Below, in pieces: positions 1 through 53,524 of a stretch of 53,524 nt of DNA. The position numbers and the translations under genes are program-made. A model generated the notes under the pieces. The model was not told the origin of the DNA. It did not search any database and saw only the letters and a list, made by a program, of their open reading frames with translations. Source of the stretch: Verrucomicrobiota bacterium (GTDB taxonomy: Bacteria; Verrucomicrobiota; Kiritimatiellia; SS1-B-03-39; UBA6053); assembly GCA_020831635.1 (NCBI GenBank), contig JAFIGC010000023.1, forward strand, positions 1 through 53,524, given 5' to 3'. Position 1 is the first letter of the stretch; the number at the start of each line of letters is the position of its first letter.

Positions 1-60
1 TTGCTTACTTCAAAACATTCCAAAGCATGGCTCTCTTAGAAAAATCAGCCGTAATATAGT

Positions 61-222
61 CCTGAAACCGTGAGATATTTGCTTTGAATCCGCACAATCT
101 CATGGGCTCCAAGAAATTGTCGGGAATACTCGACAGACCGCATGGGTATGCCTCGATTCCCGACAATTCCTTTCGCTCCATGATCTTGCACGCCTTCTTT
201 GCAAATATCTCACGGATTCAGG
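61..222. repeat. Large imperfect inverted repeat (hairpin element)
   Basis: The outer arms 61-82 and 201-222 are inverted complements at 21 of 22 positions. An inner pair, 115-127 and 156-168, is a perfect 13-bp inverted repeat (AATTGTCGGGAAT). The sequence between the pairs (83-114 against 169-200) also matches loosely, so the whole 162 bp can fold back on itself. No credible gene overlaps it. The outer arm recurs near 29543-29577. It lies just past the stop of the minus-strand dnaG, so it could end transcription, but there is no T tract. A miniature mobile or REP-like element is the other reading. Confidence 0.7.
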
Positions 223-244
223 ATAGTGTTTTCAGCGGTTTCCC

Positions 245-2104
245 TTACGGATACATTTCCAAAATCGTGGTGGCGGCGGCCCAATCGTTGGACATCCGGC
301 ATTCCCTGAGTTTTCGCACGACCATGGTGAGCTGCCAGATGTCGCTTTCGAGTTCGGAACGCGTTTCCGCGCTCCCGTGGACATGACGTAACTGGAGTTC
401 TTCCTGTTTTCGCTTCAAGGCGTCCTCCCTCAGCAACAAGATGAGCTGTTCGAGGGCCTGAGGGGGCGGCACGGCTTCGGACAAGACCCGGTTGGGATTG
501 CGCATCCTCAATTCCTGAACCCTCGCGCGCTGGGGATGTTCGCGCATTACGTCCTGTATATCGGATTCCGTGGCCCCTTCGATACCATACAGGGCTTCGA
601 CAATCGCTTGGGAATCCGGATGCACGAGATGCTCGGCTCGCAAATGGGTTTTGCAGGCTGGAATCAGTTCGGGATGCTGACACAACACTTCAATGAGCAG
701 TTCTTCCCGTTGTGGCAGGCGGTCCACCTGCGGACGGGCGGCTCGTTTGGGGGCGGACGCGGGCGATGGGGGCCTCAGTTGCGAGGGTGGCTTATGTCCG
801 GCGGTCTGAACGGGGCGAACGTCTCCGCGCAGGGCATCGGGACGCACCCCCAAACAACTCGCGGCCTGTTGAATGAGTTCTTCGCGGTGGGCGGCTTCCG
901 GCGCCATGCCAATGGTCTCCACCACCGCGCGAATCACGCGCATCCGGCTGGTTTCATTGATCTCGGGTTCGTTTTGCAGCAGCGCCCCCACTTGAAATTC
1001 GATGAATGGCAATGCATCACGCACCACTTTTTGCAAGGCCTTCGGCCCTTTGCGGATCACCAGGCTGTCCGGATCCTCGCCTTCGGGCACGGAGGCCACG
1101 CGCAGCACCAAACCGCATTGCAACAGGGCCTCGGCGCTGCGCAAAGCCGCTTTCACGCCGGCGGCATCCGCGTCCAACAACAGAATCACTTCATCGGCAT
1201 AGCGCTTCAACACCCGCGCGTGTTCCTCGGTAATGGCCGTCCCTTGGGCCGCGACCGCATGGTCCAACCCTGAGGCGTGGCAACGGATCACATCCAATTG
1301 CCCCTCGCACAGCAAGGCCTGCCGCTTTGCGGAAATGGAAGCGCGGGCGCGGTCGATACCATACAGTACGCGCGATTTTTTGAAGAGCAGGGTTTCGGGA
1401 CTGTTGACGTATTTGGCCTTGGATTGGGCCGGATCGAGCACGCGTCCGCTGAAACCAATCACCCGGGAAAGTTCGTCGCGGATGGGGAACATCAGCCGCC
1501 CCCGAAAGCGGTCGTAATAGGATTCCCCATCGCGGGCTTCCTCGCGCACACCCACCAGGCCCGAAGCTTCGATTTCTTCGTCGGTAAACTCCGCGGCCCG
1601 CAAGCGTTCCAATAGGGAGCTGAACGAATCCGGCGAATACCCCACGCGGAACGCGCGCACGATTTCATCGTCCAACTGGCGTTTCTCCACGTATTTGCGG
1701 GCGATTTCCCCGATGGCGTTTTCGTGCAGAACCTCTTCGTACCAAGCGGTCACCTGCTCGTGAATGGCGTAAAGGCGATCTTTCTTTGGGCCCTTGTGGC
1801 CACCGGAATTGCCATCCAGCTCAAACGGCACCCCGGTTTGCTGGGCCAGACGCTCCATGGCGCCCATGAAATCGACGTGCTCGTATTCCATGACAAAATT
1901 AAACACGTCGCCCCCGGATTGACAGCCAAAGCAATAATAACTTTGTTTGCGGGAATCGACGTGAAACGACGGGGTTTTTTCCTGATGAAACGGACAAAGG
2001 CCCTTGTGGCTCGCCCCGGCCTTCTGCAATTTCACCACCCGACCGATGATGTCCACGATGTCGGCGCGGGAGCGGATCTCCTCTTTAAGCGTCTCCATTT
2101 CCAT
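245..2104 (-). CDS. dnaG: DNA primase DnaG
   Basis: This primase (619 aa) makes RNA primers for DNA replication at the fork. The N-terminal CHC2 zinc-binding domain has its ligands at Cys37, His40, Cys58 and Cys61. The catalytic core follows, and the TOPRIM fold shows CEGQLDVI and LLLDADAAG acidic motifs. The C-terminal third is helical and matches the helicase-binding region in position; I could not identify motifs there. An in-frame start 14 codons upstream exists, but ATG at 2104 has GAGGAGG seven bases before it and is preferred. The gene overlaps the end of the upstream CvpA-like gene by 20 bases, so the two are probably translationally coupled. Length is normal for the family. Confidence 0.96.
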   Translation of the reverse strand: MEMETLKEEIRSRADIVDIIGRVVKLQKAGASHKGLCPFHQEKTPSFHVDSRKQSYYCFGCQSGGDVFNFVMEYEHVDFMGAMERLAQQTGVPFELDGNSGGHKGPKKDRLYAIHEQVTAWYEEVLHENAIGEIARKYVEKRQLDDEIVRAFRVGYSPDSFSSLLERLRAAEFTDEEIEASGLVGVREEARDGESYYDRFRGRLMFPIRDELSRVIGFSGRVLDPAQSKAKYVNSPETLLFKKSRVLYGIDRARASISAKRQALLCEGQLDVIRCHASGLDHAVAAQGTAITEEHARVLKRYADEVILLLDADAAGVKAALRSAEALLQCGLVLRVASVPEGEDPDSLVIRKGPKALQKVVRDALPFIEFQVGALLQNEPEINETSRMRVIRAVVETIGMAPEAAHREELIQQAASCLGVRPDALRGDVRPVQTAGHKPPSQLRPPSPASAPKRAARPQVDRLPQREELLIEVLCQHPELIPACKTHLRAEHLVHPDSQAIVEALYGIEGATESDIQDVMREHPQRARVQELRMRNPNRVLSEAVPPPQALEQLILLLREDALKRKQEELQLRHVHGSAETRSELESDIWQLTMVVRKLRECRMSNDWAAATTILEMYP

Positions 2105-2681
2105 CGGGTGCCTCCTCTTCCATGGTCCCGGGCGGATCGAACGCATCCTCCGGGAATCTGCCCGGAAACCATTCGTGCAACTTGCCGGGAATGACTTCCT
2201 GGGTGGTGCGGCCCATCCAACTGTCTTGAATCAAATGTTTGTCGAGAAACCCGTGCCCCACCAAGCGCACCGCCAACAGAATCACACACAAGACGACCGC
2301 GGATTTCAACCCGCCGAGCACGGCTCCGCCCAAGCCTTGGATTTGCTCGGGAATGGCGAGGTTGAACAATTTGCGGATCAGCAGCGTGATCAACTTCCAA
2401 GAAACCAAAAACAGAAACACCATCAGCACGTATGCCACCGCGCGGGCGGCTTGATCATTGTCCATGCGTGTGTGTTCGATGAGAAAACGACTCACGGGCG
2501 GATAGAAGTGCCAGCCGCCCAGAAACACCACGGCGGTCCCCACGAGCCCCGCCAGTTCAAACGCCAAGCCCCGGAACGCGCCCCGAATCAGTCCATACAT
2601 CAAATACAGGGCGTACACCAAATCCATCATTCCGAAAGGCGTGTCCGGGTCCTGCAAATATTCCCAAAATGAGACCTCCAT
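2085..2681 (-). CDS. CvpA family membrane protein
   Basis: This 198-aa protein has four hydrophobic segments: about residues 18-35 and 40-58, 80-103, and 118-140. That is the layout of the CvpA family (colicin V production accessory protein and relatives). The acidic, proline-rich tail is cytoplasmic or periplasmic and has no recognisable domain. Family members sit in the inner membrane; their molecular role is unsettled, with links to envelope homeostasis. The gene overlaps dnaG by 20 bases and lies 15 bases after the coiled-coil gene, so these three probably form one transcript. The family assignment rests on the hydrophobic pattern and the glycine-rich GLGGAVLGGLKSAVVL segment. Confidence 0.8.
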   Translation of the reverse strand: MEVSFWEYLQDPDTPFGMMDLVYALYLMYGLIRGAFRGLAFELAGLVGTAVVFLGGWHFYPPVSRFLIEHTRMDNDQAARAVAYVLMVFLFLVSWKLITLLIRKLFNLAIPEQIQGLGGAVLGGLKSAVVLCVILLAVRLVGHGFLDKHLIQDSWMGRTTQEVIPGKLHEWFPGRFPEDAFDPPGTMEEEAPDGNGDA

Positions 2682-2696
2682 GAAGGATTGTCCCCT

Positions 2697-3833
2697 TTAC
2701 GTGAGTTTGATTTTGAGTTTGCCGGATTTGGGCGCGGAGGGGTCGTCGGGTTTCGCGGACGGAGGCGCTTTTCGCTTCTCTCCCGGAGAAGCTTCCGAGG
2801 ATTCGCGGCTCAGGGAGACTTTGGAGGGCGCCTCCATTTGATTGCGCAGGCGAATCATGCGTTCGTTGAGGTCACGGTACGAACGGGTCAAGTCCACATG
2901 GGCCTGCTCCAAGCGGGTGAGATGCGCGGCCGCATCTTCTTGGAGGGCTTTTTCCCGGGCAACTTCCTCTTTGCGGTTTTCCCGTTCCCGGCGCAAATGC
3001 GCCTCGGCCTCTTCAATCCGTTCCCGGGCACTTTCGATTTGACGGTTGCGCAGTTCCAAAGACTCCATCAGTTGATCCAGTTGCACCCGCAATTCCTGAT
3101 AGGCGTGGCGCAAATCCTGATCTTCCCCGGTGACGTCCCGGGCACCGGGCAGCATGGTGGCCTGTTCCAGTTGGGCGCGGCGACGCTCCAGCGATTTGAT
3201 GCGTTCGGCGGCCTTGCGCTGCCAGGCGCGGAGTTCATCGATCTGGGCGAGCAACTCCTTTTCGCGGGTTTGATTGCGTTCCAACTCGTCCTCGTAAAAG
3301 CGTTTCCATTTTTCCGCTTCCCGGGCCAGACGGTCCCGCTCGCGCATGACCTCGCCCCAATCCTCGTCCCCATCCCCGGTGACGGAAGGCGTTTTATCCC
3401 CCGAAGAGAGGCTTTCCGGGCCAATGGTCTCCAAATTATGCAGACGTGTAAGGGTTTCGGCAACCTGTTCTTCCAAGATCTGGTTTTGTTCCAAAAGCGC
3501 CGAGCAAAGTGCGTCCACCACCTGATACGTCTCGCCGGTGGGCAAATGCACGATGTCCCAAAAAGGTTCCACTTGATTGTTGAGCACTTCCTCACGCAGG
3601 GCCAGAACGTGGCAGGCGTCGAACGTCTCGCCATCCGGCGTCATCACCTGCCATTCCAATGCCAGTTCCTGCATGTCTCCCGCAGGAGACCACGGACCAT
3701 TTTCGTTTTGGGAAACTCCCGTGGACGCGGTCATCCCTCCCGTCGCGGCCCAATGCTGCAACGTGTGCAAGGCGGCGGGACCAAAGACTTTTTCCTCCGT
3801 TTGTACAAACCAAATTTTCGCGTTCTTGTCCAT
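2697..3833 (-). CDS. GYF-like / long coiled-coil protein
   Basis: A 378-aa protein of unknown function. Residues about 4-55 (IWFVQTEEKVFGP, then a Trp-rich segment and GPWSPAGDM) resemble the GYF_2 domain common in bacterial membrane or scaffold proteins. Residues about 120-340 are almost unbroken charged heptads, a long coiled coil rich in Glu, Arg and Gln. The tail is basic and ends in GKLKIKLT. No signal peptide or membrane segment is visible, so it is probably cytoplasmic. The chosen ATG at 3833 lies after the LysM gene. A longer reading frame would run into that gene and give an unlikely Arg/His-rich N-terminus. It may act as a scaffold beside the division and envelope genes around it. 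Confidence 0.75.
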   Translation of the reverse strand: MDKNAKIWFVQTEEKVFGPAALHTLQHWAATGGMTASTGVSQNENGPWSPAGDMQELALEWQVMTPDGETFDACHVLALREEVLNNQVEPFWDIVHLPTGETYQVVDALCSALLEQNQILEEQVAETLTRLHNLETIGPESLSSGDKTPSVTGDGDEDWGEVMRERDRLAREAEKWKRFYEDELERNQTREKELLAQIDELRAWQRKAAERIKSLERRRAQLEQATMLPGARDVTGEDQDLRHAYQELRVQLDQLMESLELRNRQIESARERIEEAEAHLRRERENRKEEVAREKALQEDAAAHLTRLEQAHVDLTRSYRDLNERMIRLRNQMEAPSKVSLSRESSEASPGEKRKAPPSAKPDDPSAPKSGKLKIKLT

Positions 3834-3844
3834 AGAAGATCTTT

Positions 3845-4453
3845 TTATTGAGGGATGACGAGGGTTTGACCGACCCGTAGCACGTCGGCATTCCGCAAAT
3901 TGTTGGCGCGGATGATGGCTTGGGTGCTGACCTCCCATGCGGCGGCGATGGCACTGAGGGTTTCCCCCGCCGCCACCACATGAGTTTCTCCACGGGCAAC
4001 GGGACGGGCGGTCGCCTGTTGTTGCCTCATCACCTCGGAGATGCGATTGGTCAGCACATTCACAATTTCTTCCCGGTCCTTTTGCCGCTGTTCGTCTAAG
4101 CGTTTCAGCGAAACCTCCAAGGCACTGATCCGAGACTCCAGCCGTTGTAGATCCCGGGTGCGCTCACGTTCGGTTTCTTTGTGAATGCGTTGCAATTCTC
4201 CCCGCAATTCCTGAATCTGAGCATCCGCGTCCTCCACGCTCAACTGAATTTCTCGCCGAGCCTCCGCCTCCTTGCGTTCGCGCTCTCGCAACTGCATGGC
4301 CTGACGGCGCTGCTCTTCCATCCGGATTTCCTCGGGGGTCTGACGCGTGGTGACACAGCCACCGCCCAGAAGCAGCGCGGTGAACATCAGGCTCATAGGC
4401 AAAAGCCTGAAAAATCGGAATGAATCAGAGCGTGTAAAATATTTCATGAGCAT
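3845..4453 (-). CDS. LysM-domain coiled-coil lipoprotein
   Basis: A 202-aa probable lipoprotein. A hydrophobic signal segment ends in LLLGGGC, a lipobox with the cysteine near residue 33 of the chosen start. Residues about 40-140 form a highly charged coiled coil. The C-terminal 45 residues are one LysM domain (THVVAAGETLSAIAAAW ... VGQTLVIPQ), which binds peptidoglycan glycan strands. The product is likely lipid-anchored and spans to the wall, like YgbG-type or tail-specific envelope tethers. Start choice is uncertain: ATGs at 4483, 4453 and 4447 are in frame and none has a strong ribosome site. The first abuts the tRNA gene. It is followed after 11 bases by the GYF/coiled-coil gene. Confidence 0.85.
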   Translation of the reverse strand: MLMKYFTRSDSFRFFRLLPMSLMFTALLLGGGCVTTRQTPEEIRMEEQRRQAMQLRERERKEAEARREIQLSVEDADAQIQELRGELQRIHKETERERTRDLQRLESRISALEVSLKRLDEQRQKDREEIVNVLTNRISEVMRQQQATARPVARGETHVVAAGETLSAIAAAWEVSTQAIIRANNLRNADVLRVGQTLVIPQ

Positions 4454-4489
4454 ATGGGGCGTTTGATTTTCGGTGGCTTGCATTTGAAT

Positions 4490-4566
4490 TGGCGCACCGG
4501 GCAGGGTTCGAACCTGCGACCTGCGGATTAGAAGTCCGCTGCTCTATCCAACTGAGCTACCGGTGC
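4490..4566 (-). tRNA. tRNA-Arg (anticodon TCT)
   Basis: Read on the minus strand, the gene folds as a full cloverleaf. The acceptor stem GCACCGG pairs with CCGGTGC. The D arm contains AGCTCAGTTGG, the anticodon loop CTTCTAA gives TCT, and the T arm contains GGTTCGAACCC. The terminal CCA is encoded in the genome. TCT decodes AGA (and AGG by wobble), a rare arginine codon in this GC-rich genome. The gene stands alone between two envelope genes. Confidence 0.97.
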
Positions 4567-4575
4567 GGTTGTTGA

Positions 4576-4611
4576 TGACCAATGATATGCCGATTTTAAG
4601 ATCATTGGTCA
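4576..4611. repeat. Perfect 11-bp hairpin between tRNA and PEGA gene
   Basis: TGACCAATGAT (4576-4586) and ATCATTGGTCA (4601-4611) are a perfect 11-bp inverted repeat around a 14-base loop. It follows the minus-strand PEGA gene and precedes the tRNA. No T tract follows on either strand. It could be a weak or Rho-assisted terminator of the Tad operon, or a processing signal ahead of the tRNA. Confidence 0.5.
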
Positions 4612-4620
4612 ATGTGCAAA

Positions 4621-5970
4621 TCAATTATTTGGAATTTGCTCTTCCCTCAACGGCTCGATGGAAATGATGTCCTCGGCCGGATAGGTCCGGAAAATGCCTT
4701 CGCGGATTTCCATTTCCACGGAACCATCGGCGTGCCGCCTTACCAAACGTCCGATAATGGCGTCGTCGGGACGGGAGCCAATGCGGAGGATGGTGTTGGG
4801 GATGAAGATTCGACGCAGGGTTTCGTCCAAGGTGGTGACTTCATCCATGGTGATCATGAAGCGTTTGGATTCGAAGTTGTAGCCTTCACGCACCAACTGA
4901 AGGCGGTGGGCGCCTTGGGAGAGCATTTCCACTTGCAGGGGTTCGGACACGGCGTCGGTGCCTTGATCCCGCGGACGGGTGGTGCCCATGAATTCACCGT
5001 TGACGATCACGCGTACCAAGGCTGGACGAGTAACGATTTCCAAGGTGCCGCTGTTGCGTTCCATGCGAAATTCCTGCACCACGGATTCGCCGCGATCCAC
5101 GCGTACCGTGCGGGCTTGATCGGCATGTCCACGCAGTTCGGCGCGAACGACGTAAGCACCGGGAGCGATCGACTCCTCCGCCACGGGACTTTCACCTTTG
5201 AAGACGTCGTTCACGTAGATGCGGGCCCCCGAGGGAATGGTCACCACTCGGAGGGACCCCGGACGGGCCGAGAGCTCGGCGGTCACTCGCGCGGATTCGC
5301 CGGCGACAATGCTGACGGTTCTCCGGAAATCTGCATAGCCATTGAGTTCGACGACCAAATCCCGTTCCCCCTGCTGGACGCGGTCCAATGACACCGGGGT
5401 ACTGCCTTCGTTGCGGCCATCCACGTAAACAGTGGCACCCGACGGGTTGGAATGAACAATCAGACTGCCGGAATTGGACACCATGTCCACATCCACCCGA
5501 CGCGGAATGCGATCCTCAACGGTAAATTCGATTTCCCGGTCATCATACCCCTGCATCACCAAGCGGGCACGATGTTCGCCGAGGCGGATGTTGTGCATGG
5601 CCAGAGGCGTATTGCCCCGGAAAACATCGCCAATACTCACGGCGGCTCCCGGGGGATCGGAATCGATGAGCACCAATCCGGACAACCGACGCAAATTGAG
5701 ATCCCGGGCCACTTGGGAGCCCGTGGGAAGATTCAAGGTCATCCGCTCGGTTTGATATCCGTCCCGCCGGACGGACACCAACAATTTTCCGGACGGCACC
5801 CGGACATTTAATGGGGTTGTGCCCAAAAATTCACCGTTGACCTCGACGCGGGCGTCGGAGGGCTCGGAACTGATGAACAATTCACCCGTGGGGCTTTGAT
5901 CCTGTGGGTCACAGCCAGTGCCCAACAAGACGAGAAGACTGGTTAAAAAAGTGATCGCTGTATTTTTCAT
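4621..5970 (-). CDS. Lipoprotein with five PEGA domains
   Basis: A 449-aa lipoprotein whose signal peptide ends in LLGTGC (Cys20). Five PEGA-type beta repeats follow, at about residues 30-95, 97-163, 167-235, 238-305 and 307-385. Each has the form S..PSGA.VYV.G...G.TP. A C-terminal stretch of about 60 residues (ILRIGSRPDD ... GIFRTYPAEDIISIEPL) is a different small beta domain. PEGA domains are surface-layer and envelope modules. The start ATG overlaps the stop of the upstream FHA gene (ATGA), so this is the last gene of the Tad transcription unit. A role in anchoring or gating the pilus at the outer membrane is an inference from position only. Confidence 0.85.
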   Translation of the reverse strand: MKNTAITFLTSLLVLLGTGCDPQDQSPTGELFISSEPSDARVEVNGEFLGTTPLNVRVPSGKLLVSVRRDGYQTERMTLNLPTGSQVARDLNLRRLSGLVLIDSDPPGAAVSIGDVFRGNTPLAMHNIRLGEHRARLVMQGYDDREIEFTVEDRIPRRVDVDMVSNSGSLIVHSNPSGATVYVDGRNEGSTPVSLDRVQQGERDLVVELNGYADFRRTVSIVAGESARVTAELSARPGSLRVVTIPSGARIYVNDVFKGESPVAEESIAPGAYVVRAELRGHADQARTVRVDRGESVVQEFRMERNSGTLEIVTRPALVRVIVNGEFMGTTRPRDQGTDAVSEPLQVEMLSQGAHRLQLVREGYNFESKRFMITMDEVTTLDETLRRIFIPNTILRIGSRPDDAIIGRLVRRHADGSVEMEIREGIFRTYPAEDIISIEPLREEQIPNN

Positions 5971-7541
5971 CGGTTCAACCTCTGCTCGATTTGGATCAGG
6001 TTGTTATAGCTTTGAATGTAGAGGCTGTGGGAACGTTCGGGAAAAGTGGCCAAAACTTGGCGATAAATATCCGCGGCCCGCTCAAAGTTGCCCAATTGCT
6101 GTTGTCGGGCGGCTTCAAAACGGAAATCGGTCACCCGTTTTTCCAGATCCGCGCGCCATTCCTGCTGCAATCGCACCGCATCCCGGTAATAATCGGGCTT
6201 GGGCTCAATGTTATCCAACAGCCAGGTCACTTGGCGCAATTGTTGGGTGGCTTCCCACAGGTTGCTGTTTTTCACGTCCCGCTCGGCGTAAAGGCGCTGG
6301 GCGTTTTCCCAGGCGCGATTGGCTTCGCGCCGCAATACTTCCGGGGGTTGGGAAATGAGGTCCAAATCCAATTCATTGTCGACGAAAGCCTCCACCTGGT
6401 CCCGCACCTCCCGGAAAGCGTCGGGCTCCAACTGGTTGGCCACCCGCACCCGTTTGACATCGCGACCAAAAATCAGGGTCATTTCGTAACTCTCATGCAT
6501 ATCCACGGAGGTGCCCTCGTACTCGTCGCGCAAACGTTCAAAGGTGTCTTGGCGGTTGAGCAACTGATTGCGCAGTTGGCGATAGGCCTCTTGGCTCATT
6601 TCGTGTTCCCGGGTGATACGAAGTTGGTTGGCCAAGTCGTGAATTTCCGCGTAAACCATTCCCTTCGGGGATATTTCCACCGCATACCGAAAAATATTCC
6701 CTTCTCCGGCCCGAATTTTTTCGTAATACACCTGCACGGTGTCCTCTTCAGATCCCGTATCCACGGCTGGCGCTTCCTGTTGGCTCATGAGCAGGTAGAC
6801 CATGCCGACGACCATGACCATGAGAATGGTGACCAAGGTAATCAACAGATAATTGGTTTTGGATTGAGAGCCGTTTTCATCATGACTCCCGGCAAATTTT
6901 CTACCCAACCCCAAATCCACCCCGTCTTCGTTCATGGACGCGGGAGGCGTGGATGCGGGACGCGGCGGGGGGGACTCCGAATTGCCGTCGGCTTTGGAGC
7001 CGGATTTGCTCTCCGGAGGACGCGTGGCTTTGGACGCGGGCGCCGGCTCGGGAATGGGGGCGGGTTCAGGCTCTTCGTCCTCCGCGTCCGGCAGGAAAAT
7101 AATGGGGGCCGGTTCGGCGTCTTTCTCGGATTTCTCCCCGGCTTCCTGCCCCTCGGCATTCTCGGGAACGATTTTTTTGTCCGCATCCTCCGATTTTTCG
7201 CTTTTTTCAGGCAAAACCGGCGCGGGAATTTTTCCGTCCAGTTCATCATTCACCACCCGCAACATGGACTCCCCGATGAGGATTTCATCGCCTTTGCGCA
7301 ACACCTGGTCGGAAACGGGGGCGTCGTTCACCAAGGTTTCGTTGGTGCTGCCCAAATCCATGACGTGCAAAAAGCCGTCCCGGAAATAAATCCGGCACTG
7401 GAAGCGAGACATGGCCGCGTCCGCGATGCTGAGATCGTTCTCGGTGGCGCGTCCGATGCGGGCGCCGTCGGGGGGAATCACAAGTTCCCGGCCGCGTTCG
7501 GGGCCTTCTTCGATGATAAAATGAGGAGGTACTGCGTTCAT
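5967..7541 (-). CDS. FHA-domain single-pass membrane protein
   Basis: A 524-aa protein. Residues about 8-98 form an FHA phosphothreonine-binding domain (ARIGRATENDLSIAD, RFQCRIYF, DLGSTNETLVN). An acidic, proline-rich linker spans about 105-215. One membrane helix follows near residues 232-254 (LLITLVTILMVMVVGMVYLL). A helical region of about 270 residues lies on the far side and ends in repeat-like helices (QQLGNFERAADIYRQVLATF). The FHA part would be cytoplasmic and the rest periplasmic. It lies three bases after tadC and overlaps the PEGA lipoprotein. It could pass a kinase signal to the pilus machine; the FHA on the neighbouring TadA supports that, but no kinase gene is in view. Confidence 0.85.
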   Translation of the reverse strand: MNAVPPHFIIEEGPERGRELVIPPDGARIGRATENDLSIADAAMSRFQCRIYFRDGFLHVMDLGSTNETLVNDAPVSDQVLRKGDEILIGESMLRVVNDELDGKIPAPVLPEKSEKSEDADKKIVPENAEGQEAGEKSEKDAEPAPIIFLPDAEDEEPEPAPIPEPAPASKATRPPESKSGSKADGNSESPPPRPASTPPASMNEDGVDLGLGRKFAGSHDENGSQSKTNYLLITLVTILMVMVVGMVYLLMSQQEAPAVDTGSEEDTVQVYYEKIRAGEGNIFRYAVEISPKGMVYAEIHDLANQLRITREHEMSQEAYRQLRNQLLNRQDTFERLRDEYEGTSVDMHESYEMTLIFGRDVKRVRVANQLEPDAFREVRDQVEAFVDNELDLDLISQPPEVLRREANRAWENAQRLYAERDVKNSNLWEATQQLRQVTWLLDNIEPKPDYYRDAVRLQQEWRADLEKRVTDFRFEAARQQQLGNFERAADIYRQVLATFPERSHSLYIQSYNNLIQIEQRLNR

Positions 7542-7544
7542 AAA

Positions 7545-8525
7545 TTAAAATCCGCTTTTGAGCATTTCCAGAAAAATGGGTCCCAGGAGCACTAGAAACA
7601 CACAGGGGAAAATAAAGCATACCAAGGGAAAGAGCAACTTCACAGGTGCTTCATTGGCCAATTTTTCCGCGCGCTGGAAGCGGCGTTGCCGCATTTGCTC
7701 GGCTTGAATCCGCAAAATGGTCCCAATGCCCACCCCAAGCTCATCGGCTTGGATGAGGGCGGTCACCACGGAGGCAAGATCGGGCTGCCGGGATCGGTCG
7801 GCCATGTCTTTGAGCGCCTCTCTCCGGGTTCGCCCCACCTGCATTTCGCGGACGGCGCGGATGAATTCTTCGCTGAGGGCATCCACTTTCCGGCGTTCGA
7901 TCAGCCGCCGCAGTGCGGTCATGAAATCCAGCCCCGCCTCCACGGACAGGGTCAGCAAATCCAAAATAAACGGCAAGGCCCGCTCGATTTCGCGATGGCG
8001 GGACCGAATGGTGTATTTGAGCCAAGAACGCGGACGGATGTACAAATAGCCAAGCAGGGAAATGAAGAGCATCCACTGTCGTTCGCGTATGCCCTCGCCC
8101 AAACCGCCGGGCAGACGTGAGGTCACAAGGCTGATCAGCAAAATGATCAGAGGGCCGAGACACATCGGAATCAGGACTTTCAAAGCCATGAATTCCTCGG
8201 GACGCAACACGGTATCGTATCCGGCGGAAACCAGCTTTTGCTCGATGTCTTTGCGTTGGGGGTCGTATTTTTCTTTGTGATATTTGCGGACGTTGGCGGT
8301 GAAGGGCAACAACAAGCGGAAACTCAGGGGCAGGCTTCGCTTCGCGCGCTGTCCGTCCGCCAAGGTCGCGTAGCGGATTTCGGTTCCCCGGGAGGCCGCG
8401 TACCAGCCCCCGAGCACGGCGGTGATCACCCAGGCGAATACCGCCACCACCCCCAGTCCGCTGACCGGAGGTACGGGGACGGGCCCCTGTTGTTGCGCAA
8501 GTATGAAAAAGGAATGGATCATCAT
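7545..8525 (-). CDS. tadC: TadC, Flp pilus inner-membrane platform protein
   Basis: A 326-aa protein of the type II secretion F (GspF/TadC) family. Hydrophobic segments lie near the N-terminus, at about residues 110-150 and at the C-terminus. The conserved cytoplasmic block reads ERALPFILDLLTLSVEAGLDF and later RAEKLANEAPVKLLFPLVCFIFPC, both typical of TadC. With TadB it forms the inner-membrane base on which the TadA motor acts. ATG at 8525 follows two bases after the tadB stop. A TTG four codons upstream is possible but would overlap tadB. Length matches the family. Confidence 0.92.
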   Translation of the reverse strand: MMIHSFFILAQQQGPVPVPPVSGLGVVAVFAWVITAVLGGWYAASRGTEIRYATLADGQRAKRSLPLSFRLLLPFTANVRKYHKEKYDPQRKDIEQKLVSAGYDTVLRPEEFMALKVLIPMCLGPLIILLISLVTSRLPGGLGEGIRERQWMLFISLLGYLYIRPRSWLKYTIRSRHREIERALPFILDLLTLSVEAGLDFMTALRRLIERRKVDALSEEFIRAVREMQVGRTRREALKDMADRSRQPDLASVVTALIQADELGVGIGTILRIQAEQMRQRRFQRAEKLANEAPVKLLFPLVCFIFPCVFLVLLGPIFLEMLKSGF

Positions 8526-8526
8526 A

Positions 8527-9413
8527 TCAAATCTCAATGTTCACGATTTTTTTGATGACGAGGAAGCCGATGGTGAGCAGCACGCCAACCAGCAGCAGGA
8601 TGCCAATGCCCATGACGGAGGTGTAGAATCCGATCATCATGGCCGGATCCAGCACCGTCATGGCCCCCATGAGAAACACGGGAATCAACCCCACGACGAT
8701 CCCTTGCAGGCGCCCCATGGCGGTCATGGATTTGATGCGCCCCTCGATCCGGGTGCGTTCGCGAATGGTGGATGCAATGAGTTCAAACACCTCGGTGAGG
8801 TTCCCCCCCGTCTGCCGGGCGATTTCAATGGCGCGGATCATGAGGGTCAGGTCCTCGCTGCTGACCCGCTCCTCCAGGTTCCGCAGGGCATCCTCAAAGC
8901 GGACCCCCACCCGGGTTTGCTGGACGAAAACCCCGAATTCCTGGGCAATGGGTTTGCGGCCTTCCTGCACGATGGTTTCAAAGGCCTGCTGGATGCTGAA
9001 GCCCGCCCGCAGGGCGTTGCTCATGGTCACCAAGGCTTCGGTCAGCTGTTGGTTGAACATTTCCAGACGCCGTTTTTGCAAGACGCGGATGAAGACCCCG
9101 GGAATCAGCCGGATAAGAAAAAAGAGAAACAACCCGGCCATGGCGCCGCCCAACATGCCCGCCGGGGACGCCAAGCTCCCGGCCAACAAGAAACCGATGA
9201 CAAAGCCGATAATGGAAGCGGTGCGAGACAGGGAGGCGATGCGGTGCGCGGGAATAAACAGGAAAAGGTTTTCCAACTCCCGGGCCGCTTGTTGGGAATA
9301 GGTGTCCGAGACCCCGTCCATGGCTTCGCGCAACCCGGCCAGCAACACGTACACCATCAGACTGAAGCAGCCGAAATAAAGCATCGGGATGAGCAGGCGT
9401 GGAATCAAGTCGG

Positions 9414-9417
<4 letters not shown>
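8527..9417 (-). CDS. tadB: TadB, Flp pilus inner-membrane platform protein
   Basis: A 296-aa GspF/TadB-type protein. Two membrane helices occur at each end, with a cytoplasmic region between them. That region contains the family block LTEALVTMSNALRAGFSIQQAF and the glycine-rich IARQTGGNLTEVFELIA, hallmarks of TadB. The start ATG overlaps the tadA stop (ATGA), and tadC follows immediately, giving the usual tadABC order. It pairs with TadC in the assembly platform. Confidence 0.93.
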
Positions 9418-11150
<1,733 letters not shown>

Positions 11151-11152
11151 AT

Positions 11153-11977
11153 TCAGCGCCTCAATGGTTCGGTTGCTTCCGATCCCCGTAAAATGCGCTG
11201 CCGGTTCCGGTTCAGTCTCGGCAATTCACGCTGCAGGGCTTCGAAATCGATCGGTGGCGCATCTTCCATCACATCCCGGTCGTTGGGATTGCGCAGGGAA
11301 AGTGCCAAACTGCCGGTCACGTTTTTGGCGAATTCGATCAACTCCGCCTCTTGGGGAAACACTTGGATGGTGACGGTATTGTAGCTGGACCGCCGGCGTC
11401 CGCCCCCGGTGATTTCGATTTGCTGTTCCGCCCTGGCGGAGTCTTGCCCGGTGGCCAGCACGGTCACGTCTTGCAACACCGTAAAGGTGACGGTCATCAT
11501 CTCGGCGGGATTGTCGGGGTCCACGAAACTGAAGGTGCCGATGATGTCCACGCTGTCGTTGGGCTGAACCAAACCGCTCACGGAGGTCTCGGCGGAAACG
11601 GGGATGGAAATGGCCCTCATGCCGCTGCGGATGGTACGCGCAAGCCCCGTGAACTCTCGCAAATCCACGCCGACGTGAATCCACTGGATGCCCGTGCCCT
11701 GACTCAAATGGTACCGCAAGGTGCGCCCCACGAGGGCGCGCCGATCTTCGGCGCGAACCACTTGCCCGCTCAAGCCGGTGGCAAAAACCTCCTGCACCAC
11801 CAAATCGTCCGCACTCAAGGTATGCCCGGAGGGGAAATTCTCGCGGGCCACGACGATGTGCGCCCGTTCGGCGTCTCCATAGATGGCACGGCGTTCCGCC
11901 TCCAGATAAAAATGAGTGAGTACAAATGCCAACAGGCCCATGCCCGCTGCAATGATAAGGACGATTTTTTGCTTCAT
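11153..11977 (-). CDS. cpaB: CpaB/RcpC, Flp pilus assembly protein
   Basis: A 274-aa protein with an N-terminal membrane anchor (residues 4-23). A SAF domain follows (HIVVARENFPSGHTLSADDLVV), then the RcpC/CpaB region (RAISIPVSAETSVSGLVQPNDSVDIIGTF). CpaB is a periplasmic or outer-membrane-associated component that works with the secretin. No secretin gene is adjacent here, unlike most Tad loci where rcpA follows. The gene is followed by tadA after two bases. Its upstream gap of 46 bases carries a CTCCT (GGAGA-like) ribosome site on the minus strand. Confidence 0.92.
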   Translation of the reverse strand: MKQKIVLIIAAGMGLLAFVLTHFYLEAERRAIYGDAERAHIVVARENFPSGHTLSADDLVVQEVFATGLSGQVVRAEDRRALVGRTLRYHLSQGTGIQWIHVGVDLREFTGLARTIRSGMRAISIPVSAETSVSGLVQPNDSVDIIGTFSFVDPDNPAEMMTVTFTVLQDVTVLATGQDSARAEQQIEITGGGRRRSSYNTVTIQVFPQEAELIEFAKNVTGSLALSLRNPNDRDVMEDAPPIDFEALQRELPRLNRNRQRILRGSEATEPLRR

Positions 11978-12023
11978 ACAGTCAATTCTCCTAAGATTTA
12001 CGTTCCCTTTGAATACACGATTT

Positions 12024-12692
12024 TCACTCTACGCCAAGCGGTTTATGCATTCGAACCACGCTTGTGTATCCGTCTTTGCCACTTTTTGCGCTCAAAACCG
12101 CCATTTGATCCCTTTGAATGAACATGCGCATCCCCCCGGTGTTCGTGGGCGAGGCCACCCAACCGTCGGCCTGCAAACTCCCGGAAAGCTGATCCAACAC
12201 CGCGTCGGGCGGAACCGGCGTCCGGGAAACTTCCACCGCCAAAAGATTGTCTTCGTCCCGGGTGTAAAAGGTGGGGGTGCTGTTCGGAAACGCGGGAATA
12301 TCCGTCAATTGGTGCTTTTGGGGCTTTCGCCCGGGCCGTCCGGCGTCGCGTTGACGCTGGTCGACATGCAAGACCCACCATTCGTCCGCCTCGGGACGGG
12401 GTTGTACCAGATAGCGGTGAACCCGCCCGTTCTCCACCGCCAATCCCCAGGCCACGTTTTCCCCGCCCATCCACGCGAAATTCCGCCCATGCTTGTTCTC
12501 CAACTCGGTCCGAATTTGGTGCAGGGACCCCTTAACCGCATACAGGCTGGTGTCTCCGCTCCCCTCTTGGAGACGGACGGGCGCCTGATATCCCCGCTGC
12601 CAGGCGTTATGCGCCACGGGCCGACGCCAAAAGACCTGCGCGGTCACCATGCAGGCGCTCAAAAGAAATGCGGCAAGGATCAGGCGTTTCAT
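12024..12692 (-). CDS. Secreted protein of unknown function in Tad locus
   Basis: A 222-aa protein with a cleavable-looking signal peptide (MKRLILAAFLLSACMVTAQV). I recognise no domain in the mature part. It has alternating beta-like segments (RVHRYLVQPR, EWWVLHVDQR) and a C-terminal segment (MRMFIQRDQMAVLSAKSGKDG) that looks like a small lipoprotein-type fold. ATG at 12692 overlaps the stop of the TadE-like gene (ATGA), which fixes the start. Position between a pseudopilin and cpaB suggests a periplasmic Tad accessory protein, but no function can be assigned. Confidence 0.8.
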   Translation of the reverse strand: MKRLILAAFLLSACMVTAQVFWRRPVAHNAWQRGYQAPVRLQEGSGDTSLYAVKGSLHQIRTELENKHGRNFAWMGGENVAWGLAVENGRVHRYLVQPRPEADEWWVLHVDQRQRDAGRPGRKPQKHQLTDIPAFPNSTPTFYTRDEDNLLAVEVSRTPVPPDAVLDQLSGSLQADGWVASPTNTGGMRMFIQRDQMAVLSAKSGKDGYTSVVRMHKPLGVE

Positions 12693-13303
12693 CAGTAAAT
12701 GTCTCCCGTGCGGGTCATCCAAACCTGCACTTGAATGTCCACGGTATTGCGGTTGAAAAACAAGCGGCGCACGACGGGTAACACGGGAATGTTCAGATCC
12801 ATCCCGGTTCCCGCCACCAAGCCCATGCCCATCATCATTTCCATGCTGTCCTCCATGTCCGCGATGGGCGAACCCGGCACATGCTGCCTGACGCCCCCGG
12901 GGTTCATGGGCAACACAATTCGATTGTAGACATCCTCGGTGTTGCCACCGATGGCCCGGTCATCCACGGAATAGGTGCGCCCATCGGCGCCCTCGTACAT
13001 TTCCCGAACGTAATTGGGGATGTATAGACCGGTGATATCTTCGCCCAACATGCTCCGAGCCGTGGCGATACGGGTGGCTTCCACCCGGGCGTCCATGCGT
13101 CCCCTGCCCATGCGGCCCAATTGGAAGATGCCGCCGATCACGGCAAGCATGGCCACGATGCCAATGCAAAACTCGATCACGGCTTGGCCGGATTTGGAGT
13201 GCGGAGTGCGGAGCGAGGGGTGCGGAGTTCCTTGGCTCGTTGCCTGGACCCTCTTCACTCCGCACGCTGCATTCCGAACTCCACACTTCTGATTAGTGTC
13301 CAT
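12692..13303 (-). CDS. TadE-like pseudopilin with repeat-derived leader
   Basis: A 203-aa TadE/TadG-type pseudopilin. The processing motif SKSGQAVIEF is followed by a hydrophobic helix (CIGIVAMLAVIGGIFQLG). The mature domain of about 150 residues is otherwise unremarkable. The leader before SGQ is unusually long (about 36 residues) and is translated from a palindromic GC-rich repeat. GGAGGAGG nine bases before ATG 13303 supports this start. The gene overlaps the 3' end of tadG by 11 bases and the next gene by 4. Its likely role is a minor pilin for Flp assembly; the long leader may still be cleaved normally. Confidence 0.82.
   Translation of the reverse strand: MDTNQKCGVRNAACGVKRVQATSQGTPHPSLRTPHSKSGQAVIEFCIGIVAMLAVIGGIFQLGRMGRGRMDARVEATRIATARSMLGEDITGLYIPNYVREMYEGADGRTYSVDDRAIGGNTEDVYNRIVLPMNPGGVRQHVPGSPIADMEDSMEMMMGMGLVAGTGMDLNIPVLPVVRRLFFNRNTVDIQVQVWMTRTGDIY
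13196..13289. repeat. Palindromic TGCGGAGT-type repeat inside a pseudopilin leader
   Basis: Both ends are built from degenerate units of GTGCGGAGTG. A perfect 10-bp inverted pair lies at 13199-13208 and 13256-13265. A second, near-perfect pair lies at 13220-13231 and 13274-13286. The repeat lies entirely in the coding leader of the TadE-like gene and keeps the frame, adding about 31 residues before the SGQ motif. Confidence 0.7.
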
Positions 13304-14723
13304 GGAAGCTACCTCCTCCGCCACCGCCACCGCCGCCACCGGAGGGCTGGTCACACCTTGCCGAATTCACGGCAAGCCAGTCCAGCCCGGCTTGCCGGAA
13401 CGCCTGCACCTCCCACGTGCGCAATTGGTTGGCATACCAATTGTGGGCGGGAAGCACGGAGGGTCCGTGCTCCATGTATTGGGGAAGGTACAGCATGATA
13501 AATTCCAGCCAACCGGGCCGCAGGGTGCCATTGCCGCCACTCATGGTGGTGTCAATGGGAATCAAGCGCACGTCGGTATATGCGGGCAGAACCAAGCCGT
13601 GACTGTTGGGACGAACACGCCCGCCTTCGGGCCCCGGCAAACTGCCAAAGGGTTTCGCACCCGCCGTCCAGTTGATCACGTCCCCTCCGCGAAAGCCGGT
13701 ATGACGCTCGGTTTCCGTTCGCACCACAATGGCCGCATCCGCGCCCGCATAGTCAAATTCTTCCCGCACGTTGCCATCCCAGGGGAAATGCGAGGGAATT
13801 CGGCCCGTCCAACTGGACCAAGGACTGGAGCCATAATGGGCCCAGTCGGCATCAAAATCCTCCATGATCTCAGGGTCCGCGCTTTCGATGCGGTCGCGCA
13901 AATCGTTCATCAACGACGCCCAATCCGATTCGGGGGGCAGAACGGGGACGGAATCCCGCACCCGCACCCGGCGAAGGTGCAAGCTGAACACTTCCGAATT
14001 GACGGGCGGCGACACTTGGATGGGCGGCAATGCGGGCCAGTCCAGGAAAGAGGAGTAATTCTGGAGTTCATCAAAGGCGTTGTGGAAAAACCAGCACCAG
14101 CTTCGCCCGGCAATGGCATCGTAAAAGCCCGGATTGAGCAACAAATGATCGGAATGCGCGTATCCCCGGTAATACTGCCATCCCGCGTTCACGGCCAAGC
14201 CGTGTTCCGCCAACAAACTCAGCATGTCCGCATATTCTTCCCAGGCATTGGTAAATGGGGGCGTGGGGACAAAGGGCTCGGGATAAAAATCGGCATATTC
14301 ATTGTACACGATGTTGATATGCGTCCAAAGATCCTCTTGAAATTCAGGCTGATTGAAGAGCCCGTTGTTTTTCGCGGCCTGCTGGGATGCGAGAAATCCG
14401 AAAATCGGACCGCTGAAGGTCAGGCGTTTTTGAAGTTCGGAAATGGCGTCCGCTTCCGGGCTCTGGCCTTGGCCGGCGGAAAGGCTTTCCAAATGCGCCA
14501 TGGCCTGGGCCACGTTCAGCGAACCGATGGTGTTCAAACTCACCGCCTGCCAGCGGGCGCCCGCCAAGGCTGCGGCATCCCCGGAGTTGCGGCTCACCGC
14601 CTTGACATGCAAGGCCTTGTGCACATCAAAATAAAAGAGGGCCGCGAACGCAATCATCACCACGATCATGGTCATGAAGATGAGCGTTTGACCGGATTTA
14701 TTCGTGGGGCGTGTAAGCTGCAT
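13293..14723 (-). CDS. tadG: TadG-like pseudopilin
   Basis: A 476-aa TadG-type protein. The N-terminus NKSGQTLIFM leads into a membrane helix (IVVMIAFAALFYFDVHKA). The typical TadG block with SGDAAALAGA follows, where secreted pilus-like proteins keep small residues. The remainder is a large periplasmic region with many Trp and Pro, and no von Willebrand domain is evident. It ends in a run of ten glycines and SFHGH. ATG at 14723 follows four bases after tadE. TadG proteins are needed for Flp pilus formation or surface anchoring. The glycine-rich end overlaps the next gene's ribosome site. Confidence 0.85.
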   Translation of the reverse strand: MQLTRPTNKSGQTLIFMTMIVVMIAFAALFYFDVHKALHVKAVSRNSGDAAALAGARWQAVSLNTIGSLNVAQAMAHLESLSAGQGQSPEADAISELQKRLTFSGPIFGFLASQQAAKNNGLFNQPEFQEDLWTHINIVYNEYADFYPEPFVPTPPFTNAWEEYADMLSLLAEHGLAVNAGWQYYRGYAHSDHLLLNPGFYDAIAGRSWCWFFHNAFDELQNYSSFLDWPALPPIQVSPPVNSEVFSLHLRRVRVRDSVPVLPPESDWASLMNDLRDRIESADPEIMEDFDADWAHYGSSPWSSWTGRIPSHFPWDGNVREEFDYAGADAAIVVRTETERHTGFRGGDVINWTAGAKPFGSLPGPEGGRVRPNSHGLVLPAYTDVRLIPIDTTMSGGNGTLRPGWLEFIMLYLPQYMEHGPSVLPAHNWYANQLRTWEVQAFRQAGLDWLAVNSARCDQPSGGGGGGGGGGSFHGH

Positions 14724-14727
14724 GGGT

Positions 14728-15474
14728 TTATTCCAAATAGAGGTAGGCGTGATCCGCCAGACGGGCTTCGGAGCGAAGCCGAATATGGTCCCGTGCCGAA
14801 AACGCCCGGTAAAAAGGCATCCGCAGGGGATAATTGTGATTCACTTGCACGCCGACGGTGTACCCCGGCGTGCCCGTGTAGATCGGATATCCGATCTCCG
14901 ACCAGTCTTCGTAATCCAAAATCCCCGGCAATTGGGCATGGTTTTGCGCACCCAAATAAAGGGGGATTGCGAATTGCTCGATCTCGGCAAATTGACGGGA
15001 CCGCGGATTGGAGCGAATCGAAGCGTAAAACGATTCGCCGGCATTGAACTCACTCCATGCCTCCGCATCTCCAAACGGAATGCGCCCCGGAGAACGCATC
15101 TGCCCCGCATTGGCAATGCTGGCCACGCGGTTGACCTTGAAGACCATGAAACGGTTGAACCCAACCGCCCGGGCGCGAACCGAGGCGTCCGCCGCGTATT
15201 GGTTGATTTCGCGGGCCGTGTACATGAGCACGAGCTGCACCATTCCGAAGAGGATCAGGCACAGCAACATCATGATGCCAAAAGATTCCAGGATCGACTG
15301 ACCCGATTTCGCGCGAGGCGCACCGAAGTTTCGACTTCGGTCTCCACTTTCGCCCGCGGGGCGCATGGGGAGAACGGATTTTGTCAGATCAGATTGATCC
15401 GACGGATCAGTCTGATCAATGCGTTCAGATAAATCCGGGATCGCTTCTGGCCGGATGGAAAGAAGCCGGTTCAT
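14728..15474 (-). CDS. tadE: TadE pseudopilin with repeat-derived leader
   Basis: A 248-aa TadE-type pseudopilin. The motif AKSGQSILES at about residues 56-65 is followed by the hydrophobic helix FGIMMLLCLILFGMVQLVLMY and then the TadE signature TAREINQYAADASVRARAVG. The leader before SGQ is about 57 residues if ATG 15474 is used. Starting at the internal ATG 15366 gives a shorter leader, but it has no ribosome site. The long version is encoded by two hairpin-forming segments. TadE is a minor pilin of the Flp system, processed by the prepilin peptidase. Confidence 0.87.
   Translation of the reverse strand: MNRLLSIRPEAIPDLSERIDQTDPSDQSDLTKSVLPMRPAGESGDRSRNFGAPRAKSGQSILESFGIMMLLCLILFGMVQLVLMYTAREINQYAADASVRARAVGFNRFMVFKVNRVASIANAGQMRSPGRIPFGDAEAWSEFNAGESFYASIRSNPRSRQFAEIEQFAIPLYLGAQNHAQLPGILDYEDWSEIGYPIYTGTPGYTVGVQVNHNYPLRMPFYRAFSARDHIRLRSEARLADHAYLYLE
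15387..15417. repeat. Near-perfect 15-bp palindrome in tadE leader
   Basis: GATCAGATTGATCCG (15387-15401) and CGGATCAGTCTGATC (15403-15417) are inverted complements at 14 of 15 positions with a one-base centre. A smaller hairpin, ACCGAAG around 15322 with CTTCGGT, lies 60 bases downstream in the coding sense. Both are translated in frame in the tadE leader, before the processing site. Confidence 0.75.
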
Positions 15475-15545
15475 GGCGGGTTACCCTGTCCAAGCCGTCC
15501 CCGGAAAACCCTGGGCGCACTTGATGGACAGGATTGTGCAACCTA

Positions 15546-15758
15546 TCAGTTGCCAATGCCTTGCATGAAATCGACGGAACTTTCCTGGGAACCGCCGGAA
15601 TCTCCGCCGAGTTCTTCGGTCGCACCACCCAGCATACTGCGGATGCGGTCACTGAACACACCAAACACCGCGATGGCGGCAATGGCGACAATGACAACGA
15701 TAATGATGTATTCGACCATCGCTTGGCCGCTTTTTTTCTTTGTATTCTGATTTTTCAT
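15546..15758 (-). CDS. flp: Flp/Fap-type pilin subunit
   Basis: A 70-aa type IVb pilin. The short Lys-rich leader ends in KKKSG, and the motif G-QAMV-EY (Gly11, Glu16, Tyr17) is the Flp signature. The hydrophobic helix IIIVVIVAIAAIAVFGVF follows, then a soluble tail of about 35 residues rich in Gly and Ser. A ribosome site GGAGGT sits six bases before ATG 15758. It is probably the major subunit of the pilus. It is the first gene of the tad unit after an untranslated gap of 116 bases that may carry its promoter. Confidence 0.95.
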   Translation of the reverse strand: MKNQNTKKKSGQAMVEYIIIVVIVAIAAIAVFGVFSDRIRSMLGGATEELGGDSGGSQESSVDFMQGIGN

Positions 15759-15808
15759 ATGTACCTCCAGCTTCCAACGTGGAAGCGTTCTTGTTGTGGA
15801 CTATTGCT

Positions 15809-15846
15809 ACCCCTTTAACATAAGGGGTTTTGTCGGGGATTGACAA
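15809..15846 (-). promoter_or_regulatory. Possible flp promoter with overlapping hairpin
   Basis: On the minus strand TTGTCA (15846-15841), an 18-base spacer and TATGTT (15822-15817) form a plausible sigma-70 promoter about 60 bases before the flp ATG. A perfect 7-bp stem (ACCCCTT 15809-15815 with AAGGGGT 15822-15828) overlaps the -10 box and could be an operator or a structured start. The evidence is by eye only. Confidence 0.35.
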
Positions 15847-15874
15847 GAGTTTTTTTGAATTTTATCAAAATTTT

Positions 15875-16036
15875 TTACGGGTAGGTCGATGAAACCAAAT
15901 CCAAAATGCGTCCTCCGTGTTCCTTGAACACATAAATGAAAAACCCAAGCGTGACCAATATGCCTAGCGTCATGGCCAGCACCAAGGTATATTCGAGCAT
16001 GGACTGCCCGCTTTTACTATTCCGAGTCGCTTTCAT
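15875..16036 (-). CDS. Second small Flp-type pilin
   Basis: A 53-aa pilin-like protein: short leader, SKSGQSMLEY with Gly10, Glu15 and Tyr16 in the Flp G-XXXX-EY spacing, then a hydrophobic helix (LVLAMTLGILVTLGFFIYVF) and a tail of only 18 residues. It lies upstream of flp in the same orientation. It could be an alternative or minor pilin. ATG 16036 is used here; upstream ATGs at 16042 and 16054 are possible. None has a clear ribosome site. Confidence 0.82.
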   Translation of the reverse strand: MKATRNSKSGQSMLEYTLVLAMTLGILVTLGFFIYVFKEHGGRILDLVSSTYP

Positions 16037-16087
16037 ACCCATAATATACACCATATACCCGCCCCCGTACACCGAAAACTTGCTTTT

Positions 16088-17431
16088 TTATTTTCCTTGG
16101 AAGAAAAAGAACCACCAGAGAAAAAGCAGCGTGAAACCCACGAAAAACACCAGTCCCGCCCAACTGAGCATGCGTAGGAAAAGTCCGGGACGGTACGCGG
16201 GGTCCACCCAGGGGGCGCGAATGACCTTGAAATGTATCCAGGCAAACACGGGAGAGGTGAGGAAGGAGATCACCATGGCCACCTCCAACATCTGCCCGAG
16301 GCTCTGCAGAAAAAATTTGGTGATGATGTACGTGGCCAGCACGCTGACCGCAATCCAAAAGCCGTGCACCTTGCGAAGCTCTCCTTTGGGGGTCTCGCTC
16401 CCATACAGCATGCAGCAGGTCGCCAGGGAACGCGGATAACCGTCCATGCAGGTCAAGGTGGTGCTGAACATGGCCGTGAAGGCGGCGATGGCGATGATCC
16501 AATAGGACCAAGAACCGATGGATTCGGTATAGAGATCGACCAATTGAGCCGAAAACGCGGCGCTGGCCATGGAAAACTCCCGTCCTGAGCCGTGCAAAAT
16601 CAATGCGCCCAACGCCAGGAAAAACACCGCCAGCACCACGGTCACGATATATCCGATGTGAAAATCGATCATGGCCTGGTGCATCGTGGCCCGGTGTCCG
16701 GTTTGTTTTTCCCGGGCTTTCATCCAGAGGGATGGCCAAATGGCCACGTCAATCGGGGCGGGCATCCAGCCCATGAAGAGAATGATAAACCCCAGCCCGG
16801 CCAGATCCCAAGGCGAACTGGCGGTGAACCCCTCTACGGTTTCAACGGGATTCAGGGCGCCGGCCACCACCGCCGCGAAGGTCGAAAGGGCCAGCAACAG
16901 GATCACCACCTTGGCCACGCCATCCAACAGACGATAATGGCCCAACAAAATGAGGAGGGCGCAAAGACCGGCCACGATCAGCGTGAGTTCGGGCAGGGCA
17001 ATGTTCAGGGAGGCCACGCCCAGATTCAGGGAAAGACTGGCCGTAATCATGGCCACCCCGGCAATGTTCAAAAAGGCGTTGACCAGATTGAGGGCAAAAT
17101 AGGAAAGCAGGTAGGGTTTGCCCATGCGCCGGAACCCCTGCAAAATCGTCTCCCCGGTCGCGGCCGTATATCGCTCTCCATAGAGGAAAAAGGGATATTT
17201 GAAAAGGTTGGCCAAAAGCAAAAGTCCCAGCAGGGACCAGCCGAATTTCGCACCCGCCTGCGTGGAGGAAACCAAATGCGAGCCCCCGATGGCCGCGCCC
17301 GCCATGAGAATGCCCGGCCCCAACGCCTTGATCAACTGGCGGCGCTCGGACATAGGTTCGGACATACCTTCGGACAAGGGCTCGGTCGCGGATTTGAGAT
17401 TGTCGTCGGACGGGGTGTTTTCGTTGGACAT
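16088..17431 (-). CDS. Nramp-related (SLC11-like) membrane transporter
   Basis: A 447-aa protein with about eleven hydrophobic segments, of the Nramp/LeuT-fold divalent metal transporter superfamily. The first helix reads GPGILMAGAAIGGSHLVSST, where classical Nramp has the metal-binding DPGN motif, which is absent here. The sixth helix reads GWMPAPIDVAIWPSLW in place of the classical MPH motif. These changes at both metal-site helices point to a subfamily with different cargo, as in Nramp-related Mg2+ or non-metal transporters. GAGGGAG about six bases before ATG 17431 fixes the start. It follows the heparinase-like gene by 44 bases, so it may be the last gene of that operon. Confidence 0.85.
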   Translation of the reverse strand: MSNENTPSDDNLKSATEPLSEGMSEPMSERRQLIKALGPGILMAGAAIGGSHLVSSTQAGAKFGWSLLGLLLLANLFKYPFFLYGERYTAATGETILQGFRRMGKPYLLSYFALNLVNAFLNIAGVAMITASLSLNLGVASLNIALPELTLIVAGLCALLILLGHYRLLDGVAKVVILLLALSTFAAVVAGALNPVETVEGFTASSPWDLAGLGFIILFMGWMPAPIDVAIWPSLWMKAREKQTGHRATMHQAMIDFHIGYIVTVVLAVFFLALGALILHGSGREFSMASAAFSAQLVDLYTESIGSWSYWIIAIAAFTAMFSTTLTCMDGYPRSLATCCMLYGSETPKGELRKVHGFWIAVSVLATYIITKFFLQSLGQMLEVAMVISFLTSPVFAWIHFKVIRAPWVDPAYRPGLFLRMLSWAGLVFFVGFTLLFLWWFFFFQGK

Positions 17432-17475
17432 AGTGGCTCCCTCTATGCGGCTACATCCGTTTTCCAAGATTTTTT

Positions 17476-19764
17476 TCAGTCCTCGCGTTCCAATCGTAAC
17501 TCGCCATCCACCATGCGAATGATCCGCTTGCCAATGCGGACAAATTCACCCCGGTCATCGCGCTCCATACTGAAATTGGGCGCGAAACCCGGCTGGATGG
17601 TGACGATTTCCAAATTCTGTGCGCCAAGACGGGCCTGGCGACTGACCCGGTTGGCGTTTTCCCCGCCGGATCCCACGAAATCGCCTGTCCTCAGATCCCG
17701 CCGGGTTTCGGGACGGGGCGCGGGCGCGCGTGCGGGCGTGGAACCGCCACCGCCACCAAAGCGCTCCAGCAATGCAGAGGGAACACCCTCGACCTCTTTC
17801 GCGGGCGGCGGTGGGGGACTCTTGCCCAGGCCGGGTCCCCGCAGAAACAGCATCGGCGCTCCGGAAAGCCCGCTCAAGTCGGCGATAAACACCTCCCTGT
17901 CGGTGAACGCAATGCTCACCCGCCCCTCTTCCGCTTCACGATATTCCCGCACGTCGCCCACCGGCCCTTGAAACAGGTCGGTAAACCCATGCCCGATCAA
18001 CTGTCCGGGATTCTTGCGGCTGGTGGCCACCAGATCTTTTCCGTCCGTCCAACCGCTGCGATACACGAAATACTGTTCGCCGGGACCGTAGAGGGTATGG
18101 GAAATCACGTCCCCGGGATTCACGGGTTCCTCCCCAATCGGCCAGAAAAGCAGGGCGAACACCGCATGATGGGGATACCAAATCGCGTCGTAGGTGCGCG
18201 GACCTTCCGGCTCCACCTCGTTTTGGTAAAACCACAATAATGCCGGACGGTGCGCTTCGGGCACGATTCCGAAGCCCCGGGCAAAATCTCCGCCGGTGCT
18301 CATCCCTCCCCGATCAAATACTTCCGAAGCATAGATCCCCTGCATGGGCGAGCGGAGACGGTTCCCGTCCCGGACGATTTCATACATCCACTTGGACACC
18401 AGCCACTCCCCTCCCGAAAAGGGCTCCACAAAATCCAGGGCCAGACTGGTGCGCAGGGCATGCAGGTAGGTGATCAGTCCGGTGTTGGAATTCAGACGCC
18501 CCCCGTGATGCCCCTCGAAAAACCAGGCCGAATCCCCGTACCCCACTTCCAAGGCACGGCGGGCGCGTTGCAGAAACACCCGGTGCGCGCGCTCCGTAAT
18601 TTCATCATCCGTGCCGGGATCGCCGAGAATGGCGAGGATCGCGGTGCCCCCGCCCCCGTTCCAGGCGCCGTAGTGATTGGAATGGGGCGAATGCTGTCCG
18701 CCGAGGGTGTTGAACACCAAATCGCCGTCCACGGGTTCCGCGAGCGCGGTTTCCCCGCCAAATTCCGTGCCGGGAGGCGCGAAAACGGCATCCTGAATTC
18801 TGCGCGCGACCTCGGTGCGGAATTCCTCGTCCCAAGCATGGTAACAAAGGTCATAGGCCATGGCCACGGCCGCGAAACTGGAGCCGGCGCGAAGCTTTCC
18901 GCCGGGGCGAATGAAACTGTAGCGGGGATCGCGGTCCCGCTGTCCATCCAAGGCCTTCTGCACGCTCTGCCTGGCCAAGTCGGCGTATTTTTCATCCTCG
19001 GTCAGTTGATACAACATGCCGAAGCCCACCCCGTGCCAGAGCGTGTAGGCACCCACGGGCAAGCGGTCGGACGCCCCATAGGATTGGGTTGCCGACTGAA
19101 AGCGGGTGGGCATCTCCTCGCCCCCGCCGAGCAAAAGACGCAGACGCTCGACGATCTCCCGCCCCTCGGGCGTTTCCGCGCGGGCCCGAATGGCGGGCAG
19201 ATCCTCGGCCCGAAAAAGAATGCGGGGGTGCTCGCCGGGTTCGAAGGGGGTTCGTCCCGCGAACGCATCCGGCCAAGGACGCTCCCGGCGCCGTCCCCTC
19301 ACCTCCCCGCTCACCTCCACCTCCCGGAAAACGCCGGTGAAGGTGCCGGTGTATCGATCTCCGTCGCGACGGAGATCCAATTCATACACCGCGTCCCCTC
19401 CCGGCATCCACGGATCGGGATGGATCTCCATCTCCACCCGCATGAAAATGCGTCCGTCCTCCTCCCGCACCTCTTGTAGGCGTCCCTCGTGATCCATCTG
19501 ATTGAACCAGCGATCCCGATTGTCGTTTTCACCGCCAGGGGTGCGCATCCCCGTCCAGCCCATGAACCGCTCCCGCCATTCGCCATCCCGCTCAAAGAGA
19601 TAAAGCGCCACATCCCGCGGAGTGTCGGGATCGGGATGAAACAATGCGCCACGCAATTCCAAATCCACGTTCCGAAAAACGTCCGGACCGGCTGACACCG
19701 CACTGGAAACCGCCATCGCAGCCATTAGCAATGCCCTTGAAAATCTGAATTGGAAATCTTGCAT
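17476..19764 (-). CDS. Heparinase II/III-like secreted enzyme
   Basis: A 762-aa exported protein: signal peptide (residues 1-25), an N-terminal beta domain (about 28-155, ending TGTFTGVFREVEV), then an alpha/alpha toroid-like region from about residue 168 (HPRILFRAEDLPAIRARAET), and a C-terminal beta-sandwich-like part. This is the heparinase II/III or alginate-lyase-type layout. Candidate active-site elements are HSNHYGAWNGGGG and FFEGHHGG, and a Tyr near FVYRSGW. A Pro-rich loop and a Gly-rich insert (PPPPPAKE, GGGGGS) lie near residues 645-670. It should act on a uronic-acid polysaccharide in the periplasm or outside. The substrate cannot be read from sequence. It shares architecture with the gene at 25945. 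Confidence 0.82.
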   Translation of the reverse strand: MQDFQFRFSRALLMAAMAVSSAVSAGPDVFRNVDLELRGALFHPDPDTPRDVALYLFERDGEWRERFMGWTGMRTPGGENDNRDRWFNQMDHEGRLQEVREEDGRIFMRVEMEIHPDPWMPGGDAVYELDLRRDGDRYTGTFTGVFREVEVSGEVRGRRRERPWPDAFAGRTPFEPGEHPRILFRAEDLPAIRARAETPEGREIVERLRLLLGGGEEMPTRFQSATQSYGASDRLPVGAYTLWHGVGFGMLYQLTEDEKYADLARQSVQKALDGQRDRDPRYSFIRPGGKLRAGSSFAAVAMAYDLCYHAWDEEFRTEVARRIQDAVFAPPGTEFGGETALAEPVDGDLVFNTLGGQHSPHSNHYGAWNGGGGTAILAILGDPGTDDEITERAHRVFLQRARRALEVGYGDSAWFFEGHHGGRLNSNTGLITYLHALRTSLALDFVEPFSGGEWLVSKWMYEIVRDGNRLRSPMQGIYASEVFDRGGMSTGGDFARGFGIVPEAHRPALLWFYQNEVEPEGPRTYDAIWYPHHAVFALLFWPIGEEPVNPGDVISHTLYGPGEQYFVYRSGWTDGKDLVATSRKNPGQLIGHGFTDLFQGPVGDVREYREAEEGRVSIAFTDREVFIADLSGLSGAPMLFLRGPGLGKSPPPPPAKEVEGVPSALLERFGGGGGSTPARAPAPRPETRRDLRTGDFVGSGGENANRVSRQARLGAQNLEIVTIQPGFAPNFSMERDDRGEFVRIGKRIIRMVDGELRLERED

Positions 19765-19781
19765 AAAAACACCTTCATCGT

Positions 19782-20399
19782 TTAATAGGCTTCAAGGGTT
19801 CGGGCGATCACGCCATAGGCGACATTCATCGCGGTCTGTTCCTCCCGCGCCTCAGGAATGATCCTTGACCGAGTGTCGTGAATGACGTAGGCGCGGTCCC
19901 GGAAAAAATGACCGGGCGGCGGATCGGCAAGCTCCGGCAATTCCGCCTTGGCCTCGCGATAGTCGCGGATTTCGTTTTCCTCCGTCCAGCCGCGCACGAT
20001 GAACGATCCGTCCATGGTGCGGGACAAATGTCCGACGGTCTGATCCAGCGCCTCGTGTTGGCGGCGAATTTCGCGGTGCGCCCGCAAACGCTCCCGCGCC
20101 TCGGCGGGCTCCAGCAATGGACGCGCCTCCAAGAGAAAATACGGACGGGCCGAATCCCCAAGGGCTTCGGGACTCCGCCGCAGCGCCACCGATTCGGTTT
20201 TCCACACCAGAATATCCTCTGCCGCCAGGCTCAGCCCCGGCAGTTCCGGGGCCGCCGCTCCCAAAGTCGCGCTCCACCCCCGTGGCAAGTCGCGGTTCAG
20301 CGTGCGGACCAGATCCGCGCCGCTGTTTCTCGTCCCGTCCCCGCACCCCCCGGCGAGCAACAAACACACGATTCCCATGCAAAAGGCAAACGATTTCAT
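19782..20399 (-). CDS. Small lipoprotein of unknown function
   Basis: A 205-aa lipoprotein with signal MKSFAFCMGIVCLLLAGGC (lipobox LAGGC, Cys19). The mature part begins with NSGADLVRTLNRDLPRGWSA and is helix-rich toward the end. No domain is recognised. The start ATG overlaps the stop of the upstream HEAT lipoprotein (ATGA), and the heparinase-like gene follows after 17 bases. It is therefore part of the ExbB/ExbD operon, where it could be an outer-membrane partner. Confidence 0.8.
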   Translation of the reverse strand: MKSFAFCMGIVCLLLAGGCGDGTRNSGADLVRTLNRDLPRGWSATLGAAAPELPGLSLAAEDILVWKTESVALRRSPEALGDSARPYFLLEARPLLEPAEARERLRAHREIRRQHEALDQTVGHLSRTMDGSFIVRGWTEENEIRDYREAKAELPELADPPPGHFFRDRAYVIHDTRSRIIPEAREEQTAMNVAYGVIARTLEAY

Positions 20400-22996
20400 G
20401 AACGACTCCCGGTCGGATTTTTTTCATCATTCGGCCGCGTTCGCTGCCGCTCCAAGGCTTCCGCCGCCCAGCGGCGCACCGCCTCATCCTCGTCCTCCAG
20501 CGCCTTCTCCAACGCCTCTCGGGCCCGAGGTTGCGGAAAAGCCCCCAAGGCGCTGACCGACCATTGACGCACCCGGGCATCCTCGTGGGCGGCCAATTCA
20601 ACAAGTGCCAACAAGGCCCGCTCCGTAGCCCCCACCCGCTTCATCACTTCAATTAGTCTGCCCAGCACGTGCCGTGGAAGCGCGTCGGATTCCCCGACCG
20701 CCACAAAAAGCGTCTCCACGCCCTCTTCTCCCAGATGGGCCAGAAGCTCCACGGCATACATCCCCGGATCCACCCCGGCCGGATTGTCCGGCGCGGGCGT
20801 TTCCCGCAGCAAACGGTCCAGTTCGGGAATGGCCCGTGACCCCAGATCCAGCACCGCCGGCCCCACCGCGGCCTCTTGCAATGCCGGACCGATCGACGGA
20901 TCGGCCAACAAACCCACCAACACCTTGGACGCGCGGTCCTCCTCGAAACCGGCCAGCGCCCGAATGGCCGTGGCAGGCGTGTTCACACCACCATCCTTCC
21001 GGCGAATCAGGTATAGCAAGGTATCGATGCCCCGCGGATCCCCGAGGTCAACCAAGGCCGGAATCCCGAAGTCATCCGCCACCTGGTCCACATCGTGTAC
21101 GGTTCGCAGCGGCCTTTTCCGCAATGCCGCATCCAGCGACTCAAACGCGGAACGGTCCCCGATCCGTCCCAGAGCGCGCATGGCCTCGCGCACAGGACCA
21201 AAGCTGGCATACGCATCCACCTCGGCGACCAAAGTCGGCACCATGTCCATCGATTCAATCCGCCCGGCCACAACAAGAATATCCTCCATCAAGCGCCGCC
21301 ATTGATCAGGGCGTTCCCTGTCCAGTCGCGCATGCAGTTCCGCCAAGGCCGGGCCGGGGCGGGGATCGCCAATGTCCCCCAGCGTACTGAGCGCGGCACG
21401 ACGGAGGGGCACCGGATGACGGTTCTCAAGCGCAAGAGCCAAGACCGCATCCAAGGCAGTGGCATCGCCCATTCGCCCCAGGGCCTCCAACGCCGCCATC
21501 CGCTCGGCGTTCTCCTCCGTTTTCTCCAGCCGCGAAAGCACGGCACCGACCGCTTCCGGCCCGCCATGTTTCCCCAAAACCGAAATCGCCTCCAAGCGGA
21601 GATTCGGATCGTCGCCATTCAAAATGCCGAGCACAAGGGCCTGCCCCCGTGCGTCCCCGCGCCGCAAAAGATGCAAGGCGGCTTGCGCCGCCAATTTTTC
21701 ATCCACATCCGCCAACCGTTCCGCCAACGCATCGCGAAGCCTCGCTTCCCCCGCATCCATTTCCGCTTGCTCACGCGGAACGGGAGCGGTGATCGCACCG
21801 CGCAGCGCGGCGGGATCCCATCCGCGATCCGCTTTTTTTTCGGCGGACACGTCCCCGCTCGCGAGCAGATCCATCGCCTGCAAACGCACCTCCCGGGGAC
21901 GTTCGGAATCCGCCACGACGCCGTAAAGCGCATCCAGACCCTCAGCCCCGGCATTTCGAAACGCCGCCCGGGCCGCCCCGGCGAATTCCCTGCGCTCGGA
22001 AGTGATCATGTCCTGCAAAGCCTCCATCGCCGTCGCTTCCCCGATGCCCAACAACGCGCCGGCAACGCTTTCGCGAACCCGCGCGATTTCCGCCGTGCGC
22101 TGACGCTCCACCAGCTTGGCGAATTCAGTGGCGGCCCGCTCTTCGTCCCGTTCCAGCCAATCATGCATCCCGGGGCTGATGTGTCCTCCGGTCCGCCGAC
22201 GGACTTCATCGAAGTGCACTTTGATTTGCTGGATGTCAAAGCGGGTGGGTCCCTGTTCCAGACGACGTTTGCGCACCGCCTCATCGGCTTCGCCCAACGG
22301 CTCTTCCGCCAAGCGAACCAATGCCGGCACCGCCGTCTCATCGCCATGGATGGCCAAAGCCTCCGCCGCGCGAATGCGCAGCGCGGCGGCGCGGGCCTCC
22401 AAGGCGGCAATCAACAGGTCCGCACGAGCGTGGTTTTCTCCGTTTTCAAGAACCGCGTTGAACACCAAGGTTTGTTCCTCCGAAGCCAGTTCGGGAAAGC
22501 GGCGCACCAAAAGATCGAACGCCTCTCCGCCGGTGGCGCCGAGAGAAGCGAGCGAAGATTGACGCACCGCCGGCGAGGGGTCCGTCCGGTGCCGTTCGGC
22601 CAGCGCTTCCGCGGCCGGTTTCCAGCGAAGCCGCCCCAGCGCCTGCGCGGCCGCCAAGCGAATCGCCTCGGCATCCGCCTCCAGCAACTCGACAAGCTCC
22701 CCGCCCACTTCATCGGCGGGATAAGCGGCCAGGCTCCGAATGGCGGCGATGCGCACGCGGGGCTGATGATCCGTACGGGCCGCACCAACCAACGCCGGCA
22801 AGGCCTCCGGATGCGTTTCTTTTCCCAGTGCGGCGGCGGCGGATTCGCGCGCCATCGGCTCTCCCTCGCGCAAGCGACGAATCTCATCCGCCACCGGAGA
22901 TTCGCTCAAATCCCGTGCGTCCCTCCCGCAACCGGCCGCGAGCAAAAGCCCCAACAGAAGCGCGAAAATACGATGGCGGCACTTATTGCAATTCAT
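20396..22996 (-). CDS. HEAT-repeat lipoprotein
   Basis: An 866-aa lipoprotein. The signal MNCNKCRHRIFALLLGLLLAAGC ends in a lipobox. Nearly all of the remainder consists of HEAT/PBS-type helical repeats (for example ALRIRAAEALAIHGDETAVPAL, and RVRQWSVSALGAFPQPRAREAL at the end), about 20 in all. A predicted interaction scaffold, probably in the periplasm. Start is uncertain: ATG 22996 gives the cleanest signal peptide. An ATG at 23008 and a GTG at 23014 lie upstream, inside the exbD end. It overlaps exbD by 14 bases and the next lipoprotein by 4. HEAT lipoproteins of this kind are common in planctomycete-verrucomicrobial genomes. Confidence 0.85.
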   Translation of the reverse strand: MNCNKCRHRIFALLLGLLLAAGCGRDARDLSESPVADEIRRLREGEPMARESAAAALGKETHPEALPALVGAARTDHQPRVRIAAIRSLAAYPADEVGGELVELLEADAEAIRLAAAQALGRLRWKPAAEALAERHRTDPSPAVRQSSLASLGATGGEAFDLLVRRFPELASEEQTLVFNAVLENGENHARADLLIAALEARAAALRIRAAEALAIHGDETAVPALVRLAEEPLGEADEAVRKRRLEQGPTRFDIQQIKVHFDEVRRRTGGHISPGMHDWLERDEERAATEFAKLVERQRTAEIARVRESVAGALLGIGEATAMEALQDMITSERREFAGAARAAFRNAGAEGLDALYGVVADSERPREVRLQAMDLLASGDVSAEKKADRGWDPAALRGAITAPVPREQAEMDAGEARLRDALAERLADVDEKLAAQAALHLLRRGDARGQALVLGILNGDDPNLRLEAISVLGKHGGPEAVGAVLSRLEKTEENAERMAALEALGRMGDATALDAVLALALENRHPVPLRRAALSTLGDIGDPRPGPALAELHARLDRERPDQWRRLMEDILVVAGRIESMDMVPTLVAEVDAYASFGPVREAMRALGRIGDRSAFESLDAALRKRPLRTVHDVDQVADDFGIPALVDLGDPRGIDTLLYLIRRKDGGVNTPATAIRALAGFEEDRASKVLVGLLADPSIGPALQEAAVGPAVLDLGSRAIPELDRLLRETPAPDNPAGVDPGMYAVELLAHLGEEGVETLFVAVGESDALPRHVLGRLIEVMKRVGATERALLALVELAAHEDARVRQWSVSALGAFPQPRAREALEKALEDEDEAVRRWAAEALERQRTRPNDEKNPTGSRS

Positions 22997-23423
22997 CGTG
23001 CACACCATGGGCACTGCGGAGATGGACGTTGCGCATGCCGTATAATTCCAAGGTATCGACCATATCCATCAGGTGATAATATTGCACCCGCCGGTCCACG
23101 TCCAGGCGCACCGGCAGATCCGGACGCTCCCGCGAGACGCTGGCAAGCACCTGAATCAGTTCGTGGCGCGACACCGGCGCCTGGTTCCGATGCATGGCGC
23201 CGTCATCCACGTACCGCTCCCCTTCCCGGGTCACGGTAATCACCAGTTCCTCGGCATGGTTGGCGTCCTTGGCTTCAATCGCCTGAGGCATCTCGATGGC
23301 GAGTTCCTTGTGCGGCTTCTTCAGGCTGGCGGTCACCAAAAAGAAAATCAACAGCAGGAACACCATGTCGATGAGCGGCTCCATTTGCACATGGGGATCT
23401 TCGTCAGTTTCACGGCGTATCAT
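22983..23423 (-). CDS. exbD: ExbD/TolR-type proton-channel protein
   Basis: A 146-aa ExbD/TolR protein. A short cytoplasmic N-terminus (MIRRETDEDPHVQMEPLID) contains the Asp of the proton path (PLIDMVFLLLIFFLV) in a single membrane helix. The rest is a periplasmic domain. ExbD with ExbB forms the proton-motive-force motor that energises TonB-like proteins. ATG 23423 is used because the upstream TTG extends the protein by only five residues without support. The gene follows the TonB-position protein by 48 bases. Confidence 0.93.
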   Translation of the reverse strand: MIRRETDEDPHVQMEPLIDMVFLLLIFFLVTASLKKPHKELAIEMPQAIEAKDANHAEELVITVTREGERYVDDGAMHRNQAPVSRHELIQVLASVSRERPDLPVRLDVDRRVQYYHLMDMVDTLELYGMRNVHLRSAHGVHDELQ

Positions 23424-23471
23424 GAGAGGCGTCTCCAAAGAGGTTGAGAACGGGGTTACGAAAACAAAGGG

Positions 23472-24977
23472 TCACCGTGAGGCCTCCGAGGGAATGCCTT
23501 CGGTAAGCACGGGATCCTCATAGGTCATGAGAATTACCGAAAATCCGGTGGTGCCTGGCGCGTTTTCAAGCTTGAACAGGAATTGATTGATCCCCTTTTT
23601 GAGCGGCACCACCCGGAAATTATGGGCCGCGAAAGGCACCCAGGGCTGTTGTTCGGGCGGACCCTGCCAAACACGGCGGCCATTCACCCAGCAGACCCCG
23701 AAGTCGTCGCTCGCGAAGGAGGCCAACACCGTCCGGTCGGCGTCCGAATGCACTTCGGTGTAAAAATACCAAATGGCATAGGACTCATTGTCGATCACGA
23801 AGGGCTCGATGCGAATGCCGTTTTCCAGAAATTCGGGGTCCATCCGGCGGTATTTCCAGGTCAACCGCCGTCCGTCCTTGCCTTCGTAGGTGGCGTCCAA
23901 ATCCACCCCCGATTCGGGCGGATAGTGACGATCCAACTGGTCGAGGCGGCGCTGACGTCCGGGGTGTGTGAACGGGCCGACATAATACCAGCGGTCGATG
24001 CTCATCCATTCGGAGGGATGCGTCCCCTCCTCTCCCAAGGCATTTCCAAGGGAGACCGGCGGATTGATGACCCGCTGCAGACTGACCCGGCGGAGTTGGT
24101 TGGGGTTCAGATAGTGCCCGTAATAGGCCGTTGGCGGCGGAATCACGTCATAAAGTTCCCCGAACTGGTCGGACCTGCGCGTCTCCAGCTCCATGGCCAA
24201 CTCCACCCAGCGGCGCGCATTGACCACCATGTTCTCCGCCTCCAGATAGGTTTCATTCAACTCATCGCGGAACGCCTTGAAGCGTCCGTCGAGCACGGTG
24301 TCGATCTCCCGGTTGAGTTTTTCCGGTTCAATGTCACGCCGCACGGGCATGACCAGCCGGGTGCTGTCGATGGCGGCGCTGAAGGGAATCGGCTCTTCCG
24401 GATGCTCCACCAACTGCATGGCCCGGAAGCGCTCGTACAAACGTCCCGCCTCTTCCTCCATCGGCTGGTGCATCCGGTACAGTTCCAAGATGTCCTTTTC
24501 CTCGAAATTCGGCAAGGCGCTCCGTTCGATCACGGGCGGTTCGACATCCATCAACGGGGAGAAAACCGCATCCCGGTCGGGGCGTTCCGCCGTGGGCCAA
24601 GTACCCGCGGCAATGCTGCGACGTCGTTCTTCGTCGGCCTCGAACAGCCGGGCCAGATTCCGCTCCCGAATCTCGTTGAGCTGATCCCGGTACCCGGCCA
24701 ATTGCGTCAGAGTCCGGGTCAGACGACGGTGCTGCAATTCCAGAAGCGTGTCCATCGCCCGTTGAATCTCCGCCTCGCGGGCATCCATTTGCGGCGCCGG
24801 AGATCCATCGCCAAACACCATCGCCCGCAAGCGCGGACTCACCGCCAGGCTTGCCAACACGATCACGTGCAACAACACCGATGCGATGAAAAACTGCCGG
24901 ATGCGACGCATCCGCGCCGCCCGCCGGGCCGCCCGCTCCGGGGGCGTCCACACCGGAATATGGGGCCTCAGGCTCAT
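23472..24977 (-). CDS. TonB-position protein with one TM helix and C-terminal beta domain
   Basis: A 501-aa protein in the slot where TonB would be encoded. An Arg-rich cytoplasmic N-terminus (residues 1-25) precedes one membrane helix (about 32-52, FFIASVLLHVIVLASLAV), as in TonB. A long helical, coiled-coil-like stretch follows (about 60-290). Residues about 290-500 are a beta-rich domain with WYYVGPFTHPG, FASDDFGVCWVNGRRVW and VVPLKKGINQFLFKLENAPG. This resembles carbohydrate-binding or PA14-type jelly-rolls of secreted enzymes. No C-terminal TonB domain is seen. It starts at the exbB stop (ATGA overlap) and precedes exbD. Function is inferred: force transduction to an envelope polysaccharide system. 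Confidence 0.8.
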   Translation of the reverse strand: MSLRPHIPVWTPPERAARRAARMRRIRQFFIASVLLHVIVLASLAVSPRLRAMVFGDGSPAPQMDAREAEIQRAMDTLLELQHRRLTRTLTQLAGYRDQLNEIRERNLARLFEADEERRRSIAAGTWPTAERPDRDAVFSPLMDVEPPVIERSALPNFEEKDILELYRMHQPMEEEAGRLYERFRAMQLVEHPEEPIPFSAAIDSTRLVMPVRRDIEPEKLNREIDTVLDGRFKAFRDELNETYLEAENMVVNARRWVELAMELETRRSDQFGELYDVIPPPTAYYGHYLNPNQLRRVSLQRVINPPVSLGNALGEEGTHPSEWMSIDRWYYVGPFTHPGRQRRLDQLDRHYPPESGVDLDATYEGKDGRRLTWKYRRMDPEFLENGIRIEPFVIDNESYAIWYFYTEVHSDADRTVLASFASDDFGVCWVNGRRVWQGPPEQQPWVPFAAHNFRVVPLKKGINQFLFKLENAPGTTGFSVILMTYEDPVLTEGIPSEASR

Positions 24978-25711
24978 CAGACGCCTTCCCTGGTGGTGGG
25001 GGCGGCTTTTTTGCGCACAAACCACTCTACCGTCAGATCACGAAGCTGAGCCTCCAACAAATCCCCAAAGGAGTTGGTGCGGCTTTTGAAATAGTGAAAC
25101 AACCCCAGACACGGCACCGTAATCACCAAGCCGGTGGCGGTGGTGATCATCGCCTTGGAGATGTCCCCCGCAAAGATGCTCGGATCCCCCGTTTCACCCA
25201 GCAGCCGAAAATTTTGGAACGCCCCGATCATCCCCAGCACCGTGCCGAGCAGACCAATCAAAGGGGCCAGCCCGCCCACCACCGCCAAGGGCTGTGCCCG
25301 GCGGAAATGCAACCGCAACTCACTGGCCGCGATGTCCTCGGAAATCATCTTCACATCCGCGAAACCCGCCTCCCGATGATCCACCAACGTATGGACCGTG
25401 CGCGCAAGAATACTGTCGCTTTGATTGCACAGGGACAGCACCTCGTCATACTGACCTTTATGCCACAAGGCATTCGCTTCTTCCGAAAAGCCCTTGGGCA
25501 CAATCCGGTCCCGCCGCAAACGCAGCAAACGTTCCAAGGTGAACGCCAAGGCAATGATGCTGAGCACCAAAAGGCCCCACATGACATTGCCGCCCTTGGC
25601 CAGTTCATCCATCAAATTCTGAAACCCCTCCACCATGGAAGCCTGGGCCATCAGCGGGGTCGTAAGCAATGCGGTCGCCATCAGCGAAGCCGGGAGTCTG
25701 TGTTTTTTCAT
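24977..25711 (-). CDS. exbB: ExbB/TolQ-type (MotA/ExbB) proton-channel protein
   Basis: A 244-aa ExbB-family protein. It has a signal-like N-terminus (MKKHRLPASLMATALLTTPLMAQA), a first helix (WGLLVLSIIALAFTLERLL), a cytoplasmic region, and the family hallmark GLAPLIGLLGTVLGMIGAFQ with a paired third helix (MITTATGLVITVPCLGLFHY). The signal peptide before the first helix matches the longer ExbB subtype seen in many Gram-negatives. ATG 25711 was chosen over an upstream ATG because it gives this signal. It begins the operon that runs to the heparinase-like gene. Confidence 0.93.
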   Translation of the reverse strand: MKKHRLPASLMATALLTTPLMAQASMVEGFQNLMDELAKGGNVMWGLLVLSIIALAFTLERLLRLRRDRIVPKGFSEEANALWHKGQYDEVLSLCNQSDSILARTVHTLVDHREAGFADVKMISEDIAASELRLHFRRAQPLAVVGGLAPLIGLLGTVLGMIGAFQNFRLLGETGDPSIFAGDISKAMITTATGLVITVPCLGLFHYFKSRTNSFGDLLEAQLRDLTVEWFVRKKAAPTTREGV

Positions 25712-25802
25712 GTCATATTCCGGGGTTGAGTATCCATAAAGCGCCAAGCCCAAGGCCTGACTATTTCGATTCTGATGCAGTTCACTTATAATGAGCAACC
25801 TC

Positions 25803-25832
25803 TTTTTAGCCCCTGCCGCTTCCGCTTGTCAA
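25803..25832 (-). promoter_or_regulatory. Candidate promoter of the exbB operon
   Basis: On the minus strand, TTGACA (25832-25827), an 18-base spacer and TAAAAA (25808-25803) sit about 95 bases before the exbB ATG in the 233-base divergent gap. The match is by eye, and the -10 is weak. Confidence 0.35.
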
Positions 25833-25944
25833 GAAGATGTTATTGTTTTCCAATCGAATTTCGCACTTGCGTTCATGCAGAATGTCATTATCCAAATACG
25901 GTAGTGCAGAAATATTCCGTTCAAAATATCTACCCCCTGAATCC

Positions 25945-28581
25945 ATGAAAAGCCCTCATTTCCCCGGCATCGCGTCCTCGTTCAGGCCTTTCGCAACCTG
26001 GATGCTCCTGTTTGCCGTCCCGCTTTGTCCGGCGGAATCGCCTCCCTCAGCCGCGCGGTTCACGGGAAAAACCATCCTCGTCCTCGAGGAAGCGCTTCCG
26101 GATGCACGGGGGGACCTTGTTCTGCCTTTCAACCTGCACCTCACCTGGGAATCCGGCGAAATCGTCAATGCCTGGGGCGAATCTTTCGGAGCGTTCAACA
26201 CCGTTCCCCATGAGGTCCATCAGATTGAATCCACCTTGACCCCGGAAGGCCTCCGACTCGACGTGGAAGCCCGCCTGCGGAGAGACATGTGGGTCGAAGG
26301 CGGCATCGGAAAATGGGAGATCAACCTGCGTCGCATCCCATCCGACGGACAGGTCTATTCGTTGGATCACAACGCCCTCCGCACCGGCACCGCCCTGGAA
26401 AGCTTCGAAGGGTCTTTTTCCGGGGTCTTTACCCGGGACGACGCGAGCCATCCGTCCGAAGGAAGCGCCCTGGGCATCCGTTGGGCCGCGCCCGGTCCGC
26501 CACAGCGTCCCCCCATTGCCCATGATGAACGCCCCCGGATTCTCATGCGGCAAACGGATTTGCCCGAACTCCAGGAGCGTCTGGAAAGCGATTTGGGACA
26601 GGCCATTGCCCGCGCCCTGCCGGAAACCTTCGGCCCCATCGGCCCCGCCATTCTCTACACCCTCACCGGAGAAGAAGACCACGCCCGCGAGGCCGCCAAA
26701 CGCACCCATGCCGAGATGACGGACCGCGAACGCATTTCCGAACATGAAACCCACCAGAGCACTTTCTGGGCCGACCGCGCCCTGCGGGCCGCCATCGCCC
26801 TCGACCACTGTTACGAGGCCTGGGAGCCGGAATTCCGCGCGGAAGTCATCGACTTCATCACCCGCATGTCCGAAAACTACCTCGACAGTCCCTGGCGTTC
26901 CGGGTCCGCTCCCATCACCCGCCCCGGCAACACCAAAGCCGACAAGATTTACGCCGCCAGCGGCATCGGCATGCTCGCGCTCAGGGGCCTCCCCGGCAGT
27001 CCGCCCCGTCCGCCCCCCGAATCGGCCAACCCGGGAGCCTCCGCCCTGCAGGCAAGGTTCGGCGCCCCGGAGGGCATTGATGCCGCCGCCCGCAGAGAGG
27101 CCTATGAACGGGCGCGTGCCTTTTGGGAGGAGAATGACGGGGCCGACCCACGCTACCTCAACGGCCTCGAAAAGGCCCGGCGCATCGTTTCCGTTTCCCT
27201 CTACAGCGCCATCGGCGAGGGCGGCAGCGGCGGCATGCCCTATCTCTACGACTTCGACCTCGCCTGGCGCAACGCCTTCGGCCAGCCCGTCAGTATCCGC
27301 CCCATCCTGTCCCTCGCCGCCACCGACGCCCTCTTCTCCACCCTTTGGCTGCCCGATGAAAATGGACGCCCCTCCCCCGAAAATCTCCTCGGAAGTTCAA
27401 CGGCCCTCAACGGGGCCATGATCAGCCGCTACTTTGCTTCGGCCGACCCCGAACTGCGCCCCGCCATCGCCTGGTACTGGTTGCAACTTGCCGGCATCGC
27501 AAACGGCCACTTGGACGGACCCGAAGACGCGGAAAAACTGATCGAAACCATGCGCGACGATCCGATCGCCCTGCATTACGCCCTTCGCGAATGGCCCTTG
27601 GACGACTTCCAAGTCACCTCCCCCGCCGACATCCTGCCGCACGCCTTCGAGGACAAAGCCCGCGGTGATTTTTGGTTCCGCAACGCTTGGAGCGGACCCG
27701 ACGACATCCTCGCCAACCTTGCCACCCGCCAACTCGGATCCCGCCGTCCCCACACCCGCGCCACCGATCCCTATGCCGGCACCTTCCGGATCCACGGACT
27801 CGGACACACCTGGGTTCACGACGGACACCTTCCCCGCAACCAATGGGCCAATCCCCTCCGCTACAACCTCGTTCAACTCCCCGAAGTCCACACCAACAAC
27901 TGGGCCCAGGGACGGGTCCTCGACTATATTTCCCACCCGCACGGCGCCTCCGTGCGCCTCGACCTCAGCCTCATGTACGAAAAACATGAATACGTCGAGG
28001 AAACCGCCATGGTCACCGAAACCTTCCGCGGCAACCTCACCCGGGAACGCCCCGTCACCCGCAACGTTCACCGCCTCGGCGACATCGGGGTGGACGCCAC
28101 CCGCATCTTCGCCACGGATTTTTCCGGCCGGGCCGGCGTTCCCGCCGTTTTCGCCCTCGCCGACCGCCTCTCCGGCGACCACGCAAAAGAATGGCAACTC
28201 CACGTCACCGATCTCGCCGACAGCGAAGTCCGGGTTGAAGGCAACACCTTCCACATCACCAAAGGGGACGCCACCCTCACCGGCACCTTCATCGCCCCCG
28301 CCGACGTCAAAATCGAAAAACGCCTCCAATACACCAGCGAAACCTTCGTCACCATCTACAAAGACTACGCCTACCAAAACTACACCCGCGACCTGCTCAT
28401 CGCCAGCGGTCCCCGGGGAAACGAAGGCGAATTTCTGCTCGTCATGACCCTGAGCGAAGGACCGGAATCCCCCCGGGTGACCCGCATAACCGAAGAAAAT
28501 CCCGTGGCCCTAATCAACGGACTTCAGGTTCATTTCGGCGAAAAAGCCATCACCTTTGAGTCCCCTACCCAGACCCCTTGA
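25945..28581 (+). CDS. Heparinase-like paralogue, exported
   Basis: An 878-aa exported protein transcribed divergently from the exbB operon. A signal segment (MKSPHFPGIASSFRPFATWMLL, continuing to LCPAES) precedes an N-terminal beta domain ending FSGVFTRDD, then the toroid region beginning RPRILMRQTDLPELQERL. That phrase matches the first heparinase-like gene (HPRILFRAEDLPAIRARAET) in order and spacing, so the two are paralogues. The C-terminal beta domain runs from about residue 580. The start ATG 25945 is preferred over upstream in-frame starts because it gives the signal peptide; no strong ribosome site is seen. Its substrate is unknown, and it may act on a different linkage of the same polymer. 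Confidence 0.8.
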   Translation: MKSPHFPGIASSFRPFATWMLLFAVPLCPAESPPSAARFTGKTILVLEEALPDARGDLVLPFNLHLTWESGEIVNAWGESFGAFNTVPHEVHQIESTLTPEGLRLDVEARLRRDMWVEGGIGKWEINLRRIPSDGQVYSLDHNALRTGTALESFEGSFSGVFTRDDASHPSEGSALGIRWAAPGPPQRPPIAHDERPRILMRQTDLPELQERLESDLGQAIARALPETFGPIGPAILYTLTGEEDHAREAAKRTHAEMTDRERISEHETHQSTFWADRALRAAIALDHCYEAWEPEFRAEVIDFITRMSENYLDSPWRSGSAPITRPGNTKADKIYAASGIGMLALRGLPGSPPRPPPESANPGASALQARFGAPEGIDAAARREAYERARAFWEENDGADPRYLNGLEKARRIVSVSLYSAIGEGGSGGMPYLYDFDLAWRNAFGQPVSIRPILSLAATDALFSTLWLPDENGRPSPENLLGSSTALNGAMISRYFASADPELRPAIAWYWLQLAGIANGHLDGPEDAEKLIETMRDDPIALHYALREWPLDDFQVTSPADILPHAFEDKARGDFWFRNAWSGPDDILANLATRQLGSRRPHTRATDPYAGTFRIHGLGHTWVHDGHLPRNQWANPLRYNLVQLPEVHTNNWAQGRVLDYISHPHGASVRLDLSLMYEKHEYVEETAMVTETFRGNLTRERPVTRNVHRLGDIGVDATRIFATDFSGRAGVPAVFALADRLSGDHAKEWQLHVTDLADSEVRVEGNTFHITKGDATLTGTFIAPADVKIEKRLQYTSETFVTIYKDYAYQNYTRDLLIASGPRGNEGEFLLVMTLSEGPESPRVTRITEENPVALINGLQVHFGEKAITFESPTQTP

Positions 28582-28790
28582 GAGGGTAGTAGTACCCATA
28601 ATGAAGGTTATCAATAAACGTACACTTCTTAATCAGCCTGCGACACCATTTCCGCCGCGCGGATGATCCGGTATTGGCTTCTTTCCGATGAATTTTCCGC
28701 GGGACTTCGCAGGGCCAAGGCCACGACCCCGGGTTTGAGTCTGCGCCCGGAGGGTTCCGTTGGAGGCGCCTCCATTTTCAGATCTTTCAA

Positions 28791-29501
28791 TTATTGGGCC
28801 ACATCATTTTCCGCCGAACGGCGCGCCTCCTCGATACGTTTCAGAACCGACTGAAGGGCCGCTTCCGCTACGCTCAGATTCCGTTTCAATTTTTGCAATT
28901 CCCGTTCATTCTCCGCCAATTCGAGATGCTGGGCGCGTAGCCGATGTTTGAGGCTCTCGAGTTCTTCGCCGACGGCATCTCGCTGCCCCTTAAGCACTTC
29001 AAGGAGCATTTCAAGTTCCCGTTCCAACACCTGCGAATCGGCATCGGGATCTTCAGCCAAGGCTTCGAGTCGAGTTTCCGTTCTCAAAATTTCCACCTTA
29101 ATTTCATGGAATGATCGATTAAGATCCGTCAACGATGTTGCGTCCGCCTCAATTCGTTGGAGAAGGATTTGCATGGGGCGTTCACGCTGGAATGCCAGCA
29201 GAGCTTCCCGCGCCTCGTTCAACTGCATTCGTTGAATTTCGGCCTGTCGATCCAGCCACTGCACGGCCGCCTCGGTATTTTCATTGAAATCATCCGCCAC
29301 CCCATTTTCATCCTTCGCCCCCTCCCCAAGCACCGCCACCCGACCCGGCACGGGCAAATCCGAATCCAGCGCCGATGCAATGGAAAGCGGATGCAAACCC
29401 TCGGAATCCGTCTGAGAAACCTCCGGTTGCGGTTGACCACAGCCGCTCAGCAAAAGCAAACCACAACACAGCACATAAAAAGAGCCACAAATGATTTTCA
29501 T
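28791..29501 (-). CDS. Coiled-coil lipoprotein
   Basis: A 236-aa probable lipoprotein. The signal MKIICGSFYVLCCGLLLLSGC ends in LLSGC (Cys21). Residues about 60-235 are long charged helices with heptad character. No domain is recognised. It lies about 100 bases before the DUF4143 ATPase on the same strand. The 3' end is at 28791 with 209 non-coding bases to the heparinase-like paralogue; those bases hold a small palindrome (28584-28597) and nothing else I can identify. Confidence 0.75.
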   Translation of the reverse strand: MKIICGSFYVLCCGLLLLSGCGQPQPEVSQTDSEGLHPLSIASALDSDLPVPGRVAVLGEGAKDENGVADDFNENTEAAVQWLDRQAEIQRMQLNEAREALLAFQRERPMQILLQRIEADATSLTDLNRSFHEIKVEILRTETRLEALAEDPDADSQVLERELEMLLEVLKGQRDAVGEELESLKHRLRAQHLELAENERELQKLKRNLSVAEAALQSVLKRIEEARRSAENDVAQ

Positions 29502-29521
29502 TTCATAACCAAAGCACATAC

Positions 29522-29580
29522 GAAACCGGTTTCAAGGAAGAAGTGCGGATGCACAGCAAAGATCTCACGGATTCAGGATA
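29522..29580. repeat. Dispersed repeat copy (matches the 61-222 element) with 12-bp palindrome
   Basis: 29543-29577, read on the minus strand, matches 61-95 at 31 of 35 positions. It is preceded by a perfect palindrome GAAACCGGTTTC at 29522-29533. The copy is a single arm, with no second arm nearby. It lies in the gap between the coiled-coil lipoprotein and the ATPase gene, just past the ATPase stop. Confidence 0.65.
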
Positions 29581-29598
29581 ATGCAAAACCAGAGGTCC

Positions 29599-31047
29599 TC
29601 ACCCGTCTTCCATCAATTCCAAAGCCGGAAAAGCTTTCAATTCCAAGAGTAATTTCCCCACCTCATAGATCACTATGCTTGTGGGACGCATCCTGACCGT
29701 CAATGTCTCCGACAGCTTAACCTCCGCGGATACCGTGCGGGTAGTCACTTGGCAGTCTTTCAGACTCGGATGTTTGTCACGAAACACTTTCAGGTGACGC
29801 AAAGCTCTTTTGTCCTTCGCGGGCCGGTCAGACCACTTCACTTCCGTGGCCAGCAAGGGCTTTTGGGTTCTGCCGGACAAATGCACCAAATCAATCTCAC
29901 CGGAGTCCCACCTCGCATAGTAGATTCGATCCATGATTTTCGGGTCGTGAAACCATTGTGCAAACAACGCGGTTTCCGCCAGGGCACCCATGGTCTGGTC
30001 GTCCTCGGCGGGGTTGCCAAACAACGCGGCCCGCATGGAAGGGTTGGTCAGGTAGACTTTGAACGAGGTTGCGCGCTGGAAACGTCGGGCATTCTGGTCA
30101 ATCCGATGCACCCGCCGGATCAGAAAGGCCGCCTCCAAATATTCCAGATAACGTGACAAGGTGGCCTTGGCGACCCCCGAGGATTTCGAGAGTTCATCCA
30201 GACTCACCTCGTTTCCGGTATTATAGGCCAAGGTGGTAAAGAGCCTGTTTAGTTCCTGAATGTCACGGATGCCATATAACTGCGGCAAGTCCCTCAACAA
30301 CACTTTATCGATAATGTCGCTTTTAATGAACCGTCCGCTTTCATTTCGAACGGTCGCATTGAACACGGCCTCGGGATAACCACCATAGTTCAGGTAGTTC
30401 ACAAACTCGGTATTCAAGGCTTCGATGTCGGTTGCGTGAAAGGTGTTTTCATCCTCAAACCCGATCAGTTTCTCCTCTTTTCCGACGAAGTCCAAATACT
30501 CCGCGAAGGTCAACGGCGGCAACAGGAACTCGGTGAAACGGCCTGCCCCCGACTCCCGGCTTTTCAGCCGCAGCGCGGCCGCCGCCGATCCGGAAGCAAC
30601 GAACCGGATGTGCGGGAAACTGTCAACCAGGGATTTGAGGTGCACCTCCCAGTCTTTCAGATACTGGATTTCATCAAAAATAATCGTGAGGGCTGCCGCC
30701 TTCGGGTGCCCGAAACGCTCTTGGAAATTTCGCACGAATTTTTCCAACGCGGTGTCGGTATACACCGGCGTTTCCAACGACAAAAACAAAATTCGGTCTC
30801 CGGGTGTCCCGTCCGCCAACAGTTGCTCAATCGATTGATGCAACATCACCGTCTTTCCAACCCGCCTCGGCCCCATTAGAATTACGGCCCGATTGACCTT
30901 TCGGTTCGTGATCAGATTGTAAAAGGGCGCGAAATAACTCCGTTTCGGCAAATTCCGGTAGCTGGCATCCACGGTGGATTCATCATCCCACCAAGGATTG
31001 TCAAAGGTGAGACGCTTCTGAATGTCTTGCTGTGAAATTTCTAGCAT
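29599..31047 (-). CDS. AAA ATPase with DUF4143
   Basis: A 482-aa ATPase of the DUF4143 family. Walker A is GPRRVGKT (about residue 58), Walker B is LTIIFDEIQY, and a winged-helix-like domain is followed by the C-terminal DUF4143 region (GEIDLVHLSGRTQKPLLATEVKW), which resembles PD-(D/E)XK nuclease folds. Family members are common single-gene accessory ATPases, often mobile, of uncertain function. A TTGACT and TATACT pair upstream places transcription only a few bases before ATG 31047. The spacing of 15 bases is short, so this is weak. Confidence 0.88.
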   Translation of the reverse strand: MLEISQQDIQKRLTFDNPWWDDESTVDASYRNLPKRSYFAPFYNLITNRKVNRAVILMGPRRVGKTVMLHQSIEQLLADGTPGDRILFLSLETPVYTDTALEKFVRNFQERFGHPKAAALTIIFDEIQYLKDWEVHLKSLVDSFPHIRFVASGSAAAALRLKSRESGAGRFTEFLLPPLTFAEYLDFVGKEEKLIGFEDENTFHATDIEALNTEFVNYLNYGGYPEAVFNATVRNESGRFIKSDIIDKVLLRDLPQLYGIRDIQELNRLFTTLAYNTGNEVSLDELSKSSGVAKATLSRYLEYLEAAFLIRRVHRIDQNARRFQRATSFKVYLTNPSMRAALFGNPAEDDQTMGALAETALFAQWFHDPKIMDRIYYARWDSGEIDLVHLSGRTQKPLLATEVKWSDRPAKDKRALRHLKVFRDKHPSLKDCQVTTRTVSAEVKLSETLTVRMRPTSIVIYEVGKLLLELKAFPALELMEDG

Positions 31048-31266
31048 ACAAGATCAGTATAATAAACCTAAATATAGTCAATAAGAAAAGTATGATTGTC
31101 TTATTTTATATTATTAGTTCCAAAACGAACCAAAATATGGCTTATTCATGATTTAAAAACAGGACGGCCGAATCGCCCATCGGAACTTCGCAAAAACATC
31201 GGGTCTGAATCCTCAAGTGCCACCCTCAAGGTTTTGCAAAAACCGGATTCCGCCGGATACTGGCCC

Positions 31267-32373
31267 ATGCCCGTCCATCTTCACGCCATCCAAACCTGGA
31301 ACCCGCCCACCGCATACACGCAAGACGAGGCCTCCGCCCGGGTGGAGGCACAATTTGACAACAAACGCTTCCGGCGCATCCTGCGCCATGTCTACCGTCA
31401 CTCGGGCATCGAAACCCGCCACAGCGCCGTCGGGGTTTTCGGGCAATCGGACAAAACCACTCTTTTTCATGACCGCGGGGATGGCCGTTGGAGCAATCCC
31501 GGCACCGGGGATCGCAACAAGGCGTTTATCGAGGTCTCCAAGACCGCCTCCGTCGAGCTGGCCCGGAAAACCCTGAACAGCGCCCCCGGCTTTGCCGCCG
31601 CCGACATCACCCATGTGATCACAGCTTCCTGCACCGGCTTTTATACGCCTGGTCCCGATTATCATATCGTGCGCGGCTTGGAACTATCGCCGGAGGTCGA
31701 ACGTTTTCACCTCGGTTTCATGGGCTGCTACGCCGCCTTTCCCGCCCTGCGCATGGCCCGGTCCCTTTGTCAGAATGATCCGAACGCGGTGGTGCTCATC
31801 GAATGCCTCGAACTCTGCAGCCTGCATCTGCAACTCGAAACCGACAACGAGGAGGCCCTCGTCTCCGGATCGCTTTTCGCCGATGGCGCGGGCTGCGCCC
31901 TGGTCAGCGGACGTCCGCCCGCCCCGGGCCAAAACGGCTATGAACTCCAGTCCCTCGCCTCCACCCTCACCCCCAACGGAGAAGACAGCATGGCCTGGGA
32001 AATCGGCAACCACGGCTATGAAATCGTCCTCTCCAGCTACGTCCCCCAAATTTTGGGCGACAACATCCGCAACGCCATTCTCCCCCACCTGCAAAAACTG
32101 AATTGGGAAATCCCCGCTGTGGATTTCTGGGCCGCGCATCCCGGAGGAAAAGCCATTCTGGATCAAATTTCCAAGGCCCTGGACTTGAACTCTGCGGATC
32201 TCGACATCGCCCGCAACGTGCTCCGCGACTACGGCAACATGAGCAGCGCCACCATCTTTTTTCTGCTCCAAAAAGGCCTGGAGAATCTCGAACCCGGACC
32301 CCGCACCGCCGCCATGGCCTTTGGTCCCGGACTCACGGTCGAACTGGCCCTGATGGAAAGGAGGCGTTTTTGA
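31267..32373 (+). CDS. Type III polyketide synthase
   Basis: A 368-aa type III polyketide synthase (chalcone/stilbene synthase fold). The catalytic triad is visible: Cys122 in ITASCTGFYTPGPDYHIV, His291 in WAAHPGGKAIL, and Asn324 in YGNMSSATIFF. Such enzymes extend an acyl-CoA starter with malonyl-CoA and cyclise the product to alkylresorcinols, alkylpyrones or similar. The reading frame extends 57 codons upstream, but those residues do not look like the family, so ATG 31267 is used; no strong ribosome site precedes it. Its stop TGA overlaps the next gene's TTG start. The three-gene order PKS, flavoprotein, methyltransferase resembles phenolic-lipid clusters such as srsABC of Streptomyces, by established precedent. 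Confidence 0.92.
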   Translation: MPVHLHAIQTWNPPTAYTQDEASARVEAQFDNKRFRRILRHVYRHSGIETRHSAVGVFGQSDKTTLFHDRGDGRWSNPGTGDRNKAFIEVSKTASVELARKTLNSAPGFAAADITHVITASCTGFYTPGPDYHIVRGLELSPEVERFHLGFMGCYAAFPALRMARSLCQNDPNAVVLIECLELCSLHLQLETDNEEALVSGSLFADGAGCALVSGRPPAPGQNGYELQSLASTLTPNGEDSMAWEIGNHGYEIVLSSYVPQILGDNIRNAILPHLQKLNWEIPAVDFWAAHPGGKAILDQISKALDLNSADLDIARNVLRDYGNMSSATIFFLLQKGLENLEPGPRTAAMAFGPGLTVELALMERRRF

Positions 32374-33446
32374 TCACCATCGTCGGCGCCGGACCCGTGG
32401 GACTGGTCCTCGCCTGTCTGCTCGGCAAACAGGGACGGGCGGTCACCCTCTACGAAAAGCGCGTGGCACTGCCCGCCGCCTCCATGGCCATCGGCATCAC
32501 CCCGCCTTCCCTCGACATTTTGGAAAAAATCGATCTGAAAGCCGAATTTTTACACCGCGGCCTGCTCATCCCCCGGGCCCAAGTCTTCGAATCCGGAAAA
32601 CCCTGCGGAACCGTGGACTTCCGAGACTCGGAAAACGAAATTTTATCGCTTCCGCAGTTCGGAACCCTTAAACTCCTTCGCCAACGCCTCTCGAAATTGA
32701 AAAACGTTCATCTGTGCGAGGGCGTGGAAATGACCCCGGAGCGCTTGCGGACCTGCAAGGGCTGGATCATCGCCTGCGACGGCGCGGACAGCTCCCTGCG
32801 GCGGCACTGCGGCATTCCCATGCGGCGCCACGAATACGGGGTCTCCTTTGTCATGGCCGATTTCGAAGACAAGGAGGACCTGGGCGACGAAGCCCGCCTC
32901 TATTTCTCCCCCCGCGGGGCCGTGGAATCCTTTCCCCTGCCCGGCGGAAAACGGCGCTGGATCGTCCAGCGAACCCAAAACGCGCCTCCGACCCTCGAAA
33001 CCCTCCTCCAGCGCGTCCAGGCTGCCGCCGGATTCGATCTCGCGGGGCGCGCACACGGAAACCTCTATCCCTTCACTCCGCAAAGAACTCTGGCCAAATC
33101 CTTTTTTCATCAGCAGATCATACTTTGCGGCGACGCCGCCCACACCATGAGCCCCATTGGCGGACAAGGCATGAACACCGGATTTGCCGATGCGTTCCTG
33201 CTGTCCCGAATCCTGCCCGATCCCAGCCCGCAGGCTTTGCAGGCGTACACCCGCGAACGGCAGCGCGCCTTTCGCATCGCCGCCCGCAGAGCCGCCCAGG
33301 GCATGTGGCTGGGCACCCGCACCGGCATCCCGGCCAGCCGCACCCGCGCCCTGCTGCTCAAAACCGCCCTCCATCAACCCCGCGTTCGCGAAACCCTGGC
33401 CCGAACCTTTGCCATGCGCAATCTTCCGCAACCCCGTACCCCATGA
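32370..33446 (+). CDS. FAD-dependent monooxygenase (UbiH/PHBH type)
   Basis: A 358-aa group A flavoprotein hydroxylase. It has the N-terminal Rossmann motif TIVGAGPVGLVLACLLGKQG, an internal DG motif (IIACDGADSSLRR), and the C-terminal GDAAHTMSPIGGQGMNTGF that binds FAD ribitol and pyrophosphate. Such enzymes hydroxylate an aromatic ring with NAD(P)H and oxygen. The start is TTG 32370, overlapping the PKS stop. AAGGAGG lies about six bases upstream, which makes the unusual start convincing and implies translational coupling. Product order suggests ring hydroxylation of the PKS product, a step toward a quinone. Its stop overlaps the next gene (ATGA). Confidence 0.9.
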   Translation: MITIVGAGPVGLVLACLLGKQGRAVTLYEKRVALPAASMAIGITPPSLDILEKIDLKAEFLHRGLLIPRAQVFESGKPCGTVDFRDSENEILSLPQFGTLKLLRQRLSKLKNVHLCEGVEMTPERLRTCKGWIIACDGADSSLRRHCGIPMRRHEYGVSFVMADFEDKEDLGDEARLYFSPRGAVESFPLPGGKRRWIVQRTQNAPPTLETLLQRVQAAAGFDLAGRAHGNLYPFTPQRTLAKSFFHQQIILCGDAAHTMSPIGGQGMNTGFADAFLLSRILPDPSPQALQAYTRERQRAFRIAARRAAQGMWLGTRTGIPASRTRALLLKTALHQPRVRETLARTFAMRNLPQPRTP

Positions 33447-34147
33447 GCTTTTTCGCCCAATTCCAGGATCGCGCCCGCGATGAAGAGCAAATGGACCATC
33501 CCGACTGCGACCCCACGCAACTCTTTCGAACCCTGGATCAGTTTCACGGCATCAACCGATGCTTCAGCCGCGCCCGCGGCCTGCTCCGGCGCACCTTCCT
33601 CGCCGACATGCAACCCGGACGCCGTTACCACCTTGTCGATCTCGGGGCCGGCGCCTGCGATCTGCCCGTCTGGTTGCTCGCCGCCGCCCGCAAACGCAAG
33701 CTCGATCTCCGCATCACCGCCGTGGACGCCGATCCCCGCATCATTGACTACGCCCGCAAACGCTATGGTCACATCGGCGGACTCCACATACGGGAAGGCA
33801 ACGCCCTCGAACTCGAAACCTTCGCCCCTTTCGACTACCTCTTTGCCAACCATTTCCTGCATCATCTGCCCGACGAAGAGATCTCCATCCTCCTCGCCGA
33901 AGCCCACCGTCTTTGCCAACGTGGCTTCGTCATCAGCGACCTTCGCCGAAGTCCCTGGAGTTATCTCGGCTTTTCCCTCTTCGCCCGCGTCTATCGCCGC
34001 AGCTTTTCCCGCGCCGACGGTCTCATCTCCATCCGCAAAGGATTTCAACCCCGGGATTTCCACGACATCCCCACCCCCCTCACCCTGCGCACACCACTCC
34101 CAGGACGTATTCAAATTCTAGGAGGGTGCTTTCACCCCAAATGTTGA
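33443..34147 (+). CDS. Class I SAM-dependent methyltransferase
   Basis: A 234-aa methyltransferase. The SAM-binding motif I reads HLVDLGAGACDLPVWLL, motif II shows TAVDADPRIIDYAR, and a post-II block is LFANHFLHHLPDEEI. A short N-terminal helix domain precedes it. The ATG overlaps the flavoprotein stop by ATGA, so it is the third gene of the PKS operon. Likely O- or C-methylation of the hydroxylated polyketide. The class I fold differs from the isoprenylcysteine-type methyltransferase found in the Streptomyces srs cluster. Confidence 0.9.
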   Translation: MSFFAQFQDRARDEEQMDHPDCDPTQLFRTLDQFHGINRCFSRARGLLRRTFLADMQPGRRYHLVDLGAGACDLPVWLLAAARKRKLDLRITAVDADPRIIDYARKRYGHIGGLHIREGNALELETFAPFDYLFANHFLHHLPDEEISILLAEAHRLCQRGFVISDLRRSPWSYLGFSLFARVYRRSFSRADGLISIRKGFQPRDFHDIPTPLTLRTPLPGRIQILGGCFHPKC

Positions 34148-34153
34148 CCAATG

Positions 34154-34186
34154 GTTCGATGTTCAAAGTTCGATGTATAAAGTTCG
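34154..34186. repeat. Tandem 14-bp repeat (2 copies plus a partial)
   Basis: Two near-identical 14-bp units, GTTCGATGTTCAAA (34154-34167) and GTTCGATGTATAAA (34168-34181), are followed by a partial GTTCG. The block sits in the 64-base gap between the methyltransferase and the small membrane protein. It may be a slippage-prone spacer. Confidence 0.6.
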
Positions 34187-34211
34187 CTTTCCCAATGCTT
34201 CTTTCCGACCC

Positions 34212-34616
34212 TCAGACCAACCCTCTGTTTTGATGGAGACGGTTAAAGACAAAATTCCAGACTTCAAAAACGAAACCCATTGCGCTGAAACCCACGGCAA
34301 AAAAATTCCAGTATCCTGCCAGCGGAACTCGAATGTTTACCATGAAAACGCCCATAAAGGCCATCCACGCAATGGAGAGAACCCATCCCGTGATTTTGAT
34401 GAACCAAGCGGCGGCGGAATTTTGCCACCTCAAAAACCAAGTGAACCAAATGAATGCGGTTGGGAAGGCGAAAAATGCAAACACCGCCAAATAATCACTG
34501 AAATGAGTTTGTAATTCAGACTGAAAAAACGAATAAATCATCACCCATATTGCCCAAGGGAATGAAAAAATAAACAGAAAAGCCGCGCATTTACCAGGAG
34601 TGTCCGTGTTTTTCAT
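34212..34616 (-). CDS. Small four-helix membrane protein
   Basis: A 134-aa protein with four hydrophobic segments (about residues 10-28, 40-62, 72-95, 105-128), rich in Trp and Phe. No family is recognised. Two short tandem-repeat blocks flank it, one on each side. ATG 34616 has no clear ribosome site, so the gene call is moderate. Its codon use looks lower in GC than its neighbours, a weak sign of acquisition. Confidence 0.6.
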   Translation of the reverse strand: MKNTDTPGKCAAFLFIFSFPWAIWVMIYSFFQSELQTHFSDYLAVFAFFAFPTAFIWFTWFLRWQNSAAAWFIKITGWVLSIAWMAFMGVFMVNIRVPLAGYWNFFAVGFSAMGFVFEVWNFVFNRLHQNRGLV

Positions 34617-34630
34617 TGCATGTTTTAATT

Positions 34631-34660
34631 ATCAGTGTGAATCAGTGTCCATCAGTGGTT
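34631..34660. repeat. Tandem 10-bp repeat x3
   Basis: Three exact 10-bp steps sharing ATCAGTG (34631-34640, 34641-34650, 34651-34660), with the last three bases varying. It lies between the small membrane gene and elbB. It is short, so it may be chance or a remnant of a longer array. Confidence 0.6.
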
Positions 34661-34695
34661 AATTTCTAGTCGTGCTGGAATCATCAACAGGCCAT

Positions 34696-35385
34696 TCAGC
34701 CGACTTTCGCCAATTCCACCAACTTCGCGCACGCCTTTCGAACCCCCGCAAGAATTTTCGCGGGAGAGGCCTCCATCATATAGCAAGGACTGGAAATGAT
34801 CTTGTTGGCCTCATCCACGGCAATTTCGCCCAGCGGACAATTGCGGGTTTTCATGCCCGTGGCTTCCAGGCCCCCGTGAAACCCGGAAATGTCGTAGGGA
34901 GATGATCCTTCCGTGGTACCCAGGGTCATGGTCGCGGAAATGCCGCTGCCCTGCAAGGCCTTGGCCACCGCCACCGGAGCCACGCAAAGGGCGGCGATGG
35001 GTTTGCCCGCTTTCACCAGATCCACAATCAACTTGGCCACGGCGGGTTGCACGCTGGCGTCCGGTCCGTCAAAGGCCCAAGTGCAGAGGTTTTTCGCGGC
35101 TCCGAAACCACCCGGAATCACCAGGCCATCCAGATCCTCGGCGGATTCCGCCTCCAGCGAAAGAATTTCTCCGCGGGCAATGCGCGCGGATTCCACCAGC
35201 ACATTGCGCGAGGGCTCCATTTCCTCGCCCTTGAGGTGATTCATCACATGATGCTGGGCCATGTCCGGGGCCAGACATTGCGCCTCCACGCCCAACTCAT
35301 CCAAGGCGATCAATACCGACACCGCCTCCTGAATTTCACTGCCATCAAACACACCGCAACCGGAAAGCAATACACCAATTTTCAT
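34696..35385 (-). CDS. elbB: ElbB, DJ-1/PfpI-like glyoxalase
   Basis: A 229-aa DJ-1/PfpI superfamily protein matching ElbB (YhbL). Signals are KIGVLLSGCGVFDGSEIQEA at the N-terminus, LVIPGGFGAAKNLC, the nucleophile-elbow phrase PIAALCVAPVAVAKAL with Cys, and the ElbB-type tail. Family members act as glyoxalase III and were linked to isoprenoid regulation in E. coli. Length is normal for the family. It is transcribed divergently from the AhpD-like gene. Confidence 0.9.
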   Translation of the reverse strand: MKIGVLLSGCGVFDGSEIQEAVSVLIALDELGVEAQCLAPDMAQHHVMNHLKGEEMEPSRNVLVESARIARGEILSLEAESAEDLDGLVIPGGFGAAKNLCTWAFDGPDASVQPAVAKLIVDLVKAGKPIAALCVAPVAVAKALQGSGISATMTLGTTEGSSPYDISGFHGGLEATGMKTRNCPLGEIAVDEANKIISSPCYMMEASPAKILAGVRKACAKLVELAKVG

Positions 35386-35496
35386 GAAGTCATCTCCTAT
35401 TTGAAGTTCGCTCTTAGGCTATACCCCATGACCCGATGCCGCAAGTGGAAATTCGAATTCAATTTGCGCTTTGGGCTTTCCGGTCGAATTTCAACC

Positions 35497-36051
35497 ATGT
35501 CCCGCATCTCCATCAAACCCGCAAACGAATATCCCTGGTACCTCCGCCTCCTCTACGCCCGTCAAAAAAAGCGCTTCGGACAAGCCATGCAGCCGACGCA
35601 AATCTGGGGCCGCTCCCCGGCGCTGCTCCTGCGGTTCCTCGCTTTTTTCCAGGGCCTGGAACGAAAGAAATCCCCCATCCCCCCCGTCTTGCGGGCCCTG
35701 ATCACCGTCCGGGTTTCCCAAATCAACCACTGCGCCTTTTGCATCGATTTCAATGCCATGCGGGTGCTCAAGCACCGGGATCAGGAGGAAAAACTTTCGG
35801 GATTGAAAGACTTCCGCGCGCAGGATACCTTCACGCCCGCGGAAAAAGCGGCTTTGGCCTATACGGAGGCCATCACCTACACGGACCGGGAAGTCGATGA
35901 CGCCCTGTTCAACGAATTGCGCGCCCACTACGACGAAGACGCCATCGTCGAACTCACCGCCCTCATCGCCTTCCAAAACCTCTCCAGCAAATTCAACGCC
36001 GCCCTCGACATCCCCTCCCACGGCCTTTGCGAAATCGGGGACAGCTTGTAA
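35497..36051 (+). CDS. AhpD-like carboxymuconolactone decarboxylase-family protein
   Basis: A 184-aa alkylhydroperoxidase-fold protein. The redox pair is in NHCAFCIDFN (C-A-F-C), and the downstream family segment FTPAEKAALAYTEAITY is present. AhpD-type enzymes use the CxxC to reduce peroxides; the fold also occurs in decarboxylases. The start ATG 35497 is preferred since the residues upstream of it do not resemble the family. No strong ribosome site. The product is probably cytoplasmic. Confidence 0.85.
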   Translation: MSRISIKPANEYPWYLRLLYARQKKRFGQAMQPTQIWGRSPALLLRFLAFFQGLERKKSPIPPVLRALITVRVSQINHCAFCIDFNAMRVLKHRDQEEKLSGLKDFRAQDTFTPAEKAALAYTEAITYTDREVDDALFNELRAHYDEDAIVELTALIAFQNLSSKFNAALDIPSHGLCEIGDSL

Positions 36052-36105
36052 GCCGAAAAAATCTCCACGCTTGACGACACGAAATTGGAAACGTACGTAA
36101 AAGGC

Positions 36106-36288
36106 GTGACAACTTCCTCCCCATCCGAATCTTTTCCGAAAGCCCGCCCCAGTACGTCAAATGACGCTTCCCGTGCGGCCGAGCTTCAACGTCTCCGGTC
36201 TATGACAGTGGAAGAGCGCATGCGGCTGGCCTTGTCCCTCCACAGGCAGTTCTCCAAGCTGAATCCCCAACCGTGGAATCCGAAATGA
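36106..36288 (+). CDS. Small antitoxin-like protein (partner of nucleotidyltransferase)
   Basis: About 60 aa from GTG 36106, or 67 from TTG 36085. The C-terminal half reads MTVEERMRLALSLHRQF, a helix typical of small proteins encoded just before nucleotidyltransferases. Its stop overlaps the nucleotidyltransferase start (ATGA), which supports a functional pair. Start is uncertain and no ribosome site is clear. A toxin-antitoxin arrangement is an inference. Confidence 0.55.
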   Translation: MTTSSPSESFPKARPSTSNDASRAAELQRLRSMTVEERMRLALSLHRQFSKLNPQPWNPK

Positions 36289-36839
36289 ATGTTGCTGGCG
36301 ATTTATTAAGCGAAGCTGAACGGATTGCGGAAGTCGCCGCCGACCAGGGGATCGATCTCCTTGTGGTCGGAGCCATGGCCTTGGCCGCCCACCACTATGT
36401 TCGAAGCACCGGGGACGTTGATCTGGCTGGAAACGTGGACCTTCCCCAACTCAGGTCTTTGGCGGAAACGTTGAAAACTTTGGGATATCGGGTCGAACTC
36501 AGAGAACCGGATGCCCAAGATCCTTTGGGGGGTGTACTGGACATTCACAGTCCTTCCGGACTGGTGCAAATCATCAGTTTCGCCGATCGGTTTCCCGCCG
36601 TCATTCACGACGCCCTTCGGGAGGCCCGCTTGGTTCTTCACCCCAAAAGCCGCCTGCGCATTCTTCCTCTCCCCCATCTGGTGGTGTTGAAGCTCTATGC
36701 CGGGGGATTCAAATCCAAGGCGGATATTGTCGAAGTCTTGTCTCGAAATCCAGACGTGAACCTGAATGAAGTGGCTGCGCTTTGTGATCAATACCGCATT
36801 CGTGGCTTTGAAGAAATCCGCAAGGAATTGAATGCTTGA
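36285..36839 (+). CDS. Nucleotidyltransferase-fold protein (toxin-antitoxin-like)
   Basis: A 184-aa protein of the nucleotidyltransferase (AbiEii/DUF6036-type) fold. The N-terminal part shows IDLLVVGAMALAAHHYVRST and GDVDLAG, the Gly and Asp-x-Asp positions of the fold. The middle part is DIHSPSGLVQIISFADRFP, and the C-terminal helix block is PHLVVLKLYAGGFKSKADI. Such proteins act as toxins or their modulators next to small partner genes. The start at ATG 36285 overlaps the previous stop; an upstream GTG is less likely. The polarity matches two-gene toxin-antitoxin operons. Confidence 0.7.
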   Translation: MNVAGDLLSEAERIAEVAADQGIDLLVVGAMALAAHHYVRSTGDVDLAGNVDLPQLRSLAETLKTLGYRVELREPDAQDPLGGVLDIHSPSGLVQIISFADRFPAVIHDALREARLVLHPKSRLRILPLPHLVVLKLYAGGFKSKADIVEVLSRNPDVNLNEVAALCDQYRIRGFEEIRKELNA

Positions 36840-36885
36840 TCTTTTCATCCATACCACTTGCGCACAGAATGTAGCGATGAAAAGC

Positions 36886-36913
36886 TTGTGTAATACGGGG
36901 ATGGGTATAAAAT
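36886..36913 (+). promoter_or_regulatory. Candidate promoter of the DUF883 cassette
   Basis: TTGTGT (36886-36891), a 16-base spacer and TAAAAT (36908-36913) lie 25 bases before the ATG of the DUF883 gene. A 9-bp inverted repeat (CTTTTCATC 36841-36849 with GATGAAAAG 36876-36884) lies just upstream and may be a terminator or operator. Confidence 0.35.
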
Positions 36914-36938
36914 AACTCAAGTAGGCAAGGAGAACCAT

Positions 36939-37358
36939 ATGACAACGAAAAAAACGGCGAATCACACCAAAGCTTCGGATGCTGAGTTCAGCGATTTGGC
37001 GGAAGAGGCGAAGGCCCTTTTGTCGGCAACCACCGATGTGGCGGGCCTGAAAATCGAACGGGCCCGGAAGCGGCTCGCCGCCGCCTTGGAGCGCGAAAAG
37101 GAACTGCAGGCGGAACGGGTCGATACGGCCTCCAAACAGGTCCAAGCAGAATTCAAGGAATTGAAGGACTTGGCCTCTACCACGCTGGATTATGTGCAAG
37201 ACCTCTGTGAGCATGCGCAGGAGGATGTAATGGAACGGGCAAAAACGACGGACCAGCATGTCCGCGCCAACCCGTATCAGGCCATTGGGATTGCCCTGGG
37301 CGTGGGTGTGTTATACGGATACTTCCGTGCCCGCCGCCGTGACCGTCATCGGAAATAA
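36939..37358 (+). CDS. DUF883/ElaB-YqjD family membrane-tethered protein
   Basis: A 139-aa protein: charged, helical N-terminal part (residues 1-105) and one C-terminal membrane helix (PYQAIGIALGVGVLYGYF) with a basic tail (RARRRDRHRK). This is the YqjD/ElaB/DUF883 layout: inner-membrane tail-anchored, stationary-phase, ribosome-associated in E. coli. AAGGAG ahead of the ATG fits. It is the first of three genes that match the yqjDE-type cassette. Confidence 0.85.
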   Translation: MTTKKTANHTKASDAEFSDLAEEAKALLSATTDVAGLKIERARKRLAAALEREKELQAERVDTASKQVQAEFKELKDLASTTLDYVQDLCEHAQEDVMERAKTTDQHVRANPYQAIGIALGVGVLYGYFRARRRDRHRK

Positions 37359-37366
37359 CCCCATCT

Positions 37367-37741
37367 ATGGAAACAGCACAGGAACGAATTGAGGAGTTGG
37401 TTGAGCATTCGAAGGACGTTGCCCTGCTCCTACGCACCATTGGAGAAAACCGACTGGAACTGCTGGTTCTGGACGTACAGGAGGACCGCGATCAGCTCCT
37501 GCGCGTCATCTTTCTGGCCCTCGCGGTGGCCGTGTTCGGCCTTTTGGGAGGCATCACCCTCACCTTCCTGATTGTGTATGTCATGCGGGAGGAATCCCTC
37601 GCGACCACGCTGGTGTACCTGAGCGCCCTCTATGGACTCATTGTCCTCTTCCTGTGTTGGCGGATTATCCGGCTGTTACGAAACTGGGACATCCTCTCCG
37701 ACTCCATCGAACAACTCCGCAAAGACAGTTTGTTTCAATAA
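37367..37741 (+). CDS. YqjE-like (phage holin-family) membrane protein
   Basis: A 124-aa protein with two membrane helices (about residues 48-74 and 82-104) and charged ends, of the YqjE/phage-holin superfamily 9 (DUF1469) type. It lies 8 bases after the DUF883 gene, the usual partner. Function in envelope stress is inferred from E. coli. Confidence 0.85.
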   Translation: METAQERIEELVEHSKDVALLLRTIGENRLELLVLDVQEDRDQLLRVIFLALAVAVFGLLGGITLTFLIVYVMREESLATTLVYLSALYGLIVLFLCWRIIRLLRNWDILSDSIEQLRKDSLFQ

Positions 37742-37752
37742 AGCGGAATGCC

Positions 37753-38082
37753 ATGAACGCAAGGGAAACACAGAAACAGCTTCTGATCGAGGAAAGTGAA
37801 CTCAATCGCATACAAATGGGAGAACGCATCGATGCGATTCTGAATAACGGCAAATCCATGGTCCGTGATGCGAAAACCATGGGTTGGATGGCCTCGTCGG
37901 CGGCGATACTGGCCGGCAGGTTCACCAATTTCCAATGGGGAAAAACCCAAGCGGGCCGAAAATCCAAACCCGCGTACCTACAACTGTTCCTCCAGACGAC
38001 AACCGAGCTCGCGGCCCTGTGGCTGGCCTACCGCACCTCCCGTGAAGCCAAAAAGGACCCGCCGGAAACCGAGTCGGAGTAG
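37753..38082 (+). CDS. YqjK-like small protein, third gene of the yqj cassette
   Basis: A 109-aa protein with a charged N-terminal helix, a moderately hydrophobic centre (WMASSAAILAGRF) and a second segment (LFLQTTTELAALWLAY). It is the position occupied by yqjK in yqjDEK loci, but I cannot confirm family identity by eye. ATG 37753 is used; the ORF extends upstream into the YqjE gene. Confidence 0.7.
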   Translation: MNARETQKQLLIEESELNRIQMGERIDAILNNGKSMVRDAKTMGWMASSAAILAGRFTNFQWGKTQAGRKSKPAYLQLFLQTTTELAALWLAYRTSREAKKDPPETESE

Positions 38083-38108
38083 TACCCGACTGCAAAAAAG
38101 GGTGAAAG

Positions 38109-39032
38109 ATGAGCTATGATCCGGCGCGGCATCATCGAAAAAGCATCCGGCTGAAGGGGCATGATTATGCCGGGGGCGGGGTGTATTTCGTGACGATTTG
38201 CGCACACCGGGAAATGGTGGCGGCGGCGGGAGGCAAGCCTTTCACTGGGGATCTTGCAAAATTGATTGAAGAGCGATTGCGGATCACGGAGGAAAAATGC
38301 CCGCAAATGCGGTGGGGAGAATGGGTGACCATGCCGGATCATTTTCATGCCCTGATTTATATGCAGAAGGGTCCGTTGCGCCTGGGGGATGTGGTTGGCG
38401 GGTTCAAGGCGGCCGTGTCAAGGGAATGGAGTAGGGGGGGGGGCGGGCGGCCCCGCGGGCCCGCCCCCACCCACCCCCCCCACCCCCCCCCCCACGCCCC
38501 ACCCCCCCCCCCCCGGTGGCATCGCAATTATTATGAAAGCATCGTGCGGTCGGAGGAGGCGGAGGCGCGGATCGCCGAATATATCCGCATGAATCCGTGG
38601 CGATGTGCCCAGGAATTGGGCGATGGTTTGCGGGGCATTGGAAATCCGGCCCTATGGAACCGCGAAAAGCTCGGGGTACTGTGCAGCCGGAACGCGCCGA
38701 AAATCGGAAGATTGCCTGCGGCCGACGTCTATTTTGGCGGCTGGCATTCTCCGAAAGAAAAAGAAATCCTGAATTGGCTGCAGAAAAATAAACGGCGGAT
38801 CATCGCCTGCCCGGCGTGGGGAATCGAGAAGCACGCCTTTGCACCGGGCGTGCGGGACGCGCTCGAGGAAAACCGGATGCTCATCTTGGAAATGCGTGAT
38901 GTCTCCGGCAACCTTGCGGCGGCCGAGGCCCGAAACCACTTTGTCATTGAACACGCCGATGCGCTTTTTACGCCCCATGTGAGCCGGGGCGGCATGTTGG
39001 AACGCTTGATTGCGGCGTCGCAAGATCAGTAG
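38109..39032 (+). CDS. RAYT-type transposase fused to a DprA-like domain
   Basis: A 307-aa protein. Residues 1-165 are a REP-associated tyrosine transposase (RAYT/Y1): VYFVTICAHREM, the metal motif MPDHFHALIYM (His78, His80) and the catalytic Tyr region RNYYESIVR (Tyr141/142). Residues about 185-307 form an unrelated domain with SPKEKEILNWL, ACPAWGI, LEENRMLILEM and EARNHFVIEHADALF, which resembles the Rossmann fold of DprA/SLOG proteins. Between residues 109 and 136 a Gly/Pro/Arg-rich insert is encoded by an 84-base GC tract. GGTGAAAG precedes ATG 38109. RAYTs mobilise REP hairpins; several hairpin repeats lie in this window. Confidence 0.82.
   Translation: MSYDPARHHRKSIRLKGHDYAGGGVYFVTICAHREMVAAAGGKPFTGDLAKLIEERLRITEEKCPQMRWGEWVTMPDHFHALIYMQKGPLRLGDVVGGFKAAVSREWSRGGGGRPRGPAPTHPPHPPPHAPPPPPRWHRNYYESIVRSEEAEARIAEYIRMNPWRCAQELGDGLRGIGNPALWNREKLGVLCSRNAPKIGRLPAADVYFGGWHSPKEKEILNWLQKNKRRIIACPAWGIEKHAFAPGVRDALEENRMLILEMRDVSGNLAAAEARNHFVIEHADALFTPHVSRGGMLERLIAASQDQ
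38433..38516 (+). repeat. 84-base GC homopolymer-like tract inside the RAYT gene
   Basis: A run of G-rich then C-rich sequence with no T at all. It encodes residues 109-136 (Gly, Arg, then Pro and His). The G half and C half are self-complementary and could form a strong hairpin or G-quadruplex. Typical RAYT proteins have only a few residues between the REW motif and the WxRNYYE motif, so this is an insertion or an assembly artefact. Confidence 0.75.
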
Positions 39033-39045
39033 AAACCACCCTGAA

Positions 39046-41109
39046 TCACCGGACGGTAACCCGCACCTCGGCCACCTGCCCGTCGGGCCCCAGGGCGCGG
39101 AGGTGGTGTTCACCGGGGTCCAGATTTACGTGGCTGCTTTCTCCCAGCCAGGCGCCGTTGGCGTACCAGTGCACTGGGTCGCCTTCCGTTCCGGCGGTGC
39201 GGAGGGGGAGGTTGACGGGGCCTGTCCCTGTTTGTTTCATCTCAAAATTGGGGGTGGGAAAGACAATTCTGAAGGGTTTGTTCGGTATGGCGGGCAGGTC
39301 GGGGTCGGTGAGACCAGCGATGATTTCGCGGCCTTGCCAAGCGATGATTTCCTCCGGTTTGGGGGCAAAGGATTCGGTTTCAAACAGGTCCCGGACAATT
39401 TCGCCCAATAGCGGCGCCGCGTGGGTGGCGCCGGTGAGACCGCTCACGCCCCGGTTGTCCATCCGCCCCACCCAAACCCCTATGACCCAATCGGCATTCC
39501 ATCCCACCGTCCAGGCGTCGCGATATCCGTGGGAGGTGCCGGTTTTGAAGGCCACGGAAACCTGATCGGTTTCGGCGGCATGGCCGTGCAAGACGAGATT
39601 GCGCTCGGGACCGGACAACATCCGGGTGATCCACCAGGAAACGGCGGGCGGGTAGATGGGTTCCTTTTCGATGGGTTTGCTCTCCACCCCGCGGGGCGTC
39701 ACCCAGGTTCCGTCCCCGGCAAAGGCGCTGTAGGCGCTCACGAGTTCCAACAGGCTCACCTCCACCCCACCCCCGATCACCAAGCCAAGGCCCAAGTCCT
39801 CGGCGCGGGCTCCCTGAAACAAAAAGCCGACCTCCCGCAAATGGGCCAGCAAATCGGGCGTGGTCAAGCGCCGGGCCACTTCCAGGGCGGGCAAATTCAG
39901 GCTGCGCACCAGGGCATCGGTGGCACTGACGGTTCCGTCCCATTGACGGTCCATATTGCGGGGACGGTAATCACGGTAGGCACGGGGACTGTCATCGAGC
40001 AGGCTGTCCGGCGTGAGCCAGCCGCGCCGCATGGCCAAGCCGTAGGCGAAGGGTTTGAGGGTGGACCCGGGGGCGCGGCGACGGGTGACCATGTCCACCT
40101 GCCCATGCCCGGGATGGTCGGGATCCCAGCCGCCCACCCAGCCGCGTATGGCGCCATCGCGGGCGTCCATGACCACCAGCCCCACTCCGTCGACTTCGGC
40201 ATATCCCGGATTTCGGCGCGCTTGCTCTGCCACTGATTCGAGCAACCGCTGCACGCCGGGATCGAGGGTGGTGCGCAATTCCCCGCTTTCCCCGCGATGA
40301 CTTTGCAGGACCCAGTCGCTAAAATGCGGCGCCCGTGAAGGCGGAGGCACCCATCGGACCCCGTTTTCGAGCAGCGGTTCCTCCCGCAACACCCCCTCCT
40401 CTTTCATCCGCCGCAACACCGTGGTCCGCCGGGCCTCGGCCCGTTCCGGATGACGGTTGGGACTGTAGCGGGCCGGACTTTGCGGCAGGCCCATGATCAG
40501 CGCCGCTTCTCCGGCCGACAAATGATGCGCGGCCTTGCCGTAATACCGTTGCGAGGCCGTGGCCAGCCCCTGCCGATTGCCGCCCACGGGAATGCGGTTG
40601 AGATACTGCTCCAAAATAAAATCCTTGTCGTAGCGCTGCTCCAACTGCGTGGCCCGAAAGGCTTCAATCACTTTGGTGCGCAGGGTGCGCGGACGCGGTT
40701 CGATCAGGCGAATCACCTGCGTGGATATCGTCGAAGCCCCGGAAACCACCCCGCGTTTGCCCAGATTCTGCCCGGTGGCCCGCACAATCGCCAGCATATC
40801 CACGCCCCCGTGCCGGGCAAAACGCTGATCCTCCACGCTGATGATCGCGGGTCCGGCCCATTCGCCGGTGTCCTCCAGGGGAATCCACTGCGCGTCCAAC
40901 CCGTCCGCACCCAAAATCCGCCGCAATTCGCCGCCCTCCGCATCCAGCAAACGCAGATTTTCGGGGGCGTAGGCCAACAAATGATCAGGGAAAGGCATCC
41001 AACGAGCCGCCAAATGCCAGGCGCACAGGGCCAAAAGCCCCGCCAGGCCCAGCGCAAGCGCCATGCGTTTCCAGCGACGTATCAAAAAAGGCTTCCAAAC
41101 AAAATTCAT
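39046..41109 (-). CDS. pbpC: Penicillin-binding protein 1C
   Basis: A 687-aa class A penicillin-binding protein. An N-terminal membrane anchor (about residues 16-35) is followed by the glycosyltransferase domain (ISVEDQRFARHGGVD, then RYYGKAAHHLSAGEAALI) and a transpeptidase domain with the active-site Ser in APGSTLKPF (SxxK), SLNLPALEVA and KTGTSHGYRD. The C-terminal beta domain is PBP1C-type. ATG 41109 overlaps the stop of the alpha-2-macroglobulin gene (ATGA). The pair is a conserved module in many bacteria (yfhM-pbpC), thought to guard the periplasm after wall breach. Confidence 0.95.
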   Translation of the reverse strand: MNFVWKPFLIRRWKRMALALGLAGLLALCAWHLAARWMPFPDHLLAYAPENLRLLDAEGGELRRILGADGLDAQWIPLEDTGEWAGPAIISVEDQRFARHGGVDMLAIVRATGQNLGKRGVVSGASTISTQVIRLIEPRPRTLRTKVIEAFRATQLEQRYDKDFILEQYLNRIPVGGNRQGLATASQRYYGKAAHHLSAGEAALIMGLPQSPARYSPNRHPERAEARRTTVLRRMKEEGVLREEPLLENGVRWVPPPSRAPHFSDWVLQSHRGESGELRTTLDPGVQRLLESVAEQARRNPGYAEVDGVGLVVMDARDGAIRGWVGGWDPDHPGHGQVDMVTRRRAPGSTLKPFAYGLAMRRGWLTPDSLLDDSPRAYRDYRPRNMDRQWDGTVSATDALVRSLNLPALEVARRLTTPDLLAHLREVGFLFQGARAEDLGLGLVIGGGVEVSLLELVSAYSAFAGDGTWVTPRGVESKPIEKEPIYPPAVSWWITRMLSGPERNLVLHGHAAETDQVSVAFKTGTSHGYRDAWTVGWNADWVIGVWVGRMDNRGVSGLTGATHAAPLLGEIVRDLFETESFAPKPEEIIAWQGREIIAGLTDPDLPAIPNKPFRIVFPTPNFEMKQTGTGPVNLPLRTAGTEGDPVHWYANGAWLGESSHVNLDPGEHHLRALGPDGQVAEVRVTVR

Positions 41110-44100
41110 GGCAACACCACCAGTCGCCCCTCCTCGCTGCGGGCCTCGAAATCCGGATCGTACATCGCCTGCGCAAAGGCGGCGGGGAGGGTGAACGTCC
41201 CCGGGGTCACCGTTCGCAATAGAAAATACCATTCAGCCTCCTGTCCCCGGAGTACGGGCGGGAAGAGCAGAATCCGGTCGTCCCGCAATTCCAGATTCGC
41301 GCCGTCGAACTGATTGCGCACCGCCTGAAAAGCGACCACTTCATGCATGCGGCGATGCAAATTTAGCGACAAAGGTTCCAAACCCGCGGGCAGACGCAAA
41401 TCCACCGCCAAATATTCCACGGACGTTTTCAGTCCGCTCAATTTCACATGCAAGAGCACATTTTGCCCCGAAGGCAGCGGACCTTCCAGCGGCTGACCCG
41501 TGGTATCCAATATCCGCTGGCGTATCGTGAAGGCATTTTCGATTTCGGGAGCTTCGCGGGGAACCCCGCCCAGCAATTCGCGCAGATACACCGCCTCGGT
41601 GCCATGATTGCGAAGGATTCCCACAAAATCGAGACCCAAGTCCAGTTGCGTGTCTTCGGCAAGCGCACTGCCATCCGCCCAGCGGAGTTCCAGGGGGGCG
41701 CGCTCGCGTCCAAAGGCCGCGTGATAGGCGGACATGGCTCGCAGGGAGGTCGCATTTTCGAAGGTATGTCCCCAACGTCCATTGCGGCGGGCTTCGAGAA
41801 TCTGCTCCGCCAAACGCGGAATGCGTTCATCGGCCGGATTCAGGCGAAGCAGCACCCGCAACAATTCCGCATTCAGCGAAATCTCGCTGTACCAGGCCTG
41901 ACCCTTCCCTGGAATCGCACGCATGCCGAGCAGCATTTCCGTCGCCAACGGACGTTCGCCGACCGCGATCATGGCTTCGGCCGCGAGCAGACGTCCCCTT
42001 GCGTCAAAATCCTCCCGCCGCTCCCGCAGCCGCTGCACCCAACCCCGATCCAGTTCGCCCCCCAGTGCCAAGGCCCGGGCCGCGCCCGCGATGCGGGCAT
42101 TGGCGAAGGGATTCTCCGCAGACCAGTTGGCCCGGTTCAATTCGCTCCGCATCCAGTCCAATGCCCGTTGCAAACGCTCGGCTTCCACCTCATGCCCGCG
42201 GACCTTGGCCTCCAGCAGAAAATCCAAGGCATGCAGGGTCCCCGAAAAATTGGCATTGGACTGACCCGGCCAATAGGCAAAACCGCCCTGATTCACCTGC
42301 ATCGTCCAAAGCCGCTGCACGGTGGCGCGGACGATTTCGTCGGCACCGCCTTGCACATGGTCGCCCACCAAGTCCGGCACGAACAGCGCCGGCATGCCCG
42401 CGCTCACGGTTTGCTCCAGACAGCCGTAGGGATACCGCAGCAGATAACCCGCCGCCCCCGACAATTCCAAGGCCGGAAACGCAGAAGCCCGTAGAGCCCG
42501 GGTGGCATGAAAGGCATGCACCGAATCCTCGGGTTTCATTTCCAGGCTTTCGCCCGGATTCAAGACCGCAAAGCGTTCGTGAACCCGGTAGGGATGCACC
42601 GGACGCACCGCCAGTTCGATCTCATCGGTCCAGGCCTCTTCTCCCTGCGCAAAGCGAACCCGAAAACGGGCCACCCCCGCCTCATCGCCGGCCACCACAC
42701 GCCGACGCAGGATCGTCGCCTCGCCCGCCACCAACTTCACCGACTCCGTGGCACCGGAAATTTCCCGCACCGGCCCTTCCGCCTCCAATCGCACCTCGAT
42801 TTCCGCGTCTCGATCACTGCGATTGTGCAGACGAACCAGCCAGTCGGTTTCGTCCCCGGGGGCGAGAAAGAGGGGCAAACTCTGTTGGGTGACCACCGGA
42901 CGGGCCACCTGCGAACGGGCTTCGGCGCTGCCGACCCCGTTGCGGCCCGCTTGCACCGCCATCCAGCGGATTTGTCCCGTAAATTCCGGCATGGGCATGT
43001 CCACTTGCAATTCGCCCGACGCCGGAAAGCGCTGCGTCCCCGACCACCATGCCAGCGGTTTGAAGCGTTTGGCGTCCACAGGATTGATGCGGTTGCGGAG
43101 CATGTCCGCCCCTCCGCCCATTTCCGGATCGCCGTACTGAAATTGATCCCCGAGTTCCGGCATGAGCAGCGCGAACAAATCCCATTGCCGTCCGGCATAG
43201 CGCCGTAAACTGGCAAAAAAGGCAAACGGATTCGGGGTCTGGAAATCGTTCAACAGCAGAATCCCCTCGTCCACCCCCGCCAACACCACCTCCGCGCCCG
43301 GTTCGCCGCGCAGGGTGATGGCGACCGTTTCCCCGGGACGCAAACGCGCCGGCGCCTCCACCCGAAGCGGCAGATCCCGGTCCCCAAGTTGCAAATGCAA
43401 GGGGACCGCGCCCTCGGCCAACATCACCGGGGACTCTCCGCGTCCGGGGAGCGGACGCACCAGACTCAGCCGCACCCAGACATTGGCCGCGCCCGGATCC
43501 GGAACTTCCACCAACAATTCATGATCCCCCTCCGGTACCGACACAAGCTGTTGCGACCAAATCCGATCCGTCTCCACCGTCAGCAAGGCCGTCCCCGCAA
43601 AGGGGGCGTTGACCGATAACTTGGCCATCTCACCCGGACGATAATCCGCGCGTTCAAAAGACATCGCCACCCGGTTCGCACGCGGCGGCGCCCCGAATCC
43701 GCTGCCGAGCGACAATTCCACACTGGTGGACTGGGATTCGGGATGTTGCACTGCAAATTCCCATTGTCCGTCCGCGGGCGGACGCACCTTAAACACCCCG
43801 CGACCGTTTTCCAGCCGCACGGTTTCGCGCTCCTCTTCCAAGCTGACCCGTTCGCTGAACCAGGTCCAGCGGTCATTGGCATCCTGACGGTATCCACTGG
43901 TCCAGTTCACCCGCGATGTAATCAGGGTCACCTCGTGGCTTTCCGACACCGCCCGGCCATCGGGGGTGACCATGACCACGTCCAGTTCCGCTTCCCGCCC
44001 GTCCCCGGCGCGGGCATGCAAACCCAGATAATGCGGATGCCGGTCGATGCGGCGGGAGATGTAGGTGGCGGCGGGACGTCCTGAAAATTCCCGCACGCTG

Positions 44101-46403
44101 ATGCCGACCATGGCCCGCAGGGCGCTGGGGCCCTGCAGGTGGTCCGGGATTTCGACCCGAAAATCCGCGCCCCCGTTTTCGGCGGTGCGGGCTCGGGCGA
44201 TGGTGCGGGTAAAACGGCTGAAACTCTCTTTCCGAGCGTCGGAAAAGGTATGCCGGGGGTGTTCCGAGCTTCGGAAAGTCTCCGGCGACACGCTCAAACT
44301 CACTTCCACGGCATGATCGGCGGCGGGTCCGCCATAGAGCATGCGGGAATGGGTTTTCAGGAGAAAATTCGGCGGCAAATGCTCGTCGTTTTCAGGCGTG
44401 GTGGCGTCCACCACGATTTGCGGCGGCACGAAGGATTCCAAATTCACCTGGGTGCGCCCCATTTCCGGGGCCTTTTCGCCAGGCAGGGAAAGAGCGAAGG
44501 TGTAGGTGCCGTTTGGCCAGTCCGCCTCCAGGGTCACTTCTTGGGTGAGCGTGCCCAGATCGTTGAGGGGGAGGATTTCGCGATGGCGAACCAATTGATC
44601 GGGACCGCGCAGGGTGACCTGCACTGGAAATTCGCCGGGCAGGCGGAAATCGTTACCGCGCACGATGGCCCGGAAATGGACGGTTTCCCCCGGACGGTAC
44701 ATGCCGCGGTCGGTGTACAAAAACGCTTCGTGCCCTTCGCGAAGGTAGGCCCGTCCCGGGTTTTCGGCGGGAAATTCGACGGCCTGCTCCATGCTGAGTA
44801 CGCCGAGTCGGTCCCCGTTGCGGGCCACCAGGGCCATGGCCTCCATGCCGGTGCGTTTCGGTATTGGCAGGCGCAGGGTGCCCTCGTCGTCGCTGCGGCC
44901 TTCGGCCAGCAACTCCCGGGTGCTGCTCCACACCTGGACCTCCGCGTCGGCCACGGGTTGCCCGTCTCCTAGCCCCACCACCCAAACGAGGAGTTCGTTT
45001 TGGTGACGCCTGGTGAGCAGACCGAGTTCGCCATTGACCACGAGCCGGTTGATGCTGTGCTTCGAATTCCGTCCCCTCACCGAAAGGCGGTACACGCCCT
45101 GCCCCGCTTCCGCAAGCGCTTCGGTGAGATCCAGGGTCACCGCCCCGCTTTCGGTCAATTCCATTTCCTCGCGCCACACCGGCACCGATAGACTTCTCTC
45201 CGGTGACTGCTGTGCAAAATAATGATCCTGACCCGACTTGCGCATGAGCAGTTCGACAAGGTTATGATCCTGCACACGACGCAGGGACAGGGTGAGCTGG
45301 CCTTCGTTTTCCACCTCGACTTGCACCTGCTGCGAACCGGCGGCATTGAGGATTTCCCCGCCGTGGCTGAACTTGAGGCCGGGCGATTTTTTCGGAAAGA
45401 TCACCGCGCTCTCGATTTCCCGATCCAAGCTGCGATGGTTTTGACCCCGCACGCCCTGTCCCAGTCGGACGGTGTAACGCTGATCCGGCTGAAAATCGCC
45501 GGTGATGACCACCTCGTCGCGGCGGAACCATCGGGCGTTGCCAATGCTGAAGCGAACTTCCGGTTCGATGCGCAGGTGTTCGCGCAGACTGGCGAGATCG
45601 GGGGCGGTATGAAAACGCAGACGAATACTGCCCGGTTCAAAGGTCGGCATTTCGGGCTGCATGTCCAGCAAATGAAAGCGCGTGGGCAGGTCCATGCTGA
45701 AGGTTTGCTCGTGTTGCAGGGGACCGCGGGGACCGTGGATGGAGGTCAGCCCCGAAGCCAGGCTCAGGCGCAAGGGCGCGCCACCGCCCAGATCCGCGGA
45801 AACGAACACCTCGCCAAACACCGGTGTTTCGCGCAGGCGAACCGAAACCGACTCACCGTGTCGATCCGTCACCCGCAAATGTTTGCGCAAGTCATCGGGA
45901 TGCACCTCCTGATTGAAGCGCAAGGAAATCTCCATGGTCTGATTCCCCTCCACATGCATCAGACGTCCGCCCAGAAATTGCAGCGGCGGACCCTGCAGAC
46001 GCGCGTGGTGACGGGTCAGCGACACCCGGCCCTGCAAATTGGTGACCGTGGTCTCCAGATCCGTGTGAAACGCCTGCCCGGGGGACCAAGGCGCGTTGGG
46101 GGTGAACTGCAAGGTGCGGTCATTGATCCAGACGAAATCGCCGCCGACCTCCGGGGAAAAGGTCACCGGCGCCAGCGGGGGGGCGGTGCCGACTTCCGAA
46201 TCGGAGATGACCGGCTGATCCCATCGCCACTTCAGCGCCTCCCGACCCGAAAGCACCGCATCCTCCAAAGGCATCTCCACCAATTTCGGGTCGGCCAGCT
46301 CGCGGGACAGCGATTGCTCGTACAGCCAAAGCCCGCGCCAAAGTCCGGTGCCGTTCAACAACAAAAAAGCCACGGCCAAAAATATCCAATCCTTGCGTTT
46401 CAT
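41106..46403 (-). CDS. yfhM: Bacterial alpha-2-macroglobulin
   Basis: A 1765-aa periplasmic alpha-2-macroglobulin. An N-terminal membrane-anchor or signal (residues 5-25) precedes the MG domains. MG-type beta folds span residues to about 1100. The bait and thioester parts follow, with the thioester motif YGCLEQT intact (CLEQ). A TED helical domain and C-terminal MG domains complete it. It traps invading proteases after cleavage of its bait loop and is co-encoded with PBP1C. The start codon ATG 46403 is the only candidate near the N-terminus. Length is close to that of the E. coli protein. Confidence 0.95.
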   Translation of the reverse strand: MKRKDWIFLAVAFLLLNGTGLWRGLWLYEQSLSRELADPKLVEMPLEDAVLSGREALKWRWDQPVISDSEVGTAPPLAPVTFSPEVGGDFVWINDRTLQFTPNAPWSPGQAFHTDLETTVTNLQGRVSLTRHHARLQGPPLQFLGGRLMHVEGNQTMEISLRFNQEVHPDDLRKHLRVTDRHGESVSVRLRETPVFGEVFVSADLGGGAPLRLSLASGLTSIHGPRGPLQHEQTFSMDLPTRFHLLDMQPEMPTFEPGSIRLRFHTAPDLASLREHLRIEPEVRFSIGNARWFRRDEVVITGDFQPDQRYTVRLGQGVRGQNHRSLDREIESAVIFPKKSPGLKFSHGGEILNAAGSQQVQVEVENEGQLTLSLRRVQDHNLVELLMRKSGQDHYFAQQSPERSLSVPVWREEMELTESGAVTLDLTEALAEAGQGVYRLSVRGRNSKHSINRLVVNGELGLLTRRHQNELLVWVVGLGDGQPVADAEVQVWSSTRELLAEGRSDDEGTLRLPIPKRTGMEAMALVARNGDRLGVLSMEQAVEFPAENPGRAYLREGHEAFLYTDRGMYRPGETVHFRAIVRGNDFRLPGEFPVQVTLRGPDQLVRHREILPLNDLGTLTQEVTLEADWPNGTYTFALSLPGEKAPEMGRTQVNLESFVPPQIVVDATTPENDEHLPPNFLLKTHSRMLYGGPAADHAVEVSLSVSPETFRSSEHPRHTFSDARKESFSRFTRTIARARTAENGGADFRVEIPDHLQGPSALRAMVGISVREFSGRPAATYISRRIDRHPHYLGLHARAGDGREAELDVVMVTPDGRAVSESHEVTLITSRVNWTSGYRQDANDRWTWFSERVSLEEERETVRLENGRGVFKVRPPADGQWEFAVQHPESQSTSVELSLGSGFGAPPRANRVAMSFERADYRPGEMAKLSVNAPFAGTALLTVETDRIWSQQLVSVPEGDHELLVEVPDPGAANVWVRLSLVRPLPGRGESPVMLAEGAVPLHLQLGDRDLPLRVEAPARLRPGETVAITLRGEPGAEVVLAGVDEGILLLNDFQTPNPFAFFASLRRYAGRQWDLFALLMPELGDQFQYGDPEMGGGADMLRNRINPVDAKRFKPLAWWSGTQRFPASGELQVDMPMPEFTGQIRWMAVQAGRNGVGSAEARSQVARPVVTQQSLPLFLAPGDETDWLVRLHNRSDRDAEIEVRLEAEGPVREISGATESVKLVAGEATILRRRVVAGDEAGVARFRVRFAQGEEAWTDEIELAVRPVHPYRVHERFAVLNPGESLEMKPEDSVHAFHATRALRASAFPALELSGAAGYLLRYPYGCLEQTVSAGMPALFVPDLVGDHVQGGADEIVRATVQRLWTMQVNQGGFAYWPGQSNANFSGTLHALDFLLEAKVRGHEVEAERLQRALDWMRSELNRANWSAENPFANARIAGAARALALGGELDRGWVQRLRERREDFDARGRLLAAEAMIAVGERPLATEMLLGMRAIPGKGQAWYSEISLNAELLRVLLRLNPADERIPRLAEQILEARRNGRWGHTFENATSLRAMSAYHAAFGRERAPLELRWADGSALAEDTQLDLGLDFVGILRNHGTEAVYLRELLGGVPREAPEIENAFTIRQRILDTTGQPLEGPLPSGQNVLLHVKLSGLKTSVEYLAVDLRLPAGLEPLSLNLHRRMHEVVAFQAVRNQFDGANLELRDDRILLFPPVLRGQEAEWYFLLRTVTPGTFTLPAAFAQAMYDPDFEARSEEGRLVVLP

Positions 46404-46531
46404 GCGGAATCTCCTGAGGGTTCCCGAAGAAATTACCGTAAGAAAATCACCAGAATCTCACCAAGCGGAAAAATCTTCTCAGGGTCATGCATTTTGAAGG
46501 ATTTTGGAAGGGGACGGAAAAAGGGAGGAAT

Positions 46532-46930
46532 TTAATCCGCCGGGCGAATACACGATTCACTCCAAAGTAAGACCGATTCGGCAAGGCGAACCGCTTCCTG
46601 CCAATCCGATTCCGTGAGGGGCTCGTCGAAACCGGGATAGCGGCCCTCAACCGCGTATCCGGTCAATATGACGGCTTCTTCCAAACCATTGGGTATTTCA
46701 CACAACCCGTGGAGTAATCCGAAAAGCTTCGCCAAGTCGTGAGTGTAAGGAAAAGAGGTTTGATGGTAAAGGATCATCGCTTTTAAAGCCTTTTCCACGC
46801 ACTGCTGAGCGTGGTAGCAGTGATCTTCCCAGAATGTTCCGGGAATTTTATGGCTGGCCATGAAAAAATCGGAGCGGGCCCGATTCAGCCATGTGAGCGG
46901 ATTGTCCACTTGCTGCGAGTCAGGCGGCAT
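46532..46930 (-). CDS. HEPN-domain protein (toxin of HEPN/MNT pair)
   Basis: A 132-aa HEPN protein. The core DHCYHAQQCVEKALKAMIL and YTHDLAKLFGLL is the family's helical signature. HEPN proteins of this class act as RNase toxins or as ligands of MNT partners. ATG 46930 overlaps the nucleotidyltransferase gene by 11 bases, and GAGGGGAT precedes it. Order is MNT then HEPN, typical for these toxin-antitoxin pairs. Confidence 0.85.
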   Translation of the reverse strand: MPPDSQQVDNPLTWLNRARSDFFMASHKIPGTFWEDHCYHAQQCVEKALKAMILYHQTSFPYTHDLAKLFGLLHGLCEIPNGLEEAVILTGYAVEGRYPGFDEPLTESDWQEAVRLAESVLLWSESCIRPAD

Positions 46931-47237
46931 AAAGCTCTATCCCCTCGCGAAGGGCGGGCTCAAGAACCGAGGCTTTGCAGTCCCGGTAAGCGGTCACATC
47001 CCCTTCCGTCACCACGACAATATCAACGGGAAACTCAAACCCGATCATCTTTCGATACAAAGCTTGACGGGTCTTTCTACGGTGAACGCCCTCCCTGACG
47101 ACGACCAGCACATCCAAATCACTCTGGGTGTTCATTTCCCCGCGCGCGGCGGAACCAAACAAAAAAATTTTCGCCGGATTCGAGGCAGAGCGGATCCGGC
47201 TCACCAAATCATTTGTGGTTTCAAGGTTAAGGGTCAT
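46920..47237 (-). CDS. MNT-type nucleotidyltransferase (antitoxin of HEPN/MNT pair)
   Basis: A 105-aa minimal nucleotidyltransferase. The motif GSAARGEMNTQSDLDVLVVV holds the Gly-Ser and Asp-x-Asp metal ligands. Such proteins neutralise the HEPN partner, in some cases by AMPylation. ATG 47237 is used since residues before it do not fit the family; an in-frame start 23 codons upstream exists. It is the first gene of the two-gene operon. Confidence 0.85.
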   Translation of the reverse strand: MTLNLETTNDLVSRIRSASNPAKIFLFGSAARGEMNTQSDLDVLVVVREGVHRRKTRQALYRKMIGFEFPVDIVVVTEGDVTAYRDCKASVLEPALREGIELYAA

Positions 47238-47382
47238 AATGGAATCATCGAATACGCGACAAGGTTTGTCAAGAGCGAAGGAAACAGGAGCACCCAATTC
47301 TTTCAAAACGCAAGGTCTTAGAATTTTTCAGCCAAAAGATTCCGAATCTTGACTTCCCGGATGCAAACGGCAAGGAGAGGTC

Positions 47383-48426
47383 ATGTCCATTTCCCAAACC
47401 GAACCGATGCACGCCGAGATCCCGCTCCGCCGGGTCGGCCCCCTGCGCATGCGCTATCAAGGGGCGACCGAGGATATCTCCGTGCCCCTGGCCACCTACG
47501 AAACCCCGCTCTGGCCCAGCACCCATCGCGGGGCGCTGGTTTCACGTCACAGCGGCGGCATCGCCTGCACGGTGGTGGATGACCGCATGACCCGCTCGAT
47601 TCTGGTGGAAGCCCCCCATGCCGAAGCCGCCCTCGGGGTCACCCGTTTTGCCCGCGAACACCGGGATCAACTCCAGGCGTGGACCGCCGAAACCAGCCGC
47701 TTTGCCGAACTGCTGGACGTCCACCACCAAATCGTGGGCAACCTGCTCTATCTGCGGCTCGCCTTTGCCACCGGCGACGCCTCCGGACACAACATGGCCA
47801 CCAAGGCCGCGGAACGAATTCTGCGGGGGCTGCTGGCCGAATTCCCCGACCTCAAACACGTTTCCGTGAGCGGCAATTACTGCACCGACAAAAAAACTTC
47901 CGCCGTAAACGGCATACTCGGACGCGGCAAGTACGTGGTCACCGAAGCCCTGATTCCCGAAAAAATCGTCCGCCGACACCTCAAGACCACCGCCGCCGCC
48001 GTGGCCCAACTGAACGTGCGCAAAAATCTCATCGGCACCCTGCTCGCGGGCGGCACCCGCAGTGCCAATGCCCATGTGGCCAACATCCTCCTCGCCTTTT
48101 ATCTGGCCACCGGACAGGACGCCGCCAACATCGTCGAAGGCTCCCAGGCCATCACCCACGCCGAAGACCGCGGGGGCGACCTCTACTTCAGCGTCACCCT
48201 CCCCAACCTCATTCTCGGCGCGGTGGGCAATGGCAAAGGCCTCGCGCACGTCGAAACCCATCTGCGGGATCTCGGTTGCCGCGAGGAACGTTCCCCCGGC
48301 GAAAACGCATGCCGACTGGCCGCCATCTGCGCCGCCGCCACCTGGTGTGGCGAACTTTCCCTCATGGCCGCCCTCACCAACCCCGGCGAACTCATGGCCG
48401 CCCACCTGAAACTGGAGCGAAAATGA
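47383..48426 (+). CDS. Hydroxymethylglutaryl-CoA reductase, class I type
   Basis: A 347-aa HMG-CoA reductase, which makes mevalonate from HMG-CoA with two NADPH. Class I signatures are clear: ATYETPLW with Glu40, the NADPH motif TGDASGHNM, SGNYCTDKKTSAVN with the catalytic Lys, ATGQDAANIVE with Asp246, and a C-terminal His341 in AAHLKL. The eukaryote and archaeal-like class I form differs from the class II form of many bacteria. AAGGAGAGG before ATG 47383 fits. A palindrome AAGATTC-C-GAATCTT (47334-47349 region) precedes the gene. It overlaps the next gene by ATGA. Confidence 0.92.
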   Translation: MSISQTEPMHAEIPLRRVGPLRMRYQGATEDISVPLATYETPLWPSTHRGALVSRHSGGIACTVVDDRMTRSILVEAPHAEAALGVTRFAREHRDQLQAWTAETSRFAELLDVHHQIVGNLLYLRLAFATGDASGHNMATKAAERILRGLLAEFPDLKHVSVSGNYCTDKKTSAVNGILGRGKYVVTEALIPEKIVRRHLKTTAAAVAQLNVRKNLIGTLLAGGTRSANAHVANILLAFYLATGQDAANIVEGSQAITHAEDRGGDLYFSVTLPNLILGAVGNGKGLAHVETHLRDLGCREERSPGENACRLAAICAAATWCGELSLMAALTNPGELMAAHLKLERK

Positions 48427-49448
48427 GCGGCACCACCAACCAGCGCAAAATCGAACACATCGACATCCTCCAACGCGACCCCGAAACCGATCGGAACCGC
48501 GCCGGATTCGATCAAATTCATCTCCGACACCGCGCCCTGCCGGAACTGAATCTCGATGAAGTGGACCCCTCCCTTTCCTTTCTGGGCAAACCCCTCTCCT
48601 TTCCCCTGCTCATTTCCTCCATGACTGGCGGCGACCACGAAAAAGTTCGCCACATCAACCAAAACCTGGCCGCCGCCGCCGAACACTGCAAAGTGGCCAT
48701 GGGGGTCGGATCGCAACGGGTCATGTTCACCCATCCCGCGGCCCACGCCTCCTTCGACCTCCGTCAAACCGCCCCCACGGCCCTGCTGTTCGCCAATCTC
48801 GGTGCCGTGCAGCTCAACAAAGGCTTCGGACTCCCCGAATGCCGCGACGCCGTGGACGTCTTGAAAGCCGACGGACTGTATCTGCACCTCAACCCCCTGC
48901 AGGAAGCGATTCAACCCGAAGGCGACACCTGTTTCAAAGGTCTCGCGGACCGGATTGGCGCGGTGATTTCCGGATTGGAAGTGCCCGTCCTTATCAAAGA
49001 AATCGGCAGCGGACTCTCCCCGCCCGACGCCGACCTGCTGATTGCAAAAGGGGCCCGCATTCTCGATGTCGCCGGCAGCGGCGGCACCAGTTGGAGCCGG
49101 ATCGAAAACCACCGCGCCCGCTCCGGGGGCGACGATCTCGGTCTTTTGTTTCAGGATTGGGGCGTCCCCACCCCCGTCGCCCTGCAAGAGTTGGCCCCCT
49201 TCCGCGAACAGGGCGTGATCCTCATCGCCTCCGGCGGATTGCGTAACGCCCTCGACATGATCAAAAGCATCATTCTCGGTGCCTCCCTCTGCGGCATGGC
49301 CAAGCCCTTTCTCGAACCCGCCCTCGAATCCCCCGAAGCCGTCATCGCCAAAATCGAATCCATCCGCCGCGCCTTCACCACCGCCATGTTTCTCCTCGGC
49401 TGCCCCAACCTCCGCGCCCTGCAAGGCAATACCGACCTAATACGATGA
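48423..49448 (+). CDS. fni: Type 2 isopentenyl-diphosphate delta-isomerase
   Basis: A 341-aa FMN-dependent isomerase that interconverts IPP and DMAPP. Signatures: NQRKIEHIDI near the start, LISSMTGGD, AMGVGSQRVMF, and the FMN-binding DVAGSGGTSWSRIE and IASGGLRNALD. ATG 48423 overlaps the HMG-CoA reductase stop (ATGA), so both are co-translated. This implies the mevalonate route for isoprenoids; the remaining kinases and decarboxylase are not in the window. Confidence 0.94.
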   Translation: MSGTTNQRKIEHIDILQRDPETDRNRAGFDQIHLRHRALPELNLDEVDPSLSFLGKPLSFPLLISSMTGGDHEKVRHINQNLAAAAEHCKVAMGVGSQRVMFTHPAAHASFDLRQTAPTALLFANLGAVQLNKGFGLPECRDAVDVLKADGLYLHLNPLQEAIQPEGDTCFKGLADRIGAVISGLEVPVLIKEIGSGLSPPDADLLIAKGARILDVAGSGGTSWSRIENHRARSGGDDLGLLFQDWGVPTPVALQELAPFREQGVILIASGGLRNALDMIKSIILGASLCGMAKPFLEPALESPEAVIAKIESIRRAFTTAMFLLGCPNLRALQGNTDLIR

Positions 49449-49499
49449 TTTCGGGATGAGGGACAAAACACTTGGGACAAACAAGAATATAAATTACAC

Positions 49500-49527
49500 T
49501 TGACGTATATACTCTTTCAGGTATATT
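49500..49527 (+). promoter_or_regulatory. ars operon promoter with overlapping ArsR-type operator
   Basis: TTGACG (49500-49505), a 16-base spacer and TATATT (49522-49527) form a good sigma-70 promoter. An inverted repeat ATATAC (49507-49512) with GTATAT (49521-49526), eight bases apart, lies over the spacer and -10. This fits an ArsR repressor site. Transcription should start near 49534, which is the A of the arsR ATG, so the message would be nearly leaderless. Confidence 0.6.
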
Positions 49528-49533
49528 CGTTTC

Positions 49534-49944
49534 ATGGATAACTTGATCGACGTCTATAAATGCCTTTGCGACGAGACTCGGCTGCGGATTTTGCATCTGC
49601 TGGGTCTCTCGCCTTTGTGCGGCTGTCATTTGCAACCGCTCCTGGGGGTGTCCCAGGTGAACGTTTCCCGTCATTTGGGCTACCTGAAACGCAATGGCAT
49701 GGTGGAAACCATACGCCATCACAACTGGACGATTTATTCACTGCCAGAGAAACCGTCGCGGGAACTGGCCAAAAATCTGGCCTGTCTGCAGGATCTGGCC
49801 GGAGAAATGCCGGTATTCAAAGCCGATGCCAAAGCGCTGCAGGCGCTTTTGCGCGACCGTGATTTTCAAGAACTTCTCCGCGAGGGAGGCTGTGAACTTC
49901 CCTCCGAATGCTCAACCCAACCCCAATTACACACCCAAAAATAA
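49534..49944 (+). CDS. arsR: ArsR-family arsenic-responsive repressor
   Basis: A 136-aa winged-helix repressor. The DNA-binding region has LLGVSQVNVSRHLGYLKRNG; the arsenic-sensing cysteines would be Cys29 and Cys31 in PLCGCHL, close to the CVCDLC position of E. coli ArsR but with one fewer cysteine. It is released from the operator by arsenite. It is the first gene of the arsRDAC operon, and the ATG is at the predicted transcription start. Confidence 0.93.
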   Translation: MDNLIDVYKCLCDETRLRILHLLGLSPLCGCHLQPLLGVSQVNVSRHLGYLKRNGMVETIRHHNWTIYSLPEKPSRELAKNLACLQDLAGEMPVFKADAKALQALLRDRDFQELLREGGCELPSECSTQPQLHTQK

Positions 49945-49965
49945 TCACCCAAAGGTAAACACCCC

Positions 49966-50349
49966 ATGAAAAATCTGCATATTTACGACCCCGCCCTTTG
50001 TTGCTCCAGTGGCGTTTGCGGACCTTCGGTCGATCCGGCCCTGGTTCAACTTTCGTCCGACCTCGAAGCGCTCAAGGCCAAAGGCATCGCCGTGGAACGC
50101 CACAATCTCGCCCAACAGGCCGCTGATTTCGCCGCCAATCCGCTGGTGGCAGGCATCCTCAAGGCCCACGGCCAAGACGCCTTGCCATTGGTGGTGCTCA
50201 ATGACCGGGTGATCGCTTCCGGGTTTTATCCCAGCCGCGCACAATTCTTCAAAGTGCTGGAGCTTTCCGCCGACATCGAAGCTCAACCCCAAGAAAATGA
50301 GCCCGAAGAAGCCTCCTGCGGTTGTGGCCCGGAAGGCTGCTGCTCATGA
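49966..50349 (+). CDS. arsD: ArsD arsenite metallochaperone
   Basis: A 127-aa ArsD. Cys12, Cys13 and Cys18 in ALCCSSGVCG are the conserved arsenite-binding triad, and the C-terminus carries extra Cys (SCGCGPEGCC). ArsD delivers As(III) to ArsA and also acts as a weak repressor in some hosts. Its stop overlaps the arsA start (ATGA). Confidence 0.93.
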   Translation: MKNLHIYDPALCCSSGVCGPSVDPALVQLSSDLEALKAKGIAVERHNLAQQAADFAANPLVAGILKAHGQDALPLVVLNDRVIASGFYPSRAQFFKVLELSADIEAQPQENEPEEASCGCGPEGCCS

Positions 50350-52115
50350 ACGATTGGCTCGTCTCCCCTCCCCCGATTCTTCTGTTCACAGGGAAAGGCG
50401 GGGTGGGCAAAACCTCGCTGGCCTGCGCGTCCTCCATTGCTTTGTCGGACGCTGGCAAAAAGGTGTTGCTGGTCAGCACCGACCCCGCCTCGAACTTGGA
50501 CGAGGTGCTTGACACCCCGCTCACGGGCGAACCCTGTCCGGTCAAAAACGCCCCGGGCCTGTTTGCCCTGAACATCGACCCGCTGGAAGCGGCGGCGGCC
50601 TATCGGAACCGCATGATCGAACCGCTCAAGGACGTGCTTCCCGAGGAGGCCCTGCGCAATATCGAGGAACAGCTCTCCGGTGCCTGCACGGTGGAAATTG
50701 CCGCCTTTAACGAGTTCACCCGCCTCATTGGCGATGCGTCGGTGTTGTCCGAATACGATCACATCGTCCTCGACACCGCCCCCACCGGGCACACCTTGCG
50801 CTTGCTATCGCTGCCCGCGGCTTGGAACGACTTTATCGCCGACAACAAAACCGGTTCCTCTTGTTTGGGTCCGCTGGCGGGACTCAAGGAACAGCGCAAA
50901 ACCTACGAAGAGGCCCTGCGGCGGTTGCGTGACCCCGAAAGCGCGCGGGTGATCATGGTCAGCCGTCCCGAAACCGGCTCGCTTCGGGAAGCGGCCCGGG
51001 CCGTCAAAGAACTGGCGGCGGAAAAAATTCTTGGTCTGCACCTCTTGGTGAACGGCGTGTTCGAATCGACGGACTGCGACGATCCGCTGGCAATTTCCTG
51101 GGCAGAACGGGCCGTGACCGCCCTGCGCGAACTTCCCGAGGGTCTGCGGACCCTGCCCATGCACACCCGTCCCTATACCCCCGGCGGATTGCTGGGAGCG
51201 GACTCGTTGCGACGTTTCCTGCGGGGCGAAACCCGACTGGACGCGGAAGCGGATTTCTCGGAGCTTCCCGATCACGAAAGCCTCGCCGAGTTGGTCGAAG
51301 ATCTGGCCGCGAAAGGTCCGGGGGTGATCATGACCATGGGCAAGGGCGGCGTGGGCAAAACCACGCTGGCCGCCGCCATCGCCCGGGGTCTCGCTCTGAA
51401 AGGATTGCCCGTGCATCTTTCCACCACCGATCCGGCCGCGCATGTGGCCGAAGCGTTGGGAGAAGGATTGCCCAATCTTTCGGTGAACCGCATCGATCCC
51501 CGCGAAGTCACCCGTCAACATATCGCGAAAGTCATGGCGGACACGGGGGCGACGCTGGACGCACAGGGCCGGGCCTTGTTGGAGGAAGAACTGCGTTCTC
51601 CCTGCACCGAAGAAGTGGCGGTGTTTCAGGCCTTTGCCCGCACCGTGGCCCGAGGTGGCGACGAATTCGTGGTGCTGGACACCGCGCCTACCGGCCATAC
51701 CCTGCTTTTGCTGGACGCATCGGAGGCCTATCACCGCGAAGTGCTGCGGGATCAAGGCGAATTGCCCGACGAAGTGAAAACGCTGTTGCCGAAACTGCGC
51801 GATCCCGATTTCACCCGCGTTTTGGTGGTGACCCTGCCGGAAGCAACGCCGGTGCACGAGGCGGCGGCCCTACAAAAAGATCTGCGCCGGGCGGGCATTG
51901 AGCCCACGGCCTGGATCATCAACCAAAGTCTGGCCGGCGCCCGCCCACGCGAGGCGCGACTCCGCACCCAGGCACAGCGTGAAATCGGCTTCTTGGAGGA
52001 AGTCGCGGACCTCAGCGCCCGCTTTGCGCTGGTGACTTGGCAGGTGAACGATCCCACCGGACCCGAAGGTCTGGATCAACTTTTGAATTCCCTCAAACCA
52101 ATGGAGACCGTATGA
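50346..52115 (+). CDS. arsA: ArsA arsenite-stimulated ATPase
   Basis: A 589-aa ATPase with two P-loops: GKGGVGKTS near residues 16-24 and GKGGVGKTT near 331-340. Each half has the signal DTAPTGHTL (DTAP) after it. Cysteines in SGACTVEIAAF and LRSPCTEEVAVF fit the metal-binding site. ArsA normally powers the ArsB permease; here no permease follows. ATG 50346 overlaps arsD (ATGA), and the stop overlaps arsC. Confidence 0.94.
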   Translation: MNDWLVSPPPILLFTGKGGVGKTSLACASSIALSDAGKKVLLVSTDPASNLDEVLDTPLTGEPCPVKNAPGLFALNIDPLEAAAAYRNRMIEPLKDVLPEEALRNIEEQLSGACTVEIAAFNEFTRLIGDASVLSEYDHIVLDTAPTGHTLRLLSLPAAWNDFIADNKTGSSCLGPLAGLKEQRKTYEEALRRLRDPESARVIMVSRPETGSLREAARAVKELAAEKILGLHLLVNGVFESTDCDDPLAISWAERAVTALRELPEGLRTLPMHTRPYTPGGLLGADSLRRFLRGETRLDAEADFSELPDHESLAELVEDLAAKGPGVIMTMGKGGVGKTTLAAAIARGLALKGLPVHLSTTDPAAHVAEALGEGLPNLSVNRIDPREVTRQHIAKVMADTGATLDAQGRALLEEELRSPCTEEVAVFQAFARTVARGGDEFVVLDTAPTGHTLLLLDASEAYHREVLRDQGELPDEVKTLLPKLRDPDFTRVLVVTLPEATPVHEAAALQKDLRRAGIEPTAWIINQSLAGARPREARLRTQAQREIGFLEEVADLSARFALVTWQVNDPTGPEGLDQLLNSLKPMETV

Positions 52116-52543
52116 ATCTATTATATCTTTGCACCGGAAATTCCTGCCGCAGTCAAATGGCCGAAGGCTGGACGCGTCACCTCAAAGGCGATCAAATCAA
52201 CGTCTACAGCGCCGGAATCGAAACCCACGGACTCAACCCCTACGCGGTCAAAGTGATGGCCGAAGCCGGGGTGGACATCTCGGGGCAGAAATCCCAACAC
52301 ATCGACGAATTCAAAGACACCCCCATCGATGTCGTGGTCACCGTCTGCAACCACGCCCACGAGACCTGTCCCTGGTTTCCCGCCGATTGCAAAGTGGTCC
52401 ATGTCGGCTTCGACGACCCCCCGCGGATGGCCCGCGAATTGGCCGCCAAAGGCGCCTCGGATGAAGAGCAACTCGACGCCTACCGGCGGGTGCGGGATCA
52501 GATACGCGGATTTGTACAGGGATTGCCTGCGAATGTACAATGA
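52112..52543 (+). CDS. arsC: Thioredoxin-coupled arsenate reductase ArsC
   Basis: A 143-aa low-molecular-weight phosphatase-like arsenate reductase. The P-loop CTGNSCRSQ has the nucleophile Cys7; Cys79 (VTVCNH) and Cys86 (ETCPWF) are the relay cysteines of the thioredoxin-dependent type. It reduces As(V) to As(III). ATG 52112 overlaps the arsA stop. The arsenite produced would need an export pump, but none is encoded within the window. Confidence 0.93.
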   Translation: MNLLYLCTGNSCRSQMAEGWTRHLKGDQINVYSAGIETHGLNPYAVKVMAEAGVDISGQKSQHIDEFKDTPIDVVVTVCNHAHETCPWFPADCKVVHVGFDDPPRMARELAAKGASDEEQLDAYRRVRDQIRGFVQGLPANVQ

Positions 52544-52551
52544 CGACAATA

Positions 52552-52657
52552 GCCCTGCCGATGCTTCGCCGTCCTGCGGATCTTCTGGAACAAGCAAGAT
52601 CACAAGTGTGGAATGCCCTGCCGATGCTTCGCCGTCCTGCGGATCTTCTGGAACAAG
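52552..52657. repeat. Two 43-bp direct repeats, 63 bases apart (REP-like)
   Basis: Copies at 52552-52594 and 52615-52657 are identical over 43 bases, with the core GATGCTTCGCCGTCCTGCGG. A third, inverted, near-identical copy (30 of 33) is at 53471-53503, and a fourth begins at 53517. They flank the GxxExxY gene and lie in frame with it. Confidence 0.8.
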
Positions 52658-52668
52658 AGGAGGAAAAG

Positions 52669-53451
52669 ATGCCTCACGAAAAGTTAATTGAAAAAGACAA
52701 GACCTATTTGGTCCGTAAGGGTCTCTTTCATGTGCAAAATGAAGTTGGCCTTGGTAAATCCGAAGAAGTTTATCATCAAGCATTGAAACGTTGGCTTTCG
52801 AAAAACGAGATTCCCTATGAAAGCAAGCCTCCACATACCTTGTTTGTCGGGAAAGACCCCGTGCATACTTTATATCCTGATTTTGTGCTTTGGGACAAAC
52901 TGGTGCTTGAGCTGAAATCGAGACCCCGTCGGTTTGTCGATAAAGATTGGGTGCAAATAACCAACTACCTGAAATTTCGAAACGAAAAACTGGGCTTACT
53001 GGTAAACATGGGGTTACAGCAAGTCGTGGTGGAAAGAGTCCTATGGCCAAATCCAGATTCCAAACTAGAGGAAAACTGGAAGGCTTGGCAAGATGCATCC
53101 TCTCAAACCCTTCCCCACATTCGGGCAGCATTTCTCCAACACTTTGCCGATCATCAAACGGGATATGGAGCCGAAATCAATCAGAAACTCTTTCTTCATC
53201 GCCTTCGAAATAAAAACCTCTCAGTCTGCTGCAACCCGATCGTTGATTGCTCTTACGACGGAACTCATATTGGGAAAAGCTCTTTGGATACTTGGATCGT
53301 TGAAGAAGAAGTCGTGATTTGCCAAACTTCTCTTTTCAATGACAATGATTTCAACAGGTTGAGAACAAGAAGTTTCATGAAAGATCTAAACCTGCCCAGA
53401 GGGCTATCCGTAAACTCTGGGAAGAAGCTTTCTCAAATAGAGGCCCACTAA
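52669..53451 (+). CDS. GxxExxY protein
   Basis: A 260-aa GxxExxY-family protein. The N-terminal motif GLGKSEEVYHQALKRWL (Gly, Glu, Tyr) and the following PD-(D/E)XK-like elements (YPDFVLWDKLVLELKSR with Asp and ExK) suggest a nuclease-type fold. Such genes occur near repeats in many genomes and their function is unknown. The start is ATG 52669 with AAGAGGAGG just before it. The reading frame is open upstream to an ATG at 52540 overlapping the arsC stop, but that part is the direct repeat and is probably not coding. Confidence 0.8.
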   Translation: MPHEKLIEKDKTYLVRKGLFHVQNEVGLGKSEEVYHQALKRWLSKNEIPYESKPPHTLFVGKDPVHTLYPDFVLWDKLVLELKSRPRRFVDKDWVQITNYLKFRNEKLGLLVNMGLQQVVVERVLWPNPDSKLEENWKAWQDASSQTLPHIRAAFLQHFADHQTGYGAEINQKLFLHRLRNKNLSVCCNPIVDCSYDGTHIGKSSLDTWIVEEEVVICQTSLFNDNDFNRLRTRSFMKDLNLPRGLSVNSGKKLSQIEAH

Positions 53452-53470
53452 CAATGATCTCCTCCCCCTC

Positions 53471-53524
53471 AACATCCGCAGGTCGGCGAAGCATCCGCAG
53501 GGCAAAACCTCCCCCCAACATCCG
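53471..53524. repeat. Inverted REP-like copy and start of a fourth copy at window end
   Basis: 53471-53503 is the inverse of the 52552 repeat with three mismatches in 33. The sequence AACATCCG at 53517-53524 restarts the same unit and is cut by the window edge. Confidence 0.75.

Follow-up and report, generated by a model that had tools for sequence, protein, structure and literature searches.

Gene Content and Organization of the Operon

The window, that is, the whole stretch of 53,524 nucleotides analysed, corresponds to contig C23 in a draft genome totalling 6.0 Mb. Its minus strand carries a run of seven genes, read from 25711 to 16088 in the order exbB, transducer, exbD, HEAT-repeat lipoprotein, small lipoprotein, heparinase-like protein and Nramp-like transporter, and the junctions between them are overlaps of 1–14 bases or gaps of 8–50 bases. 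The features of this run and of one divergent neighbour are as follows.

24977..25711, minus strand: ExbB/TolQ-type proton channel subunit, 244 aa (Pfam MotA_ExbB, 80 bits, E 1.5e-22)
23472..24977, minus strand: transducer in the TonB position, 501 aa, with a transmembrane (TM) helix, a helical middle domain and a PA14-like tip (ORF; AlphaFold2 model)
24828..24896, minus strand: TM helix of the transducer, residues ~28–50 (S33-x3-H37-x6-L44 in the sequence)
24126..24500, minus strand: helical middle domain of the transducer, residues ~160–284 (iterated HMM search)
23514..24011, minus strand: PA14-like beta-sandwich tip of the transducer, residues ~323–488 (Foldseek/VIA, hhalign)
23703..23708, minus strand: codons of Asp424-Asp425 of the tip (aligned with the D-cis-D pair of PA14 lectins)
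22983..23423 or 23438, minus strand: ExbD/TolR, with the likely start at 23423 giving 146 aa (Pfam ExbD, 86 bits, E 2.4e-24)
20396..22996, minus strand: HEAT-repeat lipoprotein, 866 aa (HEAT_2, 175 bits, E 4.3e-52, nine stretches; lipobox LAAGC)
19782..20399, minus strand: small lipoprotein, 205 aa, of no known family (lipobox LAGGC)
17476..19764, minus strand: HepL, a predicted secreted, lyase-like protein of the heparinase II superfamily, 762 aa (profile match, structure model)
16088..17467, minus strand: Nramp-family-like transporter, 459 aa (NCBIfam Nramp_1, 58.1 bits, cut-off 50)
25837..28581, plus strand: second heparinase-like protein, 914 aa, divergent from exbB (distant HepL paralogue, blastp E 4e-15)

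The gene order given in a preliminary description of this DNA holds, with all of its genes present, on the minus strand; Pfam and NCBIfam confirm the ExbB, ExbD and HEAT assignments and support the Nramp-like one, and the distribution of the parts over three compartments that it proposed is also supported. The heparinase-like gene on the plus strand was missing from that description. The small lipoprotein has no Pfam match, and nothing meaningful emerged for it from the Pfam and NCBIfam scans. The operon contains no gene for an outer-membrane channel. The Nramp-like gene is co-directional with the operon across an 8-base gap and matches its family as had been suggested, but none of the loci to which the window genes were compared has a homologue, and the gene is probably no member of the conserved set.

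ExbB begins with a signal-like segment, and its motor segments GLLGT and TTATG are conserved in the alignment columns of 63 homologues. For ExbD, conservation across 90 homologues reaches 95% or more in four columns, one of which is the TM aspartate, located in PLIDMVFLLLIFFLV. By sequence and column conservation, the channel threonine segments of the one and the TM aspartate of the other are those of a 5:2 ExbBD/TolQR motor. The transducer most likely starts at the ATG overlapping the ExbB stop codon, which gives 501 aa; a GTG start (517 aa) is less likely. Its full-length relatives are 63, 61 and 40% identical to it.

The Transmembrane Helix of the Transducer

The protein between ExbB and ExbD had been described as a single-TM protein without a TonB C-terminus, and it indeed has no TonB_C match in Pfam. 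Its TM helix has the sequence SVLLHVIVLASLAVS. In E. coli TonB the residues of the SHLS (Ser-His-Leu-Ser) motif are spaced S-x3-H-x6-L-x3-S; the transducer has S33, H37 and L44 at the TonB/TolA spacing, with the final serine (S47) one position early. This motif serves the docking of TonB and TolA onto their motors (PMC12204202). The serine, histidine and leucine are invariant in the four full-length relatives. Among 34 distinct homologous TM segments, S and H are followed mostly by L at +11 and mostly by T (T/S) at +15; since these segments were chosen by S-x3-H, only the leucine and threonine count as independent support.

How often such a pattern occurs by itself can be judged from the same loci: of their 266 other ORFs that encode 200 aa or more and carry a hydrophobic segment at the N-terminus, 13 have S-x3-H. 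Nine or ten of these 13 are separate SHLS-type ORFs beside a PA14-type protein in motor operons, and the background is therefore ~1% (about 3 of 256 TM ORFs). In some families (L047, L049–L051, L159 and L161) the TM helix and the tip are split onto separate adjacent ORFs. An SHLS-type helix is encoded in each of the 43 operons that have one exbD, whether by the gene of the PA14-type protein or by an ORF next to it. The raw association between the number of exbD genes and the helix is strong (43/0 with one exbD against 3/17 with two, Fisher 1e-12), but on the tree it reduces to two independent changes and is thus taken to hold at the level of clades only. A TonB/TolA-like transducer role for the middle protein is well supported by these sequence patterns, in agreement with its earlier designation as a motor-linked protein in the TonB position.

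The PA14-Like Tip

The AlphaFold2 model of the transducer was built from five sequences and has a mean pLDDT of 61, with values of ~60–73 over much of the tip. The strands of the tip begin near residue 325, and the model shows a domain made almost wholly of beta-strands, not an alpha/beta fold. In Foldseek and VIA comparisons residues 323–488 match PA14 domains, carbohydrate-binding modules of families CBM35, CBM29 and CBM61 and the beta-sandwiches of glycoside hydrolases at Z 6.3–8.5. The fold alone is not decisive for PA14 because unrelated beta-sandwiches match alongside; a VIA Z of ~8 lies close to the values of unrelated beta-sandwiches. An independent and stronger argument comes from sequence profiles: the profile of 81 tips aligned by hhalign with that of 14 PA14 domains from nine related genomes with a probability of 81.5 (E 1.1e-5), against 0.1 for an ExbD control. 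The tip thus appears to be a remote PA14-like beta-sandwich, and the jelly-roll-like domain that had been noted at the C-terminus is supported, now as PA14-like and with an aspartate pair that aligns with D-cis-D.

The core of the tip-PA14 alignment is an SDD...W-x-N-G stretch, in which the aspartate pair of the tip corresponds by position to Asp136-Asp137 of the PA14 lectin 6m8m. The D-cis-D pair of that lectin binds calcium and sugar (PMC6650083); in MpPA14 the pair is Asp110-Asp111 (PMC8092209). Of 81 tip copies, 79 have the pair, and it is invariant in these, which were kept as the family; the two copies without it both belong to a single PQQ-type protein of 1443 aa that lies outside the motor family. 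The tip would probably bind sugar in a calcium-dependent manner. On this protein, however, a sugar-binding tip would face the periplasm and not the exterior, which speaks against such a role except where the sugar has already entered.

The transducer has no Pfam PA14 match at E 0.1 and so falls below the gathering cut-off; no Pfam family covers the transducer-family proteins scanned; and PDB sequence searches with the transducer found no relative. A vWA domain at its C-terminus has no Pfam match either, and the top fold matches there are beta-sandwiches.

Heparinase-Like Proteins

The match of a profile built from four relatives to Pedobacter heparinase II (E 6e-5) spans the N-terminal toroid, and NCBIfam points weakly from the 762-aa HepL to heparinase HepB. 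The HepL model consists of a toroid and a beta-sandwich, and despite a mean pLDDT of only 48.7 it matches chondroitinase, GAGases, PL17 enzymes and heparinase II at VIA Z 16–19.6. The profile match and these Z values make the fold assignment good in spite of the poor model, while lyase activity is putative. The low-confidence model and the sequence relation together show the architecture of the heparinase II/III superfamily, an (alpha/alpha) toroid followed by a beta-sandwich, and the heparinase-like enzyme of the preliminary description is thereby upheld. HepL-type proteins have no match to Pfam lyase families. HepL starts with a signal-peptide-like segment. Where the UBA6053 protein has NHPNAGTF, near the heparinase II segment HQDAGAF, HepL has a gap; the divergently transcribed lyase-like proteins retain a segment resembling the C-terminal active-site region of heparinase II.

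Distribution and Gene Linkage

Matches to the transducer family at E 1e-10 come from 56 of the 346 class genomes and from 35 of 387 genomes sampled from the phylum. In about 75 fetched neighbourhoods from Verrucomicrobiota loci, a same-strand exbD lies no more than 6 kb from 71 of 80 tip ORFs, and both exbB and exbD are near 65 of the 80, against a roughly estimated chance expectation of ~1% for exbD (from 11 ExbB genes in 6.0 Mb). Several of the tip ORFs without exbB or exbD nearby are cut by contig ends. An iterated HMM search found the helical middle domain in 67 of the 80. The core of motor and transducer is spread over many families, phylum-wide.

With a four-row transducer alignment as query, four relative loci were obtained. 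By operon, the closest named relatives are a MAG of a "PVC group bacterium", a MAG labelled Phycisphaeraceae and Verrucomicrobia bacterium UBA6053, which places the source among PVC bacteria and most likely in Verrucomicrobiota taken broadly. The order exbB-transducer-exbD-HEAT recurs in L039 and L042. In a tree of tips the window groups with L055, L039, L040 and L042 (support 99) and then with L041 and L043 (97), with the caveat that long branches meet at this clade. Homologues of the HEAT lipoprotein occur only in the window clade, in L039, L040, L042 and L055. The small lipoprotein, restricted to the same five-member clade, is 33–35% identical in L040 and L055 and has HMM matches in L039 and L042, and the two lipoproteins follow the transducer in all five inner-clade members. 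Of the set named in the preliminary description, the pairing of the transducer with the motor genes thus extends across the phylum, whereas the HEAT lipoprotein belongs to a single small clade.

Heparinase-like genes adjoin the transducer at five of the seven clade loci: the window, which has two, and L040, L041, L042 and L043. L039 and L055, the clade loci without an adjoining lyase-like gene, lie on contigs that are broken off. An 809-aa protein downstream in L055 looks lyase-like by eye and was set aside, as no match supports it. In UBA6053 a heparinase-like gene (L042, 11389–13974) is divergent from exbB at the same place as in the window. Heparinase-like genes number about 16–20 per genome in the two genomes counted, and seven of the 16 in UBA6053 lie on the 222-kb contig of the motor (P 4e-6 under random placement). 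Sulfatases are uninformative as a hint to the substrate, with none on contig C23 and a mild presence on the UBA6053 contig.

One relative has a transducer without an adjacent exbD, a kind of case that the preliminary description had named as counting against its reading. In L040 (contig C149 of genome G011) the order is lyase, transducer, HEAT lipoprotein, small lipoprotein and PQQ protein; the HEAT gene follows the transducer without an intervening exbD, and the exbB side lies past the contig end. This arrangement suggests that the module is cohesive even without exbD. The same genome also carries a transducer copy with exbB and exbD, whose motor the L040 module may share.

Proposed Mechanism and Alternative Explanations

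The explanation that accounts best for these findings, and to which we give about an even chance, is a force transducer of the TonB/TolA kind, driven by the proton motive force and fitted with a new tip, which here serves the handling of an acidic polysaccharide. An ExbB/ExbD motor of the 5:2 type, fed by the proton gradient, would drive the transducer anchored in the inner membrane, whose TM helix would dock on ExbB through the SHLS pattern and pull. The helical segments would extend into the periplasm, where the PA14-like tip, replacing the TonB C-terminal domain, may hold a glycan or a glycan-bearing partner. In the window clade the pull would act on an envelope assembly that includes the HEAT and small lipoproteins, probably at the outer membrane, and the two putatively secreted heparinase-superfamily proteins would cut an anionic, probably uronic-acid-containing polysaccharide. 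The most likely output would be uptake or periplasmic handling of the polysaccharide or its fragments, parallel to ordinary TonB. It is the linkage to the lyase-like genes that suggests an external polysaccharide. Because the broad family mostly lacks lyases, polysaccharide handling may be a clade-specific use. The genome has its own canonical TonB, with two TonB_C proteins and, all outside contig C23, six TonB-dependent receptor plugs, so the system described here is an additional, separate machine. A more far-reaching formulation, which we consider rather unlikely as a whole, would make the family a widespread transducer class whose calcium-dependent lectin tip pulls on a glycan or glycan-bearing partner, not on a TonB-dependent receptor, with the window clade using it for receptor-independent uptake of acidic polysaccharide together with the HEAT lipoprotein and the lyases.

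The wide occurrence of the motor-transducer core, in many families and in operons without lyases, would also suit envelope maintenance of the Tol-Pal kind. The tip would then grip an envelope glycan or lipoprotein, the HEAT protein would be an outer-membrane anchor, the motor would draw the outer membrane inward during division or stress, and the lyases would trim the cell's own surface polymer. The lipoproteins of the operon fit such a role, as does ExbD, whose best NCBIfam match is TolR (57 bits, below the TolR cut-off). However, a Pfam scan covering the operon and the genes close to it found no TolB or Pal domain, the patchy spread (the 56 of 346 class genomes at E 1e-10) is ill-suited to essential housekeeping, and the transducer paralogues within G011 resemble substrate-specific duplication, which leaves this reading unlikely. 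Motor-plus-transducer modules elsewhere drive gliding or secretion, and in alginate export AlgL clears misplaced periplasmic polymer. By analogy, the motor could move or expose a self-made polysaccharide or adhesin in export, gliding or surface display, with the heparinase-like proteins, of which HepL has a signal-peptide-like start, clearing polymer left in the periplasm. The vWA class of transducers has been suggested to drive gliding or secretion (PMC12204202). No glycosyltransferase or polymerase genes are seen in the operon, and the clustering of lyase-like genes on the UBA6053 contig looks more like degradation; import is favoured over export here, and we regard the latter as distinctly unlikely. 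The remaining explanation is chance, in which HEAT and lyase genes are co-transcribed with a generic transducer operon and share no function with it. Most relatives beyond the seven-member clade lack HEAT and lyase genes, as chance would predict, but in the inner clade of five both lipoproteins follow the transducer without exception, lyase-like genes adjoin it at five of the seven loci although they are so few in the two genomes counted, and the L040 module stays together even without exbD. A chance neighbourhood is accordingly very improbable.

Comparison with Known Systems

Like SusCD-type polysaccharide utilization loci (PULs), the operon combines lipoproteins, enzymes for polysaccharide degradation and a transport-type module; unlike them, it has no TonB-dependent receptor plug on its contig and has the motor and transducer inside the operon. 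In Verrucomicrobia-type bacteria that have no SusCD loci, the energy supply for handling large polysaccharides is poorly understood, and the system is a concrete candidate for it. For Akkermansia mucin loci with ExbBD, considered as a possible parallel, no paper turned up with the search terms used, and M60 peptidases are absent from both genomes searched of the small-genome genus g149; no link is claimed. The heparinase-like proteins share with the heparinase II/III superfamily (PL21, PL17, GAGase) the N-terminal heparinase II match and, in the model, the toroid and beta-sandwich, but differ in matching no Pfam lyase family and, for the HepL type, in an extra N-terminal beta-domain.

With TonB-ExbB-ExbD the system shares adjacent ExbB and ExbD, a single SHLS-type TM helix, a periplasmic linker and a separate C-terminal domain. 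The transducer has a PA14-like tip instead of TonB_C (Pfam, E 0.1), and a HEAT lipoprotein and lyases stand in place of the TonB-dependent receptor. Tol-Pal (TolQ-TolR-TolA) is similar in motor type, SHLS-type TM helix and helical linker, whereas no TolA C-terminal domain, TolB or Pal was found in the window operon. Neither of the C-terminal domains that define TonB and TolA was found, so the transducer belongs to neither family. The tip resembles the PA14 lectin domains of MpPA14 and MhPA14 in its beta-sandwich and in an Asp-Asp pair within an SDD...W/L-x-N/D-G context, although the similarity is remote and the carrier is an inner-membrane motor transducer, not a surface adhesin.

To our knowledge, TonB and TolA were long the sole known tips for ExbBD/TolQR motors. 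They were joined in 2025 by the vWA class (PMC12204202), the closest published idea, which follows the same logic with another tip. Its members likewise belong to the PVC group, are linked to a motor and combine an SHLS TM helix with a non-TonB tip, and a repeat-protein gene, there TPR, often lies alongside, as the HEAT lipoprotein gene does here; the window differs in its PA14-like tip and in having one exbD. The text of that paper mentions neither PA14 nor a jelly-roll, and no description of a PA14-tipped transducer class was found in the open-access papers searched, nor any named system with this gene set, as the preliminary description had stated. The aspartate pair and the SHLS pattern make the proposed mechanism open to direct test by point mutation, and a PA14-like class, found in operons across Verrucomicrobiota, would lengthen the list of motor tips.

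Variation in the motor operon

In operons with a single exbD, the SHLS pattern (the TonB/TolA motor-docking pattern of the transmembrane helix) is present in 43 of 43, and in two-exbD operons (loci L041, L043, L125, L141, L142, L145, L149-L158, L160 and L163-L165) it is mostly absent from the transducer. Because the tree holds only two independent changes, the association between exbD number and the pattern is merely suggestive. Genes in other loci:

L055:876-1781, + strand, ExbD-like ORF of the closest relative, between exbD and the HEAT gene
L172:4022-4795 (contig C136), canonical TonB-domain protein of the own genome
L042:14023-18354, PQQ-type protein of 1443 aa, downstream of the divergent lyase

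The ExbD-like ORF starts with a segment resembling a signal anchor and encodes two periplasmic domains of the ExbD type, but lacks the usual ExbD transmembrane Asp segment. The canonical TonB-domain gene is adjoined by two ExbB genes, and the transmembrane helix of its product, SVVLASLACTLALFLAV, is without the SHLS histidine. The PQQ-type protein contains the tip domain twice, both copies being degenerate and without the Asp-Asp pair. A paralogous module in L040 (G011, contig C149) has the order lyase, transducer, HEAT, lipoprotein and PQQ protein; no exbD adjoins this transducer, and the contig end cuts off the exbB side.

Other genes of the window

A Tad/Flp-type pilus or secretion locus (5967-15474) includes a TadE/G-like protein (13293-14723) and an FHA-T2SSE fusion ATPase of 578 aa. 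A PBP1C-type peptidoglycan synthase (728 aa) adjoins a bacterial alpha-2-macroglobulin (1765 aa) at 39046-46403, and an HMG-CoA reductase gene lies at 47383-48426.

The Nramp-like protein (16088-17467) carries GGSH in TM1, GAAIGGSHLVSSTQAGAKFGW, at the position of DPGN, the motif of metal-transporting Nramps; the protein may therefore be something other than an ordinary manganese/iron importer.
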